Positions 1-64,000 of a DNA stretch of 64,000 nt are shown here, one piece after another. The DNA is from Lunularia cruciata (taxonomy: Eukaryota; Streptophyta; Marchantiopsida; Lunulariales; Lunulariaceae). The stretch covers positions 42,361,473-42,425,472 of the forward strand of contig OX419758.1 of NCBI GenBank assembly GCA_948567375.1, written 5' to 3'. The translations under genes were made by a program, and so were the position numbers. The number at the start of each line of letters is the position of its first letter. Position 1 is the first letter of the stretch. Below the pieces are notes generated by a model. The model was not told where the DNA came from and searched no databases. It worked only from the letters and a program-made list of their open reading frames with translations.

Positions 1-314
1 TTGGGAACATGGAGGGTCACCAAGAGTAAAGGTTGAGGCTATGTAAGGTTCCCCAAGGGTTTGAGGTGATTTTAGGTGTTGATCTCAAGACAAGAGAGTT
101 TAGAATAAAATTTGAAGAGAGTGTTGAGACGATCTAAAACATACACTGCTTGGGGGAAAGAGTGAGTCTAAGTGCTTTTTATGTAGAGAGAAGGGACATA
201 AGGCAAGTTCATGTCCATTTACCTTTGAGAAAAAGAGATTGAAGGAAAGTAGAGGCTTACTTGACTTAGGATTGCATGTTGGACCTTCTTCACCAAGATT
301 GGGAGGAAGGAGAT
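1..314 (+). pseudogene. Family G upstream zinc-knuckle ORF (ORF0), broken copy
   Basis: This is the plus-strand counterpart of the 165-aa ORF at 58167-58664: the same order of landmarks is visible (EGHQE, KVPQGFEV, a CFLC-type zinc knuckle near 178-220, then a LLDLGLHVGPSSPRLGGR-like stretch near 258-310). The frame is broken by stops, for example just after the VE-T region near 135. The copy runs in from the left edge, is cut at 314 by the solo LTR that follows, and resumes at 2758. It belongs to a truncated Ty3/gypsy element whose gag follows at about 3164. No function is expected. Confidence 0.75.
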
Positions 315-839
315 TGTGGTACCCCCATTTTTTGTTTTCTTCTGATTTGTTAGAGTTTTTGAAGAAGAAGTTAGTAAGAAAGCTGAATTACAAAGGAAAG
401 AATGCATGGGTGTGTCTACGGAGTAAACCCAAAGAAGTTGACTTTGGGTCAGAAAGTAGAAGTACTCGGATGGGAGGTACAAAGAGTCCAAAGAAGTACT
501 TGTCTTTGGACCAAAACATGAAGGCCAATATGAAGACGGTCTAACAACCTTTCTATGTGGCAAGAAAGTACACTTCAAGAAATGGTGGAGGCAAGAGAAG
601 AATGCCTTGATAGTGACAAGAAATCAACACATAGAAGAAAGGGGATTTAATTTTGAAATTGTTTGAGGAATGACTACACTTCGAGGTAATATAAAATTGT
701 GACTGCACAGGGGGAAATCAAATATGTCAAGTAGATATCTTATTCCTCTAAGTAGTCATCCTGCAGTAATGCGTGTCAAGAAGCCAATTGAGAGTGAAAT
801 TTTCTAAAAGGGGTCCAAAGGGGTCCAAAAGGGGTTAGA

Positions 840-1961
840 GTGTCACGTCCAGGAGAGGGAATAGTTTTCCAGTGCCAAAAAATGAGAGATCAAATCATGG
901 CAAAAAAGGTCAAGAACACACTCGCAATAAGGAGCTTTGCAATTTGTAGATTAGATGTCATAGCAAGGATTGAAGTCTTGAATAGACTTTGTATTATGTT
1001 TTTAGTTTGGAACTTGAATTTCAGTTTCCTAGGAGTCATGGCAAAGATAGCTGCTAGTAATTGTGAGGAAGGCCCTAAAGTCAAGGGGAAGAGAGATGCC
1101 GCATCAAGCCAAAGCATTGAAGGAGCAGACAATGTTGCTAACAAAGATGAAAGAGGAAGTCAATGAAGCATGCATCAAAAGTATTCATGTGAAGGTGATG
1201 GTAGTAGTGATGGAGCAGGAATTAGAAGGGCTAAAGAAGAGTGCAGCAGGGAAAGATCAAGCATGGCAGAGAGAGCTGTCTATCCGACATCAAGAAGAAG
1301 AAAGATTGAGAGACTTGGTAAGAAGTGCTGAGTTACAAAGTTCTCAGTATGTGGAGGAGAAGAAGATGCTACTAAGTACAAAGACGAGTTGAAGATGTAC
1401 CGGGAAGAGTTAAAGGCAGAGCAATCTTGGGGATATGCATCAGAATCAGTAGGAGAACTTGTTGGAAGACTATGAGCAATGTTGAGCATGAAGGATGAAG
1501 GAAGATTGGAAGAAGCAAGACTACACAAATTGAAGTTACTTGTGCAAGAAACTCAGAAGAGAAGAGCAAAGGATGTTGATATGAACACTCTTCTGATTTG
1601 TTTAAGGGAGAGAGTAGATAGAAAGATGTTGGAAGTAGGAGACAATGTCAGCCTCAGATTAGATTTAGTGAATTCAGAGTTAGGGAGAATTAGAAGAAGT
1701 GTGCAAGAAGATAAGAAATCTGAAGTTGTAGAAATAGGGGTGCATGTGTCTTCAGAGTTGTCATCTAAGACATTAGAGAAGTGTGGGTTAGGAGATAAAG
1801 AGTTAGATAAGGTACCTACTAGTGTAATTGTAGTTCAGAGTGAGGAAGTAGTAGAAATAGTGAAGGACCTAGTAGAATTAGATAAACCCAAAGAAGGAGA
1901 AGTGAAAGGAAGATCATCGGGTTTGGAAGCCAAGGAAGAAGTTTGGATTGGATTAGATTAG
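840..1961 (+). pseudogene. U3-resident ORF of family U, copy 1 (internally deleted)
   Basis: Fragments at 840-1166, 1063-1392 and 1479-1961 belong to one degraded reading frame shared with four other U copies. The N-terminal piece has the family motif RLDVIARIEVLNRL followed by a hydrophobic FLVWNLNFSF stretch. The rest is Lys/Glu-rich, heptad-like sequence ending in the conserved C-terminal block (LHKLKLLVQETQKR, then a VDRKMLEVGDN motif). The segment with the FFHKMF and YFVPFA motifs seen in copies 3 and 4 is missing, so about 1.35 kb has been lost. No recognised domain; function unknown. Confidence 0.6.
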
Positions 1962-2066
1962 TAACAATTTTGAGATATGAAGAGATGCATTGTCATTTCT
2001 GATCTGCAGGTAGGTAAAGTTGTTGTAAAATGGTATATTAGTTAGTAATTTCTAAAGTGCTCTACC

Positions 2067-2074
2067 TATTTAAA
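2067..2074 (+). promoter_or_regulatory. TATA-like box of U LTR copy 1
   Basis: TATTTAAA in the context CTATTTAAAGGAGG, 0.69 kb before the LTR end. The same motif recurs at the same relative place in copies U2, U3 and U4 and is altered to TGTTTAAA in the 3' LTR of the complete element. This marks the likely U3/R region by position; transcription has not been shown. Confidence 0.5.
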
Positions 2075-2184
2075 GGAGGCATGTGCAGTGTTATGTTGTT
2101 CAAAATTCCAAATTTTTGAAGACAGATAAAGTGAAGTGCTGATTTCAATGCTCGTCACTTGAGCTTGATTCTGAGTATCAACTC

Positions 2185-2206
2185 TGTGTGTGTGTGTGTG
2201 TGTGTG
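2185..2206. repeat. (TG)11 microsatellite
   Basis: Eleven TG units inside the presumed R-U5 part of solo LTR U1. The other U copies have only a short TGTGTGT at this place, so it is a copy-specific expansion. Confidence 0.9.
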
Positions 2207-2757
2207 TTTGTGAGTTTATGCAGAATTCTGAAGTGCAAGTCAGTGTGTTTGTTGGATGTCATATTCTAGAGCCTTGATCTTCATTTTGTGTGTTTGATCC
2301 TAAGTGAAGTGCAATCAGAGCAATGCCTTGACAGACCTGAGAGGAATTGTAGTGTTGGTAGTATTTTGCATTTGTGAGTGCAATGTAGTGTTGATGTGAA
2401 GCAATTTTGATCAAGGAAGTTGTGCCTTTGGTGGAGGGCGGAATACAATTTTGAGATGAAGTTGTTTTGCAATGAAGTGTCATCTTTGGGAGAATCTGAA
2501 TCATCACAATCAAGATTTGTTTGGACAGAATTTGTTATGTTGTGATTATGGGTGTGTAAATTAGTGACAAGTTGTTGAGATTGAGTACCTGTTACTCTCT
2601 TCTGGGTGTTGTTTCTACCTGAGAGATTAAAGACACAACCAAGAAGAACTACTTGTTATTTTGTGACTTCATATTTGACTAATTCTGAATTGTATCTCTG
2701 TAGGAACAAAATTTACTTACCCAATTACCGCAAAAGTGATATTTTGGGGTTGTCATT

Positions 2758-3626
2758 GAGATCTAAAACCAATGAGTTATGTGAGGTTTGTGGAGTGGAG
2801 GGAAAAGGAAAAAGAACATGATTGTAGTGGAGTAATAATACTTTTAAAGACTTTGGTGAAAGATCTTGGAGAGAATCTTAGTACAATTACAAAGAAACTA
2901 CCACTTTTGTCAGCTGGTTCTCAAGATTAGTGATGGATATAATCTTTCAACTTATGGTTAAATTATCCATAATGGTTTGATTAATATGCACTCTAGGTTT
3001 TGATCTTGCTATAGAAATCTTGGAGTAATATGAACCTTTTGTGTTCCCTATGATGGATTATTCTCAAATGGTAATAGGCATGTATATACTCTATTAATTA
3101 TACAATGAGAGAAAAAGAGAACAAAAAGATTGAGAGAAAAGATAAATATTGTGAGGAGTTAAGATGAGGGAACTTCCAATTTTCTTTGGCAAAGATGGAG
3201 AAAATGTGGAGGCCTTTGTGAGAGACTTCAAGTGAGCTTGCATAGGAAACAATGAGAGGAGGAAGAATGAGTGGGTCTCATTATTATTGGATTTCTTTGA
3301 GGATACAACACTTACATGGTATGAGTCAAAATACAAACAAAGGAAAGATGGGCAAGAAGAGTCTTTGGAGAGTTTGACTTCAACATTCATTGAAAAATTT
3401 CTTCTAGATGAGAGTTATGAGAGATTTTTGAGTGAGGTTACCTTCCTCTAATAAGGAGATAAAGAGAAAGTGAGATTATATGTAGGAAGAATGGAGAAGT
3501 TAGAGTGAAGATTTTGTATAATGTTGAGGAAGGGTGGGGATGATAGGGAGACTACTATGATTGGCATAGGAGCCATGCTCACCAATAATTTTTTGCAAGG
3601 GTTGAGACCACAAATTAGAAGCATGG
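2758..3626 (+). pseudogene. Family G gag remnant, resumed after U1
   Basis: After the solo LTR the ORF0 tail resumes (TKELCEVCGVEG-like, near 2765-2805). A leader follows, then a gag start near 3164 (REL-PIFFGKDGENVEAFVRDFK). Landmarks of the intact G gag can be followed to about 3625 (NNERRKNEW, LTWYES, FLLDESYERF, TTMIGIGAMLT). Frames are interrupted, for example by TGA right after VRDFK and by TAA after the VTFL stretch. The copy ends abruptly where repeat S starts. It shares the layout of the 52.4-60.2 kb element but lies on the opposite strand. Confidence 0.75.
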
Positions 3627-5241
3627 TGCTGTACTTTTCTTTTTTCTCTTTAGGAACACATATGGTGCCTAGTTGTGGAGCCTATCAAAGATTGTAGATA
3701 AAACTATCCCTACTATTTTGAGTGTGCATAGAACCCAACCAGTAGAACTCTTCACTCTAGGTTTTGGTATTTTTGCTATCGGGTAGGGTAGTAACGGGCA
3801 ACCTAACCTATCATCATAAACACACACTCTTGGTCTATTGGTCATCACTTCCAGCATTACCAAGGAGGAATACATAGCATTCCTAGAAGAAAATGACCTA
3901 AGCGCATTGCCTACACACTAATCCAAACCAATTGGGCATACACATATGCATGCAAGCATAAAGAGGATCCAATCACAAGAATTTGGTAACAACCCTTTGT
4001 GTTTTTTGTTGGAATTGAACTTCATAGCACTCTTGCTCTATCATCAAGCTAATTTCAACCTTTACTCTAAGCTTCCTCAAATATGTACTTCAACCCTCAA
4101 CCAATTTGTACTCCAAGTGGGGTAATTTTATGTCTTTTTGAAGAGGAAAGTTCTATGTAACTGAGATGGACATAATTTTCTTTATGAGACTTGTATTCTA
4201 GTGTTCTAGGATTCAATAGAAAGCCTATGAGATAAGCTTTCCAATTATATAAAATAAACCACAATCTAATCTCTATAGCTCTCTGGAAAATCTCTCAAAC
4301 TTGGCCAATTTTTTATAGTTTTCACCTTAATTTCAAAATCCCTAATTTAGGGTTTGCTCTTGGTTCAGGGTAGTTTTCCCCATATTTCTGGATCAAAGGT
4401 GCACTTAATCCTCAAAAAAACTCCAGTAACCTAAAATTCTCACTCATGGATACACAAATAGGAGAATTGACACTCAATCATGATAAAAGATAAAAATACT
4501 CTACCGAGCCTATGATAGTATTTTCAGTAGAGTGTGTTGCATCAGCTCTCACTCTCCATCAACCCAAAGTCAACTAAATATTTTACAATAGCTGGTTGTG
4601 CCCTTGGCTACACCTCTTTAAAATTTAGTACCCTTATCCAGCCCCAAACTCTAGATATGGATCAATTCTTGAGTTGGGCTAACTTGTGAGCTTTGAATAC
4701 CTAAGTATCCTTGATCCAAGACCCTAAATTGTCTATTTGAGGAATTCACATAAAACCTTTGCACAAAAGTGAAAAACCCTAGCCACCAACAATATTGGAA
4801 GTTTATTCAGGCCATAACTTTAGGAGTGACCAAATCTTCAAACCTGATCAGCATCTCATCTCCAACCCAACTAACAAATCATAAAATTCTCTCATGAAGC
4901 TCCAAATTGTCTATTTTGTGCTCTTGGGTATGAATTCTACCCCCCTTGATTCAATAGATCATATCTCCCATAGAATCAACTCAAATCACTCAATTCTAGT
5001 CTTCAAATTATAGCCTATCAGCTCCTTTCACCAACAATAGTTTTGTCTCCTCAAATGCCTTCCCTAAACTCCTTATATAGTTAAAAAACATACGACTTCT
5101 CTTGGAACCCAATCTCTTGCAATTTTCTAATTCATCCTCTTCATTTTTGACAAGTGGACCTTACAACTCCACCTTGAAGTTCATGAGAAAAATTGAGCCA
5201 TTCTCCATCTACAAGAGCACATAGATTATCAAATCCTAAAC
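3627..5241. repeat. Interspersed repeat S, copy 1 (unclassified)
   Basis: This stretch of about 1.6 kb aligns by eye from end to end with 62443-64000. Shared blocks include GGTGCCTAGTTGTGGAG, CTCTTGGTCTA, GAGGATCCAATC and TTGTGCTCTTGG. It has no long ORF in either copy. It contains GGTGC once at 3664-3668, the sequence that is duplicated around the complete U element in the other copy, so it represents the empty insertion site. It may be the LTR or untranslated part of a further retrotransposon; the family was not recognised. Confidence 0.7.
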
Positions 5242-5370
5242 TTGCACCACTATTTTGGATTCTAGTGTGTTGACTTTGTATTATTATTTGGTGTTTGGCT
5301 TTAAGAAAAGAGTTGAGAACTCTTGGACCCACAAGCCTTTTTGCTTCAAATTCTTCTATAGAACCCAAAG
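5242..5370 (+). mobile_element. Family G LTR fragment
   Basis: Matches the inner part of the family G LTR in the sense orientation of the 1-3626 remnant. Compare the reverse complement of 52760-52890: the CTTTGGACTAAAGAAGAATC, GGCCCAAGAGTTCTCAACTC and CAAGTCAACACACT blocks are all present. Both LTR ends are missing. It may be the leftover 3' LTR of the truncated G copy to its left. Confidence 0.65.
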
Positions 5371-5923
5371 TTAATGTTTGCAGAGATGCTCACATTTGAG
5401 GGATGGTGTATGTGGTACCCACATTTTTTTGTTTTTAACAAGTTTTAAAGAAGAAATGTATTTTCAAAGCCAAAGGAAGGTTAAAGAGGGAATAAATAAG
5501 AAGAATTTTGTGTTTGGCATAGACCTGAAGTCGGGTCAGGAAAAAGGAAGTATGAAGCCAAAGACAGAGGACTTTGTATCAGGATGTGCAACCCAAACCA
5601 AAGAACCTGTAACAACTTTTCCTTTGGTTCAGCCAATCAAGAAAGTACGTGGGAAGAAAGTGACTACCTTGGGATCGAGATGACCTTGAGAGTGGTAGGA
5701 AACCAACCTGCAAAATTGGTGGGTAAACAAGGAATTGAATGAAGAATGACCTATCAGCAAAAGACTATAAAATTAAGATTTTGACAAGAAATCACTGCAA
5801 TGTCTAGACAATATCATGTTCCTACTTAGAGTCATCCCAAAGGAATGAAAACTGTCAGCACATAAGAGGAGTGGATTAGAGTCTAGGATTTGATCTTTCA
5901 TAAACAAAGAGTGAGGAAGCACA

Positions 5924-6658
5924 TGTAATGCTCCAAGGACAAGAGAAAAGAGAAAACACATATTTCACACTCAATCATCCGATGCCTCAAAGGAGCACCT
6001 TCTCTTTATTATATAGACAAAGCGGATTCCTCCAAGGAAGCTCCACCATAGGATTAGGCACACATATAGGTGACATGTCAGCAAGCTCCACCCTTGGATT
6101 ACTTGCTTGGATGGGTGACATGTTGGTCTTGGTCCTATCTGGTTGGTCAAACAAACTTTGACCAAAGGGAATCTTTTAGGGAATCTTCCTGTATGAATCT
6201 TAGAATCACATGGGTGAGGTACCGTTGGAAAGCTCTCGGTGAGACAAAGAAGGGGGGAGGAAAGGCAGCCTCTACTCCATTGGGGGAAGAATTTGCACAT
6301 TTTCAAGGCCTAATTCATCCGTTTAAGCCTCCAAAATTGCCTTCAAAGATTTTATGTATATTTTGGTTCCTACTCTATTAGTAAAAGTCCCCTTTTGGTG
6401 ATTCCTCTTTCTGCTTTGTTTAGTCTATCAAGTGTAACATCCTTCCAGATGTTACCAAACCAATTCTCACCTTTAAATCATATGTCTAGCTATTGGTTAT
6501 AGGTTTTCAAGTCTATTTTGGTTTCTGCCCTATTTGTAAAAGTACTCCTTTGGTGCTACTTCTATCTGATATATTTTGACCATCATGTATAACATCATTC
6601 CAGATTTTACCAAACCAAATTTCACATCTAGATCATATGGCTAGCTCTTGGTATTACA
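5924..6658 (-). mobile_element. Family C (chromovirus) solo LTR nested in U2
   Basis: Read on the minus strand it begins TGTAATACCAAGAGCTAGCC and ends in GCATTACA. It aligns with the C 3' LTR at 10872-11470 and with a second solo copy at 37015-37760. Flanks GCACA (5919-5923) and ACACA (6659-6663) differ by one base, so a decayed 5-bp TSD is likely. Internal CTTTATTATATAG (near 6004-6016) gives a TATA-like box on the minus strand. No coding sequence. Confidence 0.7.
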
Positions 6659-6689
6659 ACACACAATGGCCCCAAAGAGAAATAAGCAG

Positions 6690-9090
6690 AGCACGGTGAG
6701 GAGTTGCAATTTTTTGATTAGATGTATTGGCAAGGATTGAAGTCTTGACCAGACTTTGCATCACATTTTTGGCCTAGAATTGGAATTTGATCTTTCCATG
6801 GTTCATGGAAGAAATCATTGCCATCAATTGTAGAGATGGGCCTAAGCTTGAAGGGAAGAGAGAAAATCCAACTCGATGGATTGAGTCAGATTGGAGATTA
6901 GTCATGGGGAGAGAAGCAGGAGAAGTAGGAGGTGCCACCTTCTATCAAAAGTGTGAGTTGTTGAAAGAAACTACTAAGGTGAGGAATTCTTTTAGAAGAC
7001 CATGTACCAAAAACAAGTACAAGGTGGATAGTTATAAAGAGCCAATGCAAAGGAGGATTGTAAAAAAAATGATGGATATGTTCAAGCTAGAGCAAACCAC
7101 CTATGTAATGATGCAATAGGCAGTATTCTTCCATCAGATGTTTGCAAGAGAGGTGGTAGATTGGGCAAAGTGTTTGCACCAAAGAGTCAGGCAGATGATT
7201 ACCAATTGGAGAATGGATATGCCACCCCACTATTTTTTACCCTTTGCACTCCACTTCTACTTTGGATTAAACCTACTTAGCTTGGAGGCAAGAGGACGGA
7301 TGGTGTCCACTTTTACCCTGACTTATGAAGAGAAGCAGATGGGGATGAACAATATTACATTGAGCGGGTGCATGAAGGCAATGACTACTATTTGAAGGAA
7401 GTGACTACTACTTGAAGGATAGTGGCAGTGGATATCCCCATGCCAAGAAAGAGAAGTAGACCCAAAAGACTAGTACAAAGATTGAATCCAAAGCCCACAC
7501 CAATAGAAGTGAAGGAATCATCTTCAGAGGAAGAATAAGAAGGAGAAATGGAGTCAAAGGATGAAGCCTTAGGGCTAGAAGAAGAATTTACGCTGCAGCA
7601 TGGACAGTATAGTTGTGGCAATGAAGGAGAGACCAAAGTTCATCAATCAAGAGAATGGATTGTTGGAGAAGAAGAGCGGGAGTTTTTTGAGGTGATTGAC
7701 AACATGGAAGGACGAGACAAGTTGTGTCTAGAGTTACTTGCAGTCAAGTTGGAAGACAAACAAGTAGGAGAGGCTGCCTTGGTATTTCCAAGAGCAGCAA
7801 GGTCAAAGAGAAGCACTCAAGCTGTAGTTGCAAGACCGAGCAAAGTTGAAGACAAAGAGGAGAGCTCAAAGGGTGAGACATTGAAGATACAAAGATCACG
7901 TCATTGGAGTAAGGCACCAGACAAATAAGTGCCTATCAAAGACAAAGATATCAAAGACAAGGAAGGAAGATATGTTAGAGTCGAGTATCTACCAAAGATG
8001 TTTGTCCTTTTTTGGTGCATCTATAGCAGAAGAAAGCAAAGTTGAAGAAGAATCACCTGGGAGTGAAGGATGAGTTGGACATAGTAAAGCAATGGAGTGA
8101 GGAGACCTTGGAGTTGAGGAGTAAGCTAACCCGAGGAGAGAAGGAAGCAAAAGAACTTTAGGCTAAAGCAGTTTGTTGGAGGAAAAGCTTGGATACCTTG
8201 CAGGAGAACTTTGTAAAGTGCAGGGAAGAACTAAAGGAGCACAATGCATTGGTTGAGATGACAAAGTGAGAAGTTGTTGATGCTTGGGTAGAAATCCTAC
8301 ACTCAAAGGCAATTGTGGCAGTAATGGAGCAAGAGTTGGAGAGTTTGAAGAAGACCGCTGCAGAGAAGGATCAAGCTTTGCAACAAGAGTTGATAGAGCA
8401 TAATCAGGAAGAAGAATGATTGTGGGGGCTACTCAGAGGTCTCAAAGGTCAACTTGTCTAGTATGTGCAAGAGAAGAAGCCATTGAAGGCCAAATTTAAG
8501 AACAAGTTGATAATGTATTGAAATGAATTGGAAGTAGAGAGAAGTAAGGAGAAAGTAGTTCCAAGTGTGGAGTCATAGGAGCAATTGTGAAGGAGTTGAA
8601 AGCAATGTTGAGTATAGAAGTAGAGGTTAAGTTAGAAGAAGTGAGGCTGCATGAATTGAAATTGTTGGTGCAAGAGACAAGAAGAAGGAAAGCAAAGGAG
8701 GTGGACTTGAAAAATTTGTTGATTTGCTTGAGAAATCAAGTAGATACAAAGATGTTAGAGGTAGGAGATAATGTCTATCTCAGATTAGATTTTTTTTAGA
8801 TTAGACTTAGATACACTTCATAGTGAGGTAAAGATGGATAAGAAGTCCAAAGTTGTAGAAGTAGTAGTGCAATTGTCTTTGGGTGAGTTTCTTGAGACAT
8901 TAGAGAAGAGTGGGTTGGAAGATGAGAGTGTAGATAGGTTAGCTATCATTCCAATTGCAGTTCAAGTGAAAAGATAGTAGAAATAGTGGATGAAGTAGTA
9001 GTATTAGATAGACCCAAAGAAGGAGAAATAATGGGAGGAACATCGTGTTTGGAAGCCCAAGTCAAGGTTGACATCAAATCAAACTAGAAA
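6690..9090 (+). pseudogene. U3-resident ORF of family U, copy 2
   Basis: Fragments at 6787-7119, 7138-7395, 7548-7928 and 8587-8799 keep the family order. First comes the RLDVLARIEVL-like start (near 6718) and the NSYRRPC/KNKYKVDSYKEPM segment, then EQTTYVMMQ, FFHQMFAREVVDWAKC and HYFLPFALHFYFGLNLLS. These are followed by an acidic/Lys-rich middle and the C-terminal LHELKLLVQETRRRKAKE block. Stops and frameshifts separate the pieces. The size of the ancestral frame is about 800 codons. It lies upstream of the TATA box at 9206. No known domain could be named. Confidence 0.6.
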
Positions 9091-9205
9091 TAGATTTGAG
9101 ATATGAAGAGGTAGATATGAAGAAGTGGTTTATCATTTTGGATCTGTAAATTGGTAAAGTTGTTGTAGAATGGTATTTTTGTTACTAATTGTCAAGTGCA
9201 AAGCC

Positions 9206-9213
9206 TATTTAAA
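9206..9213 (+). promoter_or_regulatory. TATA-like box of U LTR copy 2
   Basis: TATTTAAA in CCTATTTAAAGGAAGC, 0.65 kb before the LTR end, at the same relative position as in the other U copies. Confidence 0.5.
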
Positions 9214-9857
9214 GGAAGCATTCATAGTGTGTTTTCTTTTGGTATTCATATTTTTGAAGTTAAGTAAAGCAAAGTGTTGTAACTCAGTGCTTGTCTTTTC
9301 AGCTTAATTTTGAGTATCAATCTTGTGTGTATGTTTGGGGAATTTTGATGTGCAAGTCAATGATCTTGTTGGATGTTGGATCTTGCAATTTCATTCTATG
9401 TGTTTGATCTTGAGTGGATAGCAATCAAAGCATAGATAGATTTGAGAGGAATTGTAGTGTTGGTAGTATTTTGCATTGATGAGCACAACACAAGGTTGAT
9501 GTGAAGCAATTTTGATCAAGGAAGTTGTGCTTTTAGTGGAGGGGTAGAACAAAATTTTGAGGTGAAGTCGTTTCATAGTGAAGTAGCCTTCTTCAAAACA
9601 GTTTGAATCATCACAATCAAGATTCTTTGGAAAGATTTGATGAAGTTGTGATTATAGGAGTGTAATTTGTGATGAGATTTTGAATCAATGCTTGACTCTC
9701 TTCTGGGTGTGGTTTCTACATGAGACTAAAGAAGAACTTAAGAAGAACTACATTGTTACTATTTACTTTGTATTTGACCATTTTTGAATTGTATCTCTTT
9801 GAGAATAAACTTTTACTTATTGATTACCACAAAAGTGATATATGTCAGGTTGTCACA

Positions 9858-10871
9858 CTACTCCCACACAACTTTACGAGCAAGTCATCATGGATCCAAT
9901 TTGTGAATTGCCCACACCACCTCAGGTTTGACTCCATTGTAGTCTTTGTAGGCCAACCTAGTAAAATGATTCATATGTGTCCTACAACCAAGGATGTGAT
10001 TGTTCCACAATTAGTTCATTTATACTTAATTGCGGTCTTCTCTCACCATGGCCTATCTTGAGTGCTCATCACCAATCAGGGCACCCAATTCATTAGTTTG
10101 TTCTGGAAAACACTCTTTTGCATCTTCAAAACCAAACTTTCCATGTCCATGGTATACCATCTACAAACCGATAGACAAATAGAATGGGCAAATCTTGGTG
10201 GAATTTGACTACAACACAATTTAGTGAATGCATCTACAAATGTTACACCATTCTTCCTCATGTATGGAGAACATCCTTTCACACCTTCAGCCTTGGTAAA
10301 GGTCCGCCTAGTGGCTACAAAAGTTGAAATTGTAAACCTTTTTATTTCTATAATCCAACATGGGGTTGAGAATGCCAAGCACAGGTTGCAAATAGCCCAA
10401 AATCAGTAAAAAAAATATGCACATGGATTTTAGCATTGGGGATCCACAACCAACCTCATGTTAGTTGGCCCTCATAAGCTTATACCTCATTTTATTGGGC
10501 CTTTCCCATCATCAATTAAATCTATATAGTGGCCAATCACCTTGAGCTATCACCACACATGATTATCCATCCAATGTTCCATGTTTCCTTGCTATATAGA
10601 TATGCACTCTGATTGCCCCACTTTCCTTCCATCTAAGAAGTTAGACCTTGTCCAACATACATTGATGGCACGGAGGAATACAAAGTCAAACACATTCTCC
10701 AAAAATGTATCCACCATCTGCATGTGGAATATCTCATATATTGGAAAGGTTATGTATTGTATGAGGCCACATGGGAGCCTACAGCTAACTTTGACCAATG
10801 CACCGATGTTAATGCAATCTTTTGGGTAATAGCTTTGCAATGAAGATGTTGTGTTTTTAAAGGGGAAGGTT
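9858..10871 (+). pseudogene. Family C chromovirus pol 3' end: integrase core plus chromodomain
   Basis: A broken Ty3/gypsy integrase is readable: FDSIVVFVGQPSKMIHMCPTT near 9930-10000, then LITNQGTQFIS near 10065-10095. The usual Asp of the second DDE position is Asn here. A Q-TDRQIEWAN segment supplies the Glu position (near 10160-10190), and STNVTPFFLMYGEHPF follows near 10232-10275. From about 10658 to 10831 a chromodomain is open without stops (EYLIYWKGYVLYEATWEP), the hallmark of plant chromoviruses. A purine-rich tract (AAAGGGGAAGGT, near 10858-10869) precedes the LTR. The 5' part of the element is absent. Integration activity is not expected. Confidence 0.85.
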
Positions 10872-11470
10872 TGTAATACCATTGGCTAGGCATATTATCT
10901 AGAGGTGAAAATTGGTTTGGTAATATCTTGAGAGATGTCATATATGATGGTCTAAGTAGATCAAATAGAGGTGTGACCAAAAGAGTACTTCCACTAATAG
11001 AGCAAAGGCCAAAAACACCTTGAAAATTATAGAGCTAATTTTGGAGGTCTACATTGATGAATTAGGGCTCAAAAAACAAATTAATATTCCTCCCAATGGA
11101 TAAAAGTTTGTTGCCTTCTCTCCCGATATTTTTCTCATTTAGAGCTTTCCAATGGTACCATGCTATTTTGAGCTTCCTACAAGAAGATTCCCCAAATATT
11201 CCTCCAATCAAACTTATTTGGCAAATCAAATAGGACAAGGATCAACATGTCACCAATCCAATCAAATAATCTAAGGGGAGCTCACTGAAATGTTACCAAT
11301 CCATGTATCTGATCCAAGGGTGCAACTCCCTTTGAGTGTACCTTCTTTGCTATATAATAAAGACAAGGTGTTCCTTTGGGGCATCAAAGTATTGAGAGAT
11401 GAAACCTTGTATTTCTCTTTTGTTTCTTCTCTTGTTCTCTTGGTGTTTCTCACGGCTTTGGAATATTACA
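10872..11470 (+). mobile_element. Family C 3' LTR
   Basis: Begins TGTAATACCATTGGCTAGGC directly after the polypurine tract and ends GGAATATTACA, giving TG...CA ends. It is homologous in reverse to the solo LTRs at 5924-6658 and 37015-37760, which links those orphan LTRs to a chromodomain-bearing element. Length is 599 bp versus about 740 bp for the solo copies, so it has lost some sequence. Confidence 0.75.
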
Positions 11471-13533
11471 ATAACAAAATCACTTCTGCTTATGGAAGTT
11501 GATTAAGACCACAACACATATCCAAGGTTGAATCTTTGGATGGATATCATGGTCATTTTCATAATGTAGCATGCCTTTTCCTCCAAAAGAAACATTGAAT
11601 AATCAAACAATTTATGCTTTGGAAGGATATTTTTTTTAGTCTTTTGAATAGCATTATAACCTATAATTCTTTAAAGGAGATTGAACACAATATTTTAAGG
11701 TATCTCTTGTCAAGACTTGTTGTTTATAATGGTATTTAAAAGACTATATATAAAATAAAATTTGAATAATCAAAAAAATTATGCTTTGTAAGTATATTTT
11801 CTTTAGTCTTTTGAATACTATTATAAACTATAATTCCTTTAAAGGAGAATGAAAACAAGGATTTTCAATGTATCTCTTGTCAAGAACATATAATAACCTC
11901 TATATATCATGTGTTGATTATACATTTGAACTAAATATTGACCTTTCATACCAAGGAATATAAGAGCAAAATATTGATGGGGTATATCCAACCCGTAGTT
12001 ATGATAGACAAAGAACCATGTCTAACTTGTGAAAAAACAATTTACTCCATAGATCGCTTCTTCATTCATATGATTTTGAATTTAGAATGTTGAGAATAAG
12101 TATCAAATAGAATTTGGTATACAATGTCTCAAATGAAAATTGATTGGTTTTAATTTGATTATATGCTCACTTGCCTTCAATAAACATTCCAATAGACATC
12201 TTGAGAACCATGGAGTAATGTGTTATGAAGATCTTGCCATTCCTTCTAATAAAATTCATAATCTGGTATATAGCTATGAGAATTATGTGCAAAAGATTTA
12301 GGAATTGCAATACCATAGACGGTATGAATCTCACCCAACTATAAGTTTAAACTTGTCAATAAAGGTCTAAAAGTAGAACTATATCAATTTCAGAAAATAA
12401 GCATTGTAATAATGGAAATTATGAGTGGATCTTACGGAATTAGAAGTTAAATTCCTCTTGAAAAGTCCAAATGGAAAAGAAAATGCCAAAGTAAATTAGG
12501 TGTGTAAACAGAATAAAAGTGCTTAGAATTGATAGCGGACAAGTAAGTAGTCTAACCAATTTTCCAAAATCTATTGTGCTCCTCATTCGTAACTTGTATG
12601 GTTTCATTATGACTACGTAAATTCCTCAACTTATATTAAGTCCATCTTACTCCTTTAGAAACTGGAAAGAATTATCTACATGTATGGACGATGATTGCTT
12701 CTAATACTTCCAAAGTTTTTAATTTTACAAAAGCCCGAAGCCCTTGTAAGGATCAAAGCTAAACAATACATAGTTAATAATGGATGATCTTTTTACTTTT
12801 TGGAAGGATAGTTTGAACTTAAGATTGTCCTTCCCATTCTTAACCAAGTTAAATATCATAGGTGACCTAGGCTGCCTATTCTCAAGTCTACCTAGTCTTC
12901 TTCATTAAAATGCTTTGCCATCATAAAGATATTATGTGTCTGACATCATAAGAAATTACTGAAGCTAATATCAAATTCATATAGATCATAAAGATTAATC
13001 ACAATTTGCCTAGTACTGCTTCTTACAAACCACATTTTCCTGTTATAGCCCCTTCTCTTCCTTGGATGTACACTCTAGATTTCTTCCATATTTCACCATG
13101 TTTGAATATATTATTTTCATGGTTTTTTATGATGTCGACACACTATATGCCTAAAGGAATTTTTCATGGTTATGGCACAATAATTCATATATTCATTTTG
13201 TCCTGTGATCAAACATCCAAATACTTTGCATTAAGGTGCATCGGCCCTATCCAATTCAATTAAATAGCTGGTACTATAACAAATCATCCCACAAATTTTC
13301 TTATGTTTGAAATCACCTAGAAGCATGAATGGAAATAAATCTCCTCTACAAATGTCGTGAATTTTTCTTATGTTTGAATTACGTTGAAGAAGAAATGAAT
13401 CCCCTCTACAAATGAGTCATGAAGATCTCTGTACATAGGATCCAATATATGTGCATCTTTCTTCTATTTTTGGATCACCTTTGAAGATTATGGTATAAAA
13501 GACACAAGGATTGGTTTGGCAAAAATACTTTCC
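11471..13533. other. AT-rich intergenic DNA, no gene recognised
   Basis: About 2 kb rich in A and T with no convincing ORF or conserved protein motif on either strand. It contains the local duplication listed separately. The 85-codon ORF at 13006-13263 shows no recognisable family. Confidence 0.5.
11595..11887. repeat. Diverged tandem duplication, about 167-bp period
   Basis: Segment 11595-11728 recurs at 11762-11887. Shared blocks are TTGAATAATCAAA, AATTATGCTTT, TTTAGTCTTTTGAATA, AAAGGAGA and TATCTCTTGTCAAGA. The copies differ at several positions, so the duplication is old. Confidence 0.75.
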
Positions 13534-14151
13534 CTAACAAGCATCGTGAATAGAATCATAAATATCATTTCCACTGTCAACAATCTTTTTGTACTCGAGT
13601 TCTGACATAAACCCGTCCCAATGCCCCTTCAATGCCATATTGAAAAACTTTCTTTGAACATCTAAAAGTAGGAAACATGAGTTGAAATTAGCTGGAGTCG
13701 GTAAACAGAAAGCTTCCTCCTGCGCTTATAAACATGTACAACAGGGGGTCAAGTACTTTCTTTGTCTTTGAAGGTTCTCGGAGCAAGCTTTCATCAAAGG
13801 AGAAAGTGCAATCTGGCGTAACTCCACTTAGTGACCTGATCGACATAGTCCGGCCTGCATTATTTACATCCCTACTGTTAACCGCTGTTTCAAAGTTCGT
13901 GTAGGAGACTTCTGTAGAGAATTATCGAACAATAATGAATGGTTTCAAAAACTCGTTCTGTAACGATCATGACACAAAGTTGCACATCTGTGTTGATAGA
14001 AGGGTAGTAGACTCCGGGCTACCTAACAATCATTGATGATATATCACCTCGACTGGTTAGCCGGACAATGAAAGCATCAGAATCTCCTCGCATGCCAGAA
14101 CAAGTATATCTCACATAAACAAGATAATTTCCACGATCAGATGACCACCAT
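13534..14151 (-). other. Possible exons of an unidentified minus-strand gene
   Basis: Downstream of the RWDD1-like gene and on the same strand, three stretches look exon-like. One is 14023-14151: acceptor TTTAG, open frame WWSSDRGNYLVYVRYTCSG..., donor GTAG. Another is an open frame at about 13730-13916 (FETAVNSRDVNNAGRTMSIR..., acceptor CTACAG). The third is 13534-13661: acceptor TTTTAG, frame KFFNMALKGHWDGFM... up to a stop, vaguely like the start of plant ankyrin-repeat proteins. The phases of the first two do not join simply, so the model is unresolved. They may be pieces of a real gene, a decayed one, or chance. Confidence 0.25.
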
Positions 14152-14772
14152 CTAAACAGTGATTGCGGTGATGACTAATTCTGAACAAAAAACTTAGCTA
14201 ATTACATGTCAGAAGGTGAATAATTCACGGCACTAGAAACTGATAACAGAGAGAACAACTTCATTGGACAGTGATTGAGGTTATCACCAGAACGGCGGTG
14301 CAAACAACATTGTAATTATGATAGACAAATTGATGAACTCCTTACGCCTTCGCAAATAGATGGCTCCTAATGTATGACAGCTTTACAAGGGTGCGTACTG
14401 GATAATTTTTAATTGTCCCTGAAAAGCTGGTCTGTCAAACCCTGCTTTCTCTAGGCGAAATAATCATGCTCAGTGCATGATTGGGTAACTTTCCGTAACA
14501 TTAATGAGTTGGCCTCTAGAGCGTAACTAGGGATCCCCATTGCTAAGACTCGCCAGTTGTGAAGAAAAAGTTCACAAGATTTCTAGGTGCCGAATAATTC
14601 CCTGGAACACTTCAGTGCTCACATCATTGCTTCCAAAACTCTCGCTGCCCCCTTTCTAAACATGGAGCTACTTCATCAGGGACTACGTAGAGTGGTACCA
14701 GGCAAAGATAAGATGCATGTTACCAAGCCAGGTGGAATAACACAATTTTCTACAGCATTAAGACTACTGATT

Positions 14773-17700
14773 TCACGGTCTATCACTTCGCACTGGTGCC
14801 TTGTCCGTCTTGCCGGATAGGTAGTGATCCAACATATCATCCTCATCGAGGTCTGCATCACAAAAGTGCCCGTCAGTGTCATCCTGAAGTGTTAAGACAG
14901 CATCATAATTTAGATAATACATCCTGGTGATTTAGATAATCCGATGAGATTCGAAACTTGAGATACATCCCCTTAATTGTCGTCTTCGAGCGATCCTATC
15001 ATGCACCTTACATCATCTATTTACCTTCATCATCAAAATCATCATCGAAATCAAGATCTTCCTCGTCGTCTTCTTCTTCGCTATCACCAACAACAAGCTT
15101 GCCACCTTTCTGCACATGGATAAGCACAAAATCGAGATCAGACAGTCCTCCACGTTTAGTCACTTGCTTTGAGAAAGAGCGTTTAAATGCAAGTTGAGCT
15201 CCCAAGACTATCCTGTTAAACTAAAACGGCATCGGAAGGCAAAGATTTAACAGTACGGAGCAAAGAACGTAATGAATCACAGACCAGGGCAGAAGCTCTT
15301 CCACTCTCAAAGAATTGTCGGCCCGTTAGTCTCTTCTCCTTCGACGCCAAGAGTGCAGCTTCAGGCATCAATCTGATCAGTACAAAGAATAAACAGACAA
15401 GGTTACTAAGTTAAATACACCCAAATGGCGAATTAAACGCAATTTAGGTCTACAGCGTACGGATTCACCCGTGTTGTACTCCTCTCTGAATTTCCTACAA
15501 TAATATACTCGTACAAGAAGCACTCAAGCTGGGACTTGTGCAGTGTTCACACTTGGCCTTCTCGAGAGCTAGCTCCGCTTCGTATCTTTCCCTCCAAGCT
15601 AAAAAGGTTTCGACTGTGACTGCTTCTCCATGAGGTTCGATGATCTGAGGAGAATAGACATAAAGTGATCACGACGCGCAACAGCTAGGATATTGGAAAT
15701 GAGAGCAGAGACCGTTCAAAGAACGGCAGATCCGGAACCCATTAAGTACATATGAAATGTAAATGAAATATAAACATGATATTAGGACATGAGAGCAGAA
15801 GCCGTTCGAAGAAGGGGGATCCAGAACTCGATAAGTGCATATGAAGGGCTGATGAAATTTAAACATGTATTGAGCAAATCGAGATGCATAATAAAGCCGT
15901 AAAGGAGATAAAGTCCATCTAACAGATCAAGTGTAAGGCTAAGCACAAACGAAATATAAGTATTTCCTGATCAATAGCAGTAGAGAACTAATATACATCA
16001 TGTAATCGATAAGCGCTAAGCAAAGCATGTAACGAAATAATACACAACATGTAATCAAAGACCAACAAGCAAGACTTGAAAGGTAAAGTGGTCTGAAATC
16101 GTAAGGTATAATGGTATGAAATCGTAAGACTGGGCAGAAATCATCCATAGGAACCATGAAACAGATCGACAAATGTGGAGCGAAATGGGAGAAGAGTGGA
16201 TGATATCTTTGCTGAGATGGAGCGAAGCGTTAGGAGCCTGGATATTTGAGTTATGAGGACAGAAGCCGTTCTTCGAATGGGGGATCCAAACTCATTAAAT
16301 GCAAATGAAATGTAGATGAAATGGCAATCAAATGAAAACAACACTGACTAAGAGACAAGCAAATAATTGATGAAATCTGAATCATAAAAAGCATGTATAG
16401 TCATGCAACGATCATACATAGCTAGATGTAGGGAATCCGTGAACCAAGGTGTACTGAGGAAACGAAGAGTCATCTCATATCAAGGAATCTCAAGATATGC
16501 AAATGAATGGAGAACAAATTAATTGAAACCAAACCTGGGATTACGGGTATGAAAAGGTAGAGTGGAAATCCTTGTTTGAACAATTTCCACTCTGCTTTAC
16601 TTTCCCGTTTGGGGAAGTAAAGTAGAGTATGGCGTTAGGGGACTGGATAGAGTATATCACTGCATGCACTATGGACGCATGAGTCATGAAACGCTGAAAC
16701 AGCCATAGAAAGCCTCCCTGAAACTGCATACGACTTTATCAGGGCCAAACGTAGTGCTGAAGTAGCTGAGCGAATGTCAGGACTCCTCGAACCGAGTTTC
16801 TGTTTGAAAGCTCATGAGTGCCAAGACAAATTCGGTTGCTTCCTAAGGTTTTACTCAAAAGTCAATGATCATAATGAGAGAACCTGGTGAAGAACTGAAA
16901 ACCAACCAAGATTAATAAAGCAAAAGCAAAGGAATCAGATGAAGTCGATACAGGCAACAGAAAACACACAATGGAAGCTAAGAGAGGAAAATGAGACAGA
17001 AAACTAATGAAAAACGAAATAAGAGAGGGAGATGGAAGGAGGAGGTTCAAGAAGAAGGAGAGCCTTGGATTCTTCTTGTGATTAGGTGATCAGCCACGTG
17101 GATTAGGGTAGAAAATCCTAATCAAATAAACAGACAAAAACACATGCTATTTAAAGAGACATGAGATTGACTATCTGGTGGGCTCAGACAGGAGCTCCCC
17201 GCCTGGATGAGGAAACTGAATGACTGAATTACTCAGATATCAGCAGATTCTCAGACTATGATAACCATAGATGTTCTTTTAGAAAGGTTTTATCTATACT
17301 TGTGAGAATGACTATTGGTGGGCTCGGACTAGAGCTCGCCGCCTATCAGAGAGAACAGAGTTTCTCAAATCTCTGTAAATGCTGAAACCATGATAACCAT
17401 GGATATCTCTCTCTCTTTGTAAAACTGACCTAAATTTTCTACAAATGAGGTGAAGGGGGTAGTTTAACGAAACGAAATTGTTGATTAGTTTCCTGCATGC
17501 TACACGATAAGACTTTTTGGAGTTACAAACTCTCCTATATCTTACAGATTCTGATTTGATAATCTCTAATTTAGATTGGGAGGAAATATCTGAGGGTACA
17601 TGAGGTAAGGAAATGGTTTTAATTTTGGCAAAATGAGGCAGCTCTTTCTTGTCATATATGGAGACAAATGTGGAAGTCATCCTGAGTGATTCTACAGTCT

Positions 17701-20700
17701 AGATAATCACAACGATTGCCATAATGAGTTCGTGCTAATTCACAGGAAAGTCTAGGATAAATCCCACCTCCTCTGGCATTGTCATTCCTATACATGAAAT
17801 CCACAAAGTTCTCTAGACCAGAACCTACTACTAGGAGATCATCAACGTACCTTTGAACCTGGGAAATATTGCAGAACAAGTCGTAATCATAAGAATCCAC
17901 TAATCTCTGAATAAAATCAAGTTCATAGGTAAAGAGGTAATAGAGTAATCACAAAGACTGCACAAGGTGTCCCCACTGGAATCCCTATATCCTGACGGAA
18001 AAGCTGATTCCCAAAGGTAATGTAGAGATTATCAAAAAGAAACAGCATCCAACAGATAAGAGTTTCTGCATCAGCCGCCATGAACTTGAGATGTTTTGCC
18101 GTTGGAAGAATGTTGTTTATGCTTTTGAGCCATCTATATTTAAAATCAAGTGCTGAGGTCTCGACTAGTGACACTGACTCTCTATTTAGGGTGAATCTGT
18201 AATGAAATATGGATCAGATGAGTTACGACAGCCTTGTTTTGAGGTCATCAAGGTGAATCTTTGTATAAAAAGTAGTTAAATCAAAAGTTTGAAAAAGAAC
18301 TTTATCAAAGGGAACAGGAGTGTTCCTAAATGCACTATCTTGAGGAGTAGTAGAAATTGGTTTGCGGAGTCTTTGCACCTTCTCAAGTAGAATAGGGACT
18401 CCCGAAGAGTCATCCAGTATCCAACTGGTATCGACGACCATTCCCGCATGCAGGAATACCTCTTTCCAGAGTTCGTTCGCAGAAACTTGTGAGGCTTTGA
18501 AGAAGCAACTAAACCAACGTGACAGTTCTGAAAGAGTTGTAGAATGTCCTGCAGCAATGAACCTGGGGACTACGGGAGATTTATGGAATTCCAAGCACAA
18601 CAAAAGTAGGGGAGTCTATCTGTATCCTTGGATTTGTGAAAACCTTGAGAAGAGTTGAAAGCATTGTGTGAAATTAAGATCTGTGATTGCAGAATCTGTG
18701 TGGGCTTATAAGTTGCAGAAGGAGAAAGGAGCTTGTTGAGTGAAGTTTAAACCTAGAATTTTTTGCAGACAAAAACGAAATTGTTAGGACACTTGTCCAT
18801 ATAGGTGATAAGAAATTGGGATTTGAAGTAGTAGGTTTCTATCGTTCTGAAGAGGAAAATTGGATCTACTAAATCAAAGTCATGTCGTACAGTGGGGAGT
18901 TTGAGGAAATGCTTGACTTTTTGTAGGAGAAAAATCAATGGTCAAAAATCCCCTTGGCACCTAAAATAGTTTCCTGAGAAAGCGTGAAATTTCGTATACA
19001 AGCTTGATTAGCTATAAAAGTAGAGGTAGGAGATCTTGGCGAAGGCCGAAATTTGGTACCTCTACAGAAGAGCGTGGATAAGTTAACTGACGGCAAGATC
19101 TCCAAAGAAGCTGTAACAACATGTCCATATGAAGGTTAATAAAACCTGCATGGTGGAGACAGCTACAGGGAGGAGGAAATGGAGTTAAATTCGAAGCTTT
19201 CCTCATGATTGAGGCAAAGTTAAAGTGCAGCCTACCTTGCATTTTACTGTACTTGTAAGCAACGATAGGAACTCTGAAAGGAGTACCTGGAGGTATGGCC
19301 TCTAAGACTTCACGCTCCCTTAGAAGTGACTGTAGTTTGGCTTTATCCATCTCCTTAGAGGCAGATCGAAGAATAATGAGTATAGGATGTATCCAGGGTA
19401 GATCTGTTGACCGAAAAGTAAGGCGAGAGAAAAAGAAGTAGACTGTTAAGAAGAGCATTGAGTTCCTCTTCGTTTCTGCGTAAGATGGAAGTAGGAGTAG
19501 ATTTTAGAACATGAAGAAGTCTGAGGAGGTTAGGAACTTCAAACGTGTGAAGACAGAATCGGTAAGCTTATCAGAGTCCAGTAAAGAGAAAAGATAGGAG
19601 ATCCCCCGGGCATAGTCTCTGTAAGCAAATCTCCTAGAATGTGGAATACTCACACCCGGAAGTAAAGAGTGAGGAGAATTAACTTGAGAAGTGGAGGAAG
19701 AAATGGTGCTAAGTGATTTGGAGAGAATATCATGAAGACGATTAGAGTGTTGGTGGTGGTGATGAAGAACTCGTCCAAGTACGTTGTAACTTATAGGAGT
19801 CCAACAGTTAAGAACCCGAATCCATAAGAGTTCCTCTGCGTTGGCAGAATCTCTTAAATTATTATGCAAATCTAATTTGACCATAGGAAACAGCCAAAAA
19901 TCATCAAAACCAAGTTTTGCCATTGCTGCCATCAAAGGAGTGTACTCTGTAGCGGTAGAGTGAAGAGCACCAAGCGCCTTTCTTTTTTCGCAATGTTGTT
20001 GAAATCTTTTGAAAGCAGAACCCGATGTTTGCCCACGTAGCATTCACTGGGTGTCAACAAATAAATGACGTAAATACCCCTTCGTCATTTAAAGGATCTA
20101 GAAACGAGTGGTCCCTTGCATGAGTAATTCTGAGAACCCTTTATCTCTGAAGAATAGGATCCGGGTCTGTCTAAAAGTCAGCTCTGAGAATGCGTTCTGT
20201 AACTGGAGGCCAAAAGATATGACCCGGAGAGAATTGGGAAGTGTTTCCCATGTTGAGAGAAAAGATCGCTCTGAAGCGAGCCACAGATAGATCATAAGAT
20301 CCCATCTTTAGTCGTAGAGGAGAAAATGTTCAGAGTCGAAAGGGACCAGGGGCTATAGAGGTCACTAGCAAAACTGAATGTCACCAAAAAATTTAACGGG
20401 AAACTAAACAGACGGGGAGTTGGCGGCCGTCGAGTTGATGGACGGAAAATGGACGGACGGGGAGTTGCCGGCCGGAAAATGGACGAACGGCTAAGGTGGA
20501 TGGCTGCCTAATGGTTGGCTCTTATCTATCTCAATTAATGGCTAAGTAACCAATGGACGGACGGAGGACTGATTGTCTAAAAGATGAAGAACGGAAAGTG
20601 GAAAACGGCTAAGGTGGATGACTGTTTAACGGTTGGCTCTCATCTACTGGAATTAATGGCTAAGAACTGAACCTTCATGGGTGGCGATGAGTAATGCTAA

Positions 20701-23700
20701 TCTGCTGACCAACCACTAATGGATGTTAAAGCGCTAAAAACGGATGATAGTTGGTTCTGATCTTCCTGGATTAACGGCCAAGTAATGTATGGCCAAGAAC
20801 TGAACGAAGCGAGCGTAATGCTAAGCTGCAAACCGTGCAGTAATGGATATCAGAGAGCTAAAAGCAAATGAGTGATCGAAATGTTGCTGAACGAAACCCT
20901 GAAATGAAACTGAAACCAGGGAAACCAAGAAGCTGCAAGAACTTCGAACTGCTTGAAGCCACCTCATGAAAGCCAAACTAATCAAGACGATGACAAGTCA
21001 ACAGGTAGTATAACCAAACTAATTGAAGAATCTACAACCAAGATGAACCATCATGAAACAATATGTTTGAAACTCACCTGGCCTAAACCACTAGTGTTGC
21101 GAGGCCTCTTTGCTGTCTGGATATTGTATATCGCAGCATGCGCTATGAATGCATTAGTCCTAAAACACTAAACAACTGCAGGAAGCAGAAAGGCGGTCAT
21201 AGTAAGCCTCCACAAAAGCACACATGACTTCATCAGTGCCTAACGCAGTGATGAAGTAGCTGAGCGAATGCCAGTGCCCCTCATAAAGGTTCTGTTCAAA
21301 AACTCATGAGTGCCAAGGCAAACTTGGTTGCTTCCAGAAATGCCACTCAAAGCAGTAACAATGCAACGTAAGGAAACCGCTAGGACTTATGCGGAAACCA
21401 GCAAGGTCACGTGGTAGTTTCCATATAGCCGAGCATAATTTGGTGGAAATTGGAAGCAAAGGGTCATCAGAAAGTGCAGGAATAGGAATAACCAGAATAA
21501 GCCGAACTGCAGGATAATCATGAGCAAAGAGATGCATAATCGTGAGCATGAGAAAGGAAAGGAATCGAGCCGTACCTTGTTAATGCCTGAAAGCAAACAT
21601 CGACTTAAAGAGAAGCAAGCAAAACATAGCAGAATGACCAGATGATGCATACAGAAGTAAAAGCTCGTTAAAACTAATAAGCAGAGCGGAGACAGATCAT
21701 CAAGGAACAGGAAGGGGCGAGAAATATCAATAGAAGAGTATAAGAGGAGAGGGGAGAAACCGCTGGGATATAGTAGAAGCATCCCTATTTTAGAGATAAG
21801 AAAGTTTATCAAAATTCAGTTGGATGAGGTCTAGAACCATACGAGAAGGGCTTACATCTTCTTTCTCTACATCATCTTCATAATCTGAATTGTAATCTCC
21901 CTGATCTTGACCAAACTTCTCCCGAAGCCACTCCTTTGCTGTGGAATGAAGTGTGTAAATCATGGCCATGCCCAAGTTCTCAGTTGCCTGCTACCGCGAA
22001 GTACCAGGGTCAAAAGTAACATTGCAATAATCAAAACCACGCCCCATCGCATGCATTATATTTCCCCGAACGTCAAGATTGGAAGTATAAAGCTCTGACC
22101 AGAATCATAAGGAGCGGACAAGAAGCCGGAATGAAACTAGTACTACGTCCACTAGTTCTGTCATCATCTCAAGAAGCTGATATTCGTACACCGCCTGAAT
22201 CTAGAAATGTAGCTGGGACCCAAACCGGAAATGGACATGCCCCTGCGAAACCCCTCGAAACTGAAAGTGATATAAATTACCTCTTGTTGTAATCTTTCCT
22301 TCAATTCCTTCACATCGGATATCTTTACCCCCTGTAAGCTGGAATAAAGAGTTCTGTCTGATTAAGAAAAGATAGCTATATTGACTCGGAGGAGACCCAT
22401 ATATATTATTGGCATCATCTATATTTTCCTCCTGAACTACCTCTTCAAAAGCATGAACTTCTGCAAAGCCTGCGAAAGATTATGCCCAGGGCACTGTCTA
22501 CTCACATTTAACAGCTCACATGCAACAAGAATGATTGTGCAGAGTAGAGTCGTGCTAACGATCCATTGTGCAATCAAGGACTGAGACGAACCTACTGTAA
22601 GTTGAGGTGTACAAGCAAAACCTCATGACTAGCTAATAGCTGACTTGGATTAAAACGCAGGGCTGTAGAAGATTGACGGAGGGACTTGCCTAGATTCCAA
22701 AAGTAAAGTGTTGCTCACCTTCTAACATCAAAGAGAGGAGGTTCATCAGGATAATTGGGTGTATGCGCAAATACCAATGCCAACCTCACTGCAGTGAAAA
22801 GAAATGATCAAGTTCCAGCAAGTAAGACAATATCACACCATAACACACAATTAGTCTCCATTCTGCTCACAACCAGATCGATTGGACAAATCATCCACAT
22901 CAACCAGTAGCCCATAAACCACACGAGCCACTTCTCGCATAAGAGAATTTGTGGAAGTCACGGTTGTGACAGATACAGAAATTCTTGACGATATTGAAGC
23001 CATCAAACTGCTTTCATACTCGGCACATCGTAATCTCAGAAGAAACTGATATCAACGTCATTCAACTCAGCAACTGGTCAGTCTAATGTTTGATATAGCA
23101 AAATAGACCTACTTAAAAGGCCAGACCTGGTGTTTCAGTTGGTTCATCTTCGTCATCATCCTGAACATAATCACCAAGACATCAGATGCACGTCATGTCC
23201 CGAATGATATCCTTTGTAGAAAAATATAGCAGTATGGACCGCAAGCGAATAAGCAAAGTCACCAATGGATTCAGAAACCTGTAGAGTACCAATTAAAATT
23301 CTGTCCCACCAACATGACAACAGTTTTAAAACATTCTTTCATGTTTAACAGTTCAATACGAAGTCCTTCCACCAGAGAGGAGTCAGACCTTGGGGGATAT
23401 TGTGATTTGGAAACAACGGGCAGTTGTATGAAGGCCACTTTCGTTACTATTCAACTCTGCAGGGAGAAGAACACATTATGCTGATAAGGTGTATGTCATG
23501 GTGTTATTAGACCAACTTGAACTATGAAATCAGCCGATTGAAGTAACTATGCTTCAATCATCCAGTCTAACCAAAACATGCAGATATACATATGATTAAC
23601 CATGAAGTTGTAGAGATACCTATTATATCATCCATAAGTATGGCCTGTAATGCATCGATCTCCATTTCCTGCTCCTCTGCATAGTCTGCAATTCAAGTAT

Positions 23701-24595
23701 GGAAAGAGAATCATTAGACCTTTCCCCGGCATAGTTAATTGACCTGTGTGAGAACCAGAACACGCTCACGTCGCCATGGACTTATCCAGATCCACCTTTA
23801 ACAAGCCTGAATCAAGTTCCTGTGATCTATATAATGGCTCGCGGACCTGCAGAAGCTGCCCTCGGTTTTGAGTAAAAATTGGGCATGAATCAAGAACTTT
23901 AAAGGAACACCTACGCTGCATTACATCATGAAGAAACAAGCAGAAAGTTTAGGGTGCGGAATTACACGTGAGGTAAAGCACAAATTCAATATCACATAAA
24001 CGGACATCCTGTGGATTAATGCTGAGTGTAACGTTCATTGATAGACCATTTAGACAATAGATTCACTGTATTATCGCCTCATATACTTGGTGAATACTTT
24101 AGTCTTTATTGATTAACTCTGAATCGAAATTAAGACGACTGCAGCGGCACAAGCGACTCCGTCAGCTAGTCCTGGTAGCAGGTGTACAGAGATCTCTTCA
24201 CAGAGTTCGAATAGTGTCATCAAAGTCTGTAACACTTCTGCCCTTCATGCAAGAGAAGGTGCCATTCCGAACTGCAGCGAGAAGTCTCTACTGTTTAAGA
24301 GCTTCAACTGATACACAAACTCCGAATTTGTAACGGGTAGAATCTATACAAGCACCAAGATTCCAGCTTAACCTAGACATTGACATATCCCTTCCTAGTT
24401 GGAAAGCTTCCGGAGTCAGCTTAATTCTGATCTACGTAATCCAGGGTGGACAATCTCTGCAAAATGATGTCACATATCCAATCCCCAAAATCCTGAATCT
24501 ACACTGTGAACAAACCCCAGAAACCTTTCCCAGTTCAATAGGAAAATCAAAATTTGACGAACAAAAAATTACAAGTCTGAGTATGTACCAGCCAT
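14773..24595 (-). CDS. RWD-domain protein, RWDD1/DFRP2 (Gir2) family, 11 exons
   Basis: The spliced gene reads in one frame for 259 codons. Exons (minus strand): 24595-24589, 23685-23620, 23456-23389, 23160-23127, 22788-22719, 22338-22281, 21987-21856, 15644-15553, 15372-15285, 15109-15025, 14852-14773. Every intron is GT-AG and phases agree. Residues 1-115 form an RWD domain: EEQEMEIDALQAIL at the start, the signature YPDEPP at 71-76, and NLGMAMIYTL before an acidic linker. Residues 146-205 carry the family block VTVETFLAWRERYEAEL and KRLTGRQFFESG. The C-terminus is acidic and ends in DDMLDHYL. Homologues (Arabidopsis At1g51730, human RWDD1, yeast Gir2) bind DRG-type GTPases linked to translation; that role is inferred from family. 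The first coding exon is only 7 nt. Intron 7 (15645-21855) is 6.2 kb and holds a Penelope-like element. The UTR ends were not determined. Confidence 0.93.
15694..16340. repeat. Dispersed repeats of about 92 bp with a small hairpin, three copies
   Basis: Copies lie at about 15694-15784, 15785-15875 and 16245-16340 inside intron 7. Each has GAGCAGA-CCGTTC-GAA, then GGATCC-GAACTC and a TGAAATGTAAATGAAAT-like end. In the first copy CCGTTC AAA GAACGG is a perfect 6-bp stem with a 3-nt loop; in the others the second arm is partly lost. The repeats may be part of the nearby Penelope-like insertion or an older tandem array. Confidence 0.65.
16559..16627. repeat. Two adjacent hairpins
   Basis: AGAGTGGAAAT (16559-16569) pairs with ATTTCCACTCT (16583-16593), an 11-bp perfect stem. 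Directly after, CTTTACTTTCCC (16595-16606) pairs with GGGGAAGTAAAG (16611-16622) with one wobble and a GTTT loop. The second stem can extend outward through CTCT/AGAG, which would compete with the first. Function unknown; it lies inside intron 7. Confidence 0.6.
16645..16860. repeat. Left copy of a direct repeat flanking the Penelope-like element
   Basis: Aligns by eye with 21114-21350 in the same orientation. Shared blocks are CTGGATA-GTATATC, GCATGC-CTATG, GAAGTAGCTGAGCGAATG, CTCATGAGTGCCAAG and GGTTGCTTCC. The two copies are clearly diverged. They bracket the EN-RT coding remnant at a spacing of about 4.5 kb, so they could be pseudo-LTRs, which Penelope-like elements often carry. An unrelated intronic duplication is the alternative. 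Confidence 0.5.
17163..17430. repeat. Two tandem units of about 140 bp with a conserved stem-loop
   Basis: Units at 17163-17302 and 17303-17430 share TGAC/TGACTAT, GGTGGGCTC, GAGCTC-CCGCCT and the CATGATAACCAT-GAT block. In each, GGGCTC pairs with GAGCTC around a 6-nt loop whose bases differ (AGACAG and GGACTA), so the stem is kept while the loop varies. It lies just beyond the 3' end of the Penelope-like RT and may be its 3' untranslated end. Confidence 0.6.
17312..20300 (-). pseudogene. Penelope-like retroelement, N-terminal GIY-YIG plus RT (Naiad/Chlamys type), decayed
   Basis: On the minus strand several overlapping frames line up as one broken protein. N-terminus first: GVF (20072-20080), 12 residues, YVG (20031-20039), then QTSGSAFKRFQQH after a 1-nt shift, and EELLWIRVLNCWTP--YNV. 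Together these read as a GIY-YIG nuclease. A CxC pair (CSC, 19159-19167) follows, then VTASLEILPSV...RGTKFR in another frame near 19040-19110. The RT has FHKSPVVPRFIAA (near 18590), motif A FDLTTFYTKI (Asp near 18281), IGIPVGTPCA (near 17985) and YVDDLLVV (Asp pair near 17840). It ends in VRYRRVC with a basic tail. Stops and at least five frameshifts make it inactive. Canonical Penelope elements have the nuclease at the C-terminus; this order and the CxC match the Naiad/Chlamys group. It lies in intron 7, in the gene's orientation. Confidence 0.8.
20400..20790. repeat. Imperfect repeats of about 120-140 bp upstream of the Penelope-like ORF
   Basis: The block CGGCTAAGGTGGATG-CTG, GGTTGGCTCT-ATCTA, AATTAATGGCTAAG occurs near 20483-20545 and 20603-20665, with a weaker third copy near 20745-20785. 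GACGGACGG-type short repeats sit between them. The stretch is just 5' of the N-terminal nuclease on the minus strand, so it may be the element's 5' untranslated end. Confidence 0.6.
21114..21350. repeat. Right copy of the direct repeat flanking the Penelope-like element
   Basis: Counterpart of 16645-16860 in the same orientation; see that entry for shared blocks. It ends about 0.5 kb from exon 7 of the RWD gene. Confidence 0.5.
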
Positions 24596-26018
24596 GATTG
24601 CTATATCTCCTCTTCTCGTCAACTCCTCAATCTGATCGCTTGCCCGTGCGAATCAATCGACCTCGACACAGCGGAACTCGTGAATTCAATCACGGAAATC
24701 CAATATCTGATTGGAGAAACGACATTTCCATTACCGGAAGGAAATCGTAAACCCTAACCCCCTCAGAACCGCAATATGTTCTCCATTTCGCTTGATTTGA
24801 GCAAAATGCTCTTTTCTCTAGTTCCGTTTACCGTATTACTCCTCTGGAAATAGGAGATACGAGCACTGGATTGTGTATGTCCTCCCGTACTGCAGAGTAT
24901 ATCTGTTTACACGTCTAATGGAAATTACATTTAATGTGTTTTACCCATTCATTGGGCGAACATTTTCAATTGCTGTTTTCCTTCTAAGTTCCCTTTGAAG
25001 GTTTTTTCCAATTTATTGGACTTTCTTTAGTAGACTTTGGTAACTGAATCTATTTTATCAGGCATTGAATAAATGGGTGTATTCACTCTGTTTTAACTCG
25101 TGTTCGACCATTGGCTACTCAAGAATGCGTGAATGCACCCATACTCGGACAAGGTTAAAAATAGATTTAATTATATCAGTTAAGACAATCTTATGCTATG
25201 TTGTTTGTTCATTTCTGAACATCACTGAACTGGGAGAGGAGTGAATTTTCATCGCTTCTTTTCCTATTCAATTTGTTTTAAATTTTCTTTTAACTTAAAA
25301 TTCAGTAGATTCGCTCTTGACGAAAAGTCGATGTAAAGTACAAGTGAAATTTAGAGTTCACATTGCGAATTGGTGAATTCACTTTATAACAGCGTACTAC
25401 TACGATGTTCTTCTGATTTTAGCATGCTCTTTATAGTTATTATAAAAAGTGTAATTAATATATTTTTCTCAATGAAGAGGCAATCAATATTCTACTATTA
25501 AAACTTTTTAGTTAAGTCGTTGACCTGAGATATATCTTCTTAATTCGTTATTACTTGTCTATGTTCCAAAACCGACATGGTTTGAAGTCGACATACTTTG
25601 ATCGTTTCTTGTGTTAAAAACGGTATGGATTTGATTTGAGTCAAGTTTAACGTTATAATTCAAACAAGGATTTGAGTCTCATGAAATAGATAACTTTAAT
25701 CTTCTTTACCTGGAAAACACGATCGTCTCTCTACTATAGCAGAAAGAAAAAAAAGGCGACCGCGTAGGAAAAATGAAGGATGGGAAGACCCCATCAAGCC
25801 GTACAAGGGAGAGAAAAAAAGGTAACATGGGGCTAAGCCCCTATAGAGTCTGTATGAGAAATCTGCCCTATCGCACCTAAGATATCCGATCTATGCAAGT
25901 CGTGCGGTATACACACAACTGGAGCATCCGAAGAAACATCACCTAATGTGATTGCTCTCTTGGGGATTGCACCAGCCACTGCCCTCTGTAGAGCAATGGA
26001 CACGCTGTCTAAAATATG
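24596..26018. other. Upstream region of the RWD gene; no further gene seen
   Basis: Contains the presumed 5' UTR and promoter side of the minus-strand gene, then AT-rich DNA (about 24900-25700) and a short A-rich run near 25744-25755. No long ORF, RNA gene or recognised element. Confidence 0.5.
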
Positions 26019-28140
26019 CTACAAAGTATGAGAGTGAGAGTGGTACCCCTGACGCCTAACATGATAAGCTCTCACGCACTCCCTGACAAATGTGTCAAAT
26101 GTCGTGTCCATCGCTCCATATAACTCCAAGGCTAGAGGAACAAAGAGGTGACCTTGCTGCATGCCCCTATACTTGGAGACCTTGCGACCTACTGCTGCAC
26201 TCGCCGCCCATCCAAGGAGATGGGTAATCACTCCCTCCAAAACTGTATCCCGCGTAGGGTCCGTAACCACGTGGACCGCGTAGGGTCCACTCTCTCGTGC
26301 CATAGCAAACACTATGTCTCTAATGGCATCATGGGTAGCTATCCGCTGTCCTCCAAAAGGACACCGTGTCATGTGGAACGCTGCTGCATCTAGTGTAGAG
26401 CCATACTCACAAGTGAGTAATGAAGATGCAGATGGGTGGACCAAACCTAGGCGAAACCTCATCGCTGTAGAGAAAGTAGCTGGTGCGAGTCGAAAAGCCC
26501 TAATGCACGGTCAAGCTAGGATCCAAGAGTCCTCACCCTTGCCGGAGCAAGAGCGTAAGCGTGCTCTAGTAGCCTGAGGAATGGACGAGTCGACTAAGAG
26601 AGAATGTAGCATATGCTCACATTGTCGCTCCATCAAGGAAGATTGTAAACCTCTAGTCCAATCTAACAATAGTGAAGCAAATGGTGAAAAATCCTCTCGT
26701 GCTTGTGGGTATAGGCTATCTCTCCTCTGCCGCAATAACATCAAGAGAGAAAAGGATCCTCCCTCCACCTCTGTCACATAAGTCTCCAAAACCGGCCTAT
26801 CAGCAACCACAAAACAAGAGGAAAGTAGGGGTGCCGAGAGAGCCCAACTACCCAAAAATGCTATAGGTGTCATCTCCTCTATAGAAAGCAAGCCAACCCT
26901 ACCACATGAGATTGGCAAAGCCATCTGTCTACGTGCCAAATCCCCTAACACACACTCAAAGGTCCCTAGTCCAATAATATCACCAAAGACTCCCATAATC
27001 CTCCTATCAAATGCTCTCAGACGTGATAGGAAGGATGGTGAGGGAGGAACTGTACGGATGAGGTAGGATGGTCGACAAACAATACTAGAAGAGAGTATAC
27101 CAAATGCCACATGCGGATCTTCTAGTAATGGAAGGTCATCCACATGGAGAACATCCTCTACAAGAGCAGCGTCTAAGAAGCATGTGACAAAATCCTCCGA
27201 TCCGACTGGCACTCCAAGAACACGAAGTCCATCTGTGGATGTGATACACCTCTCTGGAAGCTCAAGGTGGGGAGAGATACATAAAGGAGACCATGCCTTA
27301 CACTTTGACACCTTGAATCTCAAGCCTACTAGATGTAGCTCAGTAGTCAAGTAGTCAAAGGCCTGCCTAATCTGATCTACAGGGCCTACAATGTGTGTAT
27401 CATATGCCAAGGAGGGAAATACATAACTTGGCATGGCCAAAGTAGTAGATAGGAGAGCTCTAAATTGAGCTATGGCAAATAAGGGCCCCCCCCAAAGGAT
27501 CTCCCTGACATGTACCAACAGCTGACTCCAAGATGGTGACTCCTTCTTGTGAACCACTATATTGGTAGTAAAGGGAAGCAAGAGAGCCATAAAAGACCGC
27601 ACAAAAGGAATGAGACTTGCCAAGGATCCACAAGCCTCCCTAAGCTCTCTAAAGATGGATGCACGTGAGATGTTATTAAAAGCATTCTCAACATCCACCT
27701 GTAGGATGACCCACTCCGGATGGATATCTAGGAGTGCTCTAATGCCTAGAGGTATAGCCTCACATCCGCCAGGTGTAGCTACTCCAAACTGATGTGGACT
27801 AACGTGTTGTCGAAAGTGAGAACGATGCTGAAGGACAATGGTATGATTGACCAAACGCAAAAAGATCTCTCCAATAGCAATTGGTCTAATGCCTCTTGTG
27901 TCCTTCTCCATTGTGAGAAGTCAACTAGCACCTAACCCGACTAACAGACATAAGAATGTCTCCTCTCGCTACTATGCAGCCACTTGAAACAACTCGGTAA
28001 AACCACTAGAAGGATCATCTACCTAGAAGCAATCTCTAAGGTGCTCATAAACCATCCCTAATAAGCCTCTTGAGGAAAGGCGAGGGGCAGTGCACAATGC
28101 TTGTGCAAATAGCAACCTATCAAGACATAAAGGCTGCTCA
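26019..28140 (-). pseudogene. Non-LTR-type reverse transcriptase, decayed
   Basis: A 466-codon frame (27911-26511) continues in the same frame, after one TGA at 26511-26513, into a 147-codon frame (26462-26019). Upstream (about 28130-27912) related sequence with stops reads toward DPSSGFTELFQVAA. RT landmarks are GIRPIAIGE, HQFGVATPGGCEAI, VILQVDVENAFNN (motif A Asp) and LRVLGVPVGS. Motif C reads LAYDTHIVG where A-D-D is expected, so one catalytic Asp is Tyr. The tail holds a CxY...H-x3-C segment next to GGQRIATHDAIRDIV, resembling the Cys-His motif before the restriction-like endonuclease of R2-type elements. The following segment seems shortened before VVTDPTRDTV. Family placement is tentative; activity is excluded. 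Confidence 0.75.
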
Positions 28141-28997
28141 GGCTGATAATCTAAGACCTCTAGTGGTGGTTCCTCTACTATAGCGGGGTAGGTACTTATC
28201 TATATTAATAGTGTACATTGTGTAGTCCGTCATCCCAGTCCATCGTCTTATTGGCAGCATGAAGGGAAGCCAGTGTGCAATGATCCAAATTATCAAAAAT
28301 GCACTGATGCTTCCTCTAGGTACTTGGTAACTAAACCTTGAGATCATTCTTAACTCCAAGATTTCTAGTTCCTATGGATGCAAAATGTAATAAAGAATTT
28401 AGGATAGACTTTTGTTGAGATCTTCTTACAAGGGAGCATTTGATTGTCATCACATAGCTTCCCAGAAATTATATCTAGATTTTATTATCTACCACGCATG
28501 TGAGAAAATAATATCAAGAAGGATAAATTGTTTTTTGAATAGTACTTAAATTATAGACCAGTTCTCTTTTTGTTGAAGTTTAGCTAAAGATTCTATATTG
28601 TCAATTTATGCTATTTAGCGCTTAGTTCCATAGATGTGAAATTACATCCTACATCATGGTTGGAGATTTGGAAGGTCCTATCAAGGTAACTCCTATTAGA
28701 GACTATATATTCTATTGTCCAATGAGAGTATTATGAAGTTTGAACTTGCTCAATTGGAGTTTCTCAAGGTGACTGTGAATTGTTTATCATACCATCAGTT
28801 TCCCCTCATATACAATAGGAGATCTGCTTTTCTAAAATCCACAAACAATGTTAGGAATGTTGAAGAGAGTCTGAGGTGACATTCTAAGCCAACATTCATT
28901 GATATTGATTTAATATTTGTTTGAGCTGAATTTGGTGAGCTACAAGAAGGAGGAGGTCTTTCACTACTAAAGCATGGTAGTTTTACTGAGCATACCA
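28141..28997. other. No feature recognised
   Basis: AT-rich sequence with no convincing ORF, repeat or motif; probably old decayed repeat DNA. Confidence 0.4.
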
Positions 28998-29273
28998 GTA
29001 AGTCAACTACTTATGACCTTTGAGTTTTCTGGGTTTACTTGGCATGCACTTCACATGATACCACTAAATTTGAGAGATGAAACTAGGATAATTCATGATG
29101 TTGTTTCACTATTGATTGCTTTTGTTGCTCAAGTGGTAAGTCAACTACTTATGACCTTTGAGTTTTATGGGTTCACTTGGCATGTACTTCACATGATACC
29201 ACTAAATTTGAGAGATGAAACTAGGATAATTCATGATGTTGCTTCACTATCAATTGCTTTTGTTGCTCATGTG
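28998..29273 (+). repeat. Tandem duplication, 138-bp unit, in frame
   Basis: Units 28998-29135 and 29136-29273 are nearly identical. Because 138 is divisible by three, one plus-strand ORF (28974-29288) repeats a peptide containing VSQLLMTFEF and LNLRDETRIIHDV. No protein family was recognised. The few differences suggest a fairly recent duplication. Confidence 0.85.
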
Positions 29274-29645
29274 GAAGTGTCATTTTAAACTAGAACTATC
29301 TCAAACATTATGAATAAATTATTGTTGAGCCTATAGCTATATAGACAATGAATGAGTTAACCATCCAGTATGCTCTACAAGAAGATCAAATTTGTTAGCT
29401 CCAGGCCATGATAGATTTTCATCAAACATAAAGGGAGGATTAAGCTCTACTACACCATGGAGTTAGAAGTTTTAATATATTTGTTTCCTTCTCTACACAA
29501 GTTTTTCTAAGAAGATAGTTTGTCACTTCACTATCGATTGCATATGTAGCTCATATGGAAGTGTCATTTTAAACTAGAACTATCTTAAGCATTATCTATA
29601 AACTATTGTTGAGCCTATAGCTACATAGATAATGAATGAGTTCAT
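29247..29645. repeat. Direct repeat, about 275-bp spacing
   Basis: Segment 29247-29360 recurs, diverged, at about 29521-29645. Shared blocks are CTTCACTATC, GAAGTGTCATTTTAAACTAG, TTGTTGAGCCTATAGCTA and GATAATGAATGAGTT-like sequence. The two segments flank 160 bp of unrelated DNA. Confidence 0.7.
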
Positions 29646-29703
29646 TGTCCAATATGCTATAATATGCAATTAATGAGTTTAATTATTTATAATGCTATTT
29701 TTC

Positions 29704-30359
29704 ACATATACATTGCTACACAATATATATCATTGTCAACATCACACACTATAGAAGCACAACTCACACATAAGTCATATATGGACTATGAAGTACCACA
29801 ATAATCAGTTTGTTTACACAACTCAAATCACACTCAATCAGATCAATACTTGATCTGTCACTCCATAATCTACCAACAACTAGACATTGATTATAGTAAA
29901 ACCACCCACTCTAGCTAAGAGAATCCAAGTGACACTCACCGGCCTTTGTCCACCATAGCTAGGAACTCGAAGGCTCACATCAAAGAAGTGAGCTCTCTAG
30001 AGCTGCACTTTGAGAGTATACCCCCCGGACTTGAGCTAGGTCTCAAACCCTAACGGTTCCAATGATGGCACACCCAATGGTGCAAATGGTGCAAGTGAAG
30101 GTGGGACCCACCATGTAGTCAATACCTTGAACATGAAAGATCATCAACAAGTGGCCTATGAGTAACTACCAAAATACTCCTTACTACCAACACTACTAGT
30201 CTAGAGTCTAAGCAATCTAGGTGCAATGTTACAAATGGTATGACAATTGTCATGCGTATATACATTGCCACACAACATACATCATTGTTAACATCACACA
30301 CTATAGAAACACACATCTCACACATAAGTCATACATGGACTCTAAAGTATCACAATCAT
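29704..30359 (-). mobile_element. Candidate 3' LTR start of family P with a repeated 105-bp end
   Basis: On the minus strand a TAGGGGGATGAT polypurine-like tract (30355-30366) is followed by TGTGATACTTTAGAG, as at a 3' LTR start. This fits the minus-strand orientation of the P pol relic. The first 105 bp (30254-30359) recur at 29704-29807, about 550 bp further on, so the LTR end is duplicated or a short LTR is present twice. The far end was not defined. Confidence 0.4.
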
Positions 30360-31145
30360 CCCCCTAGTTGGCGGTTAGGTCCCTCTAACTCCAAATAGCC
30401 ATCTACTCCAAGTATATGTAAACTCTATGGTGGGTAAAAGATCAAGAGGCTGAGTGCTATTAACCCCATCATTAGTCGCTTGTTTGCAATCTTTACCATA
30501 TAAAGGATGAACTAACTATAGGTCAAGTACATCTAGCACATAACCACTATCCTTGAGGAACCACCATGAGGGAAGGAGTCATACATGCCATATGTCATCC
30601 TCTCAAATAGCTATCACACACTAACATAGTAGCAACTCCACCAAAAGAGCCGCATAACTATGGTACCCACATTTTTGTTTTTTTCTCATTTTGAAGAAGA
30701 AGTGTATAGATGAAGTTATTTTGCGCTTGTATGACATCAAAAGGCAAAGAATGGTGTCTTTGGGTTGTAACCCAACATAAAGTGACTTTGTGTCAAAAGA
30801 TGAAGTACTCGGATTTGCCCTATCAGCATGCAACCCAAAGTAAGGAGACTTCGGCTCGGGGGTGCTCAACCCAAGGTGAGGATAGTGTAACAACTTTCCT
30901 TCAAGATTGGACATTCAAGAAGGTACCATGCACAAAAACGGCTGGCCTATGAGCGGGAGGAAATTGACAATGACAGGAGCATGAAGGAGGTGTGATTTCT
31001 CGGTAGAAACTTGAAGTGAAGAAAGATGGAAGAAGTGTGCCACTATAAGATTCGGGCTAGAGACAAAGAGATGACAAGTAATTTTCCATTGCCCTTAAGA
31101 AGTCGTCCTGCATGAGATTGTGGGAAAGGAAGTGTAGTAGAAGAC

Positions 31146-32136
31146 GTGTTGGTGTGTCGAGAGGAAGTCAAGAGAGTTAGTTTGGGAATCAATTGGAAGA
31201 GTAGCCACCAACCCAAAGTGGAAGAGGGTAAGATGGGAGGTGGGAAGAAGAACTCAAAATTTGTAGTGAGAAATCATGCAATTCAGAGATTAGATGTGAT
31301 TGCTAGAATCAAAGTCTTGAGCAGGCTTTGGATCACATTCTTGGTATGGAACTGGAACATTAGCTTTCCAGGTTTCATGATCTGGCATGGAATTGGAACA
31401 TTAGCTTTCCAGGTTTCATGATCGGGATCATCAAGAGTAGATCTTGATCATGAAGATGGAAAGCTTGCTCTTGATGGACCCAAGGAAGAGGAGTAGAGAG
31501 GAAATCCGACTTGCTGGACAAAGTCGGATTGGAGGTAAGTACTTGGAAGAGAGGTGGGTAAGGAGCAAGGAGCCATGTTCTTGGGGAAAGGAGAGGTAGC
31601 AAAAGAAACCCAAGAAGTGAGAGATGCCTTCTCTTCAAAGTGCACAAAGAATGGTTACAAATTCAAGAGTTATAAGGACCCTGTGAGGAGAGGTATCATA
31701 AGTGCAATGATGGCTATCTTGAAGCCAAAGCAAACCACTTATGTTATGAAACATCAAACGATGTTCTTCCACAAGATGTTTGCAAGGGAGCCAATCAATT
31801 AGGCAAAGTGCTTTCATCAACGTGTGAGACAAATGGTGTGGAACTTGTGGGACAAGTCACCTCCATACTACATCGTACCGTTTGCAGCCCACTTCTACTT
31901 GGGATTGAATTTGCGGAATGCAACGAAGAGACACAAGATGGTGTCGTACTTCCATACCAATTTGAGAAGAGATGTTGATGCAAAGGAGCAACAATACATC
32001 TTGCAGATAAGAAGCAATGACGAGTACTACGCGCAAACAAGGCAGAGTGTGCAAATAAAGGTGAACACTTCAAAGTCAAAGAAGAGGAGTCAACAAGAAG
32101 AAGAAGAAGAAGAAGAAGAAGAAGAAGAAGAAGAAG

Positions 32137-32168
<32 letters not shown>

Positions 32169-33770
32169 GTAGTAGCGGCAATGAGACTTCAAAAGACCAG
32201 GAAGGTGAACCCAAGGAAAGACTTGGTGGTAATTGCATCATTGGACAAAGAATCAGAAGGGGAAGCCGAGGACAATTCAGAAGACTCGGAGAAGGAGGAA
32301 GAACTTGAATTCATTTTGTAGAGTGGTGAAGCAAGCAACGAGAGTGAAGATAGCATAGAGATGCAATTGGTACCCAAGGAGGAAGACGAGAGGATGGAAA
32401 TGGAGGAAGAATGTAACCCGAAACAAGAAGATGAATTTCTAGAGGAAGAGAAGAGGGTGACCATTTAGAGAGGAGTCTGTTCCAAAAGGAAGGCAAAGTA
32501 TGAAGTGGGACCAAGTAGGAGAAGAGAAGTAGCGAGTGGAAGTTTAGAGAGCAAAGAATCTATCCCAATAAGGCAATTGTGGCTGAGAAGAAGAGTGTCA
32601 AGCAAAGAAGAAGCAAAGAAGGAGGAAAGTCCACAAGCCAAAGTAAAGCAAAATGATGGAGTAGAGTATTTGCAAGAGGTTGTGTGCCAATTGTTAACCA
32701 AGTTGGAGCAAAAGAAGAAGGAGATGGAGTTCAAGTGTCTAGAGGTGAAGACTGTGTTGCAAGTATTAGCAAAATTAGAGGAAGAGAACTTGGAGTTGAA
32801 GAAGAGTATAATCTGAGGAGAAGAGGAGAGAGAAGTACTAAAAATAGATGCAGTAGTATAGAACCAAGTGATTGAAAACTTGAAAAGAGAAGTGGGAAGT
32901 AGAGAGCAAGTAATAAAGCAAAATGTCATAGCAAGGGAGAGACAGATAGTAGAGTATGAAATCTTGAAATAGTAGTTTGATGATTCATGATTAGAAATTA
33001 TTCATGTTATGGCAAGAGTAGCAAAGAAGGAGCAAGAGCTTGATAGAGTGATGGAGAATGTAGAAGAGAAGAAGCAGCTCTAGCAGAGAGAGTTGACAGC
33101 AAGATATAGAAAAAAAAAAGAGATTGTGGGAGTTACTTCATAATTTGGAAGAAAAGATTGTTCAGAAGGAGAAGGAGAAGGAGATTATGAAGGCCAAATT
33201 CAAGGCTGACTAGCAATGTATAGAGAAGATTGGTTGCGGATCAAGAACATGAAAGAAGAATGAGACTTGAGCCATTGAAGGAGATTGTCACAAAGATGAA
33301 TGTGATGTTGAGTACAGAAGTCAGCATAAGGATTGAAGAAACACGGTTGCACGAGTTGAAGTTGTTGGTACAAGAGACGAGGAGGAGAAAAACAAAGGAT
33401 AAAGATTTGAATGCCTTGCTGATTAGTCTCAAAACTTGTGTAGATAGGAAGATATTGGAAGTAGAAGATAATATCACAATTAGATTAGATTTAGTGAAGT
33501 TGGAGATAGAGAAACTTTGGAGGGATGTAAGAGCGAAGCCCAAAGTAGATGACATAGGAGTACAAATATCTTTGGAGTTACCATTAGAGATATTAGTGGG
33601 TTGGGAGATAGAGAATTAGAAAGGTTACCCATGACGGGAATTGTAGAACAAGAAAAAGAAGCGTTAGAATTGGTAGAAGAATAAGTTGTTGTGAAACCCA
33701 AGGATAGAGTAGTATGTGAGGTTACTTCAGATTGGAAGCCAAGGAAGAGGTAGACATCGGATCAGAGTAG
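31146..33770 (+). pseudogene. U3-resident ORF of family U, copy 3 (most complete)
   Basis: Pieces at 31146-31421, 31554-31802, 31824-32321, 32505-32816 and 33230-33619 follow each other with few breaks. The order is: GGGKKNSKFVVRNHAIQRLDV; hydrophobic LWITFLVWNWNISF; NGYKFKSYKDPVRRGI; QTTYVMKHQ, FFHKMFAREPIN, YYIVPFAAHFYLGLNL; a poly-Glu run; Lys/Glu-rich coiled-coil-like stretches; and LHELKLLVQETRRRKTKDKDL with VDRKILEVEDN near the end. The ancestral protein would be about 800-850 residues. No nuclease, RT, protease, zinc knuckle or transposase motif was seen. A short 50-bp duplication near 31371-31425 disturbs the N-terminal frame. Confidence 0.65.
32095..32166 (+). repeat. (AAG)n/(GAA)n tract coding poly-Glu
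   Basis: About 24 uninterrupted AAG units inside the U3 ORF, read as poly-Glu in the sense frame. The opposite strand gives a spurious poly-Leu ORF. Copies 2 and 4 have acidic sequence here but no long pure run. Confidence 0.95.
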
Positions 33771-33886
33771 TAATAGTTTTGAGATTTGAAGAGGCAGATA
33801 TGAAGAAGTGCATTGTCATTTTGGATCTACAAGTAGGAAAAGTTGTTAGGAAATGGTAAATTGTTAGTCCTTGTCGATTGCTTCAC

Positions 33887-33894
33887 TATTTAAA
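33887..33894 (+). promoter_or_regulatory. TATA-like box of U LTR copy 3
   Basis: TATTTAAA in CACTATTTAAAGGTGG, 0.67 kb before the LTR end, matching the position in the other U copies. Confidence 0.5.
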
Positions 33895-34561
33895 GGTGGA
33901 ATTTGCAGTCATATGTTGTTCAGTATTCATAATTTTTGAGAATAGATAAAGCAAAGTGCTGATTTTAGTACTCATTGCTTGAGCTTGATTCCGAGCATCA
34001 ACTTTGTATGTGTGCTTGTAAGTGTGTGGAGAATTTTGAAGTGCAAGGCAGTGTGCTTGTTGGATGTTGGATTCCGTAGCCTTGATCTTCATTCTACATG
34101 TTTGATCTTGAGTGAAGTGCAATCAGAGCAGTGCCTTGACAAATCTGAGATGAATTGTAGTGTTGGTAGTATTCTGCATTTGTGAGTGCAATGTAGTGTT
34201 GATGTGAAGCAATTTTGATCAAGGAAGTTGTGCCTTCAGTGGAGGGGTGGAACACAATTCTGAGTCAAAGTTGTTTTGCAATGAAGTGCCATTTTTAGGA
34301 GAATTTGAATCATCACAATCAAGATTGTTTGGAAAGATTTGATAGAGTTGTGATTAAGTATGACAAATTGTTGTGACAAGACTACAAGTCAGTGCTTGTT
34401 ACTCTCTTCTAGGTGTAGTTGCTACTTGAGAGATTAAAGACAAAATCAAGGACTACATTATGACATTTGACTTCATATTTGACCATTCTGAATTGTATCT
34501 TTGCAGGAACAAACTTTACTTACCTGATTACCGCAAAAGTGATATTTGCCAAGTTGTCACA

Positions 34562-37014
34562 ATAACATACACCGCAAGCCTATATATATAAGTGCCAAGC
34601 TTGGGTCTATAGTAGCATCAATATTTAGGAGGTGGCATGGTGCATAATTGTGCACATGATCTTTCCAAACAACATCATCACATCTTCCAACACAAGGACT
34701 CCAAATGGCAAAACCTCATGCACTCTCAAGATAGTGTGGCCCGTAGAAACATCAAGTGTCATTGATGTTGTCTATTATAGATATACATAGATGAAATCAA
34801 TGGATCTAGGGTCTATAACCTCTTCCTCAAATGGTAGCATAGTATAAGGTATCCTTATGCTGAGCAATCACCAAGTTCTCAAAGGCCATTGGCATCACTC
34901 TCTAAAAGATCTTGGCCCGTTGAGAACAAATGCTCATCCATACATATGGATCATTCAAGTCCAACACTACAATAACATCTTGATGAATGACTACAAGTAA
35001 ATCTAGATCTTGTCCATAGGGTAGAAAGTAATGAGAGAAGGATGCTAAGAAGGCTTGCCGGCTGAACCAATAGCCCATGGCCAACCAAGGTAACAAGAGA
35101 TCTCAATCTCCCAAGTGGCCTCTCTACAAACCACACTTTTGCAATCCTCTCTTCACTATTTGAACCACACTCTCTGCTAAGCCATTTGCCTCAGGGTGAT
35201 CTCAGGAGGTAGTATAATGATCAATCAAAGCTTGGTCACACAAGACCTAAAACTTCTCCAAGAACTCTGTACTATGTACTCTGATTAATCAAAACCTCAA
35301 TTGGTGCACCAAAATGATTGAGAATCTGATTCAAGAACAAGTAAGTTATCCCTTCACTAGACTTGTCAAAAAGTGCCACCAACTCAATCCACTTGGAGAA
35401 GTGCTCCACCATCACCAAAACATACCGATGATGTCTCACAATCAATAGTAGAGGTCCAACAAAGTCCAAACTCTAATAGTGATCCAATCCCATGATAAGT
35501 AATGGGTGCAATTGTGACATAGGAGCATTGAATGAACTCTAACTTGGTCACAAACCACACATCTAGCAACAAACTGCTATACATTGGTCTGCATACCATG
35601 CCACCAATAATGATTCTAGAGTAGGCTATATGTGTGCTTTACTTCATAATGTCCTAGCTTCTCATGAGCATGACGGACCAACTGTGGTCTCTAAGATGGA
35701 AGTGGTACTAATCTCACTCTACCATCCTCCCATACACAAAGAAAGTATTTGTCCTCTAATCTGAAAGATCTAGCTTGCTGAAGAACACCTCTCTCCTTGG
35801 CCCCATTGTGCCACCCACAACACCAATGCAAAGATAGTTCATCACTAAGACATCATCATGAATGTCTTGCTAAATTGTACCACTATCTCCACTCTCTAGA
35901 TATGTGACCTCAATAACTCCACATGTATGTGTTGAGAGAGATACCACCAAAGCCTCAAAAAATATACAAAGAAAGACAGATGCATGTCAACTTGGCACCA
36001 TCTCCTCATCTATCTTACCATGCCAACATGCTTTGGTCTGATCCTATTGGTTGGAACATGAGTTTCTACTCAACCCATCTGCATCATGGTTTACCACTCC
36101 AAGTTTGTTAATAACTATGAAATCATATTCTTGTAAAATTAGAGCCCATTGTGCAAGCTTCCTTGAAAGCTTGTTGGACTTCATCAACCAATTTAGTGGT
36201 TGATGAAGTCCAACAAGCTAATTGGTCCGACAAGCTAATTGGTCTCCTCAAGAGGAGACAAATTAAGAGCATATGTTAACCTCTCCTTGAGCTCTACAAA
36301 AGCTCTCTCCTGCTCATCTCCCCAACACCACTCCTATGTAAGCTTGGTTAGCTTTATCAAGGCCATGACAATTACACTAAATCCTCTAACATAGCAATGA
36401 TAGAAGTTTGCCAACCTAAGGAATGCTTGCACTCTGCTCACATCCGTAGGCCAAGGAATACATGCATTAGTCTCCACCTTGGTCTGCTGAACACCAAGTC
36501 CTCTAGGGTAGATAGTGTGACCCAAATACTCAACCTGCTTGAGTAAGAACCTACACTTGCCAAGATGTAATTTGAGTCCATTAGATCTCAACCTCTCAAA
36601 CACCTCCAACAAATATCTCATGCTCATCCATAATAGTGTTATAGACCAAAATATCATCAATATAGCACCAAGCAAAATCCAATCCAGATAGGATCCTTCC
36701 ATGACCCTCTGGAACTCAACAAGAGTATTTTTTTAACCCAAATGGAAAGAACATCCACTAATATAACACATCCTTTCCATGAGGATCAATAGCCCAAAAT
36801 GTTGTCTTGGACTTATCCTCCTCTCTAATTGGCAACTAATGATATCTTGCTCAAAGATCCAAAGTATGGCCAATTGGTTTGAACATGCCAATTGGTTCAA
36901 AGATCTCCTTTGGTGTAGGCATTGCATACTAATCAACCCTAGTCTTTTGGTTGATAGGATGGAAATCTCCACACATCTGCCTATTTGTGTAGTTGCCATC
37001 CATATCTATAATGT
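34562..37014 (-). pseudogene. Family P Ty3/gypsy pol relic (RT to integrase)
   Basis: Read from 37014 down on the minus strand. First comes RT start RQMCGDFHPINQKTRVD; then motif C CYIDDILVYN (Asp pair within 36653-36664), intact but in a shifted frame. FERLRSNGLKLHLGKC and VEYLGHTIYPRGLGV follow, then RNase H-type remnants and an integrase with a HAHEKLGH zinc segment near 35620. DFVGPLLLIVRHHRYVLVMVEHFSKW comes near 35460-35400 and FGAPIEVLINQST near 35300. Many stops and frameshifts mark it as old. The element's 3' end is separated by the U3 solo LTR. No chromodomain was seen. Confidence 0.75.
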
Positions 37015-37760
37015 TGTAAGGATAGTAGGGAAACACAAACGCACAAACACAAGTTTCACACCCAAACTCCGATGCCCCAAAGAAGCACCTTCTCTTTATT
37101 ATATAGACAAAGAGGATCTCATCCAAGGAAGCTCCACCATAGGATTAAGCACATAAATAGGTGACATGTCAGCAAGCTCCACCCTTGGATTACTTACTTT
37201 GATGGGTGACATGTTGATCTTGGTCCTATCTAGTTGGTCAAATAAGCTTTGACCGGAGGAAATCTTTTAGAGAATCTTCCTATAGGAATCTCATAATCAT
37301 GTGGATGAGGTACCATTGGAAAGCTCTCAATGAGACAAACCAAGGAGGAAGGAAGGTTAGACTTTCATCTATTTTGGTAGGGAGAAGGGGGAATTTGCAC
37401 ATTTTCAAGGCCTTATTCATCCGTTTAGGCCTCCAAAATTGCCTTCAAAGATTTCAGGCATATTTTGGTTCCTACTCTATTAGTAGAAGTCCCTTTTTTG
37501 TGATACCTCTTTCTGATCTATTTATTCCATCATGTGTAACATCCTTCTAGATGTTACCAAACCAATTCTCACCTTTAAATCATATGTCTAGTTATTTATC
37601 TAAGGTTTTCAAGTCTATTTCAATTTTTGCCCTATTAGTAAAAGTACTCATTTGGTGATACTTCTATCTGATCTATTTTTTCCATCATGTATAACATCAT
37701 TCCAAATGTTACCAAAATAAATTTCACATCTAGATCATATGGTTAGCTCTTGGTATTACA
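37015..37760 (-). mobile_element. Family C solo LTR nested in family P
   Basis: On the minus strand TGTAATACCAAGAGCTAACC... to the left end at 37015. It is about 80-90 percent alike by eye to the solo LTR at 5924-6658, with the same TTCTCTTTATTATATAGAC block. Flanks AATGT and CAAGT do not match well, and P sequence does not join cleanly across it, so a deletion probably occurred. Confidence 0.7.
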
Positions 37761-39698
37761 CAAGTAGACTAAAGGTGTAATCCAAGTAGACCACGCTCAC
37801 CTAGATGGACTCCAAACAGACCACTCTCTTTAGTAGCCATTGGTGGTGTCCCAAGAATACCCTGTCCACTTAGTCCATGTGCATAGAGCTCACAAGTATC
37901 CAAGTGGTGATACCTATCAAGCACATCCTACATTGCTCTACTAAGCCAAGGCTCACAATCCAGGTCAAATAGTTCAAGTCCATAACCTGACCTAACACCT
38001 GATGCCTAAATGCCTCTAACATTGTTAGAAAAATGGTAATACCAGTGCAAAAACCCATTGCCTGCTCTCTCTCATTGGCATTCGACTCCACCAACGGCTA
38101 TAATTATGAGTTCCAAACTAGTCCATGACCTCTCTCTCAAAAAGCATAAGAACTTAGGAAACTCATAAGTGTGAGAAAAGTAGCTTTGGGCTATCCAACC
38201 AAGTTCACCATTGCTATAGGTGACCTATCAGCCGCTACCACCATTTAAGACTAACATGCAACATCCAAGATGTCATCAATAATGATGTGGTCTAGATGTT
38301 GAATCCCATCATAAGTGCATTGTAGAACCTCTTTAGGTAAGAGGTTCATCCACTAAAGGTGAAGATAATGAGCCCGTGATCCCACTTTGGCTACATCTAA
38401 CAACATGGTAGGTCCCATCCAAGAATGGACTTGATGTGTACTTGCCACCACCTAGGTGCAAGAATCACCCATCAAAAGGATGTTCTCTAAAAGGTAAGCT
38501 GGAGAAACTGACAAATGAACTTGGAGATATTGTAAAATATGTAATATTTTACATATTTCCCAAAACACACCAGAATGAGGATCATGAAGACCCAATCCTT
38601 GGCTAGCATGTGTATGTCCTTGACATGGCTATCCAAAAATCACCAAATGAATGGGACCATGTCTCTCCAAATCCTATGCCCCTTACAAGGAAATATCTGA
38701 TAGAAAGGTCTATTTGTAGTCCTTGATTGCTAACATCGATAAAAACTCAAGATACCAATAGGCCAAGTGTGCCACATGATGTAAAGAGACTTATTTAGCA
38801 GTCTCATCTCTCTCCGCATACAAGTACCTTTGTACTTGTATACTAACATGTAGTATTGCAATTAGTCCAATGTTAATCCCACCAAACAACTCCAATAGAC
38901 ATACTCCCTCTATAGGATACCTCCAAAATGGATGGAACAATCTCACTTGTACTCCAAATCCAAATGATATCCTCTAGTACTAGAATATCCTCTCCATGGG
39001 CATTCCACTCCAATAAATCACCAAGCCAAGTAACAAAACCATTGAAAGCTAAAACCGATGTTGCCATGGTCTTGGATTGTAGTGAGCTAGGACTACCACT
39101 ACTAAAGCATATAGATAGGCAACATACCCATCCCTCACCTGATTGCCAACCTGGTCTATAGGAGGCTATCTCCTCCCAATAGTCAATACTGAAACCCATG
39201 GAGTACAACATTGCTCACCCAACTAACACATCATATGACTCAACTATGATCGTAATGGCTTGAGCTCTCACCACAAAGCTATTAGTTGGATGGTCGGGCT
39301 GAATCTAAAAAAAAAGCTCTCCACATGTGATTTATTATCTAGAACCACCCCTATAGATGTCTAGATCTGAAATGGACACCTCTCCATATTGGTCTTCCGC
39401 AACTCCAAACCAACAACTGTAGCCTTCCCCAACATAGGAGGTTGCGCAATAGAGTCTAGTAAGACCCTTTGTGGTGTATAGACCTTCCTTGAAGGTCCCA
39501 CCAAACAAAAATCCCCCTAGTTATCCAATAGGACAACCCTAGGTGAAAACTGTGCTTGCTCAAAGGCTTGTCTAGCTGGTAACTACTCTAATCTAGCCGT
39601 TGTTGACTGCCATAAACCATTGGTTGTTGAGCAGATCCCATGCTCCTCAACCAAGTCAGTTCCACTATCAACAACCTCTGCTCTAGTAGTAGGGACCT
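37761..39698 (-). pseudogene. Family P remnant, gag/protease side
   Basis: Continuation of the minus-strand P element upstream of its RT. Broken frames at 38094-37870 and 39211-38873 (with WEEIASYRPGWQSGEGWVCC) occupy the place expected for gag and protease, but no catalytic or zinc motif could be fixed. It ends at the target-site copy GACC (39695-39698) of the G insertion and resumes at 46769. Confidence 0.45.
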
Positions 39699-40684
39699 GT
39701 GAGCTGGCCTATCTCTCACTGAAGATGAACCTCAGATGGCTATTATGATAGCGCACCATGGACTAAAAAGGTAAGGAACTCCAACTCCATCATACTCCTC
39801 TAAGGCTACCACTCCAAGACTCAAGACATTGCTCACTAGAGAACTCAATGAGAGAGAGATAGTTGCAAATGAAAGGATGATGAATACCTCCTCATCCCTT
39901 GTTTATATACTTGTGAAATAGTTATGCACCAAAGTTACTAATTACTATATTAACTCAACTTACTAGACTAAAAGTCAAGTAAAGTCAAAAAGTAGAAAGG
40001 AATATCCATTCACATGGGCATATTCCACTAGCATGTGATCTTATCTTGACCCAACTACTAAGTCAAGGATTCCTTCACATGGGCTATCCTTGGACTATAG
40101 AAGAATCCAAAACAAAAAGGCTTGTAGGCCCAAGAGTTCTCAACTCTTTCCTCAAAGCCAAACACTTAGGAATAATACCAAGTCAACACACTCGAATCCA
40201 AAATAGTGGTGCTCATCTTTTCCACTTCCTCTAAAGTAAGGTCCCGTCTATCTTAGCTATGACTAACTTTAGTTAATCATGACTAATGTAGAACCATCCT
40301 TTATCTCTATATAAATAATATCTCTCAAGTACTTGTAATACCAAGCTAAATATCATAATACCACACACATGCACAAATGGGTGTTACATTTACCTTTGGA
40401 CTAAGCTTTCACTTTGTCCTCAAAGTGAAGGTCTCTCTATCTTCTATGATACATCTTCAACTTATCATGGTTAATCCTATCAAAGTGTCTTCCTCCCAAC
40501 TCCCTAAGATCATAGGTGTAATTGCCTCACACCTTCTCCACTATGAAAGGTCCAAAGTACTTAGGCAAAAACTTCTTTTGCACTCTCTTGAATCAAATGG
40601 AATCAAACAACATTACCCAATCACCTTCTTCTTGCCTTGCCTCTTGTCATAGCTCTCCTTTTTTTTCTGTTGGGCTTGCTCCAC

Positions 40685-43600
40685 TCAAACCATAGCAATT
40701 GCTCTTGCCTCTTCCAACTCCATGAGTTGTTCCTTCCTTGACTTCTCTACATCACCTCTTTGTGCTTTCTTCAATCTCCTATGAATACTTTGGAAGGTAG
40801 GAAGATCAAAGTGAATAGGTAAGTTAGACTCAATACCATAAACCAATTGAAATAGAGAATACCCGATGGAAGTCTTCATGGTTATCCTATACTCCCACAA
40901 AACTGCATGAATCCTCTTGTCCCAATGATGTTTAGCCCCCTCCATTTCTGCATCTTTAGCCAACATCATGCACAAGGTCTGATTGGTTCTCTCTACCAAG
41001 CCATTGGAATTTGGCTTATAGGATATAATTACTCTATGTGTGATAGAGAAATGATGTAGCATGGCTGTAGTAATGCTTCCTATAAACTCTCCTTATCTAT
41101 CAGAAACCAACTCCAAAGGGCATCCAAACCTACTAATAATGCATTCATAAAGAAACTTCATCAACTTCATCTTCATTCTTGTCCCTCAATGGTCTAGCCT
41201 CAACCCACTTGGTAAGGTAATCAGTAACTACCACAATGTACTGATTGTTCCTCAGGGTTCTATTGAGAGGACCTACAAAATCAATTCTCCACTTCTCAAA
41301 AGGTCTTAGCAATGGAATTGATCTAAGTGGTGGAGTGGATGTAAACTTTCTAGCAAAAGCTTGACAAACATGACAAGTTTTGCAATAATCAAGACAATCC
41401 TTGAAAATCACTCTCCAATGGTAACCTGTATCTAGAATCTTGAAAGTAGTCACCCTTCTTGCAAAGTGTCCTCCACATACTAAACCTTCATGAAACTCCT
41501 TTATGAGTAGGATAGACTCCTCCTTACCCATTGCTCTTTGAAGTAGACCATCAACTCCTTGGTGAAAAAGAATATCCTCCACCATTATGTAAGGTCTAGA
41601 TCTTGCTACAAGGGCCTTCCATACAAGGGCATGCACCCCTTTTGGATAATTACCTCTTGTCACAAAATCCACAATCTCTTTGTACTCCATTGGAACCTCT
41701 TGAGTGATTGAGATTGTCATGAGCTCCTCATCCAAGAAGGAATCATCCATTGGTTCATCTCCATCATGATCATAGGCTCTAGATAACAAATCAGCATTTG
41801 CATATTTCTTTCCTGGCCTATCCTCAATGGTGTGGTCATACTCAGACAAGAGTATCATCCACCTTGCTAGTCTCCCTTCAACATTAGGCTTGTTGAAGAT
41901 GTACTTCAAAGCCTTGTGATCCGTGACAATGGTGGCTTTCCTTCCAATCAAGTAGTGTCTAGACTTCTTCAGACCAAAGATCATTACCAACCCTTCTCTC
42001 TTTGTGACAAAGTAGTTCTTCTCTGTTGAAACCATTTGCCTACTAGCATAAGCTATTGGATGATCATGCCCATCTTGGTCTAATTGACTAAGAGTGCATC
42101 CTATAGCTACATTAGAAGCATCAGTGTAGAGGATGAAAGGCTTATTTCAATCAAGTTGAGCAAGAATTGGAGCTACAACAAGGGATTGCTTGAGTTCCTC
42201 CAAAGCTTTGAGAGCCTCCTTGTCCTCCAAAATCACCATGTAATCTACACCCTTCTTCATGTAGATGGTCAATGCATAAGCCTTGTTGGAAAATGAAAAG
42301 ATGAACCTCCTATAGTACCCAACCATCCCCAAGATTGGCATAACTTTGTCAAGCTTGAAGTGAATTTAAGGTCTGAGATTTTCCTCACCTTCTCAAGATC
42401 AATTGTTATTCCATCCTTGGAGATGATGTGCTCCAAAGTTAGACCCTCTTCACATCCAAAGATGCACTTCTCTGGGTTGAGTGATACATTTGCCTCATCC
42501 AAGCATTGCAAGACCTTGATTAGGTGCTCAAAGTGCTCCTCCTTGCTCCCAGACACCAAAGTCATCAATGAAGTCTCTCAAATTTCCCAATGAAAGGTTC
42601 AAATACCTTGTTCATGAACCATTGGAATATGGCTCGAGCATAACAAAGCCCAAAAGGCATGACCTTGAAAGCATAAGTCCTCCAAGGTGTGGTGAATGTG
42701 GTGAGTTGTTGATACTTTGGTGCAAACTTGATTTGGTTATATCCACTATAATCATCTCCAAAACTATACCTCTCATGACCTGCAACCTCCTCCAAGATCT
42801 CATCAATGAATGGTAATGGGTAGTAGTCCTTCTTGGTAACAATGTTGAGCTTCTTGTAATCCACACATACCCAAAGCTAGCCATTCTTTTTCTTCACAAT
42901 GACAATTGGAAACACTTATTTTGAATTCTCCACCTCAAAGATAAATTCCGCCTCCTCCTTCACAACCAAAGATATTGGTGGGCTAATGCGATGTTTCTTT
43001 TGGCAGATTGGTCTTGCATGTGACTCCACCTCTATCTTGTGCTCCTCTAAGGTGACTTCCTTCAAATCCTTGTAACTAAAAGCAAACACATGGATGAACT
43101 TGCAAAAAATCTCCTCAAATCTCATCTTCTCCTCCTTGGTAACATTTGAGCCATACTTGAGGGTAACTAACTTTCTCTCTACCTCCTCAAGTGTCAATGG
43201 TGATTTATCTGGGTCCTTCAAAACCTCTGGCTTAGTTGCAAAATCCATAGCACACAAGGGATACACATCTAAATCTGATTCAAATATCCTCCGTCTTGGA
43301 AGTCTCCTCCTCCATGCTTGTGTCCACACCTGAAGCTCCTTCTTCAGAATCTAATTCCCAATAATCAGAAGATGGTGTATCTGAATGTGAAGTGTTGGTG
43401 GTGTTAGTCATAGGAACTGTGACTCTATGGTTTGATGGCCCAATCCTCAAGTACTCTTTGTGCCATCAATCAGTTTGTGTGTTGCTCTCAACCATGGCCT
43501 CCCAAGAAGTAAGTCATAGCTTTAATCCTTCAAGACTTGGAAAGTCATGAGATTTTGAACTCCTATAACTGAAACTACCACTTTATCCATCATCCATACT

Positions 43601-45240
43601 AGTCAAACTTGTTGCTTGTTTGCCATGCTTACCACAAATGCTGAAGGTTTTGAGGGTATCATACCCAAATTCTTCATCAACCTTTCTAGCCAAGCATTCA
43701 CCTCTGATCCTCCATCAACCAATGCATCCTTGATGTTGTGACCATTTACTCCTACATCAATCTTGGAGGCATATTCACAAGCCTCCTATGGTGCTAGCTT
43801 GGCATCCACTACCCCCATTGATACTGGAGCTTTTGCCTTCTTCTTCCTCTTGCTCCTTGTAGAACTCAAACCACCCTCTAAGCTTCTTTCTCAAAGTATG
43901 ATTCAAAGCAATCAATTGGCCCAATATGATGTTAGCCTTGTGACTACCAACATCCTCCAACACATTGTAGTTCCATTTTTGTTTTGAGATCAAGAAGTCC
44001 TCCATCCCCAACTCCTTCCTTGGAGTCTTTGTTGTTGATGTGTTGAAGTGCTTGTGGAAGTGCTCCTAGTAGGCATAGGAGTATCTTGGCTAGGAGTAAA
44101 TCCTTGAGAAGAGTGCACATCCTCTACAAAACAAACTCTCTTCTTCTCTTGTGCCAAAAGCTCCAAATTAAGACTCTTGGAGTTTGAGCACTCTCCCTTC
44201 TCATACTTGCTCTCAACCACATCTATAGATGTTATAACCTTACCTTTGTTTGGATTAGGAGCCACTTGGGTTTCACTACCTCCTTCTTTCCCTCTTTTGG
44301 CTCCTTCATAATCCCTTCTTCCATGGTAAGTGGAATTTGGGCAGTTCCTTTGGATATGACCTCTTCCTCCACAACCAAAACAATTTCTCTCATTAAAATT
44401 GTTGGTTGGTTGGCTGGCCTCCTCTATATGGATAACTTCCATAACTCCTAAGCCCTCTCCCCACATTCTGCTCCACCTCTCTCTTCTACCATAGTTGCAC
44501 CACATTGATCTTTAGATCTGCAAGTTGTTCTGTGATGGTTTGGAGTGGATCCTTTGGTGGAGGTGCAAGAAATGGAGCAACTACTCTTTGTGGTGCAACC
44601 TTTGCCACCAAAGTATCAAAAGTTCCACCATACTTGTAACCTTGAGGAGGATGCACAACCTCCTACACCACCAAATCACTCTCATCTCCTTCTAAACTCT
44701 CCTCCATATAAATTGCAATCTTGATAACTTCAACTTTGGAAGAAGGTTTCTCATATCTCACCTTGCTTCTAATTTGTGGTCTCAATCCTCCCACAAAATT
44801 CTTGGTGAGCATGGCTTCTATGCCAATCATAGTAGTCTCCACATCATCCTTACCCTTCCTCAACACTATGCAAAATTTGGACTCTAACTTTTCCACTCTT
44901 TCCATGTAGACTCTCACTTTCTCTCCATCTCCTTGTTTGAGAAGGTAACCTCACTCATCAATCTCTCATAACTCTTATATAGAAGAAAGTTCTCAATGAG
45001 TGTTGAAGTCAAACTCTCCCAAGACTCTTCTTCCCCATCTATCCTCTCTCTCTTTTGGTATTCTGACTCATACCATGTAAGTGTTGCATCCTCAAAGAAA
45101 TTTGGTAATAATAAGGCCCACTCATTCTTCATCCTCTCATTGTTTCCTATGCAAGCTCTCTTGAAATCTCTCACAAAGGCCTCCACATCTTCTCCGTCCT
45201 TGCCATAGAAAACCGGAAGTTTCCCATCTAAACCCCTCAT
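40685..45240 (-). pseudogene. Family G gag-pol, copy b, broken by stops and frameshifts
   Basis: Frames follow the intact 1608-aa polyprotein in order: gag at 45240-44663 (DGKLPVFYGKDGEDVEAFVRDF), zinc knuckle CFGCGGRGHIQRNCPN in 44505-43990, RT pieces at 43329-42147, RNase H and integrase zinc/core in 42035-41145, and the end near 40685. The RNase H motif near 42105-42120 reads TDAS with the catalytic Asp kept. Changes include truncated frames and a CARAIFQ in place of CNAPATFQ. It cannot encode a full protein. Confidence 0.85.
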
Positions 45241-45543
45241 TATCTTTCTTTTCTCTCAATTTTTTTTCTCTCACTCTATAACTAATAAAGTATACACATG
45301 AATAACACCATTTGAGAATAATCCATGCTAGGAAACACAAAAGGTTTAGGTTGCTCCAAGATTTCTTTAGCAACATCAAATCCTAGAATGCATATTAATC
45401 TAACTCTCATGGATAGTTTATCCATAAGTTGAAATATTATCTCTATCACTAATCTTTAGAACTAGCTGATGAAGGTGGTAGTATTTATGTAGCTATTCTA
45501 AAACTCTCTCCAAGATCCTTCACCAAAGTCTCCAAAAGTGCTT

Positions 45544-45900
45544 TTACTCCACTACACTCATTACTTTTGGAAGTCCTTCCACTCTACAAACCTCACACAA
45601 CTCCTTGGTCTTAGATCTTCTCCCTCCTAATCTTGGTGAAGAAGGTCCAACATGCAAATCCAAGTCAAGTAAGCTTCTCCTTTCTCTCAATCTCTTGCTC
45701 TCAAGAGTCAATGGACATGAACTTGCTTTATGTCTCTTTTCTTTGTATAAAAAGCACTTAGACTCACTCTTTCCTCCAAGTGGTGTAGGTTTTTGGATCC
45801 TCTCAACACTCTCTTCAAATTCTATTCTAAACTCTCTTCTCCTCAAATCCACCCTATAATCACCTCAAACCCTTGGGGAACCTTGCATGGCCTCAATTTC
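45544..45900 (-). pseudogene. Family G ORF0 remnant, copy b
   Basis: A 102-codon open frame (45852-45544) keeps the middle and end of ORF0: KPTPLGGKSESKCFLYKEKRHKASSC with the zinc knuckle damaged (second Cys to Tyr, Gly lost), then LLDLDLHVGPSSPRLGGR and KELCEVCRVEGL. The N-terminal part continues upstream in broken frame. Confidence 0.75.
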
Positions 45901-46768
45901 CACTCTTTGTGACACTCCATGTTCCCAAGATGAGTCTAAACACTCAAACATGCATTTTGTTGCTCTCAGACTTCTCATACATGAAATCTAAACTCTCCAA
46001 AATTGACCCTTCCTCACAATCTCACTCAAATTTCTCAATTGGTATGTTACAATCCTCTAAAATTTTCCATACTTTATCACAACTTCAAGGTGTCACTCCT
46101 TGAAAATTTTCAATTCTTTTCATTGAGCCATTTGGCCTAGACACCTTTCTATTCAGCACACATATTTCAGATTTGGTCCAAAAGGCTACCACTCCAAGAC
46201 TCAAGACATTGCTCACTAGAGAACTCAATGAGAGAGAGATAGTTGCAAATGGAAGGATGATGAGTACCTCCTCATCCCTTGTTTATATACTTGTGAAATA
46301 ATTACGAACCAAAGTTACTTATTATTGTATTAACTCAACTCACTAGACTAAAAGTCAAGTAAAGTCAAAAAGTAGAAAGGAATATCCATTCACATGGGCA
46401 TATTCCACTAGCATGTGATCTTATCTTGACCCAACTACTAAGTCAAGGATTCCTTCACATGGGCTATCCTTGGACTGTAGAAGAATCCAAAACAAAAAGG
46501 CTTGTGGGCCCAAGAGTTCTCAACTCTTTCCTCAAAGCCAAACACCTAGGAATAATACCAAGTCAACACACTAGAATCCAAAATAGTGGTGCTCATCTTT
46601 TCCACTTCCTCTAAAGTAAGGTCCCGTCTATCTTAGCTATGACTAACTTTAGTTAATCATGACTAATGTAGAACCATCCTTTATCTCTATATAAATAATA
46701 TCTCTCAAGTACTTGTAATACCAAGCTAAATATCACAATACCACACACATGAACAAATGGGTGTTATA

Positions 46769-47110
46769 GACCACATCATCCTTACTCTCACAAAGTATGG
46801 CAGCCAATTGAAACACTAGAGTTGGGTCGACTCCCCATATACATATGTCACTAGCTGAGAATAATCAAAATGCATCATCAACTAAGCCGTCCCCAACATA
46901 GTACTAGACACAATCTGTGTAGTAGTAGGTAGCTGACTAGTAGGTAGTCCATCATGCACCCCATCACTACCTACCACACCTGGACTAGGACATTTAGGAG
47001 CCATGGATGTTGTTTGCAGTGCCTCAAAGAGTATAATAGACTGGAGAAATCTGACTTGTCTACTAACCTCTCCTCTTTTTGGGTCCAACTCCAAAAATGC
47101 TCCTCTAGTG
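46769..47110 (-). pseudogene. Family P remnant beyond the G insertion
   Basis: Minus-strand frame 47163-46882 (AFLELDPKRGEVSRQVRFLQ...) continues the P element on the far side of G copy b. At its right edge a TGTAATACCAATAGG motif resembles an LTR start but could not be assigned. Confidence 0.4.
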
Positions 47111-47689
47111 TAATACCAATAGGGAGACACATGATCTAGAGATGAAATTTGGTAGAAGAACATAGGCTATTGAGATTGAGTAATTTTGGGGAGAAAAATC
47201 ATGGAGCAATCGATGGGTTAGGAGAGTTTTTGAGAGAGGATAGGATGGAGACTCCTGGAGGACAATTTCCTGCACCCCAATTTCCAATCTTGAATCCATT
47301 TCACATCAAGATCATGTACATCCTATGAGAACAAGTAAGTTTATCTCATTTACCATTTTGGAGTAGAGTTCATGGACATAGTGATGAACTCACCAAACCC
47401 GATGATGTAGTGTTTTATAATAGAGAGTGGGATTTGACCATCTACATTTTGTTGTGATGGATCTAAATGTCTCAAATCCTCTCCCTTTCAACACTCAAGT
47501 AGAAATTTGTTAAGTAGTCAGACCAAAAGGGATGTTTAGGAATTTCATAGTTAAGAATTTTGGTGAGTAATATTGTCAAAGAGTGATGTCTTTCAAAGTC
47601 CCAATGGTAGTCCCAATAGTTTGTGCACCCTCCTGAGTGATCATATTTACTCTCTATTGATATAAGAAGGAGCAAGAGAGCATTTGCAA
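47111..47689. other. No gene recognised
   Basis: About 0.6 kb without a convincing ORF. The first part (ATGATCTAGAGATGAAATTTGG) is reminiscent of the family C LTR but too diverged to call. Confidence 0.4.
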
Positions 47690-47879
47690 GAACCATGGAT
47701 CCATAGTTGCAAGAACCAATGCAAGGAATGCAAGGGATGTTGAACTAGTTTTGGAAGATCAAGATGACCATGGAGGCATTAAAAAATCAAGTACAAACCT
47801 TCAAGAATGATAAAAAAATGAAGGAAGAGGAGCCATTGTCATACTTTTCCTTTCTCTCTCTGGGAACACAATAAGGTGC
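47690..47879. repeat. Interspersed repeat S, copy 2, left part
   Basis: The block ATACTTTTCCTTTCTCTCTCTGGGAACACA-TA-GGTGC matches S copy 1 at about 3630-3668. It is separated from the rest of copy 2 (62443 onward) by the complete U element. GGTGC at 47875-47879 is the left target-site copy. Confidence 0.7.
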
Positions 47880-48255
47880 TGTGGTACCCACATTTTTTTG
47901 TTTTTTTAAGTTTGTTCAATTTTGAAGAAGAAGTGTACAAATGAAGTTGTATCAAACCCAAAAAGCACTGGAACGAGAAGAACTAGGTCTTTGCTTTGTG
48001 ATTCCAAAGAAAAGTGACTTTGTGTTAGATGTGAAGTACTCATATCGGATCTATCAGAGTTTAACTCAAAGTAAAGAGACTTTGCCTCAGGGTGATCAAC
48101 CCGATGCAAAGACAGCGGAACAGATTTCCTTCAGGTTGGAAATTCAAGAAAGGTATAGCATACAAAAATGGCTAAGGCACAAGCAAGAGAAATTGAAAAT
48201 GACAAGAGAAGTGCATGCAAAAGGTATGATTTCTCGGTAGATAATCTTTTGAAGA

Positions 48256-50880
48256 ATGACTGAGAATCATTCGACTATAAAATCAGGTTTTGAAAAAAGA
48301 ACAAGACAAATGACAAGTGAATTTCCTTTACCTTTGCAAAGTCATCCTAAGGAAGACCAGGGTAGAGGAGTAGTAGTGAGTGAAGTTGTGAAGAATTTAG
48401 AGGACATGAGAGTTGCACGTCTAGGGGACAAGAGAATTTTCTTGCAGAAGCACATCACGAAGGAGAGTAGAATCTCAGGAATCAGGAAGTGCCCTACACT
48501 AGCAACAAGAAACCTAGTGATTAAGAGGTTAGATGTGATGGCTTGCATCAAAGTTCTCAATAAACTTTGCATTACTTTCCTTGCATGGAATTGGAACCTG
48601 AGTTTTCCAAATTTCATGGTCAAGATCACGGCTTGTAAATGTGTAGATGGGCTGGCGACAATGGGAAGAGAGGCAATCCGGCTTGATAGACAGAGTTGGA
48701 TTGGAATTTGGTGTCAAGAAAAGAGAGTGGAGAGGAGCATGGGGCCATGTTCTTGGGGAAGGGAGAAGAGGCAGAAGAAACCCAAGAGATTAGAGATTCT
48801 TTCACCTCTAAGCGTATGACGAATGGGTACAAGGTGAAGACATATTGAGACCCAGTGCAAAGAAGCATTATAGGTGTGATGATGGCCTTTTTCAAATCCA
48901 AGCGCACCACCTATGTGACAAAGGAGTAAGCGGTGTTCTTCCACAAGATGTTTGTAAGGAAACCAATCAACTGGGCAAAGTGCTTTTATCAACAAACAAG
49001 GCAAATGGTGTTGAATTGGAGGACGATGACACCACTACATTACTTTGTGCCTTTTGCAACACATTTCTACCTTGGGTTGAACCTATTAAGTAGTGAGGAC
49101 AAGAAGAAGATTGTCTCCTATTTCCATCTTGATCTGCAACAAGAAGCCAATGACGAGGAGTGATACTACATTTGGCAATTGAGAAGTAATGATGATCACT
49201 ATGCTAGAATAGAACACAATTGGAAGATGGTTGTGCCTTTGCCAAGCAAGAAGAAGAGAAGTGGACCTAAGGTGGAGAGCTTGCCAATGCAGCCCTAAAA
49301 ATTAAGTAGAATTGGGCAGAGCAAAGGGAAGCAAGTCCAACAGATTGCACTTGCAGTAGAAGTCAAATCAAAAGAAGAAGAAGAGTCCAAGTCGGAAAGA
49401 TTGGAGGAAGAAGAGGTGGAGTTAACTTGTGAAGTGAAGAATCCAATGAAGAAAGCAAAGGTGAACACAAGGTACAGCAAGATCAAGAGAAGGAGATGTC
49501 TCTACAAGAAGAAATCAAGCATTAGGATGTGGAAGAAGAAATTATGGCCGAGTTAGCAATTGAGGCAAAAGAAGGAATGGTGCCGGAGCCAAGGAAATGC
49601 ACACCAGAAGGAGGAGGTGCAAAGGCGGCCCGATAGATCATAAATTTGGATGATGAAGAGAGTTTGGAGGACAAGGAGTCACTGACAATACAAAGATCCT
49701 GACTTCCTAATAAGACCTTGGGCTCGGAAGGAAGGCATCCGATCACTAAAGAGAAGGTAGTAGAAGAAGAAGGATGCAAGGGAGTAGAGTATCTTTGGGA
49801 TGTGGTATGTCCATTATTATTGTAGATGGAGAAGGAGAAGAAGGAGATGCAAAGCAAACATCCCAACGTACAGACAACATGGCAGGTGTTGGAGATATTA
49901 GAGATTGAGAATCAAAAGTTGCAAGAGAATCTGAGTAGAGGAGAAGAGGAAAGGGAAATTTTGCAAGTAAATGCAACATTGCAAAAGAAGCTCAACGAGA
50001 ATCTACAAGAGAAGTTTGAGAAGTAGGGGAGGGAGTTGGCAATGAAGGTGAAGGAGGTTATGCACAAAAGACTTCGAATGGAGAAGTTACAAGCCAAAAT
50101 GAAGGCGGAGCAAGAGAAGGGCAAAGAAATGGTAGAAGCTAAGAAAAAAGAGTTCAACGCATTTTGCCAGAAGGTAGAAGAGAAGACAACCGCCTAGCAG
50201 TAGGAAGTTGTTAAACAAGATCAAGAAGAAGGAAGGCTGAGAGATCTGGTGTAGATGTTAGAGGCAAAGATTGACCAGTATGTGAAGGCATTGGAGGATC
50301 ACACAACTGAGTATGAGGAGGAGTTGAAACTCAGCAAAGCTGTGATGGAGGAAGAACAACAAAGGAAGCAATTGGAGGATTCACTTGAAGGAGCAATTGT
50401 GGAGTTGAAGGTAAAAATGACCACAAAAGCCAAAGTGAGAATGAAGAAATCATTTTTACATGAATTATGATGCTAGTGCAAGAGACACATAGTAAGAATG
50501 CAAAGAAGAAGGATCTGAATGCCTTGTTGATCAGTCTTAGGACTTGGGTTGATAGGAAGATGTTAGATGTAGAGATTAATATTTCTATTAGACTCGGACT
50601 GATTAAATTAGAGTTAGAAAGTCTTTGGAATATTATGAGTATCATACCCAAAGTAACAAAGATAGTAGTGCAAGTGTCTTTGGAGGTAACATTTGACATT
50701 TTAGAGAAGAGTGGGTCGGAAGATAATGAGTTAGAAGGATACTCACTAGTACAATTGTAGTTTGTAGTGAAGAGGTAGTAAAAATAGTAAAGAACTTAGT
50801 AGAATTATTAAGACCCAAAATACAGGAGATGATGGGACTTTCTTTGGGTTGAAAGCCAAAGTGGATGTAGACATTTGAGA
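48256..50880 (+). pseudogene. U3-resident ORF of family U, copy 4
   Basis: The first frame (48256-48819, 187 codons) contains VIKRLDVMACIKVLNKLCITFLAWNWNLSF. A frameshift leads to RKPINWAKCFYQQTRQMVLNW and LHYFVPFATHFYLGLNLLSSEDKKK (48933-49163). After a stop comes QLRSNDDHYAR. The middle is Lys/Glu-rich with coiled-coil-like repeats (49826-50026, 50255-50470). The C-terminal block KDLNALLISLRTWVDRKMLDVE follows in 50467-50760. Unknown function; the same unknown protein is implied by all five U LTRs. Confidence 0.65.
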
Positions 50881-50986
50881 TAGGAAGAGGCAAATATGAA
50901 GAAGTGCATTTTCAATTTAGATCTGCAAGCTGGTAAAGTTGTTAGGAAACAATTTAGGAAGTTAGATAACTATCAAGTGCTCAGTC

Positions 50987-50994
50987 TATTTAAA
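50987..50994 (+). promoter_or_regulatory. TATA-like box of the complete U element's 5' LTR
   Basis: TATTTAAA in GTCTATTTAAAGGCGG, 0.67 kb before the LTR end. The corresponding site in the 3' LTR (near 61766-61773) reads TGTTTAAA. Confidence 0.55.
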
Positions 50995-51669
50995 GGCGGC
51001 CTTCATAGTTCAATGTTGTTCAGTACTCATTTCCTTGAGTATAGATAAAGCAAAGTACTGTGAAGCAATGCTTGTTGCTTGAGCTTAATTTCGAGTATTG
51101 GTTCTGTGTTTGTGTTTGTGAGTGTTGAGAGAATTTTGAAGTGCAAGTCAATGTGTTTGTTGGATGTTGGATTCCACAACCTTGATCTTCATTTTATGTG
51201 CTTGATCTTGAGTGAAGTGCAATCAAAGCAATGCCTTGACAGATCTAAGAGGAATTGTAGTGTTGGTAGTATTTTGCATTTGTGAGTGCAGTGTTGAGTT
51301 GATATGAAGCAATTTAGATTGAGGAAGTTGTGCCTTTAATGGAAGGGTGGAACGCATTTTGAGGCAAAGTCATCTTACAGCAAAGTAGCCATTTTTGAGA
51401 GAGACTAAATCATCACAATCAAGATTGTTTGGAAAGATTTGATGGATATGTGATTAAGGAGTGTTAATTCATGACAAGAATGCATGTTAGTGCTTGTTAC
51501 TCTCTTTTGGGTGTAGTTTCTACCTTAGAGACTAAAGATGCAACCAAGAAGAACTAATTATTACCATTTGTCTTCATATTGACCAATTCTGACTTGTATC
51601 TCTATGGGAACAAACTCTACTTACCCAATTCTTGCAAAAGTGATATTTGCTGGATTATCACATGATTTT

Positions 51670-51687
51670 TGGCACCGCTGCCGGGGA
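51670..51687 (+). other. Primer-binding site, tRNA-Asp-like
   Basis: TGGCACCGCTGCCGGGGA, 7 nt after the 5' LTR end, matches the tRNA-Asp 3'-end complement used by several plant Ty3/gypsy groups at 16 of 18 positions. This establishes that 47880-51662 is a 5' LTR rather than part of a DNA transposon. Confidence 0.85.
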
Positions 51688-51750
51688 TACAAATCTTGGA
51701 AGTGGAAGAATACAAAGCCAAATTTTAAACTAAGTTTCTAACCAATATGA

Positions 51751-51993
51751 ATGTCTACATTGAGAGAACAACAAGAAGAGATAGTTCAAAGACAAACGTT
51801 GTACCGTGAAGAAGATGAACACCAAAAGACCCAATCTACTTTTGACAAAACCAAACAGGAGGCATTGGACTTTCAACTTCTTCATGAAGTTCAAGAAGCT
51901 TTGTGAGAACTTGAACAAAAGGACTGTGAAGGCGGGTGGCAAGGCTACTTCATGTCTCCATCTTCCAAGAAGAAGAAAATCTCCAGCGGGTAG
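51751..51993 (+). pseudogene. Short ORF in the U internal region, interrupted
   Basis: ATG at 51751 opens a frame MSTLREQQEEIVQRQTLYREE... of 51 codons to a TGA at 51904-51906. Beyond it the same frame stays open to a TAG at 51991-51993 (KDCEGGWQGYF, then Lys-rich). It is Gln/Glu-rich, in the position of gag, but no gag domain is recognisable. The rest of the 547-bp internal region shows nothing else. Confidence 0.45.
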
Positions 51994-52376
51994 ACATACT
52001 CGTTACAACTCAATACACCAACTTCCCCTAAAGTTGTAAAGTAAGTCAAATTTATAAAGAAATTTGTTCATGAAAAGATAGCACAAATCCTAATGGAAGA
52101 AGAGTGCCAACACCTCTTATGAATAGTTCATTGGTTGGCTTGAGGGAATTTTCAAGAGCACTCTGAAAGTGTTGAAACTCTTACTCCTTTTCTACTCAAA
52201 TTTTACATCTATGGTACCCACATTCTTGTTTTTTTCTTAACTTTAGAAGAGGAAAGGTACATATGAAGTCTTATTGTGCCTGTATGGCATCAGAAGGCAA
52301 AGAAGGAGTCTTCAGGTGGTAACCCAAAGTAAAGTGACTTTGTGTCAAAAGACAAAGTACTCAGAGGGGTCCTGTC

Positions 52377-53055
52377 TATGAGCCGGCCTGTCTCTCACTC
52401 AGGATGAACCTCTGATGGCTATTATGGTAGCGCACCATGGACTAAGAAGGCAAGGAACCCCAACTCCATCATACTCCTCCAAGGCTAACACTCCAAGACT
52501 CAAGACATTGCTCACTAGAGAACTCAATGAGAGAGAGATAGTTGCAAATGAAAGGATGATGAGTACCTCCTCACTCCTTGTTTATATACTTGTGAAATAG
52601 TTACGTACCAAAGTTACTAATTACCGTAGTAACTCAAGTTACTAGACTAAAAGTCAAGTAAAGTCAAAAAGTAGAAAGGAATATCCATTCACATGGGCAT
52701 ATTCCCCTTATCTTGACCCAACCACTAAAGCAAGGATTCCTTCACATGGGCTATCCTTGGACTAAAGAAGAATCCAAAACAAAAAGGCTTGCGGGCCCAA
52801 GAGTTCTCAACTCTTTCCCCAAAGCCAAACACCTAGGAATAATACCAAGTCAACACACTAAAATCCAAAATAGTGGTGCTCATCTTTTCCACTTCCTCCA
52901 AAGTAAGGTCCCATCTATCTTAGCTATGACTAACTTTAGCTAACCATGACTAATATAGAACCATCCTTTATCTCTATATAAATAATATCTCTTAAGTACT
53001 TGTAATACCAAGCTAAATATCACAATACCACACACATGCACAAATGGGTGTTACA
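52377..53055 (-). repeat. 3' LTR of G copy c
   Basis: 679 bp. In plus orientation it starts TATGAGCCGG where the partner starts TGTGAGCCGG, so the terminal CA of this LTR has mutated to TA on the minus strand. TATATAAA lies at 52581-52588 (minus strand), the likely promoter. Confidence 0.9.
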
Positions 53056-53067
53056 TTTACCCCCGGA
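53056..53067 (-). other. Polypurine tract of G copy c
   Basis: Minus strand CCGGGGGTAAA directly before the 3' LTR start TGTAACACCC; the usual primer site for plus-strand DNA synthesis. Confidence 0.7.
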
Positions 53068-53103
53068 CTAAGTTTTCACTTTGTCCTCAAAGTGAAGGTC
53101 TCT

Positions 53104-56100
53104 CTACCTTCTATGGTACATCTTCAACTTATCATGGTTAATCCTATCAAAGTGTCTTCCTCCCAACTCCTTGAGATCATAGGTGTAATTGCCCCACACC
53201 TTCTCTACTATGAAAGGTCCAAAGTACTTAGGCAAAAACTTCTTTTGCACTCTCTTGAATCGAATGGAATCAAACAACATTACCCAATCACCTTCTTTGA
53301 AAGGCTCCACCTTCTTCTTGCCTTGCCTCTTGTCATAGCTCTCCTTTTGTTTCCTTTGGGCTTGCTCCACTCGAACCATAGCAACTGCTCTTGCCTCTTC
53401 CAACTCCATGAGTTGATCCTTCCTTGACTTCCCTGCATCACTTCCTTGTGCTTTCTTCAATCTCCTATGAATGCTTTGGAAGGTAGGAAGATCAAAGTGA
53501 ATAGGTAAGGTAGACTCAATACCATACACCAATTGGAATGGAGAATATCCAGTGGAAGTCTTCATGGTTGTCCTATACTCCCACAAAACTGCATGAATCC
53601 TCTTGTCCCAATGATGTTTAGCCCCCTCCATTTCTGCATCTTTGGCCAACATCATGCACAAGGTCTGATTGGTTCTCTCTGCCAAGCCATTGGAATTTGG
53701 CTTATAGGATGTAGTTACTCTATGTGTGATAGAGAAATGTCGTAGCATGGCTGTAGTAATGCTTCCTGTAAACTCTCCTCCTCTATCAGAAACCAACTCC
53801 AAAGGGCATCCAAACCTAGTGATAATGCATTCATAAAGAAATCTACCCACTTCATCTTCATTCTTGTCCCTCAATGGTCTAGCCTCAACCCACTTGGTAA
53901 GGTAATCAGTAACTACCACAATGTACCGATTGTTCCTTGGGGTTCTATTGAGAGGTCCTACAAAATCAATTCCCCACTTCTCAAAAGGTCCTAGTAATGG
54001 AATTGATCTAAGTGGTGGAGTGGATGTAGACTTTTTAGCAAAAGCTTGACAAACATGACAAGTTTTGCAATAATCAAGACAATCCTTGAAAATCCCTCTC
54101 CAATGGTAACCTACATCTAGAATCTTGAAAGCAGTCACCTTTCCTGCAAAGTGTCCTCCACATACTAAACCTTCATGAAACTCCTTTATGAGTAGGATAG
54201 ACTCTTCCTTACCCACTGCTCTTCGAAGTAGACCATCTGCTCCTTGGTGAAAAAGAATATCCTCCACCATTGTGTAAGGTCTAGATCTTGCTGCAAGGGC
54301 CTTCCTCTCCCTAGCATGCATCCCTTCTGGATAGTTACCTCTTGTCACAAAATCCACAATCTCCTTGTACTCCATTGGAATCTCTTGAGTGACTGAGATT
54401 GTCATGAGCTCCTCATCCGGGAAGGAATCATCTACTGGCTCATCTCCATCATGATCATAGGCTCTAGATAACAAATCAGCATTTGCATGTTTCTTTCCTG
54501 GCCTATCCTCAATTGTGTAGTCATACTCAAACAAGAGTATCATCCACCTTGCTAGTCTCCCTTCAACATTAGGCTTGTTGAAGATGTACTTCAAAGCCTT
54601 GTGATCCGTGACAATTGTGGTTTTCCCTCCAATCAAGTAGTGTCTAAACTTCTTGAGACCAAAGATCACTGCCAACCCTTCTCTCTCTGTGACAGAGTAG
54701 TTCTTCTCTGCTGAAACCATCTGCCTACTAGCATAAGCTATTGGATGATCATGCCCATCTTGGTCTAATTGACTAAGAGTGCATCCTATAGCTACATTAG
54801 AAGCATTAGTGTAGAGGATGAAAGGCTTACTCCAATCAGGTTTAGCAAGAATTGGAGCTACAACAAGGGATTGCTTGAGCTCCTCAAAAGCTTTGAGAGC
54901 CTCCTTGTCTTCCAAAATCACCATGTAATCTACACCCTTCTTCATGTAGATGGTCAATGCATAAGCCTTGTTGGAAAATGAGAAGATGAACCTCCTATAG
55001 TACCCAACCATTCCCAAGAATTGGCGTAACTTTGTCAAGCTTGAAGGGAATGGAAGGTCTGAGATTTTCCTCACCTTCTCAGGATCAACTGCTATTCCAT
55101 CCTTGGAGATGATGTGCCCCAAAAGTAGACCTTCTTCACATCCAAAAATGCACTTCTCTGGGTTGAGTGATGCATTTGCCTCATCCAAGCGTTGCAAGAC
55201 TTTGATTAGGTGATCAAAGTGCTCCTCCTTGCTCCCATAGACACAAAAGTCATCAATGAAATCTCTCACAAATTTCCCAATGAAAGGTTCAAATACCTTG
55301 TTCATGAACCGTTGGAATGTGGCTGGAGCATTGCAAAGCCCAAAAGGCATGACCTTGAAAGCGTAAGTTCCCCAAGGTGTGGTGAATGTGGTGAGTTGTT
55401 GATGCTCTGGTGCAATCTTTATTTGGTTATATCCACTATAACCATCTCCAAAACTGTACCTCTCATGACCTGCAACCTCCTCCAAGATCTCATCAATGAA
55501 TGGCAATGGGTAGTAGTCCTTCTTGGTAACAGCATTAAGCTTCTTGTAATCCACACATACCCGAAGCTTGCCATTCTTTTTCTTCACAATGACAATTGGA
55601 GACACCCATTCTGAATTCTCCACCTCAAAGATAAATCCAGCCTCCTTGAGCTTATCAATCTCCTCCTTCACAACCAAAGATATTGGTGGGCTAATGCGAC
55701 GTTGCTTTTGGCGGATTGGTCTTGCATGTGACTCCACCTCTATCTTGTGCTCCTCCAAGGTGACTTCCTTCAAATCCTTGTAACTAAAAGCAAACACATG
55801 GATGAACTTGCGGAAAATCTCCTCAAATCTCACCTTCTCCTCCTTGGTAACATTTGGGCCATACTTGAGGGTAGATAACCTTCTCTCTACCTCCTCAAGT
55901 GTCAATGGTGATTTATCTGGGTCCTTCAAAACCTCTGGCTTAGGTGCAAAATCCATAGCACACAAGGGATACACATCTGAATCAGATTCAGATTCATCTT
56001 CCTCCGTGGAAGTCTCCTCTTCCATGCTTGTGTCCACACCTGAAGCTCCTTCTTCAGAATCTGATTCCCAATAATTAGAAGATGGGGTATCTGAATGTGA

Positions 56101-57930
56101 AGTGTTGGTGGTGTTAGTCACAGGAACAGTGACTCTATGGTTTGATGGCCCAATCCTCAAGTACCCTTTGTGCCATCGATCAGTTGTGCGTGCTGCTCTC
56201 AACCATGGCCTCCCAAGAAGTAAGTCATAGCTTGAATCCTTCAAGACTTGGAAAGTCATGAGATTTTGAACTCCCATAACTGAAACTACCACCTTATCCA
56301 TCACCCCTACTGGTCGAACTTGTTGCTTGTTTGCCATGCTCACCACAAATGTTGAAGGTCTTGAGGGTATCATACCCAACTTCTTCATCAACCTTTCTGA
56401 CATGGCATTCACTGCTGATCCTCCATCAACCAATGCATCCTTGATGTTGTGACCATTCACTCTCACATCAATCTTGGAGGCATATTCACAAGCCTCCCAT
56501 GGTGCTGGCTTGGCATCCACCACCACCATTGATACTGGAACTTTTGCCTTCTTCTTCTTTTTGCTCCTTGTAGAACTCAAACCACCTCTAAGCTCCTTTC
56601 TCAAGGTAGGGTTCAAAGCAATTAATTGGCCCACTGTGATGTTAGCCTTGTGACTACCAACATCCTCCAACACATTGTAGTTCCATTGTTGCTTTGAGAT
56701 CAAGAAGTCCTCCATCCCCAACTTCTTCCTTGAAATCTTTGTTGTTGATGGTGTTGAGGTGCGAGTGCTCCTAGTAGACATAGGAGTATCCTTGCTTGAA
56801 GTAAATCCTTGAGAAGAGTGAACATCCTCTGCAAAACGAGCTCTCTTCTTCTCTTGTGCCAAAAGCTCCAAATTAAGACCCTTGGAGTTTGAGCACTCTC
56901 CCTTCTCATACTTGCTCTCAACCACATCTATGGATGCTATCCCCTTACCTTTGTTGGGATTAGGAGCCACTTGGGTTTCACTACCTCCCTCTTTCCCTCT
57001 ATTGGCTCCCTCATAACCCCTTCCTCCATGGTAAGTGGAATTTGGGCAATTCCTTTGGATATGGCCTCTTCCTCCACAACCAAAACAATTTCTATCATTG
57101 AAATTGTTGGCTGGTTGGCCTCCTCTATATGGATAGTTTCCATAACTCCTAGGTCCTCTCCCTACATTCTGATCCACCTCTCTCTTCTCCCATAGTTGCA
57201 CCACATTGATCTTGAGATCCGCAAGTTGTTCTATGATGGTTTGGAGTGGATCTTTTGGTGGAGGTGCAAGAATTGGAGCAACTACTACTTGTGGTGCAAC
57301 CCTTGTCACCAAAGTATCAGAAGTTCCACCATACTTGTAGCCTTGAGGAGGATGCACAACCTCCTTCACCACCAAATCACTCTCATCCCCTTCCAAACTC
57401 TCCTCCATACGAATTGCGATCTTGATAGCTTCAACCTTGGAAGAAGGTTTCTCATATCTCACCTTGCTTCTAATTTGTGGTCTCAATCCTCCCACAAAAT
57501 TCTTGGTGAGCATGGCCCCTATGCCAATCATTGTAGTCTCCACATCATCCCCACCCTTCCTCAACACTATGCGAAATCTGGACTCCAATTTTTCCACTCT
57601 TTCCACATAGACTCTCACTTTCTCTCCATCTCCTTGCTTGAGAAATGTAACCTCACTCATCAATCTCTCATAACTCTCATCAGGAAGAAAGTTCTCAATG
57701 AGTGCTGAAGTCAAAGTCTCCCAAGACTCCTCTTCCCCCTCTCTCCTCTCTCTCTTTTGGTATTCTGACTCATACCATGTAAGTGCTGCATCCTCAAAGA
57801 AATCTGGTAATAATGAGGCCCACTCATTCTTCCTCCTCTCATTGTTTCCTATGCAAGCTCTCTTGAAGTCTCTCACAAAGGCCTCCACATCTTCTCCATC
57901 CTTGCCAAAGAAAACCGGAAGTTTCCCCAT
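53104..57930 (-). CDS. Ty3/gypsy gag-pol polyprotein, 1608 aa, one ORF
   Basis: Gag core 14-185; zinc knuckle C282-x2-C285-x4-H290-x4-C295; aspartic protease DGGSAVN with D502. RT about 740-960: Asp 829 in FGDGYSGYNQI and FIDD with D893/D894. RNase H about 1036-1155, with TNAS at 1041-1044 where the catalytic Asp is expected; E1082, D1109 and D1152 are in their usual places. Integrase: H1252, H1260, C1291, C1294, then D1322, D1382 and E1418 (35 residues between the last two). GPF motif at 1571-1573; no chromodomain follows. Gag and pol share one frame with no stop or shift. It makes the particle, protease, RT/RNase H and integrase in the cytoplasm and nucleus. The Asp-to-Asn change suggests defective RNase H. 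Start chosen at the first Met before the conserved KLPVFFGKDGEDVEAF; frame and domains are certain. Confidence 0.95.
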   Translation of the reverse strand: MGKLPVFFGKDGEDVEAFVRDFKRACIGNNERRKNEWASLLPDFFEDAALTWYESEYQKRERREGEEESWETLTSALIENFLPDESYERLMSEVTFLKQGDGEKVRVYVERVEKLESRFRIVLRKGGDDVETTMIGIGAMLTKNFVGGLRPQIRSKVRYEKPSSKVEAIKIAIRMEESLEGDESDLVVKEVVHPPQGYKYGGTSDTLVTRVAPQVVVAPILAPPPKDPLQTIIEQLADLKINVVQLWEKREVDQNVGRGPRSYGNYPYRGGQPANNFNDRNCFGCGGRGHIQRNCPNSTYHGGRGYEGANRGKEGGSETQVAPNPNKGKGIASIDVVESKYEKGECSNSKGLNLELLAQEKKRARFAEDVHSSQGFTSSKDTPMSTRSTRTSTPSTTKISRKKLGMEDFLISKQQWNYNVLEDVGSHKANITVGQLIALNPTLRKELRGGLSSTRSKKKKKAKVPVSMVVVDAKPAPWEACEYASKIDVRVNGHNIKDALVDGGSAVNAMSERLMKKLGMIPSRPSTFVVSMANKQQVRPVGVMDKVVVSVMGVQNLMTFQVLKDSSYDLLLGRPWLRAARTTDRWHKGYLRIGPSNHRVTVPVTNTTNTSHSDTPSSNYWESDSEEGASGVDTSMEEETSTEEDESESDSDVYPLCAMDFAPKPEVLKDPDKSPLTLEEVERRLSTLKYGPNVTKEEKVRFEEIFRKFIHVFAFSYKDLKEVTLEEHKIEVESHARPIRQKQRRISPPISLVVKEEIDKLKEAGFIFEVENSEWVSPIVIVKKKNGKLRVCVDYKKLNAVTKKDYYPLPFIDEILEEVAGHERYSFGDGYSGYNQIKIAPEHQQLTTFTTPWGTYAFKVMPFGLCNAPATFQRFMNKVFEPFIGKFVRDFIDDFCVYGSKEEHFDHLIKVLQRLDEANASLNPEKCIFGCEEGLLLGHIISKDGIAVDPEKVRKISDLPFPSSLTKLRQFLGMVGYYRRFIFSFSNKAYALTIYMKKGVDYMVILEDKEALKAFEELKQSLVVAPILAKPDWSKPFILYTNASNVAIGCTLSQLDQDGHDHPIAYASRQMVSAEKNYSVTEREGLAVIFGLKKFRHYLIGGKTTIVTDHKALKYIFNKPNVEGRLARWMILLFEYDYTIEDRPGKKHANADLLSRAYDHDGDEPVDDSFPDEELMTISVTQEIPMEYKEIVDFVTRGNYPEGMHARERKALAARSRPYTMVEDILFHQGADGLLRRAVGKEESILLIKEFHEGLVCGGHFAGKVTAFKILDVGYHWRGIFKDCLDYCKTCHVCQAFAKKSTSTPPLRSIPLLGPFEKWGIDFVGPLNRTPRNNRYIVVVTDYLTKWVEARPLRDKNEDEVGRFLYECIITRFGCPLELVSDRGGEFTGSITTAMLRHFSITHRVTTSYKPNSNGLAERTNQTLCMMLAKDAEMEGAKHHWDKRIHAVLWEYRTTMKTSTGYSPFQLVYGIESTLPIHFDLPTFQSIHRRLKKAQGSDAGKSRKDQLMELEEARAVAMVRVEQAQRKQKESYDKRQGKKKVEPFKEGDWVMLFDSIRFKRVQKKFLPKYFGPFIVEKVWGNYTYDLKELGGRHFDRINHDKLKMYHRR

Positions 57931-58166
57931 CTTAACCCCTCACTATCTATCTTTCCTCTCAATTTTATTTTTTCTCTTTTCTTTTCTCTCACTCTATTAC
58001 TAATAGAGTATATACATGACTAACACCATCTGAGAATAATCCACTCTAGGGAACACAAAAGGTTCAGGTTGCTCCAAGATTTCTATAGCAACATCAAATC
58101 CTAGAGTGCATATTAATCTAACTCTCATGGATAGTTTATCCATAAGTTGAAAGATTATCTCCATCA

Positions 58167-58664
58167 CTAATCTTGAGAACTAGCTGATGAAGGTGGTAGT
58201 ATTTCTGTAGCTGTACTAAGACTCTCTCCAAGATCCTTCACCAAAGTTTCCAAAAGTGCTTTTACTCCACTACACTCATGTCCTTTTGGAAGTCCTTCAA
58301 CTCCACAAACCTCACACAACTCCTTGGTCTTAGATCTTCTCCCTCCCAATCTTGGTGAAGAAGGTCCAACATGCAAACCCAAGTCAAGTAAGCCTCTCCT
58401 TTCCCTCAATCTCTTGCTCTCAAAGGTTAATGGACATGAACTTGCCTTATGTCCCTTCTCTCCACATAGAAAGCACTTAGACTCACTCTTTCCTCCAAGT
58501 GGTGTAGGTTTTTGGATCCTCTCAACACTCTCTTCAAATTCTATTGTAAACTCTCTTTTCCTCAAATCCACCCCTACAATCACCTCAAACCCTTGGGGAA
58601 CCTTGCATAATCTCAATTTCCACTCTTGATGACCCTCCATGTTCCCAAAGATGAATCTAAACAC
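58167..58664 (-). CDS. ORF0: 165-aa zinc-knuckle protein upstream of gag-pol
   Basis: Separate ORF on the same strand, ending 236 bp before the gag start. It has a CCHC knuckle C64-x2-C67-x4-H72-x4-C77 and a second Cys-His cluster C117-x2-C120-x8-H129-x-C131, with a basic linker between (SKRLRERR, LGGRRSKTK). Length and content point to a small nucleic-acid-binding protein; role unknown. Translation may start at Met1 or at Met9 (MEGHQEW). Remnants of the same ORF sit at the same place in G copies a (1-314, 2758-2820) and b (45544-45900), so it is a stable part of the family and not a chance frame. Typical plant Ty3/gypsy elements have no such ORF before gag. Confidence 0.8.
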   Translation of the reverse strand: MFRFIFGNMEGHQEWKLRLCKVPQGFEVIVGVDLRKREFTIEFEESVERIQKPTPLGGKSESKCFLCGEKGHKASSCPLTFESKRLRERRGLLDLGLHVGPSSPRLGGRRSKTKELCEVCGVEGLPKGHECSGVKALLETLVKDLGESLSTATEILPPSSASSQD

Positions 58665-59477
58665 TCAAACATGCTTTTTGTTGATCTCAAACTTCTCATG
58701 CATGAGATCTCCACTCTGCAGAATTGACCCTTCCTCACAATGTCACTCAAATCTCCCAACCAATATGTCACAGTCCTCTGAAATTTTCCACACTTGATCA
58801 CAACTCTAGGGCGTCCCTCCCTGCAAAATTTTAGATCTTTTCATCGAGCCATTTGGCCTAGACACCTTTCTATTCAGCACCCATATTTCAGATTTGGTCT
58901 GAAAACCACCCCCCTCACTTCAAAAACTCATAACGCACTGCGCAAAAATGATCTCTCTCTAATTTTTGTGGCACCAGGTAGGATACAATGCACTGAATTT
59001 TCTTGGAAATTTTCAGGACAATTCACTAAAAATTGAAGAAATGGCAAACTCTGTACAGTTTTCCAGAGAGCATGTAGTTGCGGGAGCACTTTACCCTATC
59101 AACTTTCAAAAATTCTAGCCCAGTGCGCATAGAAGCTCTCTCAATAATTTCAAGTGTGCTAACTGAAAGATAACCCAAGCTATCATGTGTAGAAATCTCA
59201 AGTCCAGATCTCAAACTTGAGATTTTGCCCAAAATCACCTTAATCCCCAAAATCTGCAATCCACCTCACACAATCTCTCCAATTCCTCTCATGTGTACAA
59301 GATGTACAAAATCACCTCAAAGACATCATAATGAACTACAGGGTATACAAATGGATCTTGGTTCTCTAACATAAGTTCAGCCCTCTCCTCTCCTAATGTT
59401 CTCTCCAAGTGAGCTCTCATAGCCTCCTTCTGCCTAATGTAGAATTGGACGCGGAACATTATCTTGCCTTCTAGAGA
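58665..59477 (-). other. 5' leader of G copy c
   Basis: About 0.8 kb between primer-binding site and ORF0 without a convincing protein. It is absent from about 58898 on in copy b because of the deletion there. Confidence 0.6.
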
Positions 59478-59496
59478 GGTCCCGGCAACGGAACCA
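59478..59496 (-). other. Primer-binding site of G copy c
   Basis: Minus strand TGGTTCCGTTGCCGGGACC, 4 nt after the 5' LTR end. It resembles the tRNA-Asp-type site (TGGCGCCGTTGCCGGGGA) with a few mismatches. Confidence 0.7.
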
Positions 59497-59500
59497 AAAA

Positions 59501-60179
59501 TGTGAGCCGGCCTGTCTCTCACTCAGGATGAACCTCTGATGGCTATTATGGTAGCGCACCATGGACTAAGAAGGCAAGGAACCCCAACTCCATCATACTC
59601 CTCCAAGGCTAACACTCCAAGACTCAAGACATTGCTCACTAGAGAACTCAATGAGAGAGAGATAGTTGCAAATGAAAGGATGATGAGTACCTCCTCACTC
59701 CTTGTTTATATACTTGTGAAATAGTTACGTACCAAAGTTACTAATTACCGTAGTAACTCAAGTTACTAGACTAAAAGTCAAGTAAAGTCAAAAAGTAGAA
59801 AGGAATATCCATTCACATGGGCATATTCCCCTTATCTTGACCCAACCACTAAAGCAAGGATTCCTTCACATGGGCTATCCTTGGACTAAAGAAGAATCCA
59901 AAACAAAAAGGCTTGCGGGCCCAAGAGTTCTCAACTCTTTCCCCAAAGCCAAACACCTAGGAATAATACCAAGTCAACACACTAAAATCCAAAATAGTGG
60001 TGCTCATCTTTTCTACTTCCTCTAAAGTAAGGTCCCATCTATCTTAGCTATGACTAACTTTAGCTAACCATGACTAATATAGAACCATCCTTTATCTCTA
60101 TATAAATAATATCTCTTAAGTACTTGTAATACCAAGCTAAATATCACAATACCACACACATGCACAAATGGGTGTTACA
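59501..60179 (-). repeat. 5' LTR of G copy c
   Basis: 679 bp, plus-strand ends TGTGAGCC and GTGTTACA. Likely promoter TATATAAA at 59705-59712 on the minus strand. The three differences from the other LTR are the terminal base noted there and two C/T changes near 60013 and 60022. Confidence 0.92.
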
Positions 60180-60506
60180 TGTCAACATTCAACCCAAAGT
60201 AAGGATACTTCGGCTCATGGGCGCTCAACCCAAGGTAAGGATAGTGTAACAACTTTCCTTTGGGGTTGAACATTCAAAAAGGTACCGCACATAAAAAAAT
60301 GGTTGGCCTATGAGTGGGAGAAAATTGATAGTGATAGGAGCATGCAAGAGGTGTGATTTCTTGGTAGAAACTCAAAGTGAAGAAAGACGGAGGAGGCACG
60401 CCACTATAAGATTTGAGATAGAGATGAAGAGATGACAAGTAATTTTCCATTGCCATGAAGAAGTTGTCTAGAGGAGGATTGTGGAAAAGAGAGTGTAGTA
60501 AGAGAC

Positions 60507-61650
60507 ATGCTAGTGCATCAAGCGGAAGCCAAGAGAGTTAGTCCAAGAATAGATCGGAAGAGTAGTCACCAACCAAGAATGGAGGAGAGAAAGATGGGAG
60601 GTGGGAAGAAGAACTTGGAATTTTTAGTGAAGAATCATGCAATTTGGAGATTAGATGTGATAGCAAGAATTAAAGTCTTGAGCAGACTTTGGATCACATT
60701 TTTGGCATGGAACTAGAACCTTAGCTTTCCAAGTTTCATGATTGAGATGATTGAGAGTAAATGTCTTGATGGACCCAAGGCAAAGGGTAAGAGAGGAAAT
60801 CTGGCTTGTTGGACTGAGTTGGATTGGAGGTTAGTACTTGGAAGAGAGGTGGGTGAGGAGTAGGGAGCCACGTTCTTGGGGAAAGGAGAACTAGCTGAAG
60901 AAACCCAAGAAGTGCAAGATACCTTTTCTTTGAAACACATGAAGAATGGCTACAAAGTCAAGAGTTACAAGGACCCAATGAGGAAAGGCATTGTAGGAGC
61001 AATGATGGCTATCTTCAAGCCGGAGCAAACTACTTATGTGATGAAATATCAAGCGGTGTTCTTCCATAAGATGTTTGTAGGAGCCAATCAATTGGGCAAA
61101 GTGCTTCCATCAACATATGAGAAAAATGATGTGGATTCACTTGAAGGAGTGCTCGTGGAGTTGAAGGTGAAGTTAACCACAGAATCCAAAGTGAGAATGG
61201 AGGAATTGCATTTATACAAATTACGATCTTGGGGCAAGAGACGCGCAGTAAGGACGCAAAGAACAAGGATTTGAATGCCTTGTTGATCAGTCTTAGGACT
61301 TGGGTTGATAGAAAGATGTTAGATGTAGAGAATAACATTTCTATTTGACTTGGACTAATTAAGTTAGAGCTAGAAAGTCTTTGGAATATTGTGCGTATCA
61401 GAACCAAAGTAATAGAGATAGGAGTGCAAGTGTCTTTGGAGGTGACATTTGACATTTTAGAGAAGAGTTGGTCGGAAGGTAATGAGTCAGATAGGATACC
61501 CACTAGTACAATTATAGTTTGTAGTGAAGAGGTAGTAGAAAAAGTAAAGGACTTAGTAGAATTAGATAGACCCAAAGTACATGAGGTGATGTGACTTTCC
61601 TCAAGTTTGGAAGCCAAAGTGGATGTAGACATTGGATCGGATTAGGATAA
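60507..61650 (+). pseudogene. U3-resident ORF of family U, copy 5 (internally deleted)
   Basis: Frame 60507-60716 has GGGKKNLEFLVKNHAIWRLDVIARIKVLSRLW. Frame 60876-61274 has NGYKVKSYKDPMRKGI, QTTYVMKYQ and FFHKMFVGAN, then jumps at YEKNDV directly to DSLEGVLVELKVKLTTESKVR, which lies 1.36 kb further in copy 4. The C-terminal block follows to about 61650. Same unknown protein as in the other U LTRs. Confidence 0.6.
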
Positions 61651-62442
61651 TTTTGAGATAGGAAGAGGTAGATATGCAGAGGTGCATTGTCATTTCGAAT
61701 CTATAGGTTAGTAAAGTTGTTAGGAAACAATTTAGGAAGTTAGATAATTGTCTAGTGCTCAATCTGTTTAAAGGAGGCCTTTGTAGTTTAATGTTGTTTA
61801 GTACTCATTTTCTTGAGCATAGATAAAGCAAAGTGCTGTGAAGCAATGCTCGTGCTTGAGCTTAATTCCAAATATTGATTCTATGTTTTTGTTTGTGAGT
61901 GTTGAAAGAATTTCAAAGTGCAAGTTAGTGTGCTTGTTGGATGTTGGATTCCATAGCCTTGATCTTCATTCTGTGTGCTTGATCTTGAGTGAAGTGCAAT
62001 TGGAGCAATGCCTTGACAGATTTGAGAGGAATTGTATTATTGGTAGTATTTTGCATTTGTGAGTGCAACGGTGAGTTGATGTGAAGCAATTTTGATCAAG
62101 GAAGTTGTGCCTTCAATGGAGAGGTGGAACACAAATTTTGTAGTGAAGTCATCTTATAGCAAAGTAGCCATTTTTGAGAGAGATTGAATCATCACAATAA
62201 AGATTGTTTGGAAAGATTTGACGGATTTGTGATTAAGAAATGTTAATTTGTGACAAGATTGCACATTAGTGCTTGTTACTCTCTTTTGGGTGTAGTTTCT
62301 AACTGAGAGACAAAAGATGCAATCAAGAAGAACTACTTATTACCAAAAAATTTTGTATTTGACCAATTTTGACTCATATCTCTACAAGAACGATCTTTAC
62401 TTACCCAATTACTACAAAAGTGATATTTTTTGGGTTGTCATA

Positions 62443-64000
62443 GGTGCCTAGTTGTGGAGACTACAGATTAGAGGCTAGAGGTAAACTTGTAACTACTTGA
62501 CTTAACAACCATGTTACCCAACTGCCGGAATGCTCCTTTCTCATAACTAATATTCTTGCTATTGGGAAGAGTAGTGATGGGAAACCTAACTTATCATCAC
62601 AACATGCACTCTTGGTCTACTAGTCATCACTTTGACATTACCAAGGAGAATTACATAAAACTCCTAGAAGGAAAAAAACTAAATGCAATGCCCACACACC
62701 AATCCAAACCAACTGGGTATACAAACATGCATGCAAGCACAGAGAGGATCCAATCCCAAGAATATGGCAACAACTCTTTGTGCTTTTTGTCAAAAAAGAG
62801 CTTTAGAGCCTTCTTGCTCTATCATCAAGCTCATTTCAACTTGTACTCCAAGTCTCCTCCAATCTGAACTTCAGATTTCAAAAAAATTTTACTCCAAGTG
62901 CAGTATTCCTATGTCTTCTTGATGGGGAAAACTTTGCAAAGCTCATATGAACATAAATTTTTTTGTGTAGCTTGGATTCAAGTGTTGTGAATGTCAATGG
63001 AAAGCTTGTAAGATAAGTTTTCCAATGACATAAAATAGGCCTCAATCAAATCACTAAAGTTCTCCTAACAACCTCTCACTAAGTGTTTTGCATCTTTCAT
63101 CCTAATTTTGAAACCCCTATTTTAGGGTTTTCTATTGGTTCTTGGCAATTTATCTCTAGATTTCTCATTTGAAAGTACACTTGATCCTTACAAACACTTT
63201 GGCACCTTGAATCCCTCAATAATATCACAAGATAGGAGATGGAAGATAAAAACTGCTCTATCAAGCTTATGAGCTTATGATATGAAATTTGCAGCAGAAT
63301 GTTTTGCATCAGATCTCACTCTCCACAGATCTAGAGATAACCAACTTTTTCACAATAGTTGGTTGTTTCCTTGTATAAACTCCTACAAATTTTGTAGCCT
63401 AATCCAATCCCAGTCCCTAGATATAGATCAATTCTTGAGCTGGGCTAACTTGTGAGCTCTATAGACCCAGGTACACTTGATCCAAGACCTTGAATTCTAT
63501 ATTTCAAGAATTCATATGAAACCTTCACATAGAGGTAAAAATCATAACCAACAACAAAATTGGAAATTTTCATAAAGTGACTTGAATCACAACTTGGGGA
63601 GTGACCAAAACTTCAAACCTGATCATCAACTCTTCTCCAACACCTTACATCTCAAAAGCTTCAACTTCAACCAATCAAATCTGAGTTAAGATTGATCTAA
63701 AGCTAGAATATCTTGTGCTCAGAGCTATGAAAATTGTTTTCTTTCCAATCCTACCAATAACTCATGAAAAGGTTTCAAGAAGGGTTCTTGAAAAGGTAAG
63801 AAGCTCTCCCAATTGCCTACTTTGTGCTCTTGGATATGAATTCTACCTGCCTTGACTCAATTGATGATATCCCTCTCAAAATCTGCTCAAATTGTCTGAT
63901 TTTGGTCTTTAGATTGTAGCTTGTCAGCTCCCCTCTCCAACCGCAATCTCCATTCCTTGAATGCCCTCCCCAAAATTCCCCAATGGTTGAAAAATCTAGA
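62443..64000. repeat. Interspersed repeat S, copy 2, right part
   Basis: Resumes at the right GGTGC target copy and aligns with 3664 to about 5100 until the window ends. No long ORF; short frames at 62556-62867 and 63097-63309 are not supported by the other copy. Confidence 0.7.

What the first reader, a model, noticed from the sequence alone, without database searches (positions are those of the whole stretch)
47880..62442. Retroelement whose main coding sequence lies inside the LTR, upstream of the TATA box
Five copies of a 2.4-3.9 kb LTR (U1-U5) carry the same degraded long ORF, and in each it precedes a conserved TATTTAAA box, so it is in U3. In the complete copy only 547 bp separate the LTRs and hold no gag or pol. 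A U3 ORF is present in genomic RNA only at its 3' end, a layout reminiscent of the sag gene in the mouse mammary tumour virus LTR. The protein (hydrophobic N-terminal motif, FFHKMF...YFVPFA block, acidic middle, coiled-coil tail) matches no family I know. TSD, PBS and LTR ends are seen directly; the U3 placement is inferred from the TATA position.
Basis: partly seen in the sequence, partly recalled or inferred. Interest (0 to 1): 0.82.

Follow-up and report, generated by a model that had tools for sequence, protein, structure and literature searches.

The report
Retrotransposon with gene in its LTR
A common plant-type jumping element that elsewhere in this genome has the usual gag and pol genes also carries a large conserved protein gene inside its terminal repeats, an unusual place; the copy in the window has lost most of gag and all of pol by deletion.

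Summary
In detail: five LTR copies (U1-U5) share one decayed long ORF ahead of a TATTTAAA box, and U4/U5 bound a complete copy with target duplication GGTGC and 547 bp between them. In 26 of 29 other copies the internal region runs on past those 547 bp, and in 25 of 29 it matches gag downstream of them. One 13.7-kb copy shows LTR, PBS, gag, zinc knuckle, RT, RNase H, integrase, PPT, LTR. The window copy is a deletion derivative: its junction lies inside gag and the PPT is gone.

What survives is unusual. In gag-pol copies the PPT lies directly before the LTR, and the LTR carries an ORF of about 870-880 codons that ends about 0.12 kb before the TATA-like box, so it is in U3. 28 of 29 copies show it. 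It evolved as a protein: third-position excess 1.89 (gag 1.98, R-U5 0.98), core dN/dS 0.12 between subfamilies (controls 0.49-0.71), while the two LTRs of one element diverge flatly. No family matches it, and my paper searches showed no plant precedent. Best reading: a Ty3/gypsy element with a U3-encoded accessory gene, laid out like MMTV sag. Expression and function are inferred; no fully open copy was seen.

The parts
47875..47879 (.). target site duplication GGTGC, left
   Evidence: sequence
47880..51662 (+). U4, 5' LTR of the complete (internally deleted) copy
48307..50736 (+). decayed U3 ORF in U4 (core 48651-49262; C-terminal part 49772-50736)
   Evidence: tblastn of open pieces of L040
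50987..50994 (+). TATA-like box TATTTAAA; R-U5 follows
   Evidence: TATTTAA in 24 of the 30 loci L009-L038
51663..52209 (+). internal region: leader plus 5' fragment of gag; deletion junction at its right end; no PPT
51670..51686 (+). primer binding site TGGCACCGCTGCCGGGG
   Evidence: tRNA-Asp type recalled, not tested
52210..52378 (+). U5 (3' LTR), left part
60180..62442 (+). U5 (3' LTR), right part, with decayed and shortened U3 ORF (60381-61642)
62443..62447 (.). target site duplication GGTGC, right
315..2757 (+). U1, solo LTR with decayed, shortened U3 ORF; TSD GAGAT
5411..9857 (+). U2, LTR with an insert; core of the U3 ORF at 6706-7314
30659..34561 (+). U3, solo LTR; U3 ORF at 31011-33595; TSD ATAAC

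Best explanation
The family is a high-copy Ty3/gypsy-type LTR retrotransposon of a plant-like genome. It has 2.4-3.9 kb LTRs, a conventional gag-pol internal region and, inside U3 of each LTR, a second gene of about 870-880 codons for a helical, acidic, coiled-coil-rich protein. The window's complete copy is an old internal-deletion derivative that kept both LTRs, the PBS and a gag stub. Shown: the anatomy, the PPT directly upstream of the LTR start, the ORF in both LTRs of several copies, and past purifying selection on its codons. Inferred: that transcription starts below the TATA-like box, so that the genomic RNA carries the ORF only near its 3' end. The protein is then most likely made from a spliced 3' message, because a T-rich tract followed by AG lies just inside the LTR start (about 50% likely; the alternatives are an internal promoter or a promoter outside the element). 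Its role is most likely accessory, in trans to gag-pol: raising expression or escaping silencing (about 35%), or a structural or chaperone role (about 25%).
For: 26 of 29 other copies share internal sequence past the 547 bp; 25 of 29 match gag pieces lying wholly downstream of it, and 28 of 29 match the U3 ORF upstream of the box. C1 copy: gag (Retrotrans_gag 3e-5), RT (1.5e-12), RNase H (1e-10), integrase (1.9e-10); zinc knuckle 7.8e-8 in copy L033. PPT GAAGGAGGGGG sits directly before its 3' LTR, and the LTRs are 90.8% identical. Of 12 further copies fetched at the pol/3' LTR boundary, 5 show integrase end, PPT, LTR start and U3 ORF, and a sixth shows LTR start and ORF. Disjoint pairs: third-position ratio 1.89 (U3e), 2.15 (U3d), 1.98 (gag), 0.98 (R-U5). 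dN/dS in the U3 core between subfamilies 0.12 (n=10), gag 0.17 (n=19), R-U5 read in three frames 0.49, 0.53, 0.71; the two LTRs of one element 0.52. Deletion junction: relatives continue in gag where the window jumps to the LTR start.
Against: No transcript or protein evidence. No copy examined has the whole ORF open; the longest open piece in loci L041-L060 is 514 codons. The TATA-like box is conserved (TATTTAA in 24 of 30) but not proved to be the promoter. The U3e segment gives a wider dN/dS range (0.11-0.56) that overlaps the controls, and the first part of the ORF shows only a weak signal (0.84 within, 1.43 between subfamilies). Of the 12 boundary fetches, 3 showed nothing by DNA search, 2 only a part, and 1 a nested solo LTR. 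Both outer ends with a TSD were found for only 1 of 7 elements tried.
Confidence: 0.72

Rival explanations
1. One reading: an element without gag and pol whose only gene is in the LTR, mobilised in trans (LARD-like).
For: The window's complete copy has 547 bp between its LTRs.
Against: 25 of 29 other copies have gag downstream of the 547 bp; pol, PPT and a second LTR follow in several; the window junction lies inside gag and the PPT is missing.
Confidence: 0.04
2. Transcription starts near the LTR start, so the ORF is not in U3 but lies in an R/U5-like leader and is translated first, as the 5' cistron.
For: About 350 bp precede the ORF in the LTR; promoters were not mapped.
Against: A TATA-like box is conserved after the ORF stop, about 0.68 kb before the LTR end in the C1 copy, which fits an ordinary R-U5.
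Confidence: 0.14
3. The ORF is a passenger: a captured host or other-element coding piece that rode along in U3 without use.
For: All copies examined are decayed, and the protein matches no family.
Against: Codon-level constraint persists between deeply diverged subfamilies (core dN/dS 0.12, about that of gag) but is flat between the two LTRs of one element. A passenger would be flat throughout.
Confidence: 0.08
4. The LTR limits are misread, and the ORF is an ordinary additional ORF between pol and the 3' LTR.
For: Additional ORFs between pol and the 3' LTR are common in plants (PMC7264820, abstract and first of three parts read).
Against: The ORF is also in the 5' LTR upstream of the PBS and in solo LTRs with TSDs, and the PPT lies before it.
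Confidence: 0.02

Closest known systems
Plant Ty3/gypsy LTR retrotransposons with additional ORFs (Athila and Bagy2 env-like; Grande, RIRE2, Retand antisense)
   Same: gag-pol element with an extra long ORF kept in many copies; same sense as gag-pol, as in the env-like type (PMC7264820, part 1 of 3 read).
   Different: That review places these ORFs in the internal region; here the ORF is inside U3 of both LTRs, downstream of the PPT. No family match to an env-like or any other protein.
Mouse mammary tumour virus sag (recalled)
   Same: An accessory ORF in U3, duplicated in both LTRs and present in genomic RNA only near the 3' end.
   Different: A vertebrate retrovirus; an unrelated and much shorter protein; its expression is known, whereas here it is inferred. 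A parallel in layout, not a relative.
LARD-type non-autonomous elements (recalled)
   Same: Long LTRs, and the window copy lacks pol and most of gag.
   Different: The window copy is a single deletion derivative of a gag-pol family, not a family without coding capacity.

Membership tests
Ty3/gypsy LTR retrotransposon | LTRs with TG..CA ends and a short TSD | tested here: met
   5-bp TSDs for U1, U3 and U4/U5 and for one further copy
Ty3/gypsy LTR retrotransposon | PBS after the 5' LTR and PPT before the 3' LTR | tested here: met
   PBS in window and relatives; PPT in the C1 copy and 5 of 12 other copies; PPT absent in the window copy (deletion)
Ty3/gypsy LTR retrotransposon | gag, RT, RNase H, then integrase | tested here: met
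   order read in L039 pieces with Pfam matches; protease recognised only by eye, with no Pfam match
Named plant Ty3/gypsy lineage (Athila, Tat, Phygy, Selgy and others) | position in an RT/RH/INT tree | not tested
   no tree was made; lineage left open
Plant additional-ORF elements (aORF between pol and 3' LTR) | extra ORF in the internal region | tested here: not met
   ORF lies after the PPT, within both LTRs
LARD | family-wide lack of gag and pol | tested here: not met
   gag in 25 of 29 other copies
MMTV sag-like layout (works like) | ORF in U3, expressed from a 3' message | tested here: inconclusive
   U3 position supported by PPT and TATA-like box; expression not testable here

The most novel reading that the evidence does not exclude
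A Ty3/gypsy lineage moved the start of its LTR (the PPT) to a point upstream of a 3' accessory gene, so that the gene became part of U3. Every insertion then carries two copies, and every solo LTR keeps one: a self-duplicating accessory gene in a plant-type element, with a protein fold not yet described.
Probability: 0.5. Interest if true: 0.75.

Novelty: new variant of a known kind. Interest (0 to 1): 0.6.

Why it matters
Coding genes inside U3 are, as far as I recall, known mainly from a few vertebrate retroviruses. A high-copy plant-type Ty3/gypsy family with a selected U3 gene of about 870-880 codons would show that this layout arose independently. It also makes a question testable: solo LTRs, usually taken as inert remnants with a promoter, here also keep a gene, so loss of an element's interior need not mean loss of all its proteins. 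It is a caution for annotation too: a long LTR can hide a coding gene, and one deleted copy can look like a new class of element.

Tried and rejected
Rejected: an element without gag or pol. Rejected: U5 as a nested insertion into gag of the U4 element. In copy L038 a solo LTR does sit in gag with TSD CCAAG and gag goes on after it, but in the window the sequence after U5 is GGTGC, matching the left flank of U4.

Rejected: the small reading frame at the LTR start as a coding exon (third-position ratio 0.84 and 0.72).

Led nowhere: Pfam (only weak, inconsistent matches below cut-off for U3 ORF pieces), PHROGs (one weak match), PDB by profile (none), AlphaFold2 of a 77-residue window piece (four helices, mean pLDDT 77.4, single sequence) with Foldseek against PDB (best E 5.3), viral contigs (none). 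The species could not be named; a paper search for liverwort genomes (listing only) did not help. 'Plant' is inferred from element type and is not proved. Paper searches. Seen: abstract and first of three parts of PMC7264820, plus passages; passages of PMC6317226 and PMC5408684; all others as listings. PMC6317226 counts extra ORFs 'in the 5' or 3' part of the element', so ORFs inside LTRs may be among its counts without being singled out. The tblastn step gave no output and was not used.
Full report
Observation. The window holds five LTR copies of one family. The complete copy runs from 47880 to 62442 with GGTGC on both sides; its left LTR (U4) is 47880-51662 and 547 bp follow. The right LTR (U5) starts at 52210 and is split by a nested gypsy element (52379-60179). 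U1 and U3 are solo LTRs with 5-bp duplications (GAGAT, ATAAC). tblastn with open pieces of the ORF from another genomic copy matches all five in order. The box TATTTAAA follows the ORF in U1-U4 and reads TGTTTAAA in U5.

The family in the genome. A DNA query of the U4 end plus the 547 bp gave 43 matches, with only 40 of 10,984 first-look candidates scored. Thirty became loci (L009-L038); L009 is the window itself. In 26 of the other 29 the sequence shared between copies continues beyond the 547 bp (exceptions L016, L030, L037). gag pieces lying wholly downstream of it are matched in 25 of 29 (exceptions L015, L016, L030, L037), and U3 ORF pieces upstream of the box in 28 of 29 (exception L017); 24 of 29 have both. 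A query with the ORF's first 1434 bp gave 41 matches at 69-100% identity, 40 of 7,281 candidates scored. Copy number is therefore high but not counted.

A gag-pol copy. On contig C1 (pieces L040, L036, L039, read apart) the 5' LTR is 43765053-43768803. PBS, gag, RT, RNase H and integrase follow, then the PPT GAAGGAGGGGG and the 3' LTR. LTR identity is 90.8%; the duplication is imperfect (TCTCT/TCTCC, 4 of 5). Pfam: Retrotrans_gag 3e-5, RVT_1 1.5e-12, RT_RNaseH_2 1e-10, Integrase_H2C2 1.9e-10; zinc knuckle 7.8e-8 in copy L033. In the 5' LTR the ORF lies in one frame from 43765402 to 43768005, in four open pieces separated by stops, and the TATA-like box is at 43768125. At the pol/3' LTR boundary of 12 other copies, 5 show integrase end, PPT, LTR start and ORF; one shows LTR start and ORF; one shows integrase end and the first bases of the LTR; one integrase end only; one a nested solo LTR; three nothing by DNA search. 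Of 7 element end pairs fetched, one (L033) gave both ends, with TSD ATATG.

The window copy is a deletion. Relatives such as L010, L013 and L016 align to the last bases of the 547 bp and then continue in gag, whereas the window jumps to the LTR start with at most the letters TAT (perhaps CTAT) shared. The PPT seen in the gag-pol copies is missing.

Selection. Against a reference copy, differences concentrate at third positions in the ORF segments: ratios 1.85 (n=8), 1.62 (7), 1.76 (14), 1.80 (15), 1.98 (29); gag segments 2.22 (25), 1.83 (29), 2.08 (22); R-U5 1.11 (34), leader 0.90 (28), pre-ORF stretch 0.97 (2). Third position was highest in 29 of 29 comparisons for U3e and 18 of 34 for R-U5; the latter is above one third, which a shared reference can cause. 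With disjoint pairs the means are U3e 1.89, U3d 2.15, gag 1.98, R-U5 0.98, and the fraction of pairs with third position highest is 0.99, 0.96, 0.96 and 0.21. Between the two LTRs of the C1 copy the U3a counts are 30, 31, 31. Within the subfamily the ratio is 1.23 (19 copies), 1.16 in the core; between subfamilies it is 2.27 in the core. Nei-Gojobori dN/dS: core between subfamilies 0.12 (n=10, range 0.10-0.17); U3e 0.33 (n=23, 0.11-0.56); C-terminal half 0.24 (n=27, 0.11-0.58); gag 0.17 (n=19) and 0.19 (n=15); R-U5 read in three frames 0.49, 0.53, 0.71 (n=27 each); the LTR pair 0.52; within the subfamily 0.29-0.40 for the ORF. The method is not corrected for transition bias, so about 0.5, not 1, is the neutral yardstick here. 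The pattern is that of a protein selected while the element transposed and free to decay after each insertion.

The protein. It has a hydrophobic N-terminal motif, a core with FFHK..F...PINWA.CF..R.RQMV.N......PHY.VPFA.HFYL.LNL, an acidic middle and a coiled-coil-like tail (coiled coil judged by eye). No Pfam, PHROG or PDB sequence match is convincing. A 77-residue piece from the window is predicted as four helices without a PDB neighbour. Between groups the protein is about 33-55% identical over the matched U3 pieces, where gag pieces are mostly 45-80%.

How it may be made. If transcription starts below the box, the 5' LTR ORF is outside the RNA and only the 3' LTR ORF is in it, behind gag-pol. 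In the 12 LTR starts printed a T-rich tract lies within the first 40 or so bases and an AG follows; this could serve as a splice acceptor. That is inference only.

Novelty. PMC7264820 (abstract and part 1 of 3 read) describes additional ORFs in plant elements as lying in the internal region. Searches for ORFs within LTRs listed no plant case by title or abstract start; subscription papers are mostly not held. PMC6317226 (passages) may include such ORFs in its counts. I therefore file it as a new variant of a known kind.

Noticed in passing
window 52379-60179: A nested Ty3/gypsy element inserted in U5, with an open 1611-codon gag-pol frame on the minus strand and LTR matches 99.7% identical over 678 bp: a young insertion.
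   Followed up: partly
window 39697-46766: An older relative of the same gypsy element (92% identical over 6.5 kb) with broken frames; its LTR-like ends are 97.4% identical.
   Followed up: no
window 26511-27920, minus: An open 469-codon frame with a partial reverse transcriptase match (RVT_1, 3.9e-8), not part of this family.
   Followed up: no
window 1-314 and 2759-3628: Remains of a gypsy gag region, interrupted by solo LTR U1.
   Followed up: no
L072 about 1104 onward and L085: In copy L038 a solo LTR of the same family sits in gag with TSD CCAAG: the family inserts into itself.
   Followed up: partly
LTR starts of window U1-U5, L039, L040, L065-L067, L069, L070: A T-rich tract follows the LTR start in all 12 printed, with an AG after it: a possible splice acceptor for the U3 gene.
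   Followed up: no
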